From: Branchiostoma floridae
Taxonomy: Eukaryota; Chordata; Leptocardii; Amphioxiformes; Branchiostomatidae
Direction of reading: 5' to 3'
NCBI RefSeq assembly: GCF_000003815.2
Contig: NC_049987.1
Location: forward strand, 13,141,434-13,205,433
Length of the DNA: 64,000 bases
Numbering within the stretch: position 1 is the stretch's first letter; each line of letters starts with the position of its first letter. Position numbers and translations under genes: made by a program. The notes under the pieces are model-generated. The model saw only the letters and a program-made list of their open reading frames with translations. It was not told the origin of the DNA and did not search any database. Shown here piece after piece: positions 1 through 64,000 of the stretch.

Positions 1-546
1 CATAACGAAGCCCGGAGGGACAAGTGGAATTCATTAATTTCACAAAATCACTATTTATGATCAACCTTGGAGGGTAGCTCTTGCAAGAGTTCTAACATTT
101 CAAAGAGTAACTGTCATAGATACAGTCACGGGGATTACATAAGCAAGGTTTCCGTACCTACTGGGTAAGCAGTAACGACCCCTCCTGAGCAATGAGGAAT
201 GTTCTCTACTGTTTTGTGCTAACAAGCAAAGTAGCTTCCTACCGTTCAATCTTTCAACCAAGATTAATCTCAAGTGTGTCCTGGGAGCATGGAAACTTTC
301 CTCCAAATGAAGTCAAGATTATAGCAGTGTCTTACTTGACAATAACGTTTTACCATTTAACATCTGAAAAATGCTGATTATGCTTAAGATGCTAGGCCAA
401 CCTGTAGGGTGTTTTCAAACAATAAAAATACAAACTAGTAAGATATGTTTACTGTCTAAAACTTTTTGAAATGAACATGCTGTTTGTCCCAATGTTTTGG
501 TCAGGAATAATAATAAAAATATGTTTGATGTAAAATAAAAACTCAC
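1..546 (-). other. RhoGEF intron, left edge
   Basis: AT-rich sequence downstream of the DH-start exon and bounded by its GTGAGT donor. I see no exon, RNA gene or transposon end here. The short ORFs on both strands have no domain features. Confidence 0.5.
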
Positions 547-3500
547 CTTAGTGGTTCAGCGTAGATGTCAAAGATGCTCTTGAGTGCATCGATGTAGTTC
601 CTCTCAGTCACCATCAACTCGTGAACAACTCGGAATCTGGCATCTCCAGCTGTGGAGCAAAGGAAACGTCAGTCAAAACAATTACAATTATTACCTTAAT
701 ATATTTTCTACAAGACCAACAAAAAACAGGACAGATCTTCGACTGTTTAGCTAATTAGAACAGATGGGAAATATATTAAAATATCATACACTCTACATAG
801 CCATACCTTCCACATCTGGCTTCTACACTAACTGAATCTAAAACTGCTGCCTCACCTTACCAGATGTCTTTTCTGAAAGGGCCTCTCCAGCAAATTTACT
901 CAGACAGGCACCTTGTTATCTTTCCTAACTTCCTATCCTTCCCAGGACCCAAATAATCCCAAGTTCACCCTTATGCCCCTCCGTGGGGTTCTTGACCTTG
1001 GGACATTCGCTTAAGTCATGGAAAAATAAACCTGCCAAATACGCCCACCTGTTAAAGTCGTACCTACAGCAGCGATCATGAGTCCGTGTGAAACAATTCA
1101 CATATAAACCCTCAAGACTTATGACATACTGTACTATGTCAGCAGTCTCCTCCCATTCAAGTCAGTTTGAACAGTTGAGTTTGAACAAGAAAAACATAAA
1201 GCCATATGCATGGATGTCACATACAGAACTACAAGAAGATTTTGTCCATGAAGATTTATACATTTTTTAATATTATACCCAGGCCATATTTAAGTTTAAT
1301 ATCAGTGTTTTGACCAGTCCATAATTTACAGTACGGCCTGGGGCTCCGTCTTTCTCTCTTATTTCTATGCCAAACTTCAGTTTCCTCAGGTTTGCATGAT
1401 ATACATATAAACAAAATACAATACGGGGTATTCCGTATCACCCTTGGTCCTGGCCTGACCGTGGGAGGGCCGTACCTCGGGCGATACGAAATACCCCATG
1501 ACGTTATATTCTATATGTAGTCCATCATCGGCACTTGGAAGGCATACAAAGCAAAACTGACATGCCCTACTTGTCAATTTTGTTCATCTGAATATCATGA
1601 TACAAACCTGCATAAAACTAGTTTAAAAAGTACAAAAACTACTTACCTGGCATTCCAACAGTATTTTCTTGAGGACAAATACACCAAAGGTCTAACAAAG
1701 GCATCATGCTTGATAAGTCATGTGCTATATTTTACTTCAATATCATACTAGGCCCTATCATATATCTACGAGAAGTTTCAGCATTTGACAAAAATGACAA
1801 AGAACAACCAGAAAACAGAATGTTGTTCTTTAAACGACCACAATCCAGAGAATTCATTTCAGATTAATCATAACCCTACCTCAGGCTTCCCTCCAGGCTA
1901 CCTACAGTCACCACACCCAACCTTCCAACTGACTGTTACACCAAACTTCCTGTGTTCTGCCATACAACGGGTTGTCAATCATACTTATGTAATGAGACCT
2001 GGCTATGGTCACATTGGAGGAAAAGCAGTTCATACCAATTTGATCAAATGAGCCATAGTCTATCATCTCAGCCAAAAAGCATCCTGATCTTTAAAAGTAT
2101 GTCTCTTCCAGTGTTTTTCTAACTTGAGAGGAAGTACTAGTGTTGCAACCTTGTCCAGCTGCGCTCCTGCAATAGCTTCAGAATTGAGGATTCCCAGATG
2201 TCAGTAAAGTTCTCTTTTCTGTAATCCCCAAAGCCTGACATTGTAATTGACTCTATCAACAAGATATTGCAGTTACAACTACATCTTGGTTTATTTTTCA
2301 CAAAGGTTTTCAATAAGTCACTTCCTTGGTGGCCTATTCCGATGTCAGCTTCAGATCCTACCTCTGCACTAGTCAGATAAGGGACCAGATATCCTCATCA
2401 GCAGACCTTGACACTTAACAAAGGCATCTGTATATCAATATCCTGTTTGATAGAAAAGACCTTACCACTTTTGCCTGGATAATTTTCTCCCTATGTGTAA
2501 AGGTCTAACTAGTCATTCTTCAGTAATTTCTGTTACTGTTTAAAAGGAGGAAAACCTATCTATATGACCATATGTTTTAAAGGTTCAATAAAGCAATATT
2601 GTTTAAAGGAGGCAAGCCATTGTTAAAGATAAGTAAAGACTTTGGGGGAGGGGGATATACTGGGTAAGGACAGTGCGTCATACATTTAAGTATGATATCA
2701 AAGATCAGTTGTTAAGTTCCTTTATCACAGAGACTTTATTGTTTGTGCTGATGTAGAGACATAAGAAACATATTGAAGATTTCCTTACATAGTTTAAAGG
2801 GACCAATCTAATGAAATACTTAGAAATGGATTCACCCAGTAATGTGCTGAATCATCAAAATTGTTACATTCAAAAAGCTCAGGCAAGGGGTGATCTGGAT
2901 TGTTTCAAATAAGCAGGTGACAGCCAGAATTGTCTAAAACTGATGAGTCATTTGGCTGAAAATCAGGAAATCAAACATGACATGTATGTAACAAAGATTA
3001 CAAGACAGCAACCTCTGATTCTGAAGTGTTGTTTGGTACTGTCCTCTTGTCTGGTAAAGCAACTATTGCTTGTTGTGGCATAACCAAATCTGCAGGTGTT
3101 CCATTGGACATGGGGCAATAAGGGCTGATAAGCTCAGGCCAGGTACAAAACACACACTTTTTAAGTGGGGCCATAAAGTTAAGTGCACTTCTTGACCTTT
3201 TAACCTTTGACAAGTTAATGAAATTAATGGCCTTTCAACCGTCCATCTGATGTACAGGATATGTTAAGTACTGACGACATGGACAGCTTTTCTGTGCCTG
3301 TGTCAAAAGCCAAAAATGAGAACGCTTCCAAGGGTCTTCTTTTCCACAACAATCTGTATCCAACCAAAATGCTTTATTTGTAAAGGAAGCAGTGAATATT
3401 TCAAGTCCATATCCTTATAATCGAAAGTTGTCATTATATCATAAAGACATATTGCTGTTTGGCAAATCAAAGATTTGATAAATCAACTTATACACCTCAG

Positions 3501-6500
3501 AATGGACCCTTGTATTATATAACTACTTAACGTGTCTGCATGAATGCACTTGTCCTGTTTCTAGTTTGTTTGCAGTAATCCTATCTTCACTCTCATTTCC
3601 TGTTCTAATCTGATCCACTTGACACTGAAGTATTGATGTTGAAGGTAATAGAGTCAGGGTTTAGGATTATACTTGCAAGAAACCTGTGATATTGCTAAAA
3701 ATCTCAAATAAACTGAAAAATGTTAACATCCCATATTTACAAACTCTACCATCCTCTTTCCATAGTTGGGGCATATGGTAGTCGCATTTCACCATCTTAT
3801 ACTTTTTTTCACCCACAATGTCAACTTCATTAACTTAATCAGTTTCCAATTCAAAGAACTTTATCATGATTATGCAAACTCCTTTGACAATTATACTGTG
3901 GCAATTTTCTAAATAAGGAAAGAAGAAAAAGCAGTTTAACAAAACGTACAACACTTGAATTCTTTTGCAAGTAAAAGGGTACACAAGCCAGAACTCATCA
4001 AGTGTGCCCTATGCCCCTTAAATCAGTCTGTTCCTTCTCTACATCATGTGTTTTTCCTCTGTTTTCACCCTTAACCAAAGCCCAAACACCTAAATTGCCT
4101 GTTTATAGACAACAGCACTCCTGGGCCACCAGAGATTTAGACATAACCAAAACAAAACCAGTAGCTGAAATGTCAAAAGTGATATCTTAATCTTACTTCA
4201 AACACAGTGATGTATGCACTGTTGGTAGTATTATCTATCAAGTTGTAGAAAACACAATTAAGTTCCAATTAGAGATGTTACCAGTAATTGATAACAGAGA
4301 TGCACTGATACTGGTGTATGATGCACTGGCTGAGGAAATGGTGATGCCTTGATGGAACTGCCTCTTTGCCATATACTAGTAGTAGAAAAGGGAGAGCTGA
4401 AGGAAAGAAATATCCGGCTTATACAATGAATGATCATAGACTTGACCTTATCCCAGCCAAGGGAAATACATTGACATAATTTGTACACCCTTAGTGTCTC
4501 AGGAGGGTGATGGTTAAGCAATGATTACCGTATATTCTCGAATAAAGTACGCACTTTTTTAACTTTTCAAAATTGAAAAGGTGCTACAAGTTGTTGCCAA
4601 AGTTGGGGTGCGTACTTTATTTGAGGTCACTGCACAGAGAAATGGTAAAAAAAGCCTAAAATAAAGCAAGGTGGAGCTACACTTCTAGTAATGTTTCAAA
4701 ACATGCACATTGTTGTTGTCTTGTAGTTGTCTAAACATGAAACAAAGAAATTGTCTAAACATGATTTACATAAGATTGGCATTTGCATACAATCCTTTTG
4801 AGTTAGTGACTTTGACTTGTACAACTGGTTTTTCCTGATTTCTTCTACCAGTTCTCAGTGATTTTTATAATTTGCAGTAGGCAATTCACAAGTTCATAGA
4901 GACAATGACAGTGTAAATGCAGGTTATTTCATGCAAAATAACCTTGGGAAAACATCATAAATTTGAATTTATCCAGTTAAAGGTCTGTTCAAAATTGGTG
5001 GAGAAGGGGTGCGTACTTTATTTGAGTTTTTCCATTTTACCTTTCAGTCCCAAAGATCTGTCTAAGACTTGTCCAAAATCAGGGGTGCGTACTTTAATTG
5101 GGGTGCGTACTTTATTCGAGAATATACGGTACTTTCTAATGGGAGTGAAAGAGACAATTTACGTAAGAGAACATCAACATTCCCTCAACCGAACGGGGGC
5201 CGATACTGACTTCCAAGCACCTTTGTTTGACCCATTGCTGACATCACACTTCCAGTCTGGATGTGTGACGTAGGCTTTGGGTCATTTTAAATGAAAAAGA
5301 TCATAGGACTGATCAAAAGCTTGTTGGTAATAAGCGCTTTATTTTGTGCACGGATTTAAAATTAAAGTGTAAAATTGCATTAGAACTCTACTTACCTAGT
5401 CTGGGATCGATGGCTTCTATGTGTGATGATAGGTCCTCTATAAGTATGTCTTCTCCCCTCAACATAAGAGCATTAGCATCAGGGTTGAGGATGGCCTTGG
5501 TGGACGACATGGTGACTCGGTAGTCTGTCAGTCTGTACTCCAGGATGGCATCTGCAACCAGGTCTTTCACCCGCATGCCATCTTCTCCATCCAGCTGTAT
5601 GATAAAACAGGTGTTGAGTTAAGTTTCAAATTGTTCACTCAAGATTGTGTGTACATGTACATGCACCTTGAACAAGCATGATTACCGTAATTACAGTGGA
5701 CATTCTACTCCCAAATATTAGTGTGCGACACTATAAATATGTGGTAAAGGATTAACCCCAGAATTCAAACTATCCACAGGAAACTTCAAAGACATGAACC
5801 TTTTCCAAAAACATTACCTTTCCTGGGTAGAGTAAAATATGCAAGCTTCAACAATACTTTGGATAGATTACTATAAAAAGAATAATTGTGTCAACATCTT
5901 ATCTTTGAATATACAGTCTTTATCAACTGTCAGGAACCTTTTAAACAAGGCAACCATTTCCAAGATGCCCCCTTAGTCTTAGTCATTCCTTTTGCAAGCA
6001 AATACAGATGCCTTTTTATCTGAACTTTGTATATCAGAGATTAGATGTGTAACAGCAAATTCCCCAAGGACATCTGCTATGTTATCTAATTAGCAGGTAC
6101 AGGGCTAATGGGCACTTCCTGTGACACACCTTTGTCAAGCATGTGCTCAAGAATGCACAAAATTTGCACTGGCCCTTTGAATAGACAGTACTTCCAAGCT
6201 ATGCCAATAAAGTCAAGTCAAGTCATAAAGGTTTCTGTACTGTTTACATACAGTAATAGACCATGTAATCAGAGTAGGTGAAGGGTGACAGAATCCCTAC
6301 AGCAGCACAGATATAGATACAGCCACACTTAAATCATGATAATCAATATAACAGTTACCTTTTAGCCATTCACAGGCATGAATATGGTGTATTCCATAAA
6401 ATTTGAAGGACAATCAGGTACATATAATACAAGCTGTATCAACCTAGTCTGACTTATGCCTTTCGGAAATAATAGTTGACCGGCCACCTTTAAACAATTT

Positions 6501-9500
6501 CATCAAAGATACAGGAAATGTGACAATGCTAGTTTTTGTTTCTAGGATAAAAGCTGTAAATGCAATTTCCAGAAATGCCGAAAGACTTTTTCATTCCTTT
6601 TTAATCTCAGCCTTTCACGGTGCTGTACACATGGTATTTGTTCACAGAGTTAATTGTTTTACAAAAACATTTCACAGCAGTGATTCAGGTATGAAAACGG
6701 ATGAAGCCATATATCAGATGACCCACAACCCATTATCTCCAATTAAAAGGTGATAAGCACCCTTTGTCTATGTATATTGTTTACATGTGACAGCTAAACA
6801 ATAACCTAACAGAACAAAAGACATCCTGATTAGTAGGTATTGTCTTATTATCTCAGTTAAACCTGCCTATTTCCAAAAAAGTAGGAAAATGTTTACCCTA
6901 CACCACCTGCAAAACACTTAACAGTTAAGCTAGTATTTGGGGAGAGTAAGACTTTGATCTTATATAAATGAATATGTAAGTTAGGTACTACATCTTGTGT
7001 AGGACTGAAACCCAGTTCAACTTCAAGCAATCCAATCGAATGCAGTACTAATTGAAATGGGGTCTTTGTTTTTAAACAGAGTTTGTTCTCTAAATGCACC
7101 GCTTCTTTTAACTTACACACCGGGAAATCCAAACATCACATGGAGCTTAACAGTGCAAACAGTCCCTAGCCAACAAGTCACCATAATTCTACAATAGAAA
7201 TCAGTACCGCTACAGTTTGAAGCTTTCATAAATCATCTGCATTCCTGTGCATATGCTACAAACAATAACAAATCAACACAAACAAAAACATTTATCAAAT
7301 ATCAATGAGATTGTTCTGTAATAATCCTTAACAAAAAAACAAATACCAGTATAACTCACTCGTTTTCCCACATTGAAAACTAACAGCATCCAGCAAAATT
7401 TTTTACACTCAAATGCACTTTCATACAAACACATGCACTAACACAAGACGTCACTGATGATTTGACCATAATGCTAACACTGACTGGATTTCTATTGAAA
7501 GGCAAATATTTCATGATACAAATCTCAGTCACATAACACTAATACCTATAATATATGGTATAAATGACCAACAAAAGCTAGTCTGGGTTAAGAAGTAACG
7601 TATCAGGTCGTCACTCTAACACCACACCAACAAAGGACGGAAACTGACCCGTAAACATCACTACATCAGCCTGTTCATGTTGATACCCTGATCACATCAA
7701 CAAGATCCAGATCTCATAGAGCAAACAGACCGGCGTTACATGCTTCTCTGAAAGCAGTAAAAGCACACACAATGCTGGTGTAGCAAACAGACAACAGCGG
7801 CTGTTTGCAGGTGAGTGTTTACAGGTGTGACACTTGGGGGGCGGAGACTGGACCACTGAAGGGGGGCAAGTCTATACAACTTATCTAAACACAGGGAGAA
7901 GGGAAAGTAGCAATTAAGGCTGACAGTCTAACTACCAGTTGTCAGCAAAGTAACAAGAGTTGATGACCTGGATTTACATATGAAAGGAAACAACAAATGC
8001 ATCTGATGTTTAACATCCACATTTTTGACTCCACATAAACGGACAGGAATGAAGTTAAAAGGTTGTTCTTTACAGTTTTGACCATTTTTTAAACCAGAGA
8101 CGTAACATATTGGGAAAAGGTGTGCATATAAATGGACATCTGGTCTACCTTAAATCCCTTGTAGGAATGTATATTTCACTTGTGCATAACTTACCAAGAT
8201 CTTTCACTAGAACCGAAGAATAACAAAAGATCTCGACATTATCAATAATTGAAGAAAGTAAAAGTAGCACTACATCCAGCATAAAAGAAGAATTTGGTAT
8301 CTGACATTGATAGTCTACTCTTGAATAGGTGAAGACTATTTTTGCGGGTATTCATGCCGATTTCAATTTGTAATAGGAAGGTCCAAGTGTGCAGCGGTGA
8401 CTTTCGATTCATGAATTGTTAATACATCTTGGAAAGGTTTGCATTGTTAAAAGTCATATCTCCAAAAATCAATAAATCAATTCTTCAGCTTATTGAGGAT
8501 AAGCATTACTGTAACATACCTGAAGAGTAGAATATTGACTTTTTTCGATTATTATATGATTGCTGTCTGATGAAGAAACCATGATCCTTAAAATAAAGAA
8601 GTCATAACACGTATTCAACAGTATCTCATAAGGTGGCAAGACAATGGCCAAATGAAAATATATCTACATGTACATTAGAGTACCATTTCTCCCTATTCGA
8701 TTTCATTGAATGGACTTAAACATTTACTTAAGACAAGTAAGGTTTATTTTCACTTCAGTAGGACTTTTCCTACTCAAACGCAACCTTCTGTGAGTCTTTT
8801 TTATCAATATCTGGGGGTGAGTTTCTAATTTTAGCTTTCTTAAAAGATCAAAGTCAACAACAGTTGACTGAAAGGCATCCGGATATCTTAAAAGATCAGA
8901 AAATTACTCTTACTTAATTGTTACAAACAAAACATCTCCTAAAACAGACTTCACATTACTATTTTTGTTGGAAAGAGTTGACTCAGTTCCAAGGCTATTT
9001 TAGGAAACTTGTTTTATTTTTAGGCTACAAGCATATGGGTTCAACAACTTAACCCTTAAAGTGACGTTTAATAAAGGGTTTAACACAAGATGCTGAGAAA
9101 GATCCAAAGCTAAACATATATAATACTCATGCATTCTTTCGCAAATTCAGTCAAGCTCTATTAGCTTGGATGCCAGCATTTTTATAGTTTTAGAATGCCC
9201 TCAGTCATTGCCCGAGAAGCGAGTGAGAGCTCTCACGGCCATTTCCCCGGGCAGCGACCAAAAGAGCTAAAAAGGCGGGTATCTAGGTTAAAGCTCCATG
9301 TCTTACAACTGTAACCAAACAGGACTCACATTTTGCAAGCTGTAACTGAGCACAGGATTTCAAGGACTTGCAGTCAACATCTGATGCAGTCAGTGTACAA
9401 TCCATGCTCAAACTCCTGCTGTATCTATAATTACCTACCTTTTTTTGCTTCCTGGTGAAACTCAAATTTAAACTTCTCCTGCGAAATCTCGCCATCTTTC

Positions 9501-12500
9501 CTTCACCTTACACCAGCCTTTCCCCAAACACCTGACTCATATGAATGAGGCAAACACAGATCGTGCGCACCTCCTTTGAGAACCTGACATGGATACAATC
9601 TATCCAAGATTTGTGGCCTCTTCAACTCTTTATACCCATCCTGAAAACAACCTGTTTAAACTCCACTATGCTACGTACACAACATCATCAGTTGCTACTC
9701 TTAACTTTTACATGCGTCAGTGTGTACTTAGGTGGGTCACTACAGCAGACATACAACATTGCTGTATAACCCTCTGCTACACGTTTCCAAATGCTTAACT
9801 GATACCTACGGAAGCAATTCAAGGTTAAAAAGTAGAGTTACAACTTAAGTGTATCTATTTCCAACTCAATATCAACATCAGAGATATGGGATGGTGCCCT
9901 TTTCCCTGGTACACTTCAACATCAACTGTTTTCAGACAACACTGAGTAAATCATGTCCTCCAGATTCGGGTGCTTTCCACAATGGCTGTAAATCTTATAG
10001 GGCCTTCATACTGAAACTGAATCAGCAAGAATCAAGCAGAACCAGCCAGAGTGAAGTATTTGCAAAATTCATGCCACATTCGGGTGGGAATTCCAAATGG
10101 ACCTAATTCCTCTTCACACCAGAGGAGGAATGGGCCGGAATGTTGTCTGAATGAACATTCTTGTATATTCCTGGGTATTTGTAGTATATTCTAGAAGTTC
10201 TACATTTCAGATATTTAAGCTTGTACTTGTATCTTGTTTGTAAACTTCTGCTAAATATTAAAAATTTCACATATTTAGAACTTTATTTGGAAGAGACTGA
10301 TGCAACATCTATTTTTGATAATTTGGCACAACCCACTAATTTCAGTTTATTATTTACCTGCATATTTCAGTCTATTAAAGAACATTATAACATTATAGTT
10401 AGAACATTAAGAAGTCTACAAGATGGCATTTCCCTAAGTCCTAGTGGTATAGCCCCAGCTTGAAATGTCAAACACTATGTACTTGCTTTCTTTCCCTTGA
10501 TCTACAACTTGAATCAAGGAAATCCTTAGATATAGAATCTATGTGTCCCCATGATACACGATATTTATAATTAACACTTGAACCCTGTTTTATCACACAC
10601 ATCACTTCACTTTGCCCACACGCAATCCTGACACCAATTAGCCATGGATTATAGTATTTTACAGCTTTTGAAGTCTGCCTCTCTCTACAATGGTCAGAGA
10701 TCACACGCAATCACTGCAGAGAGTTGTTGTCAATCATTCCTCAAAATAAAGACTGAGGAACCTTTGACTCTACATCCTATTTACACAACAGTGTTATACG
10801 GATGGAAAGGCAAGGGCCCTACACAGGGTTATGTAACAAAATGTTAACATTGTTAGTTGCTATTGGCAACGGGAATGTGAGCTTAGAACAAGGGCATGCA
10901 CAACATTCTAGGCTAAGCCTAGTAAGTAATTCAATATTCCTGGCTTGATAACAAAGTTGAAAGTAAATCCACACTTCAGAAGTGAATAAGCATAGTATTA
11001 TGTACTGAACCACCTAATGCTATTTTTAGCTGTTCACACCATTGATTACTGAAGGATGCTTCACAGGAGCTTGACCAGAAGTAACCTACTAGATTGAGTG
11101 TCCTAACCGCTACATTTCAGCTAGTATCATTTTGGGTTGACCATTCATTCTGCCTTTGGTGTATCTGCCTTTTTCTACCTACTAAAAATACATTTATATC
11201 TCCTTTCCTTTGACAATGATCAAAGTACTCTAAAATTGGCTCGTTTTCTATAACGATACGATCAAAACTGCCAAAGATGGCCACTCAGGCCAGAGTAAAG
11301 ATAAAATTTATTCTATGTGGACAGGTGGCCACTATAAACATTATTCTTAATGCTTGTGTCAATGAGAAAAATTTCTAAGGGACCATCAATTCTGGCCAGA
11401 TGGTCATTACATAGAGGTGGACATTTATACCCATACTAATTACTAAACAGATTGTAATCACATGTACCCTCATTGGTAAACAATAAACTACAAGTAAACA
11501 GAAATTATTGAACACTTCATCATAATCAATTATAACTATGACAAAGACCTATGAGAAACATCTGCTATTCATTATTCCAGCTCAGAGTTTACAGGGTGAG
11601 ATTCTCAAAGCTGCTGATAAATGCAACCTTTAAACTGAATGTATTTGTGACATTACAGGCCAAATCGGTAATGGCAGTAGGCAAATGCCAGCATTCCATT
11701 CACTGACAAAGAAGTGGACCATATGTGTGCTTTCATCCTCCTTGTGTGAGAAGCAATATTTACTGTACACAAATAGGGATAAAGTTTACTCAATCACGAA
11801 GGCAAAATATATATATATATGTAGCTTACACTTTGGAATCATATTTCGATTAAAGTTTATCAATACCTTTTATGCTACTAACTTAAGAAATCTAAATTTG
11901 AACGTCTTACATTAGTTCAATAACTAGGAATAAAACCATGACGCCCTTGCTTCTGTATGACATACAAAAGAGTTTAAAAGATGAAAGGTTGATGAAAGAC
12001 TGATTGGAAAGTCTGTTAAGTTGTTGATAGTTGACACTAATAGACATTTTTTGCAACCTTTGTACTGCTTAGTTATGCACTTAACCAGCACAAACCTTAA
12101 CATTAATTGCTTGCCCCTAGATTTTATCCACTCACCTGTTCATATCTCAATGGTTTAGACTTGATAGGAGAAAGGATATTGGAAGTTGTCATGGCAAGAG
12201 TGCTAATTGCTCCGACAGAAACCCTCTTCTCTTTCTTCTTGTGTTTTCCCAGTGACAATGGAAATCTTCTATTTGGTTTGGGAGAAACCGAAATGGTGGC
12301 TCTTCTCAGTTTTAACCTGGGAGAGGTTTTTTCACCAGCTTTGGGGTTCTCTGTTTCTGTACTATCGGGTTTCTCCGGGTTTTCTGCCGTGTACACTCGT
12401 ATCTCAGGGAGCGAACCACGCTGTGTTGGGTCAGGAAGAAACACATCCCCACAACTGAAATGTCTGCGTGTTCTTTCCATTTCTGGAGGCAAAGGAAGGA

Positions 12501-15500
12501 GGATGTCATCCATGACACCTGGTGTATTCTTGGTGATGATAGTTTTATCATCAGGATCCATCATGGAGGAAACTGGACAGCCAGAATCAAGAGATGATGA
12601 GTCTTCTTGTTCTTGTGAGGAATGTTTCAGTTCATTTTCATCAAGATGTGAACGTCCTCCCTTTCTTCTCTTTAAACCCATCGCAGCTGAGGGAATAGTT
12701 ATATCATCTGTGCCTTTCATGGAGTTATCAGAAGCCTCCAGAGATGGAACAGCCATACTTACAACAGTGACATAATCCTCCTCTGAACTGCATGGTTGTC
12801 TATGTCCTGAAGGTATTGGCAAACTCACAGCTGTGATAAAGACGTCATCTCCCTTCAGACTCTGTTCTGTCTCCCATTCAGAGTCAGAAGCACTCCNNNN
12901 NNNNNNNNNNNNNNNNNNNNNNNNNNNNNNNNNNNNNNNNNNNNNNNNNNNNNNNNNNNNNNNNNNNNNNNNNNNNNNNNNNNNNNNNNNNNNNNNGGCA
13001 TTGCCTTGTGTTGACAGGCAATTAGATTGCGGCACATTCTGTATTTTTTGGCCTTCTGTACTCACCGATGTTCGTACCGAGGTTCTCGGTCTGCATCTTG
13101 ACTTTGTAACTGGCTTCTGCCTGCAGAGTTTACTTGCTTGTCCTGTTCTTGTGCTGAGCTCTTTTACATGACTGGAGTCAGAATGTGCCCGACTGATTCG
13201 GCGGGGCGACAATCCTCCTGCCAAGCCATCCATGGGATGCAGAAAATTGCTCTTCTCAGCAGACCTGGAATCTGAAGATACACCGTTTTCTCCTGCTGTC
13301 TCTTCCACAACTGTGTTTGGAATGTCACCATCAGACTGAGCCCTGTACAGAGCCATGGTGCGCCGCACACTTCCTTCAGGGCTGCAAGACGAATATTTCC
13401 TTGACTGGCCTGCGCTGCCGACTTAAGAAGGTTGCCTCTGCTTTTTTTAAAGGAATCCAAGACCTGCCAGTTGCCTCTGGCTAGGAACACTTGGCTCAGA
13501 GGATGCTGGGAAGAAATGCTTAACCTTTCTCTGACTCACAATCCATGCAATTCAAGCCAGCTTATATTCCTGAACTCTCTGTCTTCATGCATGTATTTCT
13601 CTCAGCGCTGCATTGACTAGGAAGGCAAGCCTGGGAATCTCGGCAGGAATGCATATCTCCTCACACACCAAGGGACCTTATCAAGCTAGAGAGCTGGAAA
13701 CATGCGTCAATGCTGACACCAGAGCCCGCATATAGACCAAGTCTGTCTGGCACTACAGTTCCCTTCAGACCAATTTACATAAACATGGGAGATAGGCAAG
13801 GCAAATTTTATCAATATGTGCTAGGGAACTTTATGACAAAGAATATATATTTGGTATAAAGTATACATGTATATGCGTAGCTGCAATTTGACAGCTTAAC
13901 CGCTTAACTACAAAATCATAATTAAGATTTATAACCTTATCCCTCACAAACAACAATAGGTAAATGAAGCTGACATAAAGGAAATGCATAACATAAAAAG
14001 AAAGATATAGTATCACCTTACATCTAAGCTCTAAAAATAGTAAAATTCTTTAGTACTTGAAAATGCTGTTTTTCATACTGCAAATGCAGAAATGTTCACA
14101 GTAGTTTTATATTGATATGATTATAGTATGATTTACGCAAACTTTAATGCATTTACAGTGTCATTTTCTACAGCACACAAATAAGAGTCGTTACCTTCTT
14201 TCAACAACCGTAGAAAACCAAGCCAAGAAACATGCAACTAATTTTACTGCCTACAAAGGCATGGAAGGAGCAGGGGCGGAAGCTTTCCTTGGGATGGAAC
14301 GTGACAGGCTATGCAGAGTTGGGTCAAAAGGTGGGAATTTGCCATTCATCCACCCAATTATATATAATATCACAAATGCGTCACACAAACAAGATGACGC
14401 TCTGGTATACATCTGTAAAGCTGCTCTAATAAGCAATTTTTCATGTAAATCTAATGAGACAATTACAATAGATATTTCATACATATTATTAATAATTCCT
14501 TCTTATGCATCAATAAACACCTTGCCTTGCATATTTGACACCATCAGCATGCTTTTTTTTTCCTTTTCAAAATTTCAGCCACAGGACTGTTTGAATCTCA
14601 TATTTCTGTTTTGCCTGGTCCCACCCACACAATTCATTTCCAAGAACTCTTGACAGGTTTAAAAATAGCGATGAGAACATCATTTTTGACTGAATAAAAA
14701 TATTGTTGTTTGATGCAATATTTAGATCCCCACAACTTGTAGCATTTCTCAACAAGTGATGGGTGTAGAGCTCCCTCTATCAACAAGACTATGTACTACA
14801 CCAAAAGGTTCTTTCCTTACCCCTTGCTTGAGACGTAAAGTCTGTACAAAATTGACAAACTCGAAAGGTAGTTTCCATTAGATTTTGCATATGTTTAGTA
14901 AACAACGAAGATATTTGCTTTGGCAGGGGTCAAAGAGGTTGATATGGATACATGTACTTTAAAAGGTTAAAGTTCGTGAAGGCTTGGACAGTAGGACTTA
15001 CCTGAGTTCTTCTTGTTTCTATACTATAATTTATAGGAGCAAGACTGGAAAATCATGGTAAAATTTCTCCTTCCATAATACTTTTACCTTATTGTTTTAT
15101 GTTAACATATTACATACACACAGCTAACATATGACATTGCACTTCTGAACTTTGTTACAATAAGTATTGAGTTATTGACTTAATATTAATCAATTACCTA
15201 TATGAACATATAGTTCATGTCTGCATGATCATATACACATGTAATTGATACACATGTATGATCAAAGGGTATAAAATCACCATTGTACTGTAGTTTAAAA
15301 ATTCTGCATACTTCCATATATCCACATATTTACATACATCATACATTTAGCTTTTACGCATTGGTCAGGCTACTGGTCGACCCCTCACACACAGCTAAGG
15401 ATAAGATCAGTACATGTTAGGGATCAATCTTCTTAGCTTCCATCAACAAAGGATCACTGACATACAAACATTTCCAATTGGCTACCTTTCCTTTGTAGCT

Positions 15501-18500
15501 GCCAGTACAAAGGGAAACATTAGATTTAGAACTGAGGAAAATTGACTGTGTGTCATTCTATGATACACCACATTTGAAAAGTTTGAACACAAACTATACA
15601 GCTTTCAGAGTTGGCAGTAAATTGTATTACCAAGTACGAGTTGAAAGGTAGGTACTGGGAGTTGTCATGCCTAGTTTTGAACTATTCTGGCCTTTTTCTA
15701 GGATTTTGTCAGCTAAAGAGCAACATTAATAAAAGTACATACACATATACACCTGTTCATGAAATGTCTATTCATCAGGCACAAGTAGTTACGTAAAAAA
15801 ACAGGCAGTAAAAGTTTATTTACAGGTTGTAAAATGGATGTAAAGCTCTTTGCAAACTTTTCCATTCTTACTGTTTGAAAAACACCTTCTTGGAGGTCAA
15901 CCTTTGAAACTCAATTAAGCCAGTGGTTAAAGCATTTTCTCTGTTCCCTCTTTGTAGAAGGTACGACATAACAAGGCCATGTTGCTTTACAACCCTGCCC
16001 TTTGCCATAAACATGTTGTATTGATTGTTTTGTGTTGCCTAGCGACTATCTGGACCTCTTGAACTTTTCTTGGCAAGTCTTGGTAGTTATCAGGGCAGTG
16101 AAAATTACAGAGGAGTTGCTCTATCTCCTGCAAAGTTAGTCCTGAACAATGGTATCAAAAGTAATTACAAGTTACACAATGAAACACTGAGTCCAGTTGC
16201 CTAGAAGTGGACATCTGTAAATTTCAAAGCTCTTTATTACATGTTTTTCTTATTGACTAGGCTGTGATTCTTAAGTAGCAGGGCTGAGAGAAACACATTT
16301 TCAGAAATTTGACATACATGTATAACAGAGAACCATTTCAAGATCTGAAAACTAGAGGGACAACTTACAAAAGCTTAGTTGTAAGGAACACCTTATCAAG
16401 TTTACGTTAGAATGACCTTACAAACAGTTGAGTATTCACATCCGTGAAGATAAAGTCTGGCGAAGAAAAGAACAGCAAAGCATTTATTTCCATGAGAATA
16501 TAGAAGATACGGATGACAATAACTAGTAGAAAATAGTGTAAATTCATTTACTTTGGTGTCAGAAGGAGAAAGAGAGTTACCACAGTGTTTGAAGTTTGCA
16601 ACTTTGAAGGAATGCTGCAGCACAGTAGTACTAATACATTGGAAATACATATTCACAGTGTCATGAATTTGTAGGGGAGAGGTCACAGCAAAAATAGAAT
16701 CACCGCAAACATTTCAAGATCTACAGTACCCATGAAGTTATAACATCTGAAATTGCCTCCAACCAACAAAACAATGTGCTATGCCCTTTCAAATTTCTTG
16801 AATGGAAGCTTGACTGACTGCTCATGATATTGCACTAATTTCTAGGCATGCTTTTGTTCCATTAACATCATACCAAATATTGACTTGAGAGTTTTGACAA
16901 GTTAATTACAGGCTAGGAGGGTCTGTACCTGACCTGGGTCACTAATGTTGAACCTCCCACCAAGAACTAATTATAATGCCAGGCTTCAGAATTTTGACAG
17001 GTTTATCATGCCAAAATCTTTTGTTGTATTTTACATACTAGATCTGGTGACAATGGCAAAAGAAATCCAGAAAAAAATGTCAGCAAAGTCACTAGGAAAA
17101 GAGAATGGCTGTTCAAAGCTCTTATGAAAAACAGGACAAACATATCATACCTGTCTGAAAACTTATTTCAATCCTAGTATTGGTTTTAGCATTGCTATTC
17201 AATCAAAGAAGCCATACCTGAGGCACTATTGTAAGGTGGTGTGTTATTGACATGTATGTAGTAAGTTCAGCTTTGTAGTGATGAAAATCACAAGTTCATA
17301 TGAATTGGCAATGGTCTAAAGATATGGTATATGGATGATAGCCATCAAACACTACCAAACTGCCTTTTCCTTGTCTCAATATTACCACATGAACTTACTC
17401 TAGTCTGTGTTTACATATGTATTCTTAGAAATCATAGCAACAAATGGGCACTTCCTAGCCCCCAATCATGTTCTTATAATTATTATGAATTGCCTCCTGG
17501 TCCATAAAGACTGCTCCTGGGGTGACTTAAATCAAGTACAAGTCAATTATCATCAGTTTACCAAATACTGAAATAGCCAAGCTGCTAATGACTGAACTGT
17601 CCATATGTTATGAAGCCACTTACTATTTTCCATCCAGGATCTTTCTATAAACTGAATAAGTGATATGTCCACTATTATATACTTTAAAGCAGGGTTGTAG
17701 CCAGCCAGAAATCATTTTCCGTCCCCTCGATTTTGAATGGCTTTGGCACAGTGTTCCTAGCGGGTGCAAGGGCATGCTCCCAAGGAAAATTTTGAAATCT
17801 AGACCCTCTGAAATGCTATTTTCTGCATTTTGAGGGTTAAATTTTCTTCAGAGAGAACTGAATGGGCAAACTTTTTCCGTCCCCAGCTGCAAAATTCAGT
17901 CAAAGGACGGAAGGATGGGTGCTGGCTACAACCCTGCTTTAAAGAGATAGATTTGACTACCAAATAAGATAATTGGGACAACCAATGCTATCTATTCTAG
18001 GCAAAATAACACTAGCCTTCTATTCACCACTGCAGCTATTCCTGATAAAGGACGATTGTGTCTGTCTTCCCAACACTGTCATGTATCTTTCACATGCAGT
18101 GGTTTGTGTCATCCTACACTAATGTTAGTGTTTCTCTCAAAGCACAGGTACCACACCTGGCTTCCTTTCAGCAGATGGTGAAACCACACAAGTAAATGAT
18201 ACACCTGCCCAATGGGGTCACTTGCAGTCTTGTCTTTGTCAGACTGTCAGTCTGGTGTGGAGGTAGCAACCATGACAGCTGAGCAAAGATCCGGCACAAC
18301 TTCTTTATTTGACCAACCTTTCCTTTATACAGTTAGACTTCAGGTCTACTACCATGGTGCATGATAAGAGGCTGCCCTTAAGGCTTGAAAAACAAACTTA
18401 AGAGAAGACACGACAAGATAAAGATGAACCCAGAATGAAAGTTTGACATACATTTTGTTCTTAGTTTGACAAGCAAAACAAAAATCCATAAACCAAACCT

Positions 18501-21500
18501 TTTCTGAAGATAATACATCCTTTCATGTGTCAGAGCTATACACCAAGATCATGGCATTAACAAATATTTGATAATTTTGTATTTATCAACAAGACACCAA
18601 TCATGAATGTAAATTTCATTACACACCTCAAAGATGGCTAATTCTGGCAGCAATGTTGTGGCATCAGGCTATGAATCAATGCATTGGCAAACAACTCCAG
18701 CTGAGATTGTGACATATGCACCACAGAAGGTCTACACAGCAGTTGACAGCCAATTTCAATTGCTACAGGGAGGGTACCATCTATCAGTGTCAAGTGCTTG
18801 GAGAAGAGTGTGCTGACTTCCATGGAAGGTGTTCTCCTTTATTTTCAAACAGAGACGTCAGACTTAACAGGAGTAATTAGAATGCATGTTGCAGGGAGGT
18901 TCAAAGAGACAGCCGCAAGCTTTGTACATGCATTGCAACGTGTGGGCCTGATCCCATCCAAAAATAGAGCAACCTTCACAGAAGAATAGACAAATTCTTC
19001 CTAGATCCGGGATACATTCTTTGACCACAGTTAAAAAGATTTTAAAGTGACCTTACAGTCTTGTTACCTGGTGACAATTTAATAAATAAGAGTTAAAGAA
19101 GAATTCTATCATCCATTAGTCTTACCATTTTCATATTCCAAAATTCTCACTTTACTGAGATTCATCATAATTCCCAAAAGAGCTAAAACAGCATTTCAGG
19201 TTGACTTTGGTGGGAAGCTACTTGACCCTGGTGGCCTCTATGTGGTTGAGACATGCCTGAGGCTACACAAAACCATCCAAGCAGACTACCAGAGCTTCCC
19301 TGTTGTCTCTGAGGGCACACAGGTCAGACTGACAACAAATTAGGCCTCAGTTCAATTCAAAGTTATCTTTCATCTAACCTACATGTACTTCTCCTACAAA
19401 AAAAACGCCTACACAAACTTGTGCAATTTTCTACGTGTACAATAACTACCACCAATTATCAACAGCCTGAATAATTTTTGTTACCTTTTGATCAACCAAT
19501 GGTTTTACAATACTTTTGAAATAAATAAAAAATCAACAAAAGATATCTCTTTTACATTCGTTTCAGGCAGATTTGCCAGTATAATCAAAAGTATTGCAGC
19601 TTTGTGTAGATGAGACAGCAAATTCTGATTTTGTCCATTTTACACCAGAGGCTAGGAAGGCCATGTCCAAAGTTTATCAAGAGAAGCATTTGAAGTGTTT
19701 CTCCTCTTCAAGTAGTCGGCAAGGCCAGGCAAATAAAAGGCACAAGCACTTCTACTCACTCTATCCACTGAACAGTTTTCCAAACACAACCATCAAACTT
19801 TAAAGAAGAAAGTGGCCTTATTATGCCTTAATATGCTGTCTCCAACTATCATAAAATACAGATATTGCATGGCAGTAACAATACAGGGCAATGAAAGGCT
19901 GAAAATAAATTCTTGAACATGAATGAACAAGAACAAACAAATAGCACTTTGGCATGGGTCAGAAACAAGTATTTATATCCTTCAATAAGATAAAGACATA
20001 ATCATTTTTTCTTTCAAAGGGATATCCCAAACTGAGCAAGGGCAAAAAAACAAAACTTGCCATTTCCTTCAGTTCTCATGGGAGACTAAAACCCCTTTTA
20101 AATCCCAAAATTAATGCTGAGCTGTGCTCAGGTACTCGAGCACCTTCCTTCCAACAATGGACGTACAAAGAACACCGGCATTTCAAGAGGCAGCCCTCCT
20201 CCAACAGGAGCAATACAGGGCTGGAGTTGTAGCACACGTAGCTTGTTATTGACATATTACACTGACTACAAAGTCTGTATTGTCCCACTAAGCGACTATA
20301 CAAGCCTGTAGACAAAGTCAACCTTGGCTCAGGTTTCCTTTGCTTTCTCTGCAATGGCTATACATGATTTGCTTTGATACCAAAGACCTGGCCAGGGGTG
20401 ACTTGGATGCTTTCGGTAAATTTGCTTAGCTATGCCTCTGTAAAAAACAAAGGGAAAGGAACACTTGGACAGCGTCTGTTGTTGCTGTGCTAAAGTAGAG
20501 AAACTGCTTAGATATGGTTGGCTTATTGAGCTAACCATGGAAGAAGGAGAGTTCCAAAGGTGTTTCCATCTGTTGCTGAAGAGCAAGAAAGTAGCTTTTA
20601 GTCCACCAAGATTCAGTTCCTCAGACTACAGACTACATGTACAGGAATAAATGTGGGTTGATTCGCAACAATTTTTGATGGTTTAAGTGTCAAGTTCAGT
20701 ACTACTGTTATACTTAGAGTACAGTTGTATTACAAGAAAAGCTCTCCCCAACAAAACAAATAACCAAATTATGAAGCTAACTCTTGTGACCCAGCAAATT
20801 ACTATGCTGTTAGAACCAATTTAACATTTGATTACACAAGAATACTCCCTGCTCAGAGTAATCCATCAAAATTAAGCTTTCATTATTCATAGGCCAGTAA
20901 GCCCAATTGCCCTTTGGATGTAGATACAAACCAATTGAAGAGGGATTGGGGGTGTCAGCAAAAGTTAAACCTTTTTTTTTTCCAGAATTCCTTCCATGAC
21001 TTTTTTTTGGTCAACTTCCGTGGTAAATCAACAGCAAACCGGTTTTGGATATCTCATTGAAGCTCATTATTATATCTTATTATACTTTATAATTAACTTG
21101 CAACCTTTGCTGGGTGATTCTGGTGGTCAATTATTTCAATTAGCAATCAATGGCCACAGTAATGAGTAAAGAAAGGAATGTGGGATGTCTGATCATGATT
21201 TTTATCTAACCAAAATGAATCTAGCCTCAGACAAAACACAGAAGCATATCATGTACTGCATATGCCAAATAATTCTTACAAAATATGTGCCATCTTTCCG
21301 TAAAGTAGGTTCACTTCACTACAGAGACATTTGTCCAAAGACCATGGTCTGCCCTACTATGGGTGAGACCTTGCCCTCTCCCTATTGTCTAATGTACCAT
21401 AGTACACACAGTATATATTTACTTTACTAATATGTTACACATGTAATGCAGGTACGGCACCCTGGGCAACATCAGGTGATTTTATTGATTTTGTAAAGTA

Positions 21501-23409
21501 ATAAATTTGCCATTTCCATTTACAGTGACATGTTAGAATAGAAAGCAGTTTCCTTGAATATTCATATCAGTTTGACATGATATATATTAATATATCCATC
21601 CATCTACTTACATAGTTACAAATTTATAAACTGACTTCAGTGATGTCACAAAAGTACAGAGAGGAGATTTGTGTGGTCTACATTTTTGTGCAATTGTAAC
21701 GGTCCAGTGGGAAGGGGCGCCACCCATGGCTAACATGTGTATCGCATAAATTCGTGATTTTCATGGTGCCCTGTTCCTGACCAATGAAAACATCAAGACT
21801 TTGCAATTTTCATTATTTTGAGTCAGATGTTCAGGTACGAATAAAATGCTTACAAAATGTTTTGAATCCATCTTTCAATTTCAAACAAATAAACAGCATT
21901 GAATTATAAAATTGTCCAAACTATAAAACAAAGTCAGACCATGTTATCAGAGCTTTCTCAGCTGGTCCCATAGCAAACCAATTAGAGATTGCCCTAATTA
22001 GATGGGAAATGCCCAGTTACTATTCTATACCCCAAGGCAATAGAATATCTCTCAGACTTACAAATCAAAACAATACTCATTAAATCTGATTTAGATTAGA
22101 TACTTGCAGGGCCACCAACAAAATCAAAATTCAGTGCAGTCTAGTGTGATTTTTTTCATATAAACAATTCAAGCGTGAAATCCGATTAGAGAAATCTAGT
22201 GGATGTGAAAAGCTAGCAAACACATAATTTGGGTACCGTTATTTGATGGTACAAAGTTCGCAGGACTCACATACAGATAGGAAATTAATCAATTTCAAAA
22301 AAAGCGATATGCTGTGTGCGAACCAAAGCATTTGAAAGTTAAGTTTTGCTCGCTTGAGGCAAACTCAAGTGCAGCGCAGAGAAGGTTTACACAGAAACAA
22401 TCCCACCGAGTAAATAAATCCTGTCCAGACCCTGAACAAACTCGATGTGTACTGTATCTACGGCAATTTCGGGACAAGGGTGTGAAATTCCCATGAAGAG
22501 AAATGACAACAAACAGCGGCCATGTTTTTCTAGAATACCGTGAAAAGTTTAGCCTGGTTACCAAACCCCAGCCCGATCTCAAGTATCTATCGTGCAGGGG
22601 TCTGGGCGGATGGGATAGGAACTCTTCTCAATTTTGCACCTTATAGTGGGCAAAAAACCCCACCAATAGAACAACACAGGATCAGCAGGAGGTAATTACA
22701 CCCCTGCCATGATTGGTTAAAGACCCCCAACTGTACTTTTTGAATCCATAAGGTAGCTGATTCGCTACTGTGATAGCCTGCTGACCAACTGTGGTGTGTT
22801 GTAGCTGGCTACCTGTGGTGAGAGTGGTCATTAATCCTAGGTTCTCCGCCCACTGATCAACGGGCCTTCGAGAACCTTTCTACAGCCATGTTGCCAGACC
22901 CCAACATGAAAGATATATCTTGAGGTTGGGGTATGGAATCCAGGCTATGAAAAGTTGCAACGTACGGAATATTTTTGAAATTGACTCGATCACGCATACA
23001 GTAACGTTTATTCGATTAACACTTTTTTTAACGATTTACTTTCGTGACATTCACCTTTCTTAGCACTATATGATATTTGGACACAGTCATGCTCCAAATA
23101 ATCACGGAAGCCACGTTTAGTCACGACCGTAAACAAACTCTGTCAAACAAGAAAAATTATGACACATGGGCACTGACAAAATAAAGGGCCACTCACCACA
23201 CGAATTAGTCCGTCTGGCAGAGTCGCTTGAACTTGAAACGAGCACTTTTCCTCTTCTTTCCCCTCTTCTTGTAGTTTCTGTTGAGCCATAGCTGTGAGTA
23301 TGCCGGTCATAAGAGAGTCTGTCAGAGATTTGGAGCGGACAAAAAGCTTTCTCTTCACCGAAGAGACGTTTCTTCCGCTGCGGCGGCGTTGAACCTTGGC
23401 AGCCGACAT
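547..23409 (-). CDS. Dbl-family Rho guanine nucleotide exchange factor, 5' part
   Basis: This is a partial gene on the minus strand that continues past the left edge. Two internal exons are clear. Exon 5396-5594 has acceptor ATACAG, donor GTAAG and phase 0 to 1. It encodes a ubiquitin-like Ras-binding segment (MRVKDLVADAILEYRLTDY, then LRGEDILIED). Exon 547-649 has acceptor CCACAG, donor GTGAGT and phase 1 to 2. It encodes the start of a DH domain, with the typical helix VVHELMVTERNYIDAL. DH domains load GTP on Rho-family GTPases; the Ras-binding fold suggests control by a Ras-like GTPase. Three candidate first exons (listed separately) all have phase-0 donors that fit exon 5396-5594. The rest of DH and any PH domain lie outside the window. 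I could not match it to a named vertebrate GEF; it does not resemble PLEKHG5, and TIAM has a PDZ domain between RBD and DH. The family call is firm, the orthologue is not. Confidence 0.8.
1425..1497. repeat. Short imperfect palindrome (hairpin-forming)
   Basis: The arm GGGGTATTCCGTATCACCC at 1425-1443 pairs with GGGCGATACGAAATACCCC at 1479-1497, with 17 of 19 positions complementary. The loop of about 35 bp is GC-rich. It may be a miniature transposon end pair or a solo palindromic repeat. No target-site duplication was recognised. Confidence 0.45.
4528..5129. mobile_element. MITE with 27-bp inverted repeats and TA target duplication
   Basis: The left end CCGTATATTCTCGAATAAAG at 4528 continues for 27 bp that are perfectly repeated in inverse orientation at the right end (5103-5129). 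TA flanks both sides (4526-4527 and 5130-5131). The motif GTGCGTACTTTA from the inverted repeat recurs internally (near 4606, 5008 and 5083), so the ends carry subterminal copies of the terminal motif. There is no transposase ORF. TA duplication points to a Tc1/mariner-like mover. It sits in a RhoGEF intron. Confidence 0.85.
5595..9438 (-). other. RhoGEF intron upstream of the Ras-binding exon
   Basis: AT-rich intron. At 6190-6230 an AATAAAG followed by repeated GTCAA units looks like the 3' tail of an old non-LTR retrotransposon or SINE. Around 9205-9245 a GC-rich patch holds the perfect palindrome GTGAGAGCTCTCAC. No further exon was found. Confidence 0.35.
9439..9495 (-). CDS. RhoGEF short alternative first exon (candidate)
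   Basis: The ATG at 9495-9493, in good context (AAAGATGG), opens 19 codons (MARFRRRSLNLSFTRKQKK) ending at a strong donor, AAG|GTAGGTAAT, in phase 0. That is the phase needed to join exon 5396-5594. The peptide is short and very basic, like the other two first exons. The open frame continues past the donor to a total of 70 codons, but that tail shows nothing recognisable. If used, this isoform would be nearly just the rest of the GEF. The evidence is splice-site quality, start context, strand and phase only. Confidence 0.45.
9496..12135 (-). other. RhoGEF intron between two alternative first exons
   Basis: AT-rich sequence with several short ORFs on both strands that show no domain signature or codon bias. 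There is a small AT dinucleotide run near 11806. I see nothing else I can support. Confidence 0.35.
12136..13356 (-). CDS. RhoGEF alternative long first exon, disordered N-terminus, with assembly gap
   Basis: A long open frame starts at the ATG at 13356-13354 (MALYRAQSDGDIPNTVVEE) and ends with a perfect GTGAGTGG donor (12128-12135) after SPIKSKPLRYEQ, phase 0. The 100 Ns at 12897-12996 interrupt it, so the true length is unknown; as assembled it is 407 codons. The sequence is Ser/Thr/Pro-rich and probably disordered. It has an acidic middle and a basic end (KHKKKEKR). Several basophilic-kinase-like sites are visible (RTRRHFS, LRRATIS, KKEKRVSVG). It would splice in frame to exon 5396-5594, giving an isoform with a long regulatory tail but without the first two strands of the Ras-binding fold. 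The frame stays open upstream to a TAA, and the one nearby acceptor-like AG is in phase 2, so an internal exon is less likely than an alternative first exon. Confidence 0.7.
12897..12996. other. Assembly gap (100 N) inside the long RhoGEF first exon
   Basis: A run of exactly 100 N, usually a placeholder of unknown true length. The reading frame happens to be open on both sides. Confidence 0.99.
13357..17681 (-). other. RhoGEF intron or upstream region, no recognisable gene
   Basis: AT-rich. The longest ORF (14147-14653, plus strand, 168 codons) has low complexity, Ile/Phe-rich composition, and no homology or splice-site support, so it is probably chance. Nothing else is recognised. Confidence 0.35.
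17690..17936. mobile_element. hAT-type MITE with 8-bp target duplication
   Basis: The terminal inverted repeats are CAGGGTTGTAGCCAGC at 17690-17705 and its exact complement at 17921-17936. The 8-bp duplication CTTTAAAG flanks both sides (17682-17689 and 17937-17944). CAGGG-type ends with 8-bp duplications are the hAT superfamily signature. The element is 247 bp and has no transposase. It sits in the RhoGEF intron between the two most distal first exons. Confidence 0.88.
17945..22540. other. RhoGEF intron, otherwise empty
   Basis: Apart from the exon-like pieces at 18630-19806, this AT-rich stretch holds only short ORFs without features and homopolymer T-runs near 20970 and 21000. I see no RNA gene or transposon end. 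Confidence 0.35.
18630..19806 (+). pseudogene. Exon-like segments of an unrecognised gene or pseudogene
   Basis: The plus strand, inside a RhoGEF intron, shows coding-like pieces. Two of them are bounded by splice-like sites with matching phase. Segment 19200-19322 runs from acceptor TTTCAG to a GTCAGA donor, phase 0 to 0, starting VDFGGKLLDPGGLYVVETC. Segment 19594-19803 begins after TTGCAG with LCVDETANSDFVHFTPEA and ends at a stop. Upstream ORFs at 18634-18816 (MANSGSNVVASGYESMHW) and 18798-18989 overlap in different frames, as expected if frameshifted. No family was recognised. It could be a decayed gene, a transposon remnant or chance. Confidence 0.25.
22550..22947. mobile_element. MITE with 9-bp target duplication
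   Basis: The ends form imperfect inverted repeats: the left starts TAGCCTGGTTACCAAACCCC, and the complement of the right starts TAGCCTGGATTCCATACCCC. The 9-bp sequence TGAAAAGTT directly flanks both sides (22541-22549 and 22948-22956). A 9-bp duplication fits Mutator-like or Merlin-like movers better than hAT. The element is 398 bp, GC-richer than its surroundings, and has no transposase ORF. Confidence 0.78.
23197..23409 (-). CDS. RhoGEF distal first coding exon (completes the Ras-binding fold)
   Basis: The ATG at 23409-23407 opens 71 codons ending at a GTGAGTGG donor (23189-23196), phase 0. The peptide starts MSAAKVQRRRSGRNVSS. It is basic and Ser-rich, has an acidic stretch near residues 48-55, and ends FQVQATLPDGLIRV. 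That ending reads as the first strand, the LPDG turn and the second strand of a Raf/RGS12-type Ras-binding domain, and it continues directly into exon 5396-5594 (LDGEDGMRVKDLV). A T-rich acceptor at 23451-23460 and a GTGAGTGTT donor at 23501-23509 suggest an upstream 5'UTR exon, separated by an intron of only about 59 bp. The exon lies in a GC-richer, promoter-like area. Direct joining to exon 5396-5594 is inferred from phase and fold continuity. Confidence 0.7.
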
Positions 23410-23509
23410 GATGAGGATGGCAGTCCGGCGGCGTCCTTCCCTCGTTCACCCTGAAAAAAACGAGCAGATATCTCCAAGATTCCGTCGGAAACCAAACTGG
23501 AACACTCAC

Positions 23510-23800
23510 ACGCTACGCTCCAGTTACTCAGTTCGTCTGTAACATTCCCAAATCCAGAGTTTCCTGCGATTTTCAGAGCGATAAGTAGAACTGTAAATCG
23601 CCCCGTAACGTAGTACTCTGCCTGCCACACTGGGCTTTTGTATGACTGTAGAACTCAGGTCACGTGACGGGAATAACAAACACTGATTGGTCAGTAGTTG
23701 CTCTAAACTACGCCCCCTGTAGACCTCGACTTTGAGTGGAGAAGTAGAGAAGAGAGAGCAAATCTTCTGCTTTGAACTGTGGGAATATTGTAGAGTTATC
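23510..23800 (-). promoter_or_regulatory. Presumed distal promoter and 5'UTR of the RhoGEF gene
   Basis: This stretch lies directly upstream of the distal first exon. It is richer in GC and CpG than the AT-rich introns. It contains the 10-bp palindrome GTCACGTGAC at 23659-23668, an E-box of the USF/TFE (CLEAR-like) type. A donor-like GTGAGTGTT at 23501-23509 would end a non-coding first exon. No TATA box was recognised. The transcription start is not fixed by sequence. Confidence 0.35.
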
Positions 23801-25180
23801 AAGGTAATCTCCTTTTGGTAGTCTCTAAGCAGATCTCACTGTGGCAAAATCGTTATTTTGTCGGCAAAGGCAATATCCATTGGCCAAGACAGAAATTCCA
23901 GTACATGTACACGTAAAAGCTCCTTGGTCCTACTCGGCCGGCTGACTCTAGGAGGCTGACTCCCCTAGCGTACTATTGACTCTTTTTGTCCAATTTCGAC
24001 AATTAGACCACCAAACCACGGAGCCTGGTAGAGGCTACTTGGTGAGCCCAAGGAGGTGAAACGATTAAAAAACCAGTCGGCGCCTTTTATTTTAAAACCG
24101 GCTCTACTGGGAAAATACGATAAAATTTCGGTTTAGAGGGATTCGCACTTCTAAAACATTTTTTCTCTGTACTTTCCACATTATGGGATGTCATATCAAG
24201 CATGTATATGATGCCAAATGTTGTGTACCTTTCGCGGAGTTACCCCGATCAGCGGGAGGCGTCTTTTTCACAATAGGTGCGAAAACCTTAGGACGATAAT
24301 CTCGACTAGGCGACAACAAATTGGCCAATTAATTGGTAATCTTGTTGCAATGAAAAAAGAAGATGTTCCTCCCCTCTGTCTGGACAGGCGCCAGACGGAC
24401 AAGATTAAAGGCGAACGTCAAGTTACACCTATTGAAATGAGAATGGGGTATTCTTCTTGAAAAGAATTAATGTCATAAGTAGCCGACAACATGTCTTGAC
24501 TTGCAATTGACTTTATTTGGATCCACCTTTAGCTTCTGACAAGCTTCAAATATTTCGAACATCGCATGATTCATTCATTGATTGCATCGCACAAAAGGTG
24601 CTACAAACACATTGTTGTAACCTATCGGGTGAAGCGTTTTGATGTATGCAAGGAGGTTATAGGCCTAGGAATTAATGAAATCTGAAAGGGGTCATCTTGC
24701 CTAGTCATCACAGTCAATCGTGGTATTTTTTCTTTACTTTTTACACTAGACCTACTCGCAAATAGTCTCACGTCTGCTTGAACATTGGTTACTTCTTTCC
24801 GTACCTGTGCTTTATCTATGATATGTTTCTTTATTTTACTACCATCCGATTACTACCAGGTCCTCCCTGAAATTTCTTTTCTCTATTTTTTTTCAGGTCG
24901 AGCTCGGTAGCTAATCTAATCTTTTGCCGCATTTTGTATATCTTCGTAGTAGCGTGCATTTTCATCTGTTCGCTTCCCTATGAAAAATTCTGACAGAAAC
25001 CGTGCATGTTCGTACAGCTGCTTTTCTTTAAGACGCACTTGGAGAATTATACTCTAAGCTCGAACCCTGACAAAGTCAAGGTTTCCACTGTTTGGAATCT
25101 TTCCGCCACTTGGACTTGATGAACTGCATCCCAAGACAGTGAGTCAACATCCTTCGGAAATAAGCGTGACTTCCATTTTC

Positions 25181-25525
25181 TCACGGCCTCTCCATTTCTG
25201 CTCGGCCAAGTACGCAGAATTGAGGACAAAGTGAAAGAATTTCCTCTCTCCAAGGTGTTGGCTGCTTACACAGGATATTGACCAGCCCTTTCCGCGTAAC
25301 TAACGACACGTTCAAGGACCAGGCGTCACGGTTCGGAGATTCATTGGATTTCAGGTTCAAGTGCAGGTCAAAGTCTTGGTCAGCTAAAGTGTAGCCCGGT
25401 CTACTTAGCTCCCACGGAAGCCAAACATGTGCGAACTCGGAACTGTTGACACCCAATCCCGCGAAACAAAGAAAAGTAGACGTAGAGGGTGTATTTGTAG
25501 TGTATTTGCTAACATTACCACCCAT
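25181..25525 (-). CDS. Hypothetical ORF with myristoylation-like N-terminus
   Basis: The ATG at 25525-25523, in good context (GACATGG), opens 115 codons. The start MGGNVSKYTTNTPSTS fits the N-myristoylation pattern (Gly2, small residue, Ser6, Lys7). The middle (SSEFAHVWLPWELSRPG, then DQDFDLHLNLKSN) has balanced composition and looks coding. A GTAAGC at 25264-25269 in the frame could be a donor, in which case this would be a first exon on the same strand as the RhoGEF but in phase 1, not phase 0. No family was recognised and no partner exon found. It may be chance. Confidence 0.25.
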   Translation of the reverse strand: MGGNVSKYTTNTPSTSTFLCFAGLGVNSSEFAHVWLPWELSRPGYTLADQDFDLHLNLKSNESPNRDAWSLNVSLVTRKGLVNILCKQPTPWREEILSLCPQFCVLGRAEMERP

Positions 25526-28114
25526 GTCTATGCTGCTGGCGTACACTTTGGACTTTTAGGTGAGTGACGAACGATAAGACGTGGGCGTGTCCCTACTCCT
25601 GTCACGCGAAGGTGATCATTTATCATCCCAACGTCAATATACTTGGCACCTTCGTCTTGACGATCCTGCCCTTTGTAGCTATTTTAAGACGCCAAGAGTC
25701 TTAGTTATAAGTAGCAAAGAAAGAAGCTATGGAAAATACAACGTTGTACAAAATGTTAGATTTTCTTCCTAAGACCAAGGAGCTTTTATCAAAAGACCAA
25801 CCCTCCTTGCTAAGACTCATATTATTGTTGTGCTGCGATGGTTTGCATAATTTGCAAAACTGTTTACTGATGTATCCTTGGCTGTTGGTCAAATTGACGT
25901 CAGAGTTACGTCTGGGATCGACCCCCCGGACAGAAACTCCTGAGACAGTCCATTCATTCCTTCGTGAACTGAGGAACTCCAGTGACGTTTGAGGGTCAAT
26001 ATCACGAGAAAATGATCAAATTCGTCAGTTTTTCTATGTTTTACATCGAGGGCAACACATACTTACTCATACACTAACCACACTGCAACTAGATCTTGGC
26101 TGCCATATCCCACATTACACATATAACGTTATGGTCACAAGTATACAGAGTTTTCACAGAGTTAACAACCTAAACAGGTGCAGCCAGCTGGGGTTAAGTG
26201 GTAAGTGCTGGGTCATGGACCACCGTGTAGGCACAAGTTACGCGGCGGTGTTAATTAAAGAGAACGTTTTCACGTCAACACCAAAGTGATGAGGGAACGA
26301 CAGTTGGCCACAGTTGTTGTTGCAAGGACGTTATATACTAGTATATTGTAAAACGCCATTGACTGTTGTATACAATCGTTTCCCCAGAGGAATTGGAATT
26401 TGATGAGGGCTCTGTAAATTTTAATGTTGTTAGGATCAGCGGGTATAGAAGAATACATACGACATTCATTGGTGAGGCAAGTTTAGTATACACAGAAACG
26501 AGACCTAATGGTAATGTAGTGCTTAAGTGTGTGGCCTTCAGTTGGTAGCGTCACGATCTGAAGAGATGATGGATCAAGGGAAAGGGCACTCTTTCGAATC
26601 ACTGTGCGCGAAACCCTGCAAAAGAGATTTCCGGAGATGAGAAAACAAGCCGTGAAACATTATCTGCAGAGGAGAAAATTTTACTTTGTACATTAGTAAA
26701 TACGGCTATTAGAATAGGATCAATACGCCAATGGCAAGGGCTTGAGCAGAAAGACTCGTTGACGTGGAAGAGCAGAGGAAATTAAAGAGGGGGCGAGTTC
26801 AAGAAAGTAGCAAAATCTAACTTGGCCATGTGAACATGGAACATTTGATTCTACTTTTCGTTTTTGAATTTCACTTTTTTCTAATCTTTAAGAAAGTAAA
26901 TTAACAATTCTAAAATTTTCTTTCAAACAGAAAATTAACGCATATGGGCGATAAACTTGAATTAAAAGCACCTGTTCGATTTGATAACATGTAAAACTTG
27001 AAAGAAAGAAGTACGATTTCGCAAGGGTTGACGCTAGCACTGGCAGGTAAAAGAAAGTTGCGTCATGCCCCTCAGACTTTCTGATTTATTAGTATCGGAA
27101 GTGATGTTTGATAATAGGGTTCACCAAGGTTCAGGTGGAATTAAAAGCCCTGACCGCTGATCCGAGGTGCACGAGGGTGCGGTATGATGACTCACTCTAT
27201 TTAAATGTGGTTTTTGATCCGCCGGAAGCTGGTGTATTGAATGGGTACTTGGCTTTCCTATACAGTTTTGTTGTGTTAGGGTGTGGTAGAGGCGGGGAAA
27301 CACCGTTCCAAAGTCCGAGGAAATGAAGAACAAAAACGTACACGTGTTTGTACGTTCCAGACATTGTACTCCATTTCTATTGATATATGGCAGTTGAATT
27401 GACGTTGACGTGGTGGAATTAAGATTAAGGTTCAGGTTCGGACGCGAGAGACTTTTTGAAGCCTCTGAGTCTCACTTCACCTTGTTGTACCAAGATTTTT
27501 AACCTCCTTGGTTGTACAAAGACGGAAAGCTCCAAGATCTGTTTTCAACACCCAGGAAAACTTTTGAAATGACAAGTTCGGCTTTCGCATATTCGGTGTC
27601 ACTAGAAAGTCCGACAAAAGTCCGACAAAAGTATCGCCATGCGGAAGCTACCACGCCACACGTACACTGCAAGGGAAAATCGATATTTGACGATGTCTTG
27701 TTCTCGGAAGGCCCGAGCCCAGAAAACTTGCAATGGTCGCGGCGGATGTTTGTTATGTCAGATCTGAGACTGCTTTTTTAGTAAAGAGGAAAACGAGATT
27801 TGCTGTTAACATTCAAATCAATAGGTCGTTTATGGCAAGCCGCGGAAGTAACGATAAAGGTGGGACTCTCTTGCAAAACAACAGGAAAACATGTAAAAGG
27901 GGCATTAAGTTTCACTGGTCATGGGAAATGATATGCTATGTGATAGACAAGACAAAAAGGAGAGACAGAGGAAACTGCACGGAGAGCGTCAGAGGAAGGA
28001 GAGAATAGGGGAGAGAGAGATGGAGAGAGACAAATACGGAGATGACAGAAAGGCCCAGGAGCCGTAATATGGCTTGATACCAGGCTAGGAGACATAGGAA
28101 GAGGGAGGGAAATT

Positions 28115-28240
28115 ATGAGAGAGAGAGAGAGAGAGACAGAGAGACAGAGAGACAGAGAGAGAGAGACAGACAGACAGACAGAGACAGAGAGAGACAGAGA
28201 CAGAGAGACAGAGACAGAGAGACAGAGAGAGTTTGACAAA
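28115..28240. repeat. GA / GACA simple repeat
   Basis: A purine-rich microsatellite mixing GAGA and GACA units, inside a wider GA-biased stretch that starts near 27950. The long serine/leucine-rich minus-strand ORF across it is only a readthrough of the repeat. Confidence 0.9.
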
Positions 28241-29454
28241 GAGATAGATGGAGAGGGGCAGAGGTCACGCTGACCGCGGGTAATTTTTCCTTTCACCTGT
28301 ACGGACTGTTAAATGAGCGCCACCTGGCGTCCCGGGCAGAATACCAGTTCCAGTTCTCAACCAAATAAACAATCGCTTTTGATCTAACAGGAGTATTCGG
28401 GGCAACGTAAAATATCTTTCTAATATAACGCGGTAGATCGACCTACTAAAAGACAGAATTAAAAGAAAGAAAAGAGGGTAGAAAAAGGAAAGGTGAAAGT
28501 TGGCTACCGAATATAACTCGTAATCAATCAACTTTTGTTTGTAATTGTTTAGAGCCCACTTCTTCCGCGAAAATTTTACCTTCTCAGTGGACCCTCAGTG
28601 AGTCATATCCACGTCGAGATTAGAGAAGCAAACAGATAGAAACTCCTGTCCATCTATCTCTAGTGACCAGAAAACTTTTCGAGGACCCTTCCTATATAAA
28701 CATGTGCAGCACGGACGACATGTGTACCCTACAATGAAAAACGTCTTTCTACACATGAGTAACGCCTACAAACATAATTTAGGGCGCACTCAATTCTGTA
28801 ATGGAAAGGTGCATGTTACATAGCCGATACCATCCTCATGTATCGATATCAGATTAATCAATATTGAAGATATCGCTAGCACTGTTTTGGACACCAACTT
28901 GTAATTTGTTTCATAGTTGCAGTGATGAACTGTAAATCGCCAAGCAGATGTAAGAATCTAAATTTAGTTCATCCCCGATGTTTTCGTCCGTTTTGTTGCA
29001 GCATCCAGTACTCTTTTCCTATTTTAACGGGTCGCCCTCGAGGATGGTTTCGCATGCTCATCATCTTATGGATCAAAATTTACTTGGAAGTGTTGTATAT
29101 ACTACATTTGCATTCAGCATCTTTATATTTTACATTGTGATGCACAAAATATAAAGATACCGAAATTGTGAAAATAGATTTTAAAAACATAGGCCTGGGC
29201 AAACATAAGTAGTGCAACTTGCACTGAATACCTTTAAAGTTCAAGTGTCAATCTCAATGTCGCAAACATCGGATAGCCGCGATAGGAAAATCAAACCGGC
29301 GATAACATATTATGTTTTCTTTTTCTTGCAATGAAATGGAGCACTGTTTAGATTGTTTGTTTGTCCACTTACAAACAGGTACAAAATGCTTTCCCGGCAG
29401 ATGAAATGTTGTCAGAGATGATTCGAGGAAAGAAAATAAATGTTTATATTTTAG

Positions 29455-29511
29455 AACTGCGCTTATGTATGATTGATATCCAGCTGGAACATACACCATA
29501 TAAGCGCAGTT
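29455..29511. repeat. Perfect 12-bp inverted repeat (hairpin)
   Basis: AACTGCGCTTAT at 29455-29466 and ATAAGCGCAGTT at 29500-29511 are exact complements around a 33-bp spacer. The sequence is not near any recognised gene. It could form an RNA hairpin or be a transposon relic. Confidence 0.5.
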
Positions 29512-31593
29512 TTTGTATATGAACCGGAGCCTTGGACGAATGATGGTCTTAAGCTCTAACCAGAGCCTAACGTTTGAAGTCCCAGTGGTATAGATGGGTG
29601 TATTTATCTGGATCCACAGGTAAATGACTCTCCTAGTGATGAAAATTTCCATCCGTACTCATAGTCAATGGCAATCTATATTTAGAACGGTTGGGAGGTA
29701 CCATAGGTGACGTAACAGCGCTAAAACAGGAAGGCATTTACAATCAAATATATCCAAATACTAGTAGCAATTTTGTCAGTGATATTTACATGTACCCAAG
29801 AACGGAACGTAAACAGTTAGTTATTCAGTTATTGTACATGCAACCAAGGAAGGACCGTGTCCGTCATGTATGAAAACGATTACACAATCTCACCTCTTTT
29901 GACTCAAGTCGCCGTCACGAGTTGCAACGTCAACTCCAATATCCACACTGGCACAACATATACACTTGATGTTCGGTCTGTATCTCGACTTCTGCTCTTG
30001 TCTAACAGTTTCGCTTGGGAAGATGAACAAACTGCAGACTTGTATTATTCCATACTAAGTATTGTCACTGTGGCAGCTCTTTATTTGTTTCTGTTTTACC
30101 TGAAACCCTACAAATTGCTGGGGTTGTGTACTTCTGTCCGGGCGCGGAATCTCGCACCTCCCCTCGGCACGCCGACCGGACCGTCTGATCCTCACCACAT
30201 GTAAGCGGACAGAAGGAGGGACGGCCGTACACATGTTGGACGGGATTCCACAGCCCCTGTGTCATCTGTATGCTGTCCAAATTTCCCCTCTTAGCGCTAG
30301 TCCAGATTAAATCAGGAATAATGTAATAAAATACCTACCATCTTCCCAGCTTCCGTATCTAAACTCCTGAAGACAAAACACAATCCGTTTGGCTGCTGGA
30401 AGTTGGAAACTGGAAGTTCCTTTGATTTGGGTCAGCCTTAAGACGGTCCAATCTGCTGGAATTTCCTTGGCGGAATCTTGAGTCTCCAGTCCTGAGAAAG
30501 TGAAACATACAGATTGATCAAACCGACTGTCTGGTGTGATGACTCGAGGAATGTGCGAAAGTTTCCCCCTCCTTTTTCTCTGATTGCGACATTCCGATTC
30601 TTCCAGACTCTCCTATTGGACAAGGTAACATCGTCGTTTGATTTTTCAGGGTTCAAAGTATTTTAGGTGGGGATTTGAAAAAGCTAGAAAGGGATGCGAA
30701 GGGGATACAGGAGATTTGGAGTGGATCAGTGCGGATGGTAACACATGTTCTCGGGATCAATGGATTAAGACAGTTTTTCCTACCTCTCTCTTTTTGGTCT
30801 AAGAAAAATAAAGAAGGCTTTAAGTAACGACACGTCTGTACAAAGGGTACAATCATGTCCCTTGAAGGCACCTAGACGAGAGCGCACACTCACCAGCTAA
30901 TCTCCATGCAAATCTGGGATTCGATATTGTATTTAGTATATATAAGGGGGTACCTAAAAAAAATATTACGATTTTCGAAATTTCAATTCCTCCCCACTTG
31001 CAGTAGTCTTTGAGCAAAATCTTTGCAAAAGTCTGCAAAAGTCTTTTGCAAGGAAAAGTGTCAACTATGTGGAGTGTTGCATTTCTTCTCGCTGTGCTCA
31101 AACATAATGTATACACCCTCATATATCAACATGTTTCATAATTTATTTCGGTCATCAAATGTCAGAGAAGATGTCATGAGCAGGTAATGTTCCCGGGACT
31201 TTGCCCTAGCACATCGGGTCAATCCTAAGAAGCTAAGAATAGTAATCTTTTCCATAAGTTTCCATCCCAGTAGATATTCCCGAGGTACGTGGCGTTTAGA
31301 GAGATTATAAAGTAACGCTATTCTTTTCTTGGTATGGGCGTTTGTGGTCTGCCGGGCGAATGTTTCAAGTTGCTATTGTTAGTCGTAAATGCCAAAATTA
31401 GCTACTGACATGTCTGGGATGCAACACCGATGCGAACATAGGGGCAGACTTTCACAAAAGTATGTTATGAACCACATGTAGTTTTGATCACGATGTATTC
31501 CCAAGAGGCAAAGACTCTCTTAAATCTATACTTAGTAACTCATACATATGGCAACGCACGTGTGCACCGTAAACTCAGGGAACGAGAATGTGC

Positions 31594-31603
31594 GTCACGT
31601 GAC
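31594..31603. promoter_or_regulatory. CACGTG palindrome (second copy of GTCACGTGAC)
   Basis: The identical 10-bp palindrome seen upstream of the RhoGEF distal exon also occurs here, in a CpG-rich stretch without a recognised gene. Its function is unknown. Confidence 0.2.
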
Positions 31604-32577
31604 CTGGAGGGAGTTGGGATGTTAGCAGTGTTTGTAACCTTGTCGGTACCAGCTTTGTACGGGTTATCCAAACGCCATGTTTTACTGTCCTCTCGGCAAG
31701 CCATGTCAGCGAGCTGTTGACATGACTAGCACAGACCACACGGTTTGGGAAGAGGCAGTCTTTTCATGTACCGCCCTTGCCTTATCTAGTGGCACGGAAC
31801 CCAAGCACTGTCCAAGAAGTCAGGGGGAAAATGTCCAAAAAAGGATCATGTTGCCAAATATCTAGTGTAATCTAGTCAGGATGTGTGACGTACGATTGGA
31901 CATGTTTTTCGAAAGTCGTAATAGATCTAGTTTAAATAACATTACAAGCTTGAAAGTACATCATAGCACTTAAAGCCGTCAATAAGATGTTGGTAGCTTG
32001 GCCTCCTCAAGAAGCCAATGTGGATTCTGAGACCCCCATCGGTTTCCTTCCATACTGCAGCTCTGCATCGTTTGGGACTAGGGTATAAATTTAAAAAGTT
32101 ACATGAATTTATTTTCATGACCCTTGATTTGGCGGAGTCTGGTACAGATTAGCAGAATTAGCTAACGTGTGTCAATGTTTTAAATGTCATGGGAAAAAAC
32201 GTCATCCTTCGGAATGTTAAGATTGATTGACGTGGATAGCTGCACTTGAACTTTACCCGCTTACTCAAACTAGGTCAAAAGGCAACAAATACGTACACGC
32301 TTTTTGCACGTGAAGCGGTCGTGATATCCTAGGCGGAAACTGACTACAATATGAGGAATAGACTTTTCCAGATTTCCTTGAAATGCCATAGTAAACGTGT
32401 TGAGAAATATGTCATGACATCGAAATTTCCGAGTAAAGTAATAACGAACGAATTACGTAGCTATTCGTCTGAGCGTGAAACAAGTTCCTTAGTAGAATTC
32501 AACCAAGGTCATACGAGTACCATGGTCACACAGAAATAACTCCCACATACAGGACAAACGTCATCAGCGCCGCCTCC

Positions 32578-32591
32578 TGATGACGTCATCA
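32578..32591. promoter_or_regulatory. CRE/ATF-like perfect palindrome
   Basis: TGATGACGTCATCA is a 14-bp perfect palindrome containing the full CREB/ATF site TGACGTCA. Another ACGTCATCA half lies 18 bp upstream and TACGTCAC follows directly. No downstream gene was recognised, so any regulatory role is inference. Confidence 0.3.
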
Positions 32592-34711
32592 TACGTCACA
32601 CGCACAAACTATCAGCCCTTAGACCACCTTCACACAAAACCTATTTGAAGGTCTCCTCTTGTTTGATTGGGTGTATGGGACGCCAACCTACAAAACAATT
32701 TGGGTCACACAATCACGGTATTCGAGCACACGGTTATGAAATTACCTACCAAACTACAACTATGCCAGTGACATAGGATGGTCCAACAATACAGTTTGAA
32801 TCAATCCAGCAATAATTTCTGATTAGGAACTTTCAAGTGATTTCTGTTTATTTGCGGATTCTAATTGCGCGATTAAACGTTTGTATATGGCCCACCAGCA
32901 AAGTAACGCGGGAAACAAAGACTGCTCGGGGAATGTGGGTACAGAGAAAATCGATCACTTTGAAGCCATTTTCTTCATTTCTCTGAGGCATTAACCAATC
33001 CTAAAAGATTTTGAAGAACATCCACGCCCTCTTTGAAGTGCTTCTAAAAGATTTAATCAAGGACATCTCGTCTGTATTAACACCGGCTATCCCATCGCAA
33101 ACATCGTCCACACGTTCTTCAAACAGTTACTAAACCAAGTCAACGATGTGTAAGCCCGATGTGATATTTTACTAGGGCGGATAAATGTACTCCTACTACA
33201 GGTCGCTAAACACAACGGTACACTGTCCCAGTTTAGGAACAGTTCAATCCAAGGTTCGTCAAATTTGCACTTTCACGGTCTAGATTGTCTGAATCAACCT
33301 CGATCTAAATTTTGCCCAAATTGTCATCAAATGTCAGAGGCGAGGACACAAAAGAAAGAATGTCGAAAGAAAACGTAGTTAAACTGGAACTTCATTAAAC
33401 TGTTAGGTAGTAACGCGGATACAGTTGAAGCGCAATAGTGCAGTTGCTGTCAGTGATGAATTTTTAACATTAATCGCTGACGGAGCAATGTTTCTTCTGA
33501 ATCATGATGGTACTCTACATGTTATACATGTATAACGTAACTTAATTCTGCTGAGTAAGGACAGGGTGGCGTTATAAGGTTACCCTGTACGTCACGGTGA
33601 CACTTTTACAGCACCTATTAACCGCCAGGAGAACAATATTACACAGAAAGTGTGGCAAAACAGGAAAAAGAAGTACCTTAAGAAACCCCGTGTTACAATA
33701 ACGATACGTTGTTTGTACTATAGAGACCAGGGTGGTGGATAATACGTATCTACGCTACGCTTAAGTACCTTATCCAGATTTGAGTGTCTAATTAGAGTCT
33801 TTCTAACAACAACTGAATCAAAGGTCTCTAAGCACTGGTATCGTGTTTAACCTATATAAAGTAGCCTTACTTTGTAAAAAGTTAGGATAGATGATTGTGG
33901 AGGAGCTTCTTACCTGGAGAGTGCCAATTGCAGTGTCCTGACAACAGCTACCCCGCTAAAGACGAAGCACGGCCTGTTGTCTTGCTTTCTTTTAGCGTGG
34001 TTTGTATTTGCACATGCGGTAAAGCAAACGAGTGTTATCGACGAAAGAAACGAGAAAACGTGGGGCAGGTTTTCAGCGCGATGTCATGGCGGCATGTGAA
34101 AAAACGTGACGACGTGGACTTGTCTTCTCCTTGCCGGCTTAAAGCCGTCGAGGTGGGGTCTTTTTCTATTTTCCGTGACTTTCCAAACGATACAGTATTG
34201 ACAAGCCATCAAGCATTCATTCTGCAGGAAACGACACAACAGGTAGATAATGTGAGAGGCAACACATGCTCTGAAAGTCTTGTCAACAAAAGTTTTTATT
34301 CGCCCATTGTTAAACGTAGCAGGTCAATGGAAGCTGACCAATTAACAAGCAATCGGTTTGGTTCCGGTGACAGGTACCATAGTTACACCGCGCCAACATT
34401 TGCACATTTATAATGGGCCGGGACAGGCGGTTGTTTACCGAACGGATATTTATCTTGGAGTCGTTCGCCAGACAACCACCTGTGAACGGCTACTGCAACC
34501 AGCGAAGTAATCCCACGGCCTTGCAGCGCCTTCTAGCGATTAATGGAACAAAGGCAACAAAAATCGCTGACGCACTGGTGCTATTCTGAACACCTTCTAC
34601 GTACAATCAGACCTGTCCTTGGTGCTGAACATCATCCACTCAGGGCAAACATGCCTGTCCTTGGTGCTGAACAAGGTCAACACACAGAAAACAATACTCT
34701 GTGCTGAAGAT

Positions 34712-34737
34712 ACACACACACATACACACACGCACAC

Positions 34738-34792
<55 letters not shown>
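34712..34792. repeat. CA dinucleotide microsatellite
   Basis: About 80 bp of almost pure CA, with a few CG and TA interruptions at the left end. Confidence 0.95.
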
Positions 34793-34794
<2 letters not shown>

Positions 34795-35151
34795 ATACAT
34801 ATCACGAATCATGAGAAGCGATTACGATTAGTTCCGTGGAATCGTAAGAGACACCTGGCTTGATTTTATTTTCATCATTTTTGAGACAAATGCTACAAAA
34901 GACTACCATGAAACTGGAGGTTAGACATAGTCCAGAAGGATCGTGCAAGTAAATGTCAGCTATAGTAATACAAGAACTGTGAGCTTTTTGTGAGATCAGG
35001 TCATACTTTTAGCACCCGTGTCATCTTTGGAGAATATGATCGGTACTTCTAGTTGTGACGAGTGTTATATACATATTCAACTGTAACATATCGGAACAAG
35101 AAAGCAAAGTTTTGAACAATTAGTCAAGACTGTTTTCACTGACTGCGGAAT

Positions 35152-35947
35152 TTACGTCAGGAACGTGTACGCTCCCACTCCCGCTATCAGCACACCAACC
35201 ACGACCAGCACGATGACTCGGGTCTTCTTGATACGTTTGATGACCCGGTGCTTTCTCTCGCGACTCTTCATGCTGTCGGTCAGCACGGCATTCATGTACA
35301 GATTCAAATCTGTGGTGTTCACCATTCGTACATTGTCCATAGCAGCTGTGCCCCTAGGCCTGTTGTCGATGTCACCGCTGGCTTTCTTCTCAATTGAGGA
35401 GTTCGGTTTGGGCTCAAGCTGGGTCATGTTAGCGGCGGGGCTGTCGTTGGTCTCTGGAGAGGAGTCGTCGGGGATCTTTGAAACACGGCGGCGTATTCTG
35501 ACATTGCTGCGGTGGTTATCTTCAGCCGTGAAGTCCCAGGCCGTCTCGTATCCATCCCACTCTTCATCTGCAAGATGTGGATCGACCGTTGGGACCTCAG
35601 TATGACTGGAGACGTCGGATGATGATGTGGGACTCTGCTCAAAACGGAACCTTTTCCAGCCCTCAGCCTCGAGAGTCTCCGTCTGGTCAGGAACCTAGGC
35701 ATTCATCATGTCACCTGCCTTGCCATCCAGTACTTCAGGGGCATCAGTCGATGTCATGCCGTCGTGAACGCGATGAGCTTGAATGTCGTCCTCGCGCTTC
35801 ACCCGGACAAATTTCCTCTCCATTGTGACCGGACAGATCTGCGATTCCAGCTCGGTAGTCTCCCCAGCTTTGGTGCGGCGGATCGTTGGTGGCCGTTTCA
35901 TTCATATCGGTGTCGTAGCGGGACTGTACTGTGATTGTCACCGCAGC
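35152..35947 (-). pseudogene. Tail-anchored protein ORF interrupted by an in-frame TAG
   Basis: The minus strand has one reading frame from 35907 down to the stop at 35154-35152, broken once by TAG at 35697-35695. The part after TAG (180 codons) includes an acidic, Ser/Thr-rich region (LADEEWDGYETAWDFTAED). It then has a basic stretch (SRERKHRVIKRIKKTR) and ends in one hydrophobic helix (VIVLVVVGVLIAGVGAYTFL). That is the layout of a tail-anchored membrane protein. The first ATG after the TAG would give 91 aa (MTQLEPKPNSS). The part before the TAG starts MKRPPTIRRTKAG. An overlapping frame (MNETATNDPPHQSWGDYRA) and an acceptor-like TTTATAG at 35948 suggest an upstream exon. The TAG may mean a nonsense allele, an unrecognised intron or a pseudogene. 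No family was recognised. Confidence 0.4.
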
Positions 35948-36411
35948 CTATAAACAAACAAAACACGCTCAATCTCTTTGTATGGACGAAATAAGGACAG
36001 TTTTTTTTTGTATGGAACAATAACGTCTTAACTTTGAAACTCAGAATTACTTTTTCATCAGAGTTGTCAAATAGTACCGGTCGATGAAGATAATCAGTGT
36101 AAGAAAGACAAGCAACAAGAGCCTACATTATCATAATGAGCTCAGTAGTCTCCCCAGCTTCGGGGCGAATTTCGGTTACTGTAGCAATTGTCCCGTCACA
36201 AGCATGAAAGCAAACGCCCGTTTTGACGACCATATTGCTCATTTGCATGTTCGTGACGAGAAAAATGCGACAGCATCCCAAATTTCAGTATTTCCGGACA
36301 GGCGCAGATGACCCACTTTCAGCCTACATGGCAAAAAGTGCATGTAGAAATGTTTTTCTTCAGATATAATTGGATTTTGGAATTGCATATTATAGGTAAG
36401 GGTTGTAGCTA
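35948..36411. other. Spacer, nothing recognised
   Basis: AT-rich sequence between the tail-anchored ORF and the MITE. The 75-codon ORF on the plus strand (36084-36311) has no recognisable feature. Confidence 0.3.
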
Positions 36412-36820
36412 GGGCTGGGTACCGGTACAGAAAATTCAGGTCCAGGTCCGGTTCAGGTCCAAAGGATCAGGTCCAGGTCTGGACCTGAACCTGGACCTGA
36501 TGCAGTATGACTCATACCAATGGTCCATTTCACTACAAAGAAATCTGTTTGGTGGAGTATTAGACTTACACTGACGTTTTAAAATCCTACAACGCTAACT
36601 GCACCTGTACGATTGACTGTAAAACTGAACTCTACTTCACTCTTGTTATTTTCTTCCACCTGCAAGCGTCAAAACGTGTGAATGCCTGATAAAATAATCT
36701 GTTAATTTTCTAATCGGTCCAACATCCGGTCCACCTAATTTTTTCAGGACCGGTTTTTCTGGACCGGTCCAATAAGAAAAACCGGTTTTGTACCGGTACG
36801 CTGTACCGATACCCAGCCCT
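36412..36820. mobile_element. MITE with GGGCTGGGTA inverted ends
   Basis: The left end GGGCTGGGTACCGGTAC at 36412 is mirrored by GTACCGATACCCAGCCC at the right end, and TA flanks both sides. The inside contains repeated GGTCCAGGTC and ACCGGT motifs, themselves in inverse orientation near each end, so the element could fold into a long hairpin. There is no transposase ORF. TA duplication suggests a Tc1/mariner-type mover, although a 3-bp TAG or CTA alternative cannot be excluded because the ends are palindromic there. Confidence 0.75.
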
Positions 36821-36927
36821 AGTTGTAGCCTCTATTTTTGTTGAAAAAAGCAGGTTTTTAGTGACACCTGTGGTTGTAGTACGCCTTAGAATATAGGTGT
36901 TTTGGTGTTGTTTACAGGTAGTGAAAA

Positions 36928-37800
36928 GGTCACCACCAATATACCCTTCAAATCATACCAAGTTTGGAGGCCTTGAAGATAGGTTAGGGTTAGGGCTATT
37001 TTGGGGTTAGGGTTGACATACCCTTCAAATCATACCAAGTTTGGCGGCCTTGAAGATAGGTTAGGGTTAGGGCTATTTTGGGGTTAGGGTTAGGGTTGCG
37101 GTTAGGGTTAGGGCTCAGATCGCGACAACTAAGCACGCCATTTCAAAACGGTTTGCAGTTTACAAGTACCCACCAACATACCCTTCAAATCATACCAAGT
37201 TTGGCGGCCTTGAAGATAGGTTAGGGTTAGGGCTATTTTGGGGTTAGGGTTAGGGTTGCGGTTAGGGTTAGGGCTCAGATCTCGACAACTAAGCACGCCA
37301 TTTCAAAACGGTTTGCAGTTTACAAGTACCCACCAACATACCCTTCAAATCATACCAAGTTTGGCGGCCTTGAAGATAGGTTAGGGTTAGGGCTATTTTG
37401 GGGTTAGGGTTAGGGTTGCGGTTAGGGTTAGGGCTCAGATCTCGACAACTAAGCACGCCATTTCAAAACGGTTTGCAGTTTACAAGTACCCACCAACATA
37501 CCCTTCAAATCATACCAAGTTTGGCGGCCTTGAAGATAGGTTAGGGTTAGGGCTATTTTGGGGTTAGGGTTAGGGTTGCGGTTAGGGTTAGGGCTCAGAT
37601 CTCGACAACTAAGCACGCCATTTCAAAACGGTTTGCAGTTTACAAGTACCCACCAACATACCCTTCAAATCATACCAAGTTTGGCGGCCTTGAAGATAGG
37701 TTAGGGTTAGGGCTATTTTGGGGTTAGGGTTAGGGTTGCGGTTAGGGTTAGGGCTCAGATCTCGACAACTAAGCACGCCATTTCAAAACGGTTTGCAGTT
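36928..37800 (+). repeat. 160-bp satellite built around TTAGGG telomere-type units
   Basis: Four full 160-bp units (37161-37320, 37321-37480, 37481-37640, 37641-37800) are virtually identical. They are preceded by one full-like unit (about 37016-37160) and one shortened, more diverged unit (36928-37015). Each full unit has six TTAGGG motifs in three pairs, plus a unique part (ACCAAGTTTGGCGGCCTTGA and CATTTCAAAACGGTTTGCAG). The near-identity of the right-hand units implies recent amplification or homogenisation. It is an interstitial array, because unique sequence follows on both sides. Confidence 0.95.
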
Positions 37801-39031
37801 AATCACCCCTATTTACTAATGTTTTAATTGGTGAAATGATAAATTGTTGTTGTAGAAAACTGAACGTTGTCACAGGAAAGAGTAACATCGCCCTTACCAC
37901 AGCTACTTTCAGGTACCGCTGACGTCCATCTTTCTTGTCAGCATGATTGTCTGTGGGAGGACAGGACGGAAAGGTTACCGCCCGGGACCGCCGGTGTCTC
38001 CGTCTGCCGCATTTCCTGGACATGTCGTCAGGATTCTGAACTAAGGACCAGAGGAAATGAAATGTACGTCCGTCTCTTCGAACGGCCAGTCGCAACTGTA
38101 AACAAGTTACGTCGAACCCCGTTGCTATAGTCTAGAACACAACGGATTTTGTAGTTCTGGAACAACTTTTCGAACGGCAGGTCGTTGTAAGGCCAAACTG
38201 AAGAGTCAGACTTATGATGAAAATCATTGTTGGTGTCGAGTTATCTGTGGGGTTAGGGATGGTCCCAGCTACTCTGGTTTGGTTCGAAAGTATTGTCAAA
38301 CATTGACTCGCCTACAATGTCCTAAAGGTATCGGACCGGAGTTTCTTTGACAATGTACGTTTTCCGCGAGCTCCGATGGCGCTAAAACACCCTAAACGCA
38401 CATAGAACGCACGATCTGGGTAATCAGGCGACGAAACGATTTACCGCTATCGCCCACTGATACCAGGAAGTGTTCGCCGCACGATCAAATCTCCGACACC
38501 AAAAACGCTACGAACAACAAGCATTTGGAGAAGTATAAAAGATTATACATTGCTAAAGCCATAGCCGGAAAATCTAGAGCCAAAACTATAGAGACAACTT
38601 CTGATTCGCGTCTTATTCTTAGGGACTATTTGGTCATCCGGTCACTTGAAATTCCGAACCGGAATCTTCTATCATCATCAACATCATCATTTGTCATCCT
38701 CTATGAGGTGCAGCAAGTGAAGTTTGACTTCCAGTCCAGTACAGTCTATCATACATTGGTACGAGAACTTCCCGACCATCCAGTCCAGCAGTTTCTAACT
38801 CAATTCTTTGCCGAATCCTACTTTTCCTTCCTTCCTCTGGAGTAAACGTGTATAACGTCAACATATCGATGTTCCACAACAGCAAAGCATCCTAACAGGG
38901 ACATCAAGGCGCACGCAGTGCCGATCACTCAGATGATTCTCAGATGCCATGCCCGACTATGTATACCTAGAGGGCACACCCTACCAACACGCCAGGTATG
39001 AAACCAATGACTGATCTTGTTGACAGTCATA
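37801..39031. other. Spacer, no gene recognised
   Basis: Mixed-composition sequence. A 106-codon plus-strand ORF (38525-38845, starting MEKYKRLYIAKAIAGKS) is unrecognised and lacks supporting splice or domain features. Confidence 0.3.
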
Positions 39032-39056
39032 CAGATAGAAAGATAGAAAGAAAGAA

Positions 39057-39130
<74 letters not shown>

Positions 39131-39168
39131 ACACACGCAAACGCAAACGCAAACACAAACGCAAACGC
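39032..39168. repeat. Compound microsatellite
   Basis: Successive GATA/GAAA, GACA, CA and AAACGC units. It directly abuts the 5'-truncated retrotransposon at 39193. Confidence 0.9.
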
Positions 39169-39192
39169 TGGTAACAATCAAGGAAACAGCTT

Positions 39193-40790
39193 CATGGTCC
39201 TATAATCAAAGACCTATACACTCATACAACGGATCCGAAGCTAGCGTCAAAACTAGGGAAGGCCTTAGCGATAGTTTTCCCATTGAAATTGGTGTCCGAC
39301 AAGGGTGCGTTTTAAGTCCCACCTTATTCAACTTGTACATCAGCGACCTCATAGATGAACTCGATTCAGTAAACTTAGATGCTCCTCTGTTACAACGCTC
39401 AAAATTGAACAGCTTATTTTATGCTGACGACATTGTTTTGTTATCTGAAACTCAACAAGGACTACAAAATGCAATTGACACCCTTGGCCGATATTGCCAA
39501 AAATGGAAATTAACAGTCAACCTAGCGAAAACAAAGATTATTGTATTCAATAAAAGGGGTCACTTATTTTCTAATTTAAACTTCTCTTTATACAACAAAA
39601 GGATAGGCATTGTTCCAACTTACTGTTACCTAGGTATTATGTTTACAGCAGGTTGTACATTTAGCACTGCTGTAAAGAATCTAGAAACGAAGGCCATAGG
39701 AGCATTATTTAGTATTAGAAGTACATTAGGAGAAACTAGATCTTCTGTATCTTTACATTGCAAACTGTTCGACACATGTGTCCTATCGATTTTATTGTAT
39801 GGATCTGAAGTCTGGTGCAATAGCAAATTGAACGACAAATCCCCGATAGAGTCCGTTCATCTGAAATTCTGTAAGTACATCCTAGATGTTCGAAGGAACG
39901 CAAGTAATTTTGCAAGCAGAGCGGAACTGGGGCGTTTCCCCTTGTGGATTGAAGCTCAATGCAGAATGTATAGTTATTATTTTAGATTAGCCAACGAAGT
40001 GCACACAGATAGTCTTCAATATGTCGGGAAGCAGAAACGGTGACNNNNNNNNNNNNNNNNNNNNNNNNNNNNNNNNNNNNNNNNNNNNNNNNNNNNNNNN
40101 NNNNNNNNNNNNNNNNNNNNNNNNNNNNNNNNNNNNNNNNNNNNNNNNNNNNNNNNNNNNNNNNNNNNNNNNNNNNNNNNNNNNNNNNNNNNNNNNNNNN
40201 NNNNNNNNNNNNNNNNNNNNNNNNNNNNNNNNNNNNNNNNNNNNNNNNNNNNNNNNNNNNNNNNNNNNNNNNNNNNNNNNNNNNNNNNNNNNNNNNNNNN
40301 NNNNNNNNNNNNNNNNNNNNNNNNNNNNNNNNNNNNNNNNNNNNNNNNNNNNNNNNNNNNNGTTACATATAGAATCCGGCAGGCATAACCGTACTCCGGT
40401 AAATGATAGAACATGTAAAGTCTGTGACCACTGGTATCTTGAAGACGAGACACATTTTTTACTAGAGTGTACATTATATGAATACGGACGCCAATCCCTA
40501 TTTAATACTTTACAAATAGACAATATCTGTAAGAAAATGTCAAAACAAGACTTGTTTAAGTACTTGATGTTATGCAAGGACGATCATGCTATCGACACAA
40601 TATGTAAATATGTCTCCATGTGTTTCAAAAAGAGAGAAGAACATGTTAGTTCCTTTTCCATTTAGACTAGTTTAAAACCATTGTAGTAGTTCTTTTTTTC
40701 CTCTGCATCCATAAGACCATATGTGGTCCCTTTGTGCATTTAGCCCTCGGGCATGAATATGCAATAAAGATTATCATATCATATAATGTC
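39193..40790 (+). mobile_element. 5'-truncated non-LTR retrotransposon (LINE) with reverse transcriptase
   Basis: The reverse transcriptase frame contains IEIGVRQGCVLSPTLFNLYI and the catalytic box LFYADDIVLL. It is followed by the thumb segment KWKLTVNLAKTKIIVF and a C-terminal Cys/His-rich region (CKVCDHWYLEDETHFLLEC) after the assembly gap at 40045-40361. The N-terminal endonuclease and first RT motifs are missing. Near 39220 the frame shifts: HGPIIKDLYT is in one frame, and YNGSEASVKT onward is in another, with two extra bases. The stop is at 40663-40665. AATAAAG and short TATCA-type repeats near 40765-40788 look like its tail. The copy is dead. The clade is not assigned. Confidence 0.9.
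40045..40361. other. Assembly gap (N run) inside the retrotransposon
   Basis: 317 unknown bases between the thumb segment and the C-terminal Cys-rich region of the LINE. Confidence 0.99.
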
Positions 40791-41056
40791 ATTTGTTGCC
40801 ACCTGTGCCAATCTGACGGTGTCACAGCGACGACTAGCGATTATAGTAAAAACTGCAAATACATTTATCGGTATGGCCAAATAGCATGCAACTAAGTGGC
40901 AAGACAGCTATTTTGTTGGTTTCTAAATGATAAACATCATCTCTTGCTGCAATCTGGTTACAAATTAGACTAGAACCAAAACATTAATAGTTACGTAATT
41001 AGCATGAATGGAAAGATATTTTCTTATGCAATAGAATGGCCACGCCACGTGTCGCC

Positions 41057-41127
41057 GCGCCGCTGGTGTAGTGGTATCATGCAAGATTCCCATTCTTGCG
41101 ACCCGGGTTCGATTCCCGGGCGGCGCA
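41057..41127 (+). tRNA. tRNA-Gly (anticodon CCC)
   Basis: This is a 71-nt cloverleaf. The acceptor stem is GCGCCGC with GCGGCGC, the discriminator base is A, and the D arm is TGGTGTAGTGG (A box). The anticodon stem CAAGA/TCTTG holds loop TTCCCAT with CCC at 41089-41091. The T arm has GGTTCGATTCC (B box). There is no intron. It decodes GGG glycine codons (and possibly others by wobble). A T-run follows at 41132-41136 as Pol III terminator. It appears identical to the vertebrate tRNA-Gly-CCC form, as I remember it. Confidence 0.97.
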
Positions 41128-41131
41128 CGTC

Positions 41132-41136
41132 TTTTT
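41132..41136 (+). terminator. Pol III T-run terminator of tRNA-Gly
   Basis: TTTTT four bases after the mature tRNA 3' end. Confidence 0.8.
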
Positions 41137-41969
41137 GCCTTTTGTTGTTTTGTACTTTTATTTTCATATCATGGTGCCCTTATCCACACGAAATCACTTA
41201 CCTTTACTTCCCAATTTTTTTTTTCAAACTTGATTTTTCAAGTCGTCCTACCAAGGCTGTGCGGTAATATTTCAGTTTGCCCTAAAATCTCCGTAAAAGT
41301 ACAAGGTGATTTGTAAGTCGTGTGTACAGTAGTAGTAGGCATCCTTCCATCTTTCCAGATGATGGTAGCGCTCTGTATCAGGTCACGGTGGTACAGTGAA
41401 ACCATAGATATCATCTCTAAACATTTAAATAAAATCCTTACATACTAGTATACTAAATGCTATATCACTTCTGAAACATTGCACGTCCATATATAGGGTC
41501 CGTAGGATACATTGTGCTAAAATGATTCATAATGTTATTAAGCATCACCAAAAGATCAATGTTTGAGCTGGATGGTCTAAACTATAGTAACATTACTCAG
41601 TTTTGACCTGAAATATTGAGCAAGACACCTGACATAAAAAGACAGAAAATGCACTACGCACGGGGGACATCTAGCGATTTAGTAATAATCTGCAATAGAT
41701 TCTTCATCAGTGTACGATTGCATCAGACAGTCCATTTACGAAGGCTGTCTAGAGACGATAAATTTTATGCCTGAAAAACAGGTTTGATAAAATGAGAAAT
41801 ATTCTGATAAAATAGATATCAAATTATTAAAAATACTTTCTTGATAAATCATTTTGTGAGTTCAAACATAAATTTTAATACGTTAATAAGGTATTAACTT
41901 TTTTTAATGCATTCCAGTACAGGCTGTACAATAATGTGTAAACAGACAGCTTACATTCACACTTCCGAC
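41137..41969. other. Upstream region of the eIF2 gamma gene
   Basis: AT-rich spacer without a recognised gene. Just before the start codon the sequence ACTTCCGACATGGCGGC combines an ETS-like CTTCCG with a YY1-like ATGGCGGC that overlaps the ATG. That arrangement is common in housekeeping promoters or 5'UTRs. No TATA box was recognised. Confidence 0.35.
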
Positions 41970-44900
41970 ATGGCGGCGGGAGAAGGTAACCAAAGTCAGG
42001 GCGGAGAAATCTCGTCAAGACAACCGCATTTAGCCAAGCAAGATGTCGCCAATTTGGTGAGTATAGCTTGTAAATGGTGTCAAGGATGTGAGGAAGCCAG
42101 ATTCCTTACAAAACTCGTCATAGATACAGATAATTGGGCTGAAATGTGGCAGTGACAAACGTGGCTTTTCTACTACCATCTGGAAACATGTGGTAGCCTT
42201 GTGGGGAGGGGGGCAGATTTACGTGTCTCATGTCACATACTGAAACAGTATACAGAGGAGAAGTACAATTGCTCCCAAACTATTACCATAGCCAAGTTGG
42301 CAACTAGGTCTTCTATAAAATTGGAATGCAGAAAGCCTACGATCGGAGCTGATTTTTTTTAGGAATCAGTAGAAACTGAAAATTATTGATACACATGTTT
42401 CTGGATTTTATCTTGTAGTTCAACTAGCAGCATGATTTTCTTATAAGATATTCTGAAGTTACAGTCTCCACAAAGCAATATTTATCATTGCAGATATTTT
42501 TCATACTTTATACATTATTAGTGATATTTCTAATTACGGAACCTTTTATCATTTATGCTATAGAGACCAGCCCAAAGTCTAAAGCTGCATGTTTTTGCAG
42601 ACCAGTACTTCTTCATGCTGCAACATCTTGTTATTGTTTCATCAGAAGCTGGAGTGTTCCAGCCATGCTTAATGTTTCAATGATGTAGAGTGTTAGGAAA
42701 GCTTTTTACTAGTAGTTATTTGTTAATGTTAAAAGGCCACATATGGCACCTTTTTGACATATGCAGGTGTATGCAGGTGTTGATATTTTCATCATATTTC
42801 AGAGACTGTCCTTAAAAAAATTTCCATCATCCTGATAACTCCCATGCCTTCTATATGATAGTCAAGAAGACATAATTCGACAGCAATAGTTGGTATTATG
42901 GAAAAGTGCAGAAAGAGTGACATCAGGTTTTCTACTTGACCTCTGTAAGCAGGCACATATCCACAGACCTTAGCAATGTTCACGGCTAACCTTTTGATGT
43001 GCTAATTTTTCTTTTCTTTTTATAGGATGTGACCAAACTCAACGCCCTCACACCAGAGGTCATCAGTAGACAGGCCACCATCAACATAGGTTTGTACTCT
43101 TAAATACTATTAATACAACAATAGTAAGGTCTGTACGTTCTAGAAGTTATCATTGAAAATACCACCCCAAATCCAATGCTGTGTACAGTTGAAATAGTGT
43201 AGATATTGTTCATTAAATAGAATTAGTAGCACAATATTTTTATGGATTCAAGATGTAGAAAACTGCTTTTAAAAGTAACTGTATGGGCCTGATGACATAG
43301 AGCTACAGAGGGTTTAAAACTTTGTATCCCACATAGGAACCATCGGCCATGTGGCTCACGGCAAGTCTACTGTGGTGAAGGCCATCTCAGGAGTACAGGT
43401 AAGTTACTGTTGAAAACACTGTTATCTTAACATTACTTCCCATGAAGTAGAGCTGAATGATACCTGCATCTGTTTCGTGTTTATAACTGCAATATTGGTG
43501 TATAAGAAAGGATCGATCATGAATAAGAATGCATCATTTTCATAAATATTAATTATGCATGTTAGGGAATAGATATATATGAAATGTATCATGAAGTATA
43601 CATATCTGTTACCTGTATGTCATTCTCTTCTGTTTTCCTGTTGAGAAAAAAAAATTGTTATTGTGTATTGTTGTGTTAAGTTTTGTAATATTGACTGTGA
43701 TACTGTTTCCCACAGACTGTACGGTTCAAGAATGAGTTAGAGAGAAACATCACCATCAAGTTAGGATATGCCAATGCAAAGGTGGGTATAGAACAGTGTA
43801 AACTACAGTACTCTACAGTACTTCCATGCAGCCACCATCGCTTTTTTCTGTTGTCATCCTAAGAATAATATGTTTGTGTCATTGTTTGAATTGTAATCTA
43901 TTCACATGACACCAAAAGTGTGTGGAAACTCTCAAAAAGTGTTTATGGTTCAGGGTTCTCCCAAGATTTTTTTAGTATAGTGGAGGGGCTGGCAAAAATA
44001 ACCCGAACCAACGCGCTGCACTTTCATGAAAATGGGCTCATTTTGCATGACAGAGGGTGTCAAATACTACAAGCATAATATATTATTGTGATTCCTTTGT
44101 TGTGAAGTGGCAAAACGACTACTAGTACTGTATTGTTTTGATCATTGCCCAAAGTTTTTGTAGACAATGCCGACTGGAAAAGTGATGCCACTTGGCACAA
44201 AAATCTGCGAATTTTCATTTATTTTAGCAAAACTAACCAAGAAAATAAGGAAGAAACGTACTAAATTTCAAAAGTAGTATAGTGGAGCTGCCTAGGAGTA
44301 TAGTGGAGGGCCTCCCTTATTCCATCCTCTGGGGAGGACTCTGTGGTTGAGAATGCTTATATCAGTTGCAAGGTTTGAGATAATCCAGATTCTGTCGCCA
44401 AAGTGAAGATGTGCTTCCTAACATGAAGTCAGCATGTTAAAGTGTACCTCACAACCTCCCCTCCAGGTGTATAAATGTGACGGCCCGACCTGCCCCCGCC
44501 CCGACTGTTACCGGTCTTGCGGCAGTTCTAAGGAGGACAACTTCCCCTGTGACAGGATGGGCTGTAGTGGCAAGTTCTGTCTGCAGAGGTCAGTTTGAAC
44601 TGTCGGGACTTACGTGAAGGAGAAGATAGTCTTTACAATTTGTGTGCTCCCTATTGCCAGTCCACTTTTCATAGTAGAACTGTGTTATAGTCATTTCAAA
44701 TTATATTTTTAGACTTTGTGAAAATGCAATACATTTACAATAAGGAATATACTGCTTATAACAGCACTTCTAAAGCTATACCAGACTGCAAAAAGAAAGC
44801 CAAATTGGTCCAGTGTTTCTATCACGGTGTAGAATTTGATGTTTTGATTGTGGTGTAGTACAACCTGTATTTAAAACCATTACAGTATACATGAAAAATA

Positions 44901-47900
44901 TACTAGTAAGGCTCATTGATAGTTTCATTGGATGTCTCTTTGCAGGCACGTATCGTTCGTGGACTGTCCCGGTCACGACATCCTCATGGCCACCATGTTG
45001 AACGGAGCGGCAGTCATGGACGCAGCACTGCTGCTGATCGCGGGGAACGAGTCATGTCCGCAGCCGCAGACGTCGGAACATCTGGCCGGTAAGTGTTGGT
45101 CTTAGAGATAACAGCGAAGCAATGCTTGTGTTGGATATTCAAATGAATTTTAGTGCCTTCAGAATCAACTTTTTCTAAGTCTATATGAAAGCCATAATTT
45201 CTATCTGAACTGTAATTGTAACCAAAATGTCCTGTTAGTGTCCTGTTACTTTTTCCTATTTATCTGTAAGTTGTCTGTATATTGTATCATTTTTACTGAG
45301 ATAAACTTGTTGTGTTTCAGCTATTGAGATCATGAAGCTGAAGCACATCCTGATCCTACAGAACAAGATTGATCTGGTGAAGGAGAGCCAGGCTAAGGAG
45401 CAGTACGAACAGATCCTCAAGTTTGTACAAGGTAAGCACTTCTGTAGGGAACAAACTTCAATATGACATTAGAGTGTTTAGAGTTACCCCTAATGTAGGG
45501 TCCTGGCTTATCCATGTCAAAGATGTACCGTTATACTAAAAAAAAAATGTCTGGAATAACTATTCACACATGTAATGATGTACATAAAAGCGAGAAGTTG
45601 TGTATTGTTGTATACTTTTCTGTATACATGGTATATGTTTGTTAACTCATACAAATGATTTGCTTTTAGTGGATTCACAACTTGTGCCTGGCCCCTTGAG
45701 GCAAAGATGTACAGTTAAGGTCTTGCATCATAATCTGCACAAGTCTAGACTGTACCACTTACTGGGAGGGGATTGTAGACCCCCAGAAGATGCAAATCAT
45801 GACACTTTTTATGTTGTGATTTTTACAGGCACGGTTGCAGAGGGCGCCCCAGTGATCCCCATCTCAGCCCAGCTGAAGTACAACATTGAGGTGATCTGTG
45901 AATACATCTGTAAGAAGATCCCCATCCCTGTCAGGGACTTCACCTCCCAACCACGACTCATCGGTCAGTCATGTCCTCAGCCTGTATTCTAGAGTTATGG
46001 TTGTTTGATACTCAGTGGCCATGTTTAAGTACAGTGATAGCTCTACGCTGTATGCAATTGCTAACTAGTGTTAGACATGGGATACTGCAGGGTGGTATCT
46101 CTTGAATTTTCTGTATTAATGATGTATGAAAATGTTTTTTCTCACAAGTTAGTGCCATAGCAGTGTTCTTTGTTGTATATAAATGCCCATATTTGGTTGT
46201 GTTTTATGAAAGCGTAATGTATACTATAGTAATGCACATATATATAAAGATAGTAACAGTAGTGTTGTTTGTCCTCAGTGATCCGATCCTTTGATGTGAA
46301 CAAGCCTGGCTGTGAGGTGGAAGACTTGAAGGGTGGAGTTGCTGGAGGAAGTATTCTCAAGGGTGTTCTCAAGGTAGGTTATATTTCCCTCTTGGTCTCT
46401 CTCTCTCTCTGTCTGGTTCCCTCCTTACTTCTCTTCTCCCTTTAGAAAATTCCCCCTTTGCTGTTTCATTCCCTGTTCAAAGAGCTCTGTGATCTGTATC
46501 TGTATCTATATAGTAGATATAACCGTCCCTCAATGTAACACACAAGCTTAAGTCAATTTTGCTCAAACTAGTTACTGACTTTTGCTGTGAAACAAGCCTA
46601 AGTTTCTGACATTACAAGTTAGTTAAAATCCTCTCCACACCTTATGGTGTATAGGGCAGTGCTCATCTCTGTATCTATAGCCTTAAAGCCACAGTAGTAA
46701 GTCCTAAAGTAGCATAGCGGCCTAGTCCACAGGTATTCCACTTCCATACGCATTCTAGTAAGTGCTAAGTAGAGAAAGCACTACGGTATAACTCAACACA
46801 TTGATGAAGGTTAGACATCCAGGTAATAAGATGTGCCAAAAAGCAGCTGCTCAAGAAACTTCATATAATTCCAAAAGCATATCCAGTTACTTGAGTAACT
46901 GCTTGTTTGCATGCTATAATACACTGTTTTGGTATGATTTAGCTGGGGTTTAAACCTGTGTGTTTCTGACCTTGACCCTTGCCACCGTTGTCCCCCAGGT
47001 TGGTCAGGAGATCGAGGTGCGCCCAGGTATCGTGTCTAAGGACCACGAGGGGAAGCTGATGTGTAAGCCCATCTTCTCCAGGATCGTCTCCCTGTTTGCT
47101 GAGCAGAACGACCTGCAGTTTGCTGTGCCTGGAGGCCTGATTGGTGAGTTAAAAACAAGAGTAGCATGGGGGAATTGTTTGAGAATTGTTGGAAATTTTG
47201 AACTTTTATAGCTCAGCAAATTGCAGAACTAATGGTGAGAGTATTCATGTCCAAGTTTCTGTTAATTTTTTTCCATGTACCACAAATTTCATGTCGTCGT
47301 ATTTTTTTTCAGTTTTCCATTTTATCAACAGAAGCTAGAATACTTTCTATATGTTCCAGTGATATAAAGTTGATTTGGTTTTAAAGTTGTCCGTTGATTT
47401 TGAATATAAAATACTTCATAGATCCAGACTTTATAAAATTTTGTGTTTGTTAAATGAGATCAAAATGCTTGTTTGGTTTTGTTATTCAGATATACTTTTC
47501 TACAATTCTCCTCTGTCTCCCCTTCAGGAGTGGGCACCAAGATTGACCCCACGCTGTGCCGTGCGGACAGGATGGTGGGCCACGTGCTGGGCGAGGTCGG
47601 AGCTCTCCCGGACATCTACACAGAAATAGAAATCTCCTACTTCCTCCTCAGGCGCCTGCTCGGGGTACGGACCGAAGGCGACAAGAAGGGGGCAAAGGTG
47701 AGAAGTGAAGTCTGACAAAAGGGTTGCTCAGATTTGTACTCTTTCACACTGCTTTTGTTGTAACATGATTAAGTGTTGTAGTTAGCAGTCTTTCTTTTGA
47801 ATCCATTGTAAGAACGTGTATCCTGGCTAGAATTTTGGTGTTTAAAACCCCAAGATACAAAACCATGTTGCATGTAGGGTTTTTAGCCCTTTTGAAGTGA

Positions 47901-48807
47901 TTTTGCAAGCTTCTCTTTCTGTTTAACATAATTAAGGGTAAATTGTCTCAACTCAACTGTCACACTGGAAACCTTACATACCTGAAACAGCTACCTTGTG
48001 GGTGCCTCATAGACATCCATTTTGTAGTTACAGATACCCATTTTAAAGCTGTAGATGTGCATTTTGTAGCTGCAGACATACATTTTGTAGCTGTAGGCAT
48101 AATGTAGATATTGACATACATTTTGTAGCTATAGACATAATGTAGCTATAGACATATATTTTGTAGCTATAGACATAGTGTAGCTATAGACATAGTGTAG
48201 GTATAGAGCAGACAGACATTACATTCTATAGCTATAGACATACATTTTGTAGCTATAGACATAAGTCTTGTTATTGTTAAGCTACATTGCTTTTTGTTAC
48301 ACTGTAGGTATTATTTTTTCATTATGGTTAAGTTTCTATCAGGAGTTCCAAGTTCCCTCCCATGAAATTGAAGTGTTCCACCTGTAGGTCCAGAAGCTGT
48401 CGAAGAACGAGGTTCTGATGGTGAACATCGGATCGTTGTCCACGGGGGGCAGGGTACTCGCGGTGAAGGCTGATTTAGCCAAAATAGTTCTAACCAACCC
48501 GGTGTGTACAGAGATTGGCGAGAAAATCGCCTTGAGTAGAAGGGTGGAGAAACATTGGAGGTGAGATATTTCTGAAACATTACACATAGATTTAGTAAAT
48601 GAAATTCTTTGTGATCTAACATTAGATTGTCCATTTAGCAACACAGTAATCGTAACTGAACAATATTTTATTTACAAGCAAACAAAAACACCTATGATTA
48701 TATCATTTCATTTTTATTGATGTTTGATTTTTGTCTTGTGCAGGTTGATTGGTTGGGGCCAGATTAGAAGAGGTGTGACCATCAAGCCGACAACACAGGA
48801 GGACTGA
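41970..48807 (+). CDS. EIF2S3: Translation initiation factor eIF2 subunit gamma
   Basis: eIF2 gamma is the GTP-binding core of the eIF2 complex that delivers initiator Met-tRNA to the 40S ribosome. Thirteen exons join in frame into 478 aa (human about 472): 41970-42056, 43026-43089, 43337-43398, 43716-43781, 44467-44588, 44946-45088, 45321-45431, 45829-45963, 46279-46373, 46999-47143, 47528-47697, 48388-48560, 48744-48807. All have GT-AG borders. GTPase motifs: G1 GHVAHGKST (residues 54-62), G3 DCPGH (140-144), G4 NKID (196-199), G5 SAQ (231-233). The two beta-barrel domains follow (from [11 protein letters not shown] onward). It ends [18 protein letters not shown], stop. Residues 97-131 are Cys-rich ([21 protein letters not shown]), the zinc-knuckle region. 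Exon 8 is preceded by in-frame intron sequence but has a clean TTTTACAG acceptor. Confidence 0.98.
43951..44343. mobile_element. Probable MITE in eIF2 gamma intron 4
   Basis: The left end CAGGGTTCTCCCAAGA and the complement of the right end CAGAGTCCTCCCCAGA form imperfect inverted repeats. Near the ends the motif AGTATAGTGGAG recurs three times (about 43976, 44275, 44298). The CAG-type ends suggest hAT, but the flanks share only TGGTT, not a clean 8-bp duplication. There is no transposase ORF. Confidence 0.45.
48010..48262 (+). repeat. Degenerate minisatellite in eIF2 gamma intron 11
   Basis: About a dozen imperfect units of roughly 17-24 bp, of the form AGACATACATTTTGTAGCT with shorter variants (AGACATAATGTAGCTAT). 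Confidence 0.75.
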
Positions 48808-50285
48808 CAGCTGTCAATCAATTGATCAATTATAACAACTGTGGGCCTGTATGTGTCCCATTGTACAGCCATACTAATAGAATTGCTTGGTTTTGATATT
48901 TTTGCATTGAAAACTGCTGCAGAAAGTAAGTTGGAAGATGAAGGCATACAGAAGCTTGAGTGTTGGTCAAGACCTATATTTCGATCATGAAAGTGTCAAT
49001 TTTCAACTGTACACTTTAAGCAAGATAAAAATGATACTGAATTGGGATTTTTTCAGTCTGAAATAATTGATTGATACATTTGGCTAACTGAGATAACCAA
49101 GTAATTATATTGGTATGGTTGATTAGGATAAACATGGTTTTGTAATAACTGGTAAGTATCACAAGCACTCCTAAAGAGCTGTGTAGTGTATTACTCCACA
49201 AAAACGAGGCATATCTGAGCTTATTTTTGTGATGTTAACTCAACTGCCATACTGGTGACCTTACATACCTGTAACAGCTACAGTTATGTTGTTCTATGAA
49301 CAGTTATGTTGTTCTATGAACTTACATTTCAAACAATCTGAACTTGCCCTTGTAGCTCTTTGTAAGATGTGACATGATGTTGAACTTGACATTTCCCAGA
49401 AGTCCTTTTTGATTACTTTACCTCTCCTTCTGCAGAAGTACTGTATATCATGAAATATTTTGTGGTAGTTTATGTTTGCAGTTTTTACAGTAAGCTCATC
49501 ACACCATCTATCTACCTTGCCTTGTGTTACTACTGTTTTGGCTGTGAACATAAAACACAGCATATTCCTCCCCCTCCCTACAGCAATATACAACTCCAGG
49601 AACTTAACTTGCAGTACAATTTAGCCTTTTGGGATGAAGTTTCTATTAGCTAGATGTCTGTCTCTTTCTCACACTCAGATACTGTACCAACAATAATTCT
49701 TATTTTGTCATCACATTTATTGAGTTCCAGAATATTGAGTTTCTAGCTATTCTGGACAATCTAACTTTTGGTATACCACTTTGTTTGACTACCTATCTCT
49801 GTCACATATATCTCAATAAATATGTAAACCCTGTATGGGCCTTTTCTGTTTCTGTTGTCAAATATATTACTGGAACTTCTGAAAGTGTTACCAAATAATA
49901 CAATACAGAATAAACAGTACTATACAAGAATTGCCAACAGTACAATATCTCAATAAATGTATACTAGTACCCTGTATGGGGCTTTTAGTTTTTGTTGTCA
50001 AAACTATTTCTGGAACTAGCTTCTGAAAGTGTTTTAGAATAATACAACATAGAACAAACGGTACAATCTAAAGACCGCCAACAGTACAACAACAAAATAC
50101 TAAAAGCAATCATGACTTATAACTGCCCCCTCTTGCATAGATAACTACAAACTGCCCTTAAAAATGCCCCTGCAGTTCCAGAGCAAGCTGCTAGGGGGCA
50201 GAAACACAGACAGGCACACACACACCAAAAACCATACCTCCGTTTTTCATGGAGGTAATAACTAGATAGTTCAGATTTTGAATTT
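48808..50285. other. 3'UTRs of the convergent eIF2 gamma and Kelch genes
   Basis: No coding exon. Plus-strand AATAAA signals at 49815-49820, 49908-49913 and 49952-49957 could end eIF2 gamma. A minus-strand AATAAA near 49717 could end the Kelch gene, giving overlapping 3' ends. A 21-bp direct repeat lies at about 49282-49322. A tandem duplication at 49811-50095 is listed separately. Confidence 0.4.
49811..50095 (+). repeat. Imperfect tandem duplication (about 140 bp unit)
   Basis: Two copies in a row (starting about 49811 and 49948) share CTCAATAAAT, then CCCTGTATGGG, then TTTTTGTTGTCAAA, TTCTGAAAGTGTT and GCCAACAGTACAA in the same order. Each copy carries AATAAA. Confidence 0.75.
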
Positions 50286-53200
50286 TTAGCGCAGGTTCCA
50301 CGGTATCTTGAGAGTGCATATGGTAGATCCAGACAGTTTATCGGGCATGTCTCGGTCCGACCCCCACTTGTCAGCCTCTACATCGTACCACACTAAAGCA
50401 GGCAGGTCCTCCCCAGCCGCACGGAGTACGTAGATCTTGCCGTGCAGGACGGTCGCGCGACCGACGCCCACAGTGAAGGGCGGCGGGGACAAGACGCTCC
50501 ACTGCCGGGAGGCGAGGTCCAGGCGCTCGGTGTGTAGGTGCATGGTACGGGTACCGTCGGCACGGAGATGGCAGCCGCCCAGGACGAAAACAGCGTCACC
50601 AAATGTCTGAAAAAATAAATGTAAATTTCATTAAGGGCCCTGTAGGAAGTCTTTATGGTATAGCATGATATCGACAAAAATGCAACTATGATGTGATGAA
50701 CAAAGAAAGTTGTATACATGTAGTTGAAAAAAGAAAGTTACTATTTTGCGGTAAAGCTCACATGATCAGATACGAGAGATGTAAGCTGTATAGTAAACCT
50801 AAAGTTTACATCAAACTTTAAGTTGTACAGCAAACCTGAAGTTGTACAGCAAACCTAAAGTTGTACAGTGAATCTAAAGTTGTACAGCAAACCTAAAGTT
50901 GTACAGCAAACCTAAAGTTGTACAGCAAACCTACAGGCTCACACACCTGCATGACGTGCCATCCCCTCTTCGTGTTCATATCTGTTTCCCTGCCCCACGT
51001 GTCCCGCCGCACGTCGTACGTGAACGTCCAGCGGTGGTACCTATTCCTGGAGAACCCGCCCGTCACGCACAGCCGCCCGTCAGGTAACGTCGTCGCAGCA
51101 TGGCCGTACACGTGTTCCGGAAAATTAGCAACGTACCTATTATATAGGCACGAGAATAAATCTGTTACCGGTTTCGAAAAGATGTTGCTACAACATGACT
51201 GTCAGTGAGTCTCCTATGAAATATATGCACAGTACTACAGGTCTTTTATTACCCTTTTGTTTGGCAAGCCCGTAAGTCAACAGATCCAAACATATCCCAC
51301 CTAATTTCTGCAATCCACCAACGACTGAATGATATTTCTTTCCAGAATTTTCTAACCAACATTCATAATGATAATAAAGGTTTACGTGCGAAAAACAAAC
51401 TCCGAACGTACAGACTACTGAAATCCACTCACAATGAAGAGCAGTATTTGAAAATTACAAACATTCGGCATAGAACTACCATTGCTAAACTAAGAATCAG
51501 TTGCCACCGACTGCGAATTGAATCAGGAAGGCACAACCGCACTCCTCTAGAACAAAGAGTCTGCCAATTTTGTACCTCAAACATGGTAGAAGATGAAGTG
51601 CACTTCACTGTTGATTGCGATATGTACGCGAATGATAGAAATACTCTATTTAGTTATATAGGAAGTAGATTCCCTCATTTTAGACACATGAGTAGCACTG
51701 ACAAGTTTATATTTCTCATGCGTTTTGACAAACCGACAATAGCGAAACCCATACAGTCCTACATTTTCACTATTACCAAGAAGCGAGAAGAAGCCGAACT
51801 TTTGTGTTAGACTAGATTTGTGACACTTTTATGTATGTATATATCCTGACTTGTTGTGACCTGTACTTAGCTCGGTTGGGCAAAATTGTACAGTAAAGGT
51901 CTTCATTCATTCATTCATTAATACCCAAGCAATAAGATAATAACGTTACAGTGTCCTGTTTTTCATGAGACACTACCCTCAAAGGCTCCATCCCAAACTG
52001 GATGCCAGACTATTGCGTGAGCCTACACAGGCCAGCTCGCCGGCTGTCTCAGGGCAAGGAGGTTGAAAAGAGGAAAACCTTGCTCAGGGTAAGCAGGTAG
52101 TTAAAGAAACTAGCCAAGTGTATAATTTGTCAGCTTTGATATTATCTCAACCTTGTATTGCATTTCTAAGTTTCTTATTGTAGGTTTTAAAAGTTTTCAA
52201 AAGCTCAAAACAGATTTTTTGGCAATAAGTATTGGAAAACGTATTTACAGGACATTTCAAGTTTACCATGTCATAAAAGGGTATATCCATACCTCCACGT
52301 GTTACTCCGCGGATCGTATACCTCCGCGGAGTCCAGAGACTTGTCTCCATCCGTCCCACCTATGGCGTACAGACGTCCTGTCGACTCCAGGAACGTGAAA
52401 CACGTCCGTCTCACCTGCATGGACGCCACCTTCAACATACAATAAGACCATTCATGAAATGATAGTTTTTGAATCCCAATATGCACACAAAAACCATGTG
52501 TATAGTGCATTAGACAGTACGTTTTTCAATACGAAAAGGTAAATTTATTTCTACTATATAGTATACGTAGTTACCTGTAACCATGAGTTAGTCCGAGGGT
52601 CGTATTTGTAGCAGGCATCGCTCGCTGCTTCTCTGTTCGCTTCCGTCAGCCCTCCAACAACGTACACGAAGTTATTCAATACGACAGCCCTGCATCAATA
52701 TGTCAATCAATCAATTAACCAAGCAACCAATCAATCAATCTATAGAGCAAAATCAATTAGGTCACAAAAAGATGTCACAAATAACGGTTTCATCCCAAGC
52801 CAATATATAATCATCTATGTTTGAGCAATAAATGTACTTGAATGTATCTAATTTTTGAAACTTTGTAAAAAAAGTAAAAAAGGATCTAGACCCTACCTGT
52901 GCTGACAGATTTGCCTGGGCATGCGCGCTATCTCCTTCCATGTCTGCGTTCTCTCGTCATAGAAGCACACCTGGTCCAGGAGTGTGTCCTCTTCTTTCCT
53001 ACGTCCCCCTGAAAGAAAACGTAATTGTGATGACAATACAATATGTGGTTTTCGTAGACAGTACGGAATAAACGCTCCTGTCTGTTTATAAGCTTTATAA
53101 CCTTTGCAAGCTTTATAAACGTTAAACCTACTTGCACAACTTACATATGTAACTCACCAATGACCACCAAATTCTCACAGGCCGCACGCACCGTAGTTCT

Positions 53201-53992
53201 GGGCCCCTCTATCACACTCTGCTCGTGTGGTGACAGGTGAAACCACAGCGACTCTATCAAACAATCCTTCACGCGACTGTTCTCCATCAGAGCTGTGTCT
53301 GTCCTTACATGGCGCGAAAGTTCTCCTGGCGACATCAAAGGGAAGCGCACGTGCTCTACAACACGTCCCAAATGTTTGCTACGTGTAGAGTCATGTCTCA
53401 GCCACACCTTGGCGGCGTCGAGTACTTCCTGTTCCCCGCTCACTCCCAGTTCGTCACTTTGCAGAAGTTTGCACAACGTGTCGACGTCCATGTTGAGGAA
53501 CTCTGCAGTTCCTCTTACCTGGAGGAAGTTTGTCCCCATGAAAGCAAAAACAGCGGCCTCAAGCTTCTTCAGATTATAGCTTTGAGAAAAGTTCAAAAGT
53601 TCGTGGCAGTTGTCCAAGTCGATGCATTCTTCAAGTTTTGTTTGGCAGATTTCTAAAGCTTCTTCCATGAGTAAGAGCGAAGCTGCGCGGGCCAGGTCTG
53701 TGGCACTTTCCCGCGTCACTTGCAACTCACCCGTGTAGGCGTAGTCGACTAATTGATTGACAGCTTGGATGCATATGGTAACATCCTTGATGACGATTCT
53801 TGAGTCAGAAGACTCCCGCATTCCGGACGTGAACATGGCCCTGAAGTAGTCACTACAGGCGGAGAGTACGGCTCTGTGGGCGGGAATGTCTTCTTCCTGC
53901 ACCACCAACGTGACGTCACATAGTTCCCCCGCCTTCTTCATGTTATACAGTCTTGACACGAGGTAGAAACTGTGGTTGATAACGACTCCCAT
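50286..53992 (-). CDS. BTB-BACK-Kelch protein (KLHL family)
   Basis: KLHL proteins are usually substrate adaptors for Cullin-3 ubiquitin ligases: BTB binds Cul3, Kelch binds substrate. Six coding exons join in frame (complement): 53992-53158, 53008-52897, 52689-52575, 52429-52293, 51136-50947, 50606-50286, giving 569 aa. BTB is at residues about 24-120 (CDVTLVVQEEDIPAHRAVL; FTSGMRES). BACK is at about 125-240 (CHELLNFSQSYNLKKLEAAV). Kelch repeats run from about 275 on, with VVIGG, FVYVVGG, LYAIGG, LCVTGG and VFVLGG. The sixth blade reads IYVLRAAGE and has lost the Gly-Gly. The start ATGGGAGTC lies 2 bases after a TTTCACAG acceptor, so 5'UTR exons exist upstream. The family is certain; a one-to-one vertebrate orthologue was not assigned. 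Confidence 0.95.
50796..50935 (-). repeat. 19-bp tandem repeat in the last Kelch intron
   Basis: About seven copies of GTTGTACAGCAAACCTAAA with small variations. The array ends 12 bp from the donor of exon 50947-51136. Confidence 0.85.
51216..51925 (+). mobile_element. Second non-LTR retrotransposon 3' fragment, inside a Kelch intron
   Basis: An open frame (about 51224-51810) reads NISHLISAIHQRLNDISF. It then reads RLRIESGRHNRTPLEQRVC and QFCTSNMVEDEVHFTVDC, and ends at the stop at 51808-51810. It matches the C-terminus of the LINE at 39193-40790 (there HIESGRHNRTP and CKVCDHWYLEDETHFLLEC) but is clearly diverged, so it is a related family, not the same copy. Tandem ATTC units near 51903-51919 form the tail. 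Its strand is opposite to the host gene. Confidence 0.88.
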
Positions 53993-54713
53993 TTCTGTGA
54001 AATTCAAGCCACGAGACACAAAAATACGTTTTAATTTCATGTCCCAAAGAAAAAACAAACAATAGATTTTGTTAACATCTAAAGTAATTTTGAACAAATT
54101 TTTAAGTGACTAATGCCTGAAAAGTGCCGTAGGTGGGTGTGGGGCATTGAGGTGAAATCATGAAATCAGAAACAGTTTTGACTCATGTCTTTAGGCTGGT
54201 GCTACAGAGCCTAACGAAAACCACCCATATTCATAGACATGGGCATTCGTAGGAAAACTCCTCTTGATCATTTAACCCTGGCCTAAATTCGCATCCTATT
54301 TTGAGCTCTCAGTAAGAACCCGATACACCAGCAAACAGAACGCGGAACAGGAATTAGGCCATCCAGATTAAAACAAATATCATTGACTTTTAATGCCGCC
54401 TAAAACGTACGGTGAGGACAAGGAGTTGTGGGGAAGTCTACTCTACCTCATCCTGAAAACTGAAATCTTAAACCTATAATTAATTCATTGGTATTTTTAT
54501 ACACGGTACAACATTCTGTTATTCCAGTTTCTTTGTTCAAAAATGAGAACTGCATTGTTCCAAATATATCCAATGTAGTGCTGCGTTTTACCAGTAGAGA
54601 CAATGGTCTATTAAGTAGGGCCAACTATTATTCATATCTAGAGAGTGAGAAATTTTTTAGAAAATGTTAGAAAGAAGAACTATTGAGCACAAACTGAACA
54701 CACTGTGACTTAC

Positions 54714-54760
54714 CTGTGGCTAAGCTGGGCTGAGTGCCTTGTAGGGCGCATGCGCAATCC
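54714..54760 (-). other. 5'UTR exon 2 of the Kelch gene, with an upstream ORF
   Basis: A 47-bp exon with acceptor TCTCTTATAG and donor CACAG|GTAAGT. It contains ATG at 54751-54749. Once spliced to the BTB exon, this uORF reads about 28 codons (MRPTRHSAQLSH, then onward) and ends inside the coding region in another frame. It therefore overlaps the main start codon and would be expected to lower translation. Confidence 0.6.
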
Positions 54761-55242
54761 CTATAAGAGAAGAGCAGGTGCATTGTTAACGCCTGTACAA
54801 ATATGGGCTGTATGAATAGCGGAGGAACACATGGCGTGGGGTGGGGACACAATACGAACATGTCATATAAACACGCACTTTTCACACCCATAAGCTCATC
54901 AATTATTCTATCTGCACACGTTGATTGTATTGTATCATCAGAACGTCTTATTGATTTATTTAGGTAGGATCCCCTGTTTAATGTTTTCTTTTATTACCAT
55001 TCTCATATACGTACAAATATACATGATAGCGAATAAAGTATAAGTGTAACTACAAAATATTAGTAAACCAGCAATTTTTCTTAGGTAGTTCTGTTATAGC
55101 GTAATTGTATGTAAACCCTGTAACGTTACATGGGCACAATGGTAAATGTAGCTGCTTTCAAAACAGTGGCGTTCTGTTAGTTCCACTGTCTTCTGTTAGC
55201 CGGATTCATTAAACATGGAGGAAGAAAAAGCCGTGTACTTAC

Positions 55243-55400
55243 CCCGAGTTTTGCTGGCTGATCCTTGCTGATTTCTAGATACGATATCCTGAGCGGAGCC
55301 TGAGTTTCGTTGATCGTTACGGTCTGTGTCAGCTGTTGATATGACTCTCAGATAGGCATGACGGTATCGTCACTGGCCCTCTCGCAATCAACTTCCGCCA
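55243..55400 (-). promoter_or_regulatory. Probable first non-coding exon and promoter of the Kelch gene
   Basis: A strong donor GGG|GTAAGTACA at 55234-55242 on the minus strand, upstream of exon 54714-54760. The transcription start is not fixed; the upper boundary is a guess. Confidence 0.45.
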
Positions 55401-57095
55401 GGGTAGTACTAGTAGTTCCCTTTCACTGGGCAGGCAATGTTCCTAAAATAGTCATATAGGCGGGGAGTTTTGTGTGCGTGGCCTACTGGGACACGTTTCG
55501 CTCAGTACTTCCTCTTTCTCAGCTGTCGTCCCCAGGCATATTGATAGTCTCTACCAGACTCCCGCCTGGCTGAATAGTAGAAGGATACGGTTCTTTGGCC
55601 AAGTTAGGAATAATAGCCTAGAAGGAGTGAATTGTCTGGCCGGCTGGACAGACTGCAAAAGATTGGCTGAAATCCCATGGTAACTTATTTGTCCCTATTT
55701 GGTCAAATTATTCTCTCTTTTCTTCCATCCAGCTGACACGTCTGTTTGGACACTACATATCGAAAGGACTAGTCCATTGAAACTGCCATTTGGGGCAACT
55801 CTCCGTATGTTTACTCCTTCTCGCACCCTATCCACCTTTACCTGGCTTCATATCCTATTTATATTATCAACACTAAACGCTTTTAATGTGGCGTCTCTTC
55901 CCTTCCGTTCGTGTATGAACAGGCTACTAGTAACGCAAGAATGAGGAGTGGGGCTTTCTGATTTTGTTTGTGCGAAGGTCCATGATGCATACAGGGTGTT
56001 TACCTTCGGGTTAGCGGAGTTTTTTAAAAATCTCTAGAATTGGATAACTGAAGAAATAAAGGAAGGATGGATTTCTATCACTTTAAGCATACATGACGCT
56101 TAGATAGAGATGTACGGAGATCATGTTTGGAAGGTTTTTAAAGAGAGAACAAAAGACATTCCTAGAAAGAATACACGGAAAGAATACATTACAAGGAACT
56201 AATCAATATATTACGTTATTATCTATACCATAATATATTTAGAACAAAGGCTACAGTGAAATCCACACGCCATCAGAACACAGTACACTGTTTGAAACTT
56301 TAAAAGTAACATTTCCGAACTGAGGATGATAAGGAAAGACTGGTTTTATCGGCACTAATAGAAATACAAATCAATGTAACTTGCTCAGAGGTTAGCATAT
56401 GAGCTACTGTACCAGTGCTTGCAGTACGCCACATAGACACCAGAGGGCGTTGTTGTCTTCTAAAACAGAACAGTTGTTGTAAGCACTCATTACATTGACA
56501 TTGGCTCGTGCCATTGAATCGTGAGCATCCTAAGCCTTCAGTACCCAGATTACCGAAGGACTAATTTAAGAAGGAAAATGACTGCAAGCAATCTTCTACA
56601 CCATTAACGGACAATATCAGCGTACTAGTAGATATATATACTACATTGTAAAGCTCTTGGACACACTTTCTGGAAACGACATATAAACTGTAGGCTACGT
56701 GAGAACAAAAGACATTTACTAATAGTCACATAGGACCTATGTAAATGACAAACCAGCAAAACATCAATTTATTGTTGCTACTCTTGTACTGGAATGGCAT
56801 GATATGATGAAGACGTTTAGAACAAAGCAAGCACCTTGCCACCAACCAAGATAATGTGATTAGCCACGCCGTGCGCTGCAATTAATTCCATTACCTCTGA
56901 TAACCAATCGTAGAAGTCCATTCTTTTGACCAATGACACCGTGGAGATTTTCTAGACTAGACCAATTGTTGCCCACCACCTGTGTCTACCTGTCTGAGTG
57001 TCGCGTCATTCGTCTGCCAGCTGTCTGGTCACCTGTCTGAAGACGAACGTGTCGTGTCATTCGTCTGGCAGCTGTCTGAGGTGACTGACATATAA
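55401..57095. other. Intergenic spacer
   Basis: Nothing firm. The ORF at 55474-55683 contains NSRRIRFFGQVRNNS, which faintly resembles the RRLRWFGHV tail motif of some LINE ORFs. A tandem duplication of about 50 bp lies at 56999-57090 (units share TCATTCGTCTG and CAGCTGTCTG). Confidence 0.35.
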
Positions 57096-57945
57096 TGCCT
57101 AGGTTACACATAGCCGAATTTAGCTCCCGAACACCAGCCGACCCTTAGCCGACTCAGATCGGCTGGTGTTCGGGAGCAGTCTGACCACGCCTATCTTTTA
57201 GCGCCGAACATGTCCCGAACATGTCCCAACCATCTCCCGACCATTAAATGACTTACTCCCGACTGTGTACCGAATGCTTACTAACCTATTATCAACCATC
57301 CCGACCTCTAGCCGCAGACTGCCGAATCACTCCAGACTGATTCCCAACCAATTGCTAACACTCTTACGACTTGAAATGGACATAATCAGCGATTTTTTAA
57401 AAAGTAGCCATTTTCATTTTTAATCAAAATAATCCTTTCTTCTATTATGTAAACATCACCAAGAGATCAAATTTGGATCACAGATAGCTCTAATATGGTA
57501 TTTATGGTTCTTTTTGTTTTTGGCTGGATGTCGGTCGTGTGAAGTTCGGGTGTGATTCGCCTACGCCCTGGTAATAGTCATTTTTCTTGGGATTGAGTTA
57601 GCAGAGATTTGTCTACGGTTTTGGGAGTGAATCGTTGGTAGGTTGGAAACAAGCTGGGAGTATTTAGCAGTGTTTATGGCTTGGTTAAGCAGTTAAAATT
57701 TGACTGCTGATTTACTCCCGACCGTGCCGAACACCAGCCGACCCATTCCAAACCCGCCGTTCAGAGCCGAATGTTTTGAACATTTCAAAACATTCGGCTG
57801 AGGCAGCCGAACACCAGCCGACTCACCCGAACGCCAGCCGACTCACCCGAACGCCAGCCGACTACAGCCGACTAGCTCCCGAATCACCCCTAAACCATAG
57901 TCGGGAGAGAGTCGGGAGCCAAATTCGGCTATGTGTAACCTAGGC
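57096..57945. mobile_element. Harbinger-like MITE, about 850 bp, with TAA target duplication
   Basis: The left end TGCCTAGGTTACACATAGCC at 57096 is mirrored exactly at the right end (57926-57945), and the inverse similarity continues inward past CGAATTTAGCTCCCGA. TAA flanks both sides. The inside is rich in AACACCAGCCGAC and CCCGAAC repeats in both orientations. There is no transposase ORF. The 3-bp TAA duplication suits PIF/Harbinger movers. Confidence 0.85.
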
Positions 57946-57949
57946 ATAA

Positions 57950-58031
57950 ACCTAGCAGCTTTCCAATACAGAACAACATCGCGGCCGTTGTGTGATTTCT
58001 TTGTACTTGAGCGTCCTACCTTAGACAACAG
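57950..58031 (+). other. Probable non-coding first exon of the right-edge locus
   Basis: The sequence ends in a near-consensus donor, ACAACAG|GTAAGTAC at 58032. No ATG opens a long frame. It lies directly right of the Harbinger-like MITE and upstream of the exon-like blocks, so it may be their 5' exon. Confidence 0.35.
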
Positions 58032-58743
58032 GTAAGTACGGTCGTTCTACACAGAGTACCTTTATGTGTGTTTCGTACGTTTTGCGCAAGGTATTATCAG
58101 TTAAATGCCAATAATCGGTAACATCTATTATCATAATACCGTCACGTTTACGACGATTTCTCTGGCCATACTGATTTGACAAATTGTCAACGCATCATTT
58201 TCTCCAGTTACATGTTGCTGTTATAGCTTACCCTTGCCATTTCTTCTGTTCTTTTCTGTCACTCTTGTCCTGCTAAAAGCGTAATATTGTAATTGTAACA
58301 CGCCGCGGAATTACACGGCGAACGGGCGCGTGGTTGGAAGGGGGTAAATAATACCGGCAGGAAGAAACACGGCACAATTAACTGTCGCTATGTACCTTTA
58401 TACATCCTCTGTTGTTCCTTCCTTTTCTGTTAGTAAATGCATAAAACTTAAACCTGCATGAGCATACAAAATGTCATGAGAAAACGGACGTATACTGTCA
58501 AGAATTTTCATTTAACTTTTGTCCGTCACAACCGCTATGACGTAATACTTTACTGCTAGCGTAGATATAAAAATGGCGGGAAAATGGCTGCGTACGTTCA
58601 ATTTTGCCCATTCAGTCGTAGATCCGGGCTATTATGCAACGGTTCTTCACACTTTTACACGAGTTGTAGGTCACCAACAGAAATTCAAGATTGTTGTTGA
58701 ATCATGTTCGTCTTGTGCCATGAGCATGTGTAATTATGATCTA

Positions 58744-59274
58744 CAAATCTGGCAATAAATGTGACAGTGTGTTCGTCCCACGACGAGCTGCCTACCCCGA
58801 AAAAGATACTGAAAACTTTTGGCCGTGTTGTCTTCGAAATTCGAATGCATTGTTATCGATGCTTTGTAAATGATGTATTGGACACCTAGATGTCTGAAGT
58901 GTGCACAGCTCAGAAATAACTATTGTTGCATGTGTAGATCTCTTTAAATTCCATTATTTTTGATCGGCCGGTATAAGTCTTACTGCCGGTATTACTAGTA
59001 TGCCAATGCATGTTACAAATCTGGCAATGAATGTGACAGTGTGTTCGTCCCACGACGAACTGCCTGCCCCGAAAAAGATACTGAAAATTTTTGGCCTTGT
59101 TGTCTTCGAATGTATTGTTATCGATGCTTTGTAAATGATGTATTGGACACCTAGATGTCTGAAGTGTGCATACCTCAGAAATAACTATTGTTGCATGTGT
59201 AGATCTCTTTAAATTCCATTGTTTTTAATCTGACGGTATAAGTCTTACTGCCGTTATTATGCCAATGCATGTTA
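58744..59274 (+). repeat. Tandem duplication of a 270-bp unit
   Basis: Copy 1 (58744-59015) and copy 2 (59016-59274) agree along their whole length, with about 90 percent identity by eye and a few small deletions. Both start CAAATCTGGCAAT and end GCCAATGCATGTTA. Confidence 0.92.
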
Positions 59275-59423
59275 ACGTTAACGTTGAATTCTTTTGTGAC
59301 CGTCGGAGGATACAAAAACGCAGACCAAGCTGTATTTACATATAAGACATCATTGTGCAGCAATTTGTGCCTTATTTTGTCTGTCTTGACCTTATTGTTA
59401 TTTCACTTTCTTTGTTCAATTCC

Positions 59424-59905
59424 AGGATCTTCTTGGTGCCATCAAGCCTGGATCAACTGCAGCTGCAATGTTCATGCATGGACTTATCCTGGTGAGAGGT
59501 TTTCCGTTGCCATCTCCACGGCTAGCTGAAAAATTAAGTTCTTTTGTGTCTTATGGGGTGTGAAATGGAAACATATTGTAGAGATGGGCTGGGAATAACT
59601 TGCAGTCGACATGGCTAATTCTAATAACTTGTTGCTTCCAGGATCTTTAATATTAGCGCCATCAAGCCAGGTTCAACTGAAGCTGCAATGTTCCTGGTGG
59701 GACGTATCCTGGTGAGACAGTGGCCGATGCCATCTCCACGGCTAGCTGTGCTGTGACGTCCAGAACGATTGGTGCTCATGTGTATGCCTTACCAGGGGAC
59801 CTGAAGCTAAGTTACGTTCTTATGTGTCTTATGGCGTGTAAAACATAAACATGTCGCAGATATGGGTTGGGATTAACTTCTCATTGCCATAATAGGAAGT
59901 AACTT
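59424..59905 (+). pseudogene. Two copies of an exon-like block
   Basis: Blocks at 59424-59600 and 59640-59905 each start after a CCAG acceptor with GATCTT, then share GCCATCAAGCC, AGCTGCAATGTTC and TATCCTGGTGAGA. A third copy is at 62437-62595. Read in frame, they give a common peptide pattern AIKPG(S/A)T.AAMF. The donor GTGAGA follows the first two. The second copy has an internal stop in the frame. The protein family is not recognised. Confidence 0.4.
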
Positions 59906-60003
59906 GTGTTGCGTTAACTGAACAAACTCTTGGTTGGTGGTAAGGTGCTTGTGTGTTTTGTTGATATGCCGAGTGACGTTGCTTTAAGAACATTTTATAT
60001 AAG

Positions 60004-60390
60004 GATATTTTGTAAATGGAGGCTCCTTTTGCACTCAGGGCTTCAGTCCATTTCTGTGGTGTACAGGCCTGGTGTGTGGCTGATTTGGTTTCTGTGACTT
60101 GGATTCTATTCGATTAGTTACTGTAAATTCTGTTGTTTACAAAAGCAGCGTCTTCCCTGGTTCACCATCTGTTGTCGTTTCTGTTTTATGCCATGGTCAG
60201 TGGTTGTCGGGAACCTAGACCATTACATAATCTGCCTCGTGTCGTTTTCTTGGGTCCCGAAAGGGAGACAGGTGGCTGAAGAGCCTATTAAAGTAATTTC
60301 AAAGTCCTTTAGAGACACTAGACTTCTCGGCGTCGTCACCCTTACAGAAACTGAATCAGCTATGCATTGGGCTTGTATACCGTAGAAACA
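60004..60390 (+). repeat. Duplicated block, copy 1
   Basis: Matches 62661-63055 in order. Shared strings include GGGCTTCAGTCC, TTTCTGTGGTGTACAGG, CCCTGGTTCACCATCTGTTG and GTGGTTGTCGGGAACCTAG. No reading frame is conserved between the copies. Confidence 0.85.
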
Positions 60391-60714
60391 GACTGAAGCC
60401 TTGTGTGCAGAAGTAGCCATTGCTCTCGAAAATTAAACCAAAACAAACGGCAACATTACTTGGGATTTCATCAAAGCGCACTCAGCACCCTGCCACCCAA
60501 TAAGAGATCATGATTATTCCCGCTATTTCTATGTTAAACCTGATTTTCTATTTCTATGTTAGAACTAAAATTACAATCAAAACTTCCTACCATGCCCCAT
60601 ACACATAGTTAACGTAGTAACGTTCTTTAAGTGTTAGGTATAGTCTTTCCCATATTTCTTAGTTTAATATTTGTGTAATCTTTTCTACCGAGGATCGTCG
60701 GACAGTAAGAAGAA

Positions 60715-61745
60715 ATGCCTGGACGTGGACGCAAGGACTGACGAAGGAAGGTGCCGAACGTGAACGAAAGGAACTTCGCAGTCTTTCCGCACGTATGACA
60801 AGGTACCGTATCGTATTATGTGAAAGCACACAGTTCTAAACTATAGGACAACAGTCTTTGTCAATGAATAACTTTTCATTTGCGTTGGCAAGTTTTACAT
60901 TTTCAATTACAATTTTTGTACCTGAACAATTACAAGTTCAGTCTTTTACTTGTTTATCTGACTCTGAATGGAATGTAGTATATGAATTCATGTCTATTAC
61001 GACTGGATTGTTTGTTAGGTGGAAACTTTGGTGGTACATAGTAGAATGTTGGGTTGTTACAGCGGTAGTGAGGCAGCTGATACATGTCTGTTTCTTTTAT
61101 TGATATCACAGCAATGTGTCTGGAAAGGTGGGCAAGGGACGTGCCAGGCGCCACAGTCACTGAATGCGCTTCATAACATCCGGACAGACAGTGGTCTTGG
61201 CGGAAGGCATCTTTGTGACTCCTTGGTGATTTCTTGGATGTCTTCAGCAGCTTTTTGGGATGACATTCCGGATGTTTAGAAGACAGTCCGTATATATAAA
61301 TCAGCTCTGCAATTAATCAAGAGCTACTGGACATCAGTCTTTTCAGACATTTGACAAGGTATTGTACTGGGCTGTGTGAAATCAGGCTCTCGGCTTATAG
61401 CATTAGCCATATTTGTACCATTGTATAGGCAGTATTGTTAGTCTATATAGAATGAATGACGTGGTAGCATATTGTGTAGCATTCGAGATGACTCCAAATT
61501 GTATATCACATTTGCATTTGCCATTGGACAGGCGTTGAGCCTTTTGTGTTTGTTGCAGTGGTGTATGAGCGGTGTAGAGGAAAATGCTACATGTCTATTT
61601 TTTCTGCCGATTTGTTAGAAATGTCTGGACGTCGTAAGGGAGGAAAGGAGCTGGGGAAGGGAGGAGTAAAGCATAGCATCACCATCACCGAGGGTGCTTC
61701 GCGACAATAGCCAGTGCATCATCAAGTCAAGGAGGTGTGTGCAGT
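60715..61745 (+). pseudogene. Three histone-tail-like exon starts, broken
   Basis: Three spaced segments follow an acceptor-like AG and begin with a short Gly/Arg/Lys-rich peptide. At 60717 it is MPGRGRKD then stop. At 61125 it is SGKVGKGRARRH then stop, with GTG in place of ATG. At 61621 it is MSGRRKGGKELGKGGVKH, then drift and stop. The last resembles the first 18 residues of histone H4 (family start [18 protein letters not shown]); the others resemble H2A/H4 tails more loosely. Each of the three segments ends near a (C)AAG|GT donor-like site. No histone fold follows in any frame I could read. They look like decayed, duplicated exon copies. A chance Gly/Lys-rich coincidence is possible for the weaker two. 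Confidence 0.35.
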
Positions 61746-62436
61746 AGTCTTCCCCGACATATGTCAAGGTGTTGTGCTGTAATGTATTGTGTGAAAGCAG
61801 TTGTAATTAGCAATCCTTGTCAATGAATGATTTTTTGTCGTTGTCCTTGTGTCGTGACCATTTAAGCTAACAGTTTCAATGTCTGGACTTTAACATTGCT
61901 TACTAGAGTTTTCTTTTTCTTTCCAAAATTAGGACTGGTTGACCAGTCTAGGTGTAAGGCAGCTGATGCGTGCATACGCCCTTGCTCTGCGTCTGAACCT
62001 GTACATGGAGGAGTGAAGCAGACCAGGAGACTGTTGACTGGATTAACACCACTGTGAGTTCATCCTCTATAACTCACTCCAACTTGACCCTGCATGACTA
62101 CAATTTTTCTCAAATTCTGGCCAGTGTCACTGGTGTTGTACAGTTTAAACCAACTTTGACCAGTTAAGATCAGTAACCAACAATTTGACCAGTTCTCGTT
62201 ACACTTTTGCTCCACAGGCAACAGTATTCTATCAGCTTCTTCTGCATAATTTGTCACCATTTCCACTTCTGGCATGACATAATATAATATAAGACTTCCT
62301 TGTGCCTTCAAAAATGTTTTGACTAGAAAACGCCAAAGGGATGTGCTAGTCGTGTTCTTAACTCGTCATAATCAATTGTAATCTCATTTTCTTGCAGTTA
62401 CAGCAAGTTGGGAAGGAGACATCTCTCAGCAGCTTC

Positions 62437-62595
62437 CAGGATCTTATTGATGCCATCAAGCCCGGAGCAACTCCAGCTGCAATGTTCATGGTCATGGTGG
62501 GACAAGAAGGTCAAATGTGTCTTATGGGGAGGTGTTAGATGGCAACATGCTGAGATGGGCTCACTAACTTATCATCTGTATGATAGGAAGTAAAT
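62437..62595 (+). pseudogene. Third copy of the exon-like block
   Basis: After CTTCCAG it reads DLIDAIKPGATPAAMFMV. It shares the downstream strings GTCTTATGGGG, GAGATGGGCT and GATAGGAAGTAA with the earlier copies at 59424-59905. The frame continues for about 40 codons without a recognisable domain. Confidence 0.4.
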
Positions 62596-62660
62596 GAATT
62601 GTCAAGTTTCGCCTATTGCTTTGAATGTACAATTCACTCCGTAGCTATTAGAGGGTTAGG

Positions 62661-63055
62661 GCATTTTGTGAATGGATGCTCCTTTTGCACCCAGGGCTTC
62701 AGTCCGTTTCTGTGGTGTACAGGACTGGTGTGTGGCTGATTTATTGTCTGTGACTGTGTGGGATTGTATTCGGTCAGTTATTGTAAATCATAAAAATCTG
62801 TTCTTTAGAAAACGGGGATTTCCCTGGTTCACCATCTGTTGTAATTGCTGTTTTATGTCATGGTCAGTGGTTGTCGGGAACCTAGACCATTACATAATCT
62901 GCCTTGTGTAGTTTTTCTTGGGTCCCGAACCAAGAGAACGACACAGGCCAGAAAGTAAGACATTTGGTTGAAGAGCCTATTAAATATTAGCAATTTAGTC
63001 CTTTGAAATGCTAGACTTCTTGGTATCGGCACAGTCCCAGAAACCAAATCAATGC
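62661..63055 (+). repeat. Duplicated block, copy 2
   Basis: Second copy of the block at 60004-60390, with similar length and several small indels. Confidence 0.85.
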
Positions 63056-64000
63056 AAACAGAATGCAAAGTGTACGGTTTTACAATCATCATGTATATTG
63101 ACTGACGTTAGATACATGTAGTTTCTGAGTCAAGGTCTCGTCTTTTAGAGGGTTGAAGTGTGCTGTTTAGATGCTTTTTGAAAGCAGACTCTGTTTTTGA
63201 TTCTATCTAATCATATCGTGCCATTCCAGTACAGGGGTGGCTGACACTGAATTGATTTTTGTTTTGTTTCATGCCCTTTGTATGCCTCACTTAGCCATTA
63301 AGTTTTGTGCATTTCATTTGTATTCTTGTACAAAAGTGATCTACAGATTAGAATTCAGTAGATGTCAATCATTTGCCTGTTTATTGTGTGGAGGTTGTTT
63401 GTAGCCTTTTAAATCAGTCCGTTGGAAATTTTCCTACCTAAGGCTTAGGCTGGTGCTGAGACTAACACAATGGTCAATGCCACATACACATACACACACT
63501 AACAGACTAACCCCACCATACACACACTAACGCAACATCTTTTTGTAGAACACTAATAACCAGCTAAATGCCTGAGCCTACAAAAAACTTTTTTTATGTT
63601 TCTTCAAGTACCAAGGCTCCAAACTACCTCTATACCATGTACTGGCAATGTCAATATTTACTGATTCTAGGCTCTGTTAGCCACTATATGCCCTAGAGTA
63701 ATCTATTGTGTGAAATTTTTTACATATCATACACTTTGTATTAATCTGTTTTGTCAACAATTGTTAATAAACAAATATGTTGAAATCAAATGTGTAGTGT
63801 TTTTTTTAATGCTGGAATTGAAACGAAATGGATTGGTTCTCCCTCCCCACACCCTCAGCCAGACGTAAAATGGATAATTCTACCTACCATGAAATGGTTG
63901 ACCCCTCAACCCCATAGGCATGTGAAATGGATGGCCCCGTTAAACATTATGAATAAGATAAGACCTCCTCAGACTGAGCTATATCGAGAGAGTTACAGTA
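63056..64000 (+). other. Possible 3' end of the right-edge locus
   Basis: AT-rich sequence with AATAAA at 63766-63771, a possible polyadenylation signal for a plus-strand transcript. No coding exon was recognised to the window end. Confidence 0.3.

What the first reader, a model, noticed from the sequence alone, without database searches (positions are those of the whole stretch)
5396..23409. Promoter choice may assemble or break a Ras-binding domain in a RhoGEF
Three candidate first exons on the same strand (23197-23409, 12136-13356, 9439-9495) all end in phase-0 donors that fit exon 5396-5594. Only the distal one ends with FQVQATLPDGLIRV, which supplies the first two strands and LPDG turn of a Raf/RGS12-type fold that exon 5396-5594 completes. 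The other two would yield proteins with a truncated fold and either a long phospho-regulated tail or almost no tail. If true, the gene makes Ras-responsive and Ras-blind GEF isoforms by alternative promoters.
Basis: partly seen in the sequence, partly recalled or inferred. Interest (0 to 1): 0.7.

Follow-up and report, generated by a model that had tools for sequence, protein, structure and literature searches.

The report
ARHGAP20-type gene with added exchange domain
The three "first exons" sit at the start of an animal gene (probably a lancelet's) whose predicted protein has both a Rho-activating and a Rho-inactivating domain; the farthest exon may complete a Ras-binding-like fold, but a promoter-driven switch between Ras-sensing and Ras-blind forms is not shown.

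Summary
The exons are partly confirmed. All three candidates are open from an ATG to a phase-0 GT donor. The 213- and 1221-base exons exceed chance (2 seen, 0.02 per shuffle); the 57-base one does not. Following the gene outside the window changes its identity. A 22-exon, phase-consistent model of 1759 residues reads [RBD-like]-DH-PH-RA-RhoGAP. PH, RA and RhoGAP are of ARHGAP20 type (RHG20_PH E=5e-40; GAP best PDB match human ARHGAP20, 3e-53). No other locus of the genome passed the RHG20_PH cut-off. The window's "RhoGEF" is therefore the front of a predicted GEF-plus-GAP protein.

Only the distal exon completes a weak Raf-like RBD match (E=0.042, below cut-off; 0 of 9 scrambled controls). Raf residues that contact Ras are mostly replaced, so Ras binding is doubtful. 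Isoforms reaching the 3' part would keep the RA domain, so "Ras-blind" does not follow.

CpG content jumps from gene-body low to about 1 at the distal exon, not at the other two. The distal exon looks like the main promoter; internal promoters remain untested. Precedents exist: Syx/PLEKHG5 and TIAM2S.

The parts
23197..23409 (-). Distal first coding exon, phase-0 donor; ends with the LPDG hairpin that would open the RBD-like fold
   Evidence: ATG to GTGAGT; beyond chance; at the CpG step; needed for the PF02196 match
22750..23800 (.). CpG-rich 5' boundary of the CpG-depleted gene body, the likely promoter region
   Evidence: 500-bp CpG o/e 0.85, 1.09, 0.92, 0.73 at 22751-23501, against 0.0-0.68 in every window sampled from 1 to 22501
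12136..13356 (-). Candidate alternative first coding exon: long, Ser/Arg-rich, no domain found; holds a 100-N gap at 12897-12996
   Evidence: longest open frame of the window's minus strand (432 codons, N run included); best donor score of 4101; no Pfam family, one chance-level match for a part (E=0.17); CpG not raised
9439..9495 (-). 57-nt candidate first exon MARFRRRSLNLSFTRKQKK; weak, may be chance
   Evidence: 0.41 openings of at least this length per shuffle
5396..5594 (-). Exon with helix and later strands of the RBD-like fold; phase 0 in, 1 out
547..649 (-). First exon of the DH (RhoGEF) domain; phase 1 in, 2 out
   Evidence: the rest of DH and PH-RA-RhoGAP lie outside the window at G000:C9:13127136-13054672 (minus strand)

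Best explanation
The window holds the 5' end of a gene of about 110 kb, in what is probably a Branchiostoma genome. The gene is of ARHGAP20 type (orthology inferred from best matches) and its model encodes [Raf/RGS-type ubiquitin-like fold]-DH-PH-RA-RhoGAP-long tail. Transcription starts mainly at the CpG-rich distal exon. That exon splices to 5396-5594, completing a small RBD-like fold directly before the DH domain, where it probably serves as a regulatory or adaptor module for the exchange domain. Which GTPase it binds, if any, is open, because the canonical Ras-contact residues are mostly missing. Exon 12136-13356 is most likely a real coding exon that gives an alternative N-terminus without the first hairpin (first exon or minor alternative). 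The 57-nt exon is probably spurious. Shown by computation: the exon chain, the domains and the CpG step. Inferred: splicing, promoter use, fold, and the activity of either catalytic domain.
For: Phase-consistent 22-exon chain of 1759 codons with a single stop at its end. Pfam: RHG20_PH 5.4e-40, RhoGAP 5.6e-37, RhoGEF 3.8e-34 over positions 1-177 of 180, RA 7.7e-13. Human ARHGAP20 GAP (3msx) is the best PDB match, 3e-53 against 3.6e-18 for the next. RHG20_PH passes its cut-off only at this locus (2 of 6 listed matches). None of the 10 longest of 45 frames between the DH and PH exons matches a PH domain. CpG o/e stays low over most of the gene and steps to about 1 at the distal exon. PF02196 match only for the distal join. 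A fourth home-made RBD profile gives 10.7 bits for the distal join against 6.5 for each other join; 12 of 3000 random and 10 of 2000 scrambled N-termini reach it.
Against: No transcript evidence. The RBD match is below Pfam's cut-off and is not listed for longer queries. The first three home-made profiles barely separated the distal join from the exon alone (for example 3.6 against 2.9 bits; 126 of 2000 scrambled and 167 of 3000 random N-termini reach it). The exon-chain program inserted part of the 1221-nt exon (12420-12136) between distal and 5396-5594, which would break the fold; I removed it. CpG depletion continues past the 3' end, so it does not prove one transcription unit. A 15-kb intron separates the DH and PH exons, and reading on past the last DH exon is open for at least 36 codons, so an unspliced end there is not excluded.
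Confidence: 0.6

Rival explanations
1. One reading: three promoters, of which only the distal one makes a Ras-responsive GEF and the other two make Ras-blind GEFs with a broken fold.
For: All three exons are open with phase-0 donors; only the distal join matches PF02196. Precedents: TIAM2S lacks the RBD and has its own core promoter (passages of PMC7408714); Syx has alternative start sites (PMC2928299).
Against: Ras-contact residues mostly not kept; an RA domain lies downstream; no CpG signature at the two internal exons; the 57-nt exon is not beyond chance.
Confidence: 0.12
2. Two neighbouring genes: a RBD-DH gene that ends in the 15-kb interval, and a separate ARHGAP20 gene starting near 13062000 of the contig.
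For: Human ARHGAP20 has no DH (recalled; the one passage seen, PMC7915224, mentions only its PH). Long intron between the halves. Reading on past the last DH exon stays open for at least 36 codons. Phase-0 first-exon-like openings exist in the interval (10 listed at donor score 7).
Against: Compatible phases across the junction, no PH match among the 10 longest of 45 frames there, no CpG-rich promoter there (1-kb values 0.42-0.62 at 13061434-13065433), and DH domains are nearly always followed by PH (recalled).
Confidence: 0.15
3. Exon 12136-13356 is not a first exon of this gene: it is a nested intronless gene (it would stop three codons after the donor) or part of it is an internal exon of the distal transcript.
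For: Read-through gives VSG and a stop; an internal acceptor at 12420 keeps phase 0 and was chosen by the exon-chain program.
Against: Strongest donor score on the window's minus strand; inclusion after the distal exon would put 95 residues inside the RBD-like hairpin.
Confidence: 0.2
4. The distal plus 5396-5594 segment is not a GTPase-binding RBD at all, but a ubiquitin-like or other small fold used for dimerisation or autoinhibition of the DH domain.
For: Weak E-value and loss of R59, K84, K87 and R89 equivalents.
Against: The PF02196 match covers 65 residues over 68 of 69 profile positions. The Syx RBD also scores only E=0.0053 with Pfam (recalled sequence) and still binds Rnd3 (PMC2928299).
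Confidence: 0.35

Closest known systems
ARHGAP20 / RA-RhoGAP (vertebrates)
   Same: PH (RHG20_PH), RA, RhoGAP in the same order (order in the human protein recalled)
   Different: Here a complete DH domain and an RBD-like segment precede the PH. That human ARHGAP20 has neither is recalled; the passage seen mentions only its PH.
Syx / PLEKHG5 / Tech
   Same: Raf1-like RBD N-terminal to a DH domain; alternative N-termini Syx1a and Syx1b (PMC2928299)
   Different: Syx has a zinc finger and, in the domain list seen, no RA or RhoGAP. A Branchiostoma floridae Syx (XP_002590453) with zinc finger and RBD is reported in that paper, so this gene is probably not Syx.
TIAM2 long and short isoforms
   Same: RhoGEF isoforms with and without RBD; the short form has its own core promoter (PMC7408714)
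   Different: TIAM2 has PH-CC-EX, RBD and PDZ before DH-PH, and no RhoGAP domain (recalled).
BCR / ABR
   Same: Exchange and GAP domains in one protein (recalled)
   Different: BCR and ABR have a C2 domain, no RA and no RBD (recalled). The DH here is closer to ECT2 than to BCR (4.1e-18 against 2.6e-8).

Membership tests
Raf-like RBD (PF02196) | Profile score over the curated cut-off (25.7 bits) | tested here: not met
   14.2 bits, E=0.042, positions 2-69 of 69; not listed for longer queries. A recalled PLEKHG5 RBD also fails the cut-off (17.1 bits).
Raf-like RBD (PF02196) | Basic residues that contact Ras (Raf1 R59, R67, K84, K87, R89; list partly recalled) | tested here: not met
   Q, I, D, L, Y in ungapped alignment; T68 to R adds one basic residue
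Raf-like RBD (PF02196) | Ubiquitin-like fold | tested here: inconclusive
   Only the 66-aa exon alone was folded; two helices, five models with mean pLDDT 39.6-72.3. The spliced peptide was not submitted (tool rule).
ARHGAP20 | RHG20-type PH domain | tested here: met
   E=5.4e-40; only locus over cut-off
ARHGAP20 | RA domain followed by RhoGAP domain | tested here: met
   RA 7.7e-13, RhoGAP 5.6e-37; GAP best PDB match human ARHGAP20, GIFR motif kept
ARHGAP20 with the domain layout of the human protein | No DH domain before the PH (recalled trait of the human protein, not a definition of the family) | tested here: not met
   RhoGEF 3.8e-34 upstream in the same phase-consistent chain; that it lies in the same transcript is inferred
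Dbl-family RhoGEF | Complete DH domain followed by PH | tested here: met
   PF00621 1-177 of 180; PDB matches to ECT2, ARHGEF9, ITSN1, on the spliced model. Exchange activity not testable.
Syx/PLEKHG5 | N-terminal zinc finger before the RBD | tested here: not met
   No Pfam match in the distal exon, whose peptide holds a single Cys and no His
Alternative-promoter RhoGEF isoforms (TIAM2S type) | Separate transcription start with its own promoter | not testable with these tools
   No transcript data; CpG signal only at the distal exon

The most novel reading that the evidence does not exclude
The lancelet ARHGAP20 gene encodes a two-headed Rho switch: an RBD-like sensor next to a GEF and an RA sensor next to a GAP, in one protein. 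Internal first exons break only the sensor beside the GEF, so promoter choice sets whether the activating half is under small-GTPase control while the inactivating half stays Rap-responsive. Vertebrates kept only the PH-RA-GAP half.
Probability: 0.15. Interest if true: 0.7.

Novelty: new variant of a known kind. Interest (0 to 1): 0.42.

Why it matters
If one transcript carries both halves, ARHGAP20, known as a Rap1 effector that inhibits RhoA, has a relative that may also activate Rho-family GTPases, which would change how its evolution and wiring are read. It also gives a concrete case for testing whether a regulatory fold split across an exon junction is switched by first-exon choice.

Tried and rejected
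Considered first: that the gene is Syx/PLEKHG5. Rejected on the ARHGAP20-type PH and GAP and the lack of a zinc finger in the distal exon. A link to Drosophila GEFmeso (found in a two-hybrid screen with active RalA, passages of PMC8216719) was a recalled lead and could not be tested.

AvrPphF-ORF-2 matches to exon 5396-5594 were judged chance: below the curated cut-off, and strongest (E=0.00084) in a scrambled control.

A single-sequence structure model of exon 5396-5594 alone gave two helices with disagreeing confidence between models and was not used. No fold search was run on it.

Home-made RBD profiles: three versions were nearly uninformative. A fourth, chosen afterwards from LP[ND]-type RBDs only, separated the distal join. 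The choice was post hoc; the recalled PLEKHG5 RBD and the partial RGS14 second RBD were dropped for it.

A possible exon near 8583-8520 (HGFFIRQQ...) was considered by eye and set aside: by my reading its donor phase does not fit 5396-5594.

Paper searches that found no account of a DH-bearing ARHGAP20: ARHGAP20 with DH domain, 2 papers listed; ARHGAP20 with RhoGEF domain, 3 listed; 4 distinct papers, none opened. One search (RhoGAP1A with RhoGEF) found none; (RhoGAP1A) listed 2, of which one was seen as a passage and gave no domain account. The library holds open-licence papers only, so this is no proof of absence. PMC2928299 was read in parts 1-2 of 5 plus passages; PMC7408714, PMC8216719, PMC11722539, PMC7915224, PMC3507925 and PMC7927664 were seen as passages only.

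Full report
1. What was checked. All exon boundaries in the finding were re-read on the minus strand. Each of the three candidates runs from an ATG to a GT donor in phase 0. Exon 5594-5396 opens in phase 0 and closes in phase 1. The following exon, 649-547, opens in phase 1 and begins a DH domain. The acceptor of 5594 is mediocre (269 of 3826 AG sites score as well).

2. More than chance? In the 18-kb interval, ATG-to-phase-0-donor openings of at least 150 nt with an equally strong donor occur 2 times, against 0 on the other strand and 0.02 per shuffle. For at least 57 nt they occur 3 times, against 0.41 per shuffle. The donor threshold was that of the weakest candidate, which flatters the set; with looser donors the 57-nt class grows to 5 (1.32 per shuffle) or 7 (3.84 per shuffle). 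The distal and 1221-nt exons are therefore credible open frames; the 57-nt exon is not separable from chance. Codon usage, trained on four long RhoGEF-bearing frames of the same genome and one BTB-type exon of the window, gives 0.14 bits per codon for the distal exon and 0.26 for 5396-5594, but -0.05 for the 1221-nt exon and -0.13 for the 57-nt exon. In the distal, 1221-nt and 57-nt exons the stated frame was not the best of the three (10.0 against 15.4; -20.7 against -15.7; -2.5 against 2.2), so this measure is weak. The 1221-nt exon also contains a 100-N gap.

3. What the gene is. The assembly that holds the window has 513,431,437 bases in 431 contigs, which fits a Branchiostoma floridae assembly (size recalled; species inferred, not shown). 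I fetched the 90 kb next to the window on its low side, where the gene continues, and built an exon chain. I then added one DH exon that the program had missed, changed the start of two others (first PH exon, second RA exon) and removed the partial copy of the 1221-nt exon that it had inserted. The result is 22 exons, 1759 codons, consistent phases throughout and a single stop at the end. Pfam on the first 921 residues: RHG20_PH 5.4e-40, RhoGAP 5.6e-37, RhoGEF 3.8e-34 (positions 1-177 of 180), RA 7.7e-13; also a second PH family (SOS1_NGEF_PH 4.4e-7) at the same place and a sub-threshold Nod1 match. The RhoGAP part matches human ARHGAP20 (3msx) at 3e-53 and the next PDB chain at 3.6e-18; the GIFR arginine-finger motif (name recalled) is kept. 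The RA part alone matches no PDB chain at E up to 0.1. RHG20_PH exceeds its cut-off only at this locus (2 of 6 listed matches, both exons of this gene). So this is an ARHGAP20-type gene with a full DH domain in front of the PH. The DH matches ECT2, ARHGEF9 and intersectin best.

4. One transcript or two? For one: phases agree across the 15-kb intron; none of the ten longest frames there (10 of 45 of at least 55 aa) matches a PH domain; CpG o/e at 13061434-13065433 is 0.42-0.62, with no promoter-like peak. Against: no cDNA was available; reading on past the last DH exon is open for at least 36 codons, and ten first-exon-like openings are listed in the interval. CpG depletion also continues beyond the gene's 3' end (0.09-0.64 in two further 10-kb stretches), so it does not outline the unit. 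Some gene-body windows are CpG-rich (1.11 at 13137434, 0.73 at 13131434, 0.69 at 13139434, 0.68 at 13089434), perhaps recent insertions.

5. Is it an RBD? The joined distal plus 5396-5594 peptide (86 aa) matches PF02196 over positions 2-69 of 69 with E=0.042, below the curated cut-off. The joins from the other two exons do not match, nor do 9 of 9 scrambled N-termini. Longer queries (172 and 921 aa) did not list the match. As positive controls, RAF1 gave 2.7e-28 and a recalled human PLEKHG5 RBD gave only 0.0053. Home-made profiles gave mixed results. Three gave little gain from the distal exon (3.6 against 2.9 bits, 1.3 against 1.2, 5.9 against 4.9; 126, 278 and 73 of 2000 scrambled and 167, 398 and 168 of 3000 random N-termini reach the distal join). 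A fourth, chosen later, gave 10.7 against 7.3 bits for the exon alone; 12 of 3000 random and 10 of 2000 scrambled N-termini, and 0 of 2000 scrambles of the second exon, reach it. The LPDG hairpin aligns with Raf1 without gaps over 36 residues (8 identities). R59, N64, Q66, R67, T68, K84, K87 and R89 become Q, D, L, I, R, D, L and Y. PMC2928299 states that T68, K84 and R89 of Raf1 contact Ras and that changing the Syx pair equivalent to K84/R89 prevents Rnd3 binding. A Raf-like fold is plausible; Ras binding of the Raf kind is not supported.

6. Promoters. CpG o/e in 500-bp windows is 0.0-0.68 from 1 to 22,501 and 0.85, 1.09 and 0.92 at 22,751-23,251, staying high upstream. In 1-kb windows centred on the ATGs, the distal value (0.93) is reached by 6 of 222 gene-body windows, the 1221-nt exon's (0.37) by 85 and the 57-nt exon's (0.42) by 65. 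Over the whole window, which holds other CpG-rich blocks, the distal region ranks only at the 79th to 85th percentile. This pattern (a CpG-depleted, presumably methylated body and a CpG-rich start) places the main promoter at the distal exon. Tissue-specific CpG-poor promoters inside the gene are not excluded.

7. How it most likely works. Inferred: the distal transcript makes an RBD-like-DH-PH-RA-RhoGAP protein, in which the N-terminal fold ends about 20 residues before the DH and could gate it; in Syx the RBD is the site through which Rnd3 restrains the GEF (PMC2928299). The RA-RhoGAP half would answer to Rap1 as in mammals, where RA-RhoGAP/ARHGAP20 is named as a Rap1 effector (PMC3507925 passages; the same paper reports no effect of its knockdown on Rap-induced spreading in one cell line). 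Transcripts from the 1221-nt exon would lack the first hairpin and carry a long Ser/Arg-rich N-terminus. They would still carry the RA domain, so they need not be blind to Ras-family GTPases.

8. What is known. An RBD in a RhoGEF and alternative Syx starts: PMC2928299. RBD-less RhoGEF isoform with its own promoter: TIAM2S, PMC7408714. I found no account of a DH-bearing ARHGAP20 in the two searches made for it; they listed four distinct papers and none was opened.

Noticed in passing
4526-5131: A short element with perfect 29-nt inverted repeats at its ends, 548 nt between the arms, lying in the intron between exon 5396-5594 and the DH exon; looks like a MITE-type transposon.
   Followed up: partly
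50340-54109 (minus strand): BTB-BACK-Kelch (KLHL-type) gene: BTB 1.5e-28, BACK 2e-26 in 53141-54109, weak Kelch (0.0011) in 50340-50567.
   Followed up: partly
39039-40043 (plus strand): Reverse transcriptase fragment of a retrotransposon (RVT_1, 2.2e-19), followed by a 317-N gap at 40045-40361.
   Followed up: partly
35152-35694 (minus strand): 180-codon open frame with high codon score and a hydrophobic C-terminal stretch, no Pfam family at E up to 1.
   Followed up: no
22,000-42,000: Block of high CpG o/e (0.68-0.95 per 2 kb) between two CpG-depleted blocks (1-22,000 and 42,000-50,000), a mosaic pattern that may outline transcription units.
   Followed up: no
G000:C9:13137434-13139433 (outside the window): CpG-rich 2 kb (1.11) inside the otherwise CpG-depleted intron after the first DH exon; a recent insertion or an internal promoter.
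   Followed up: no
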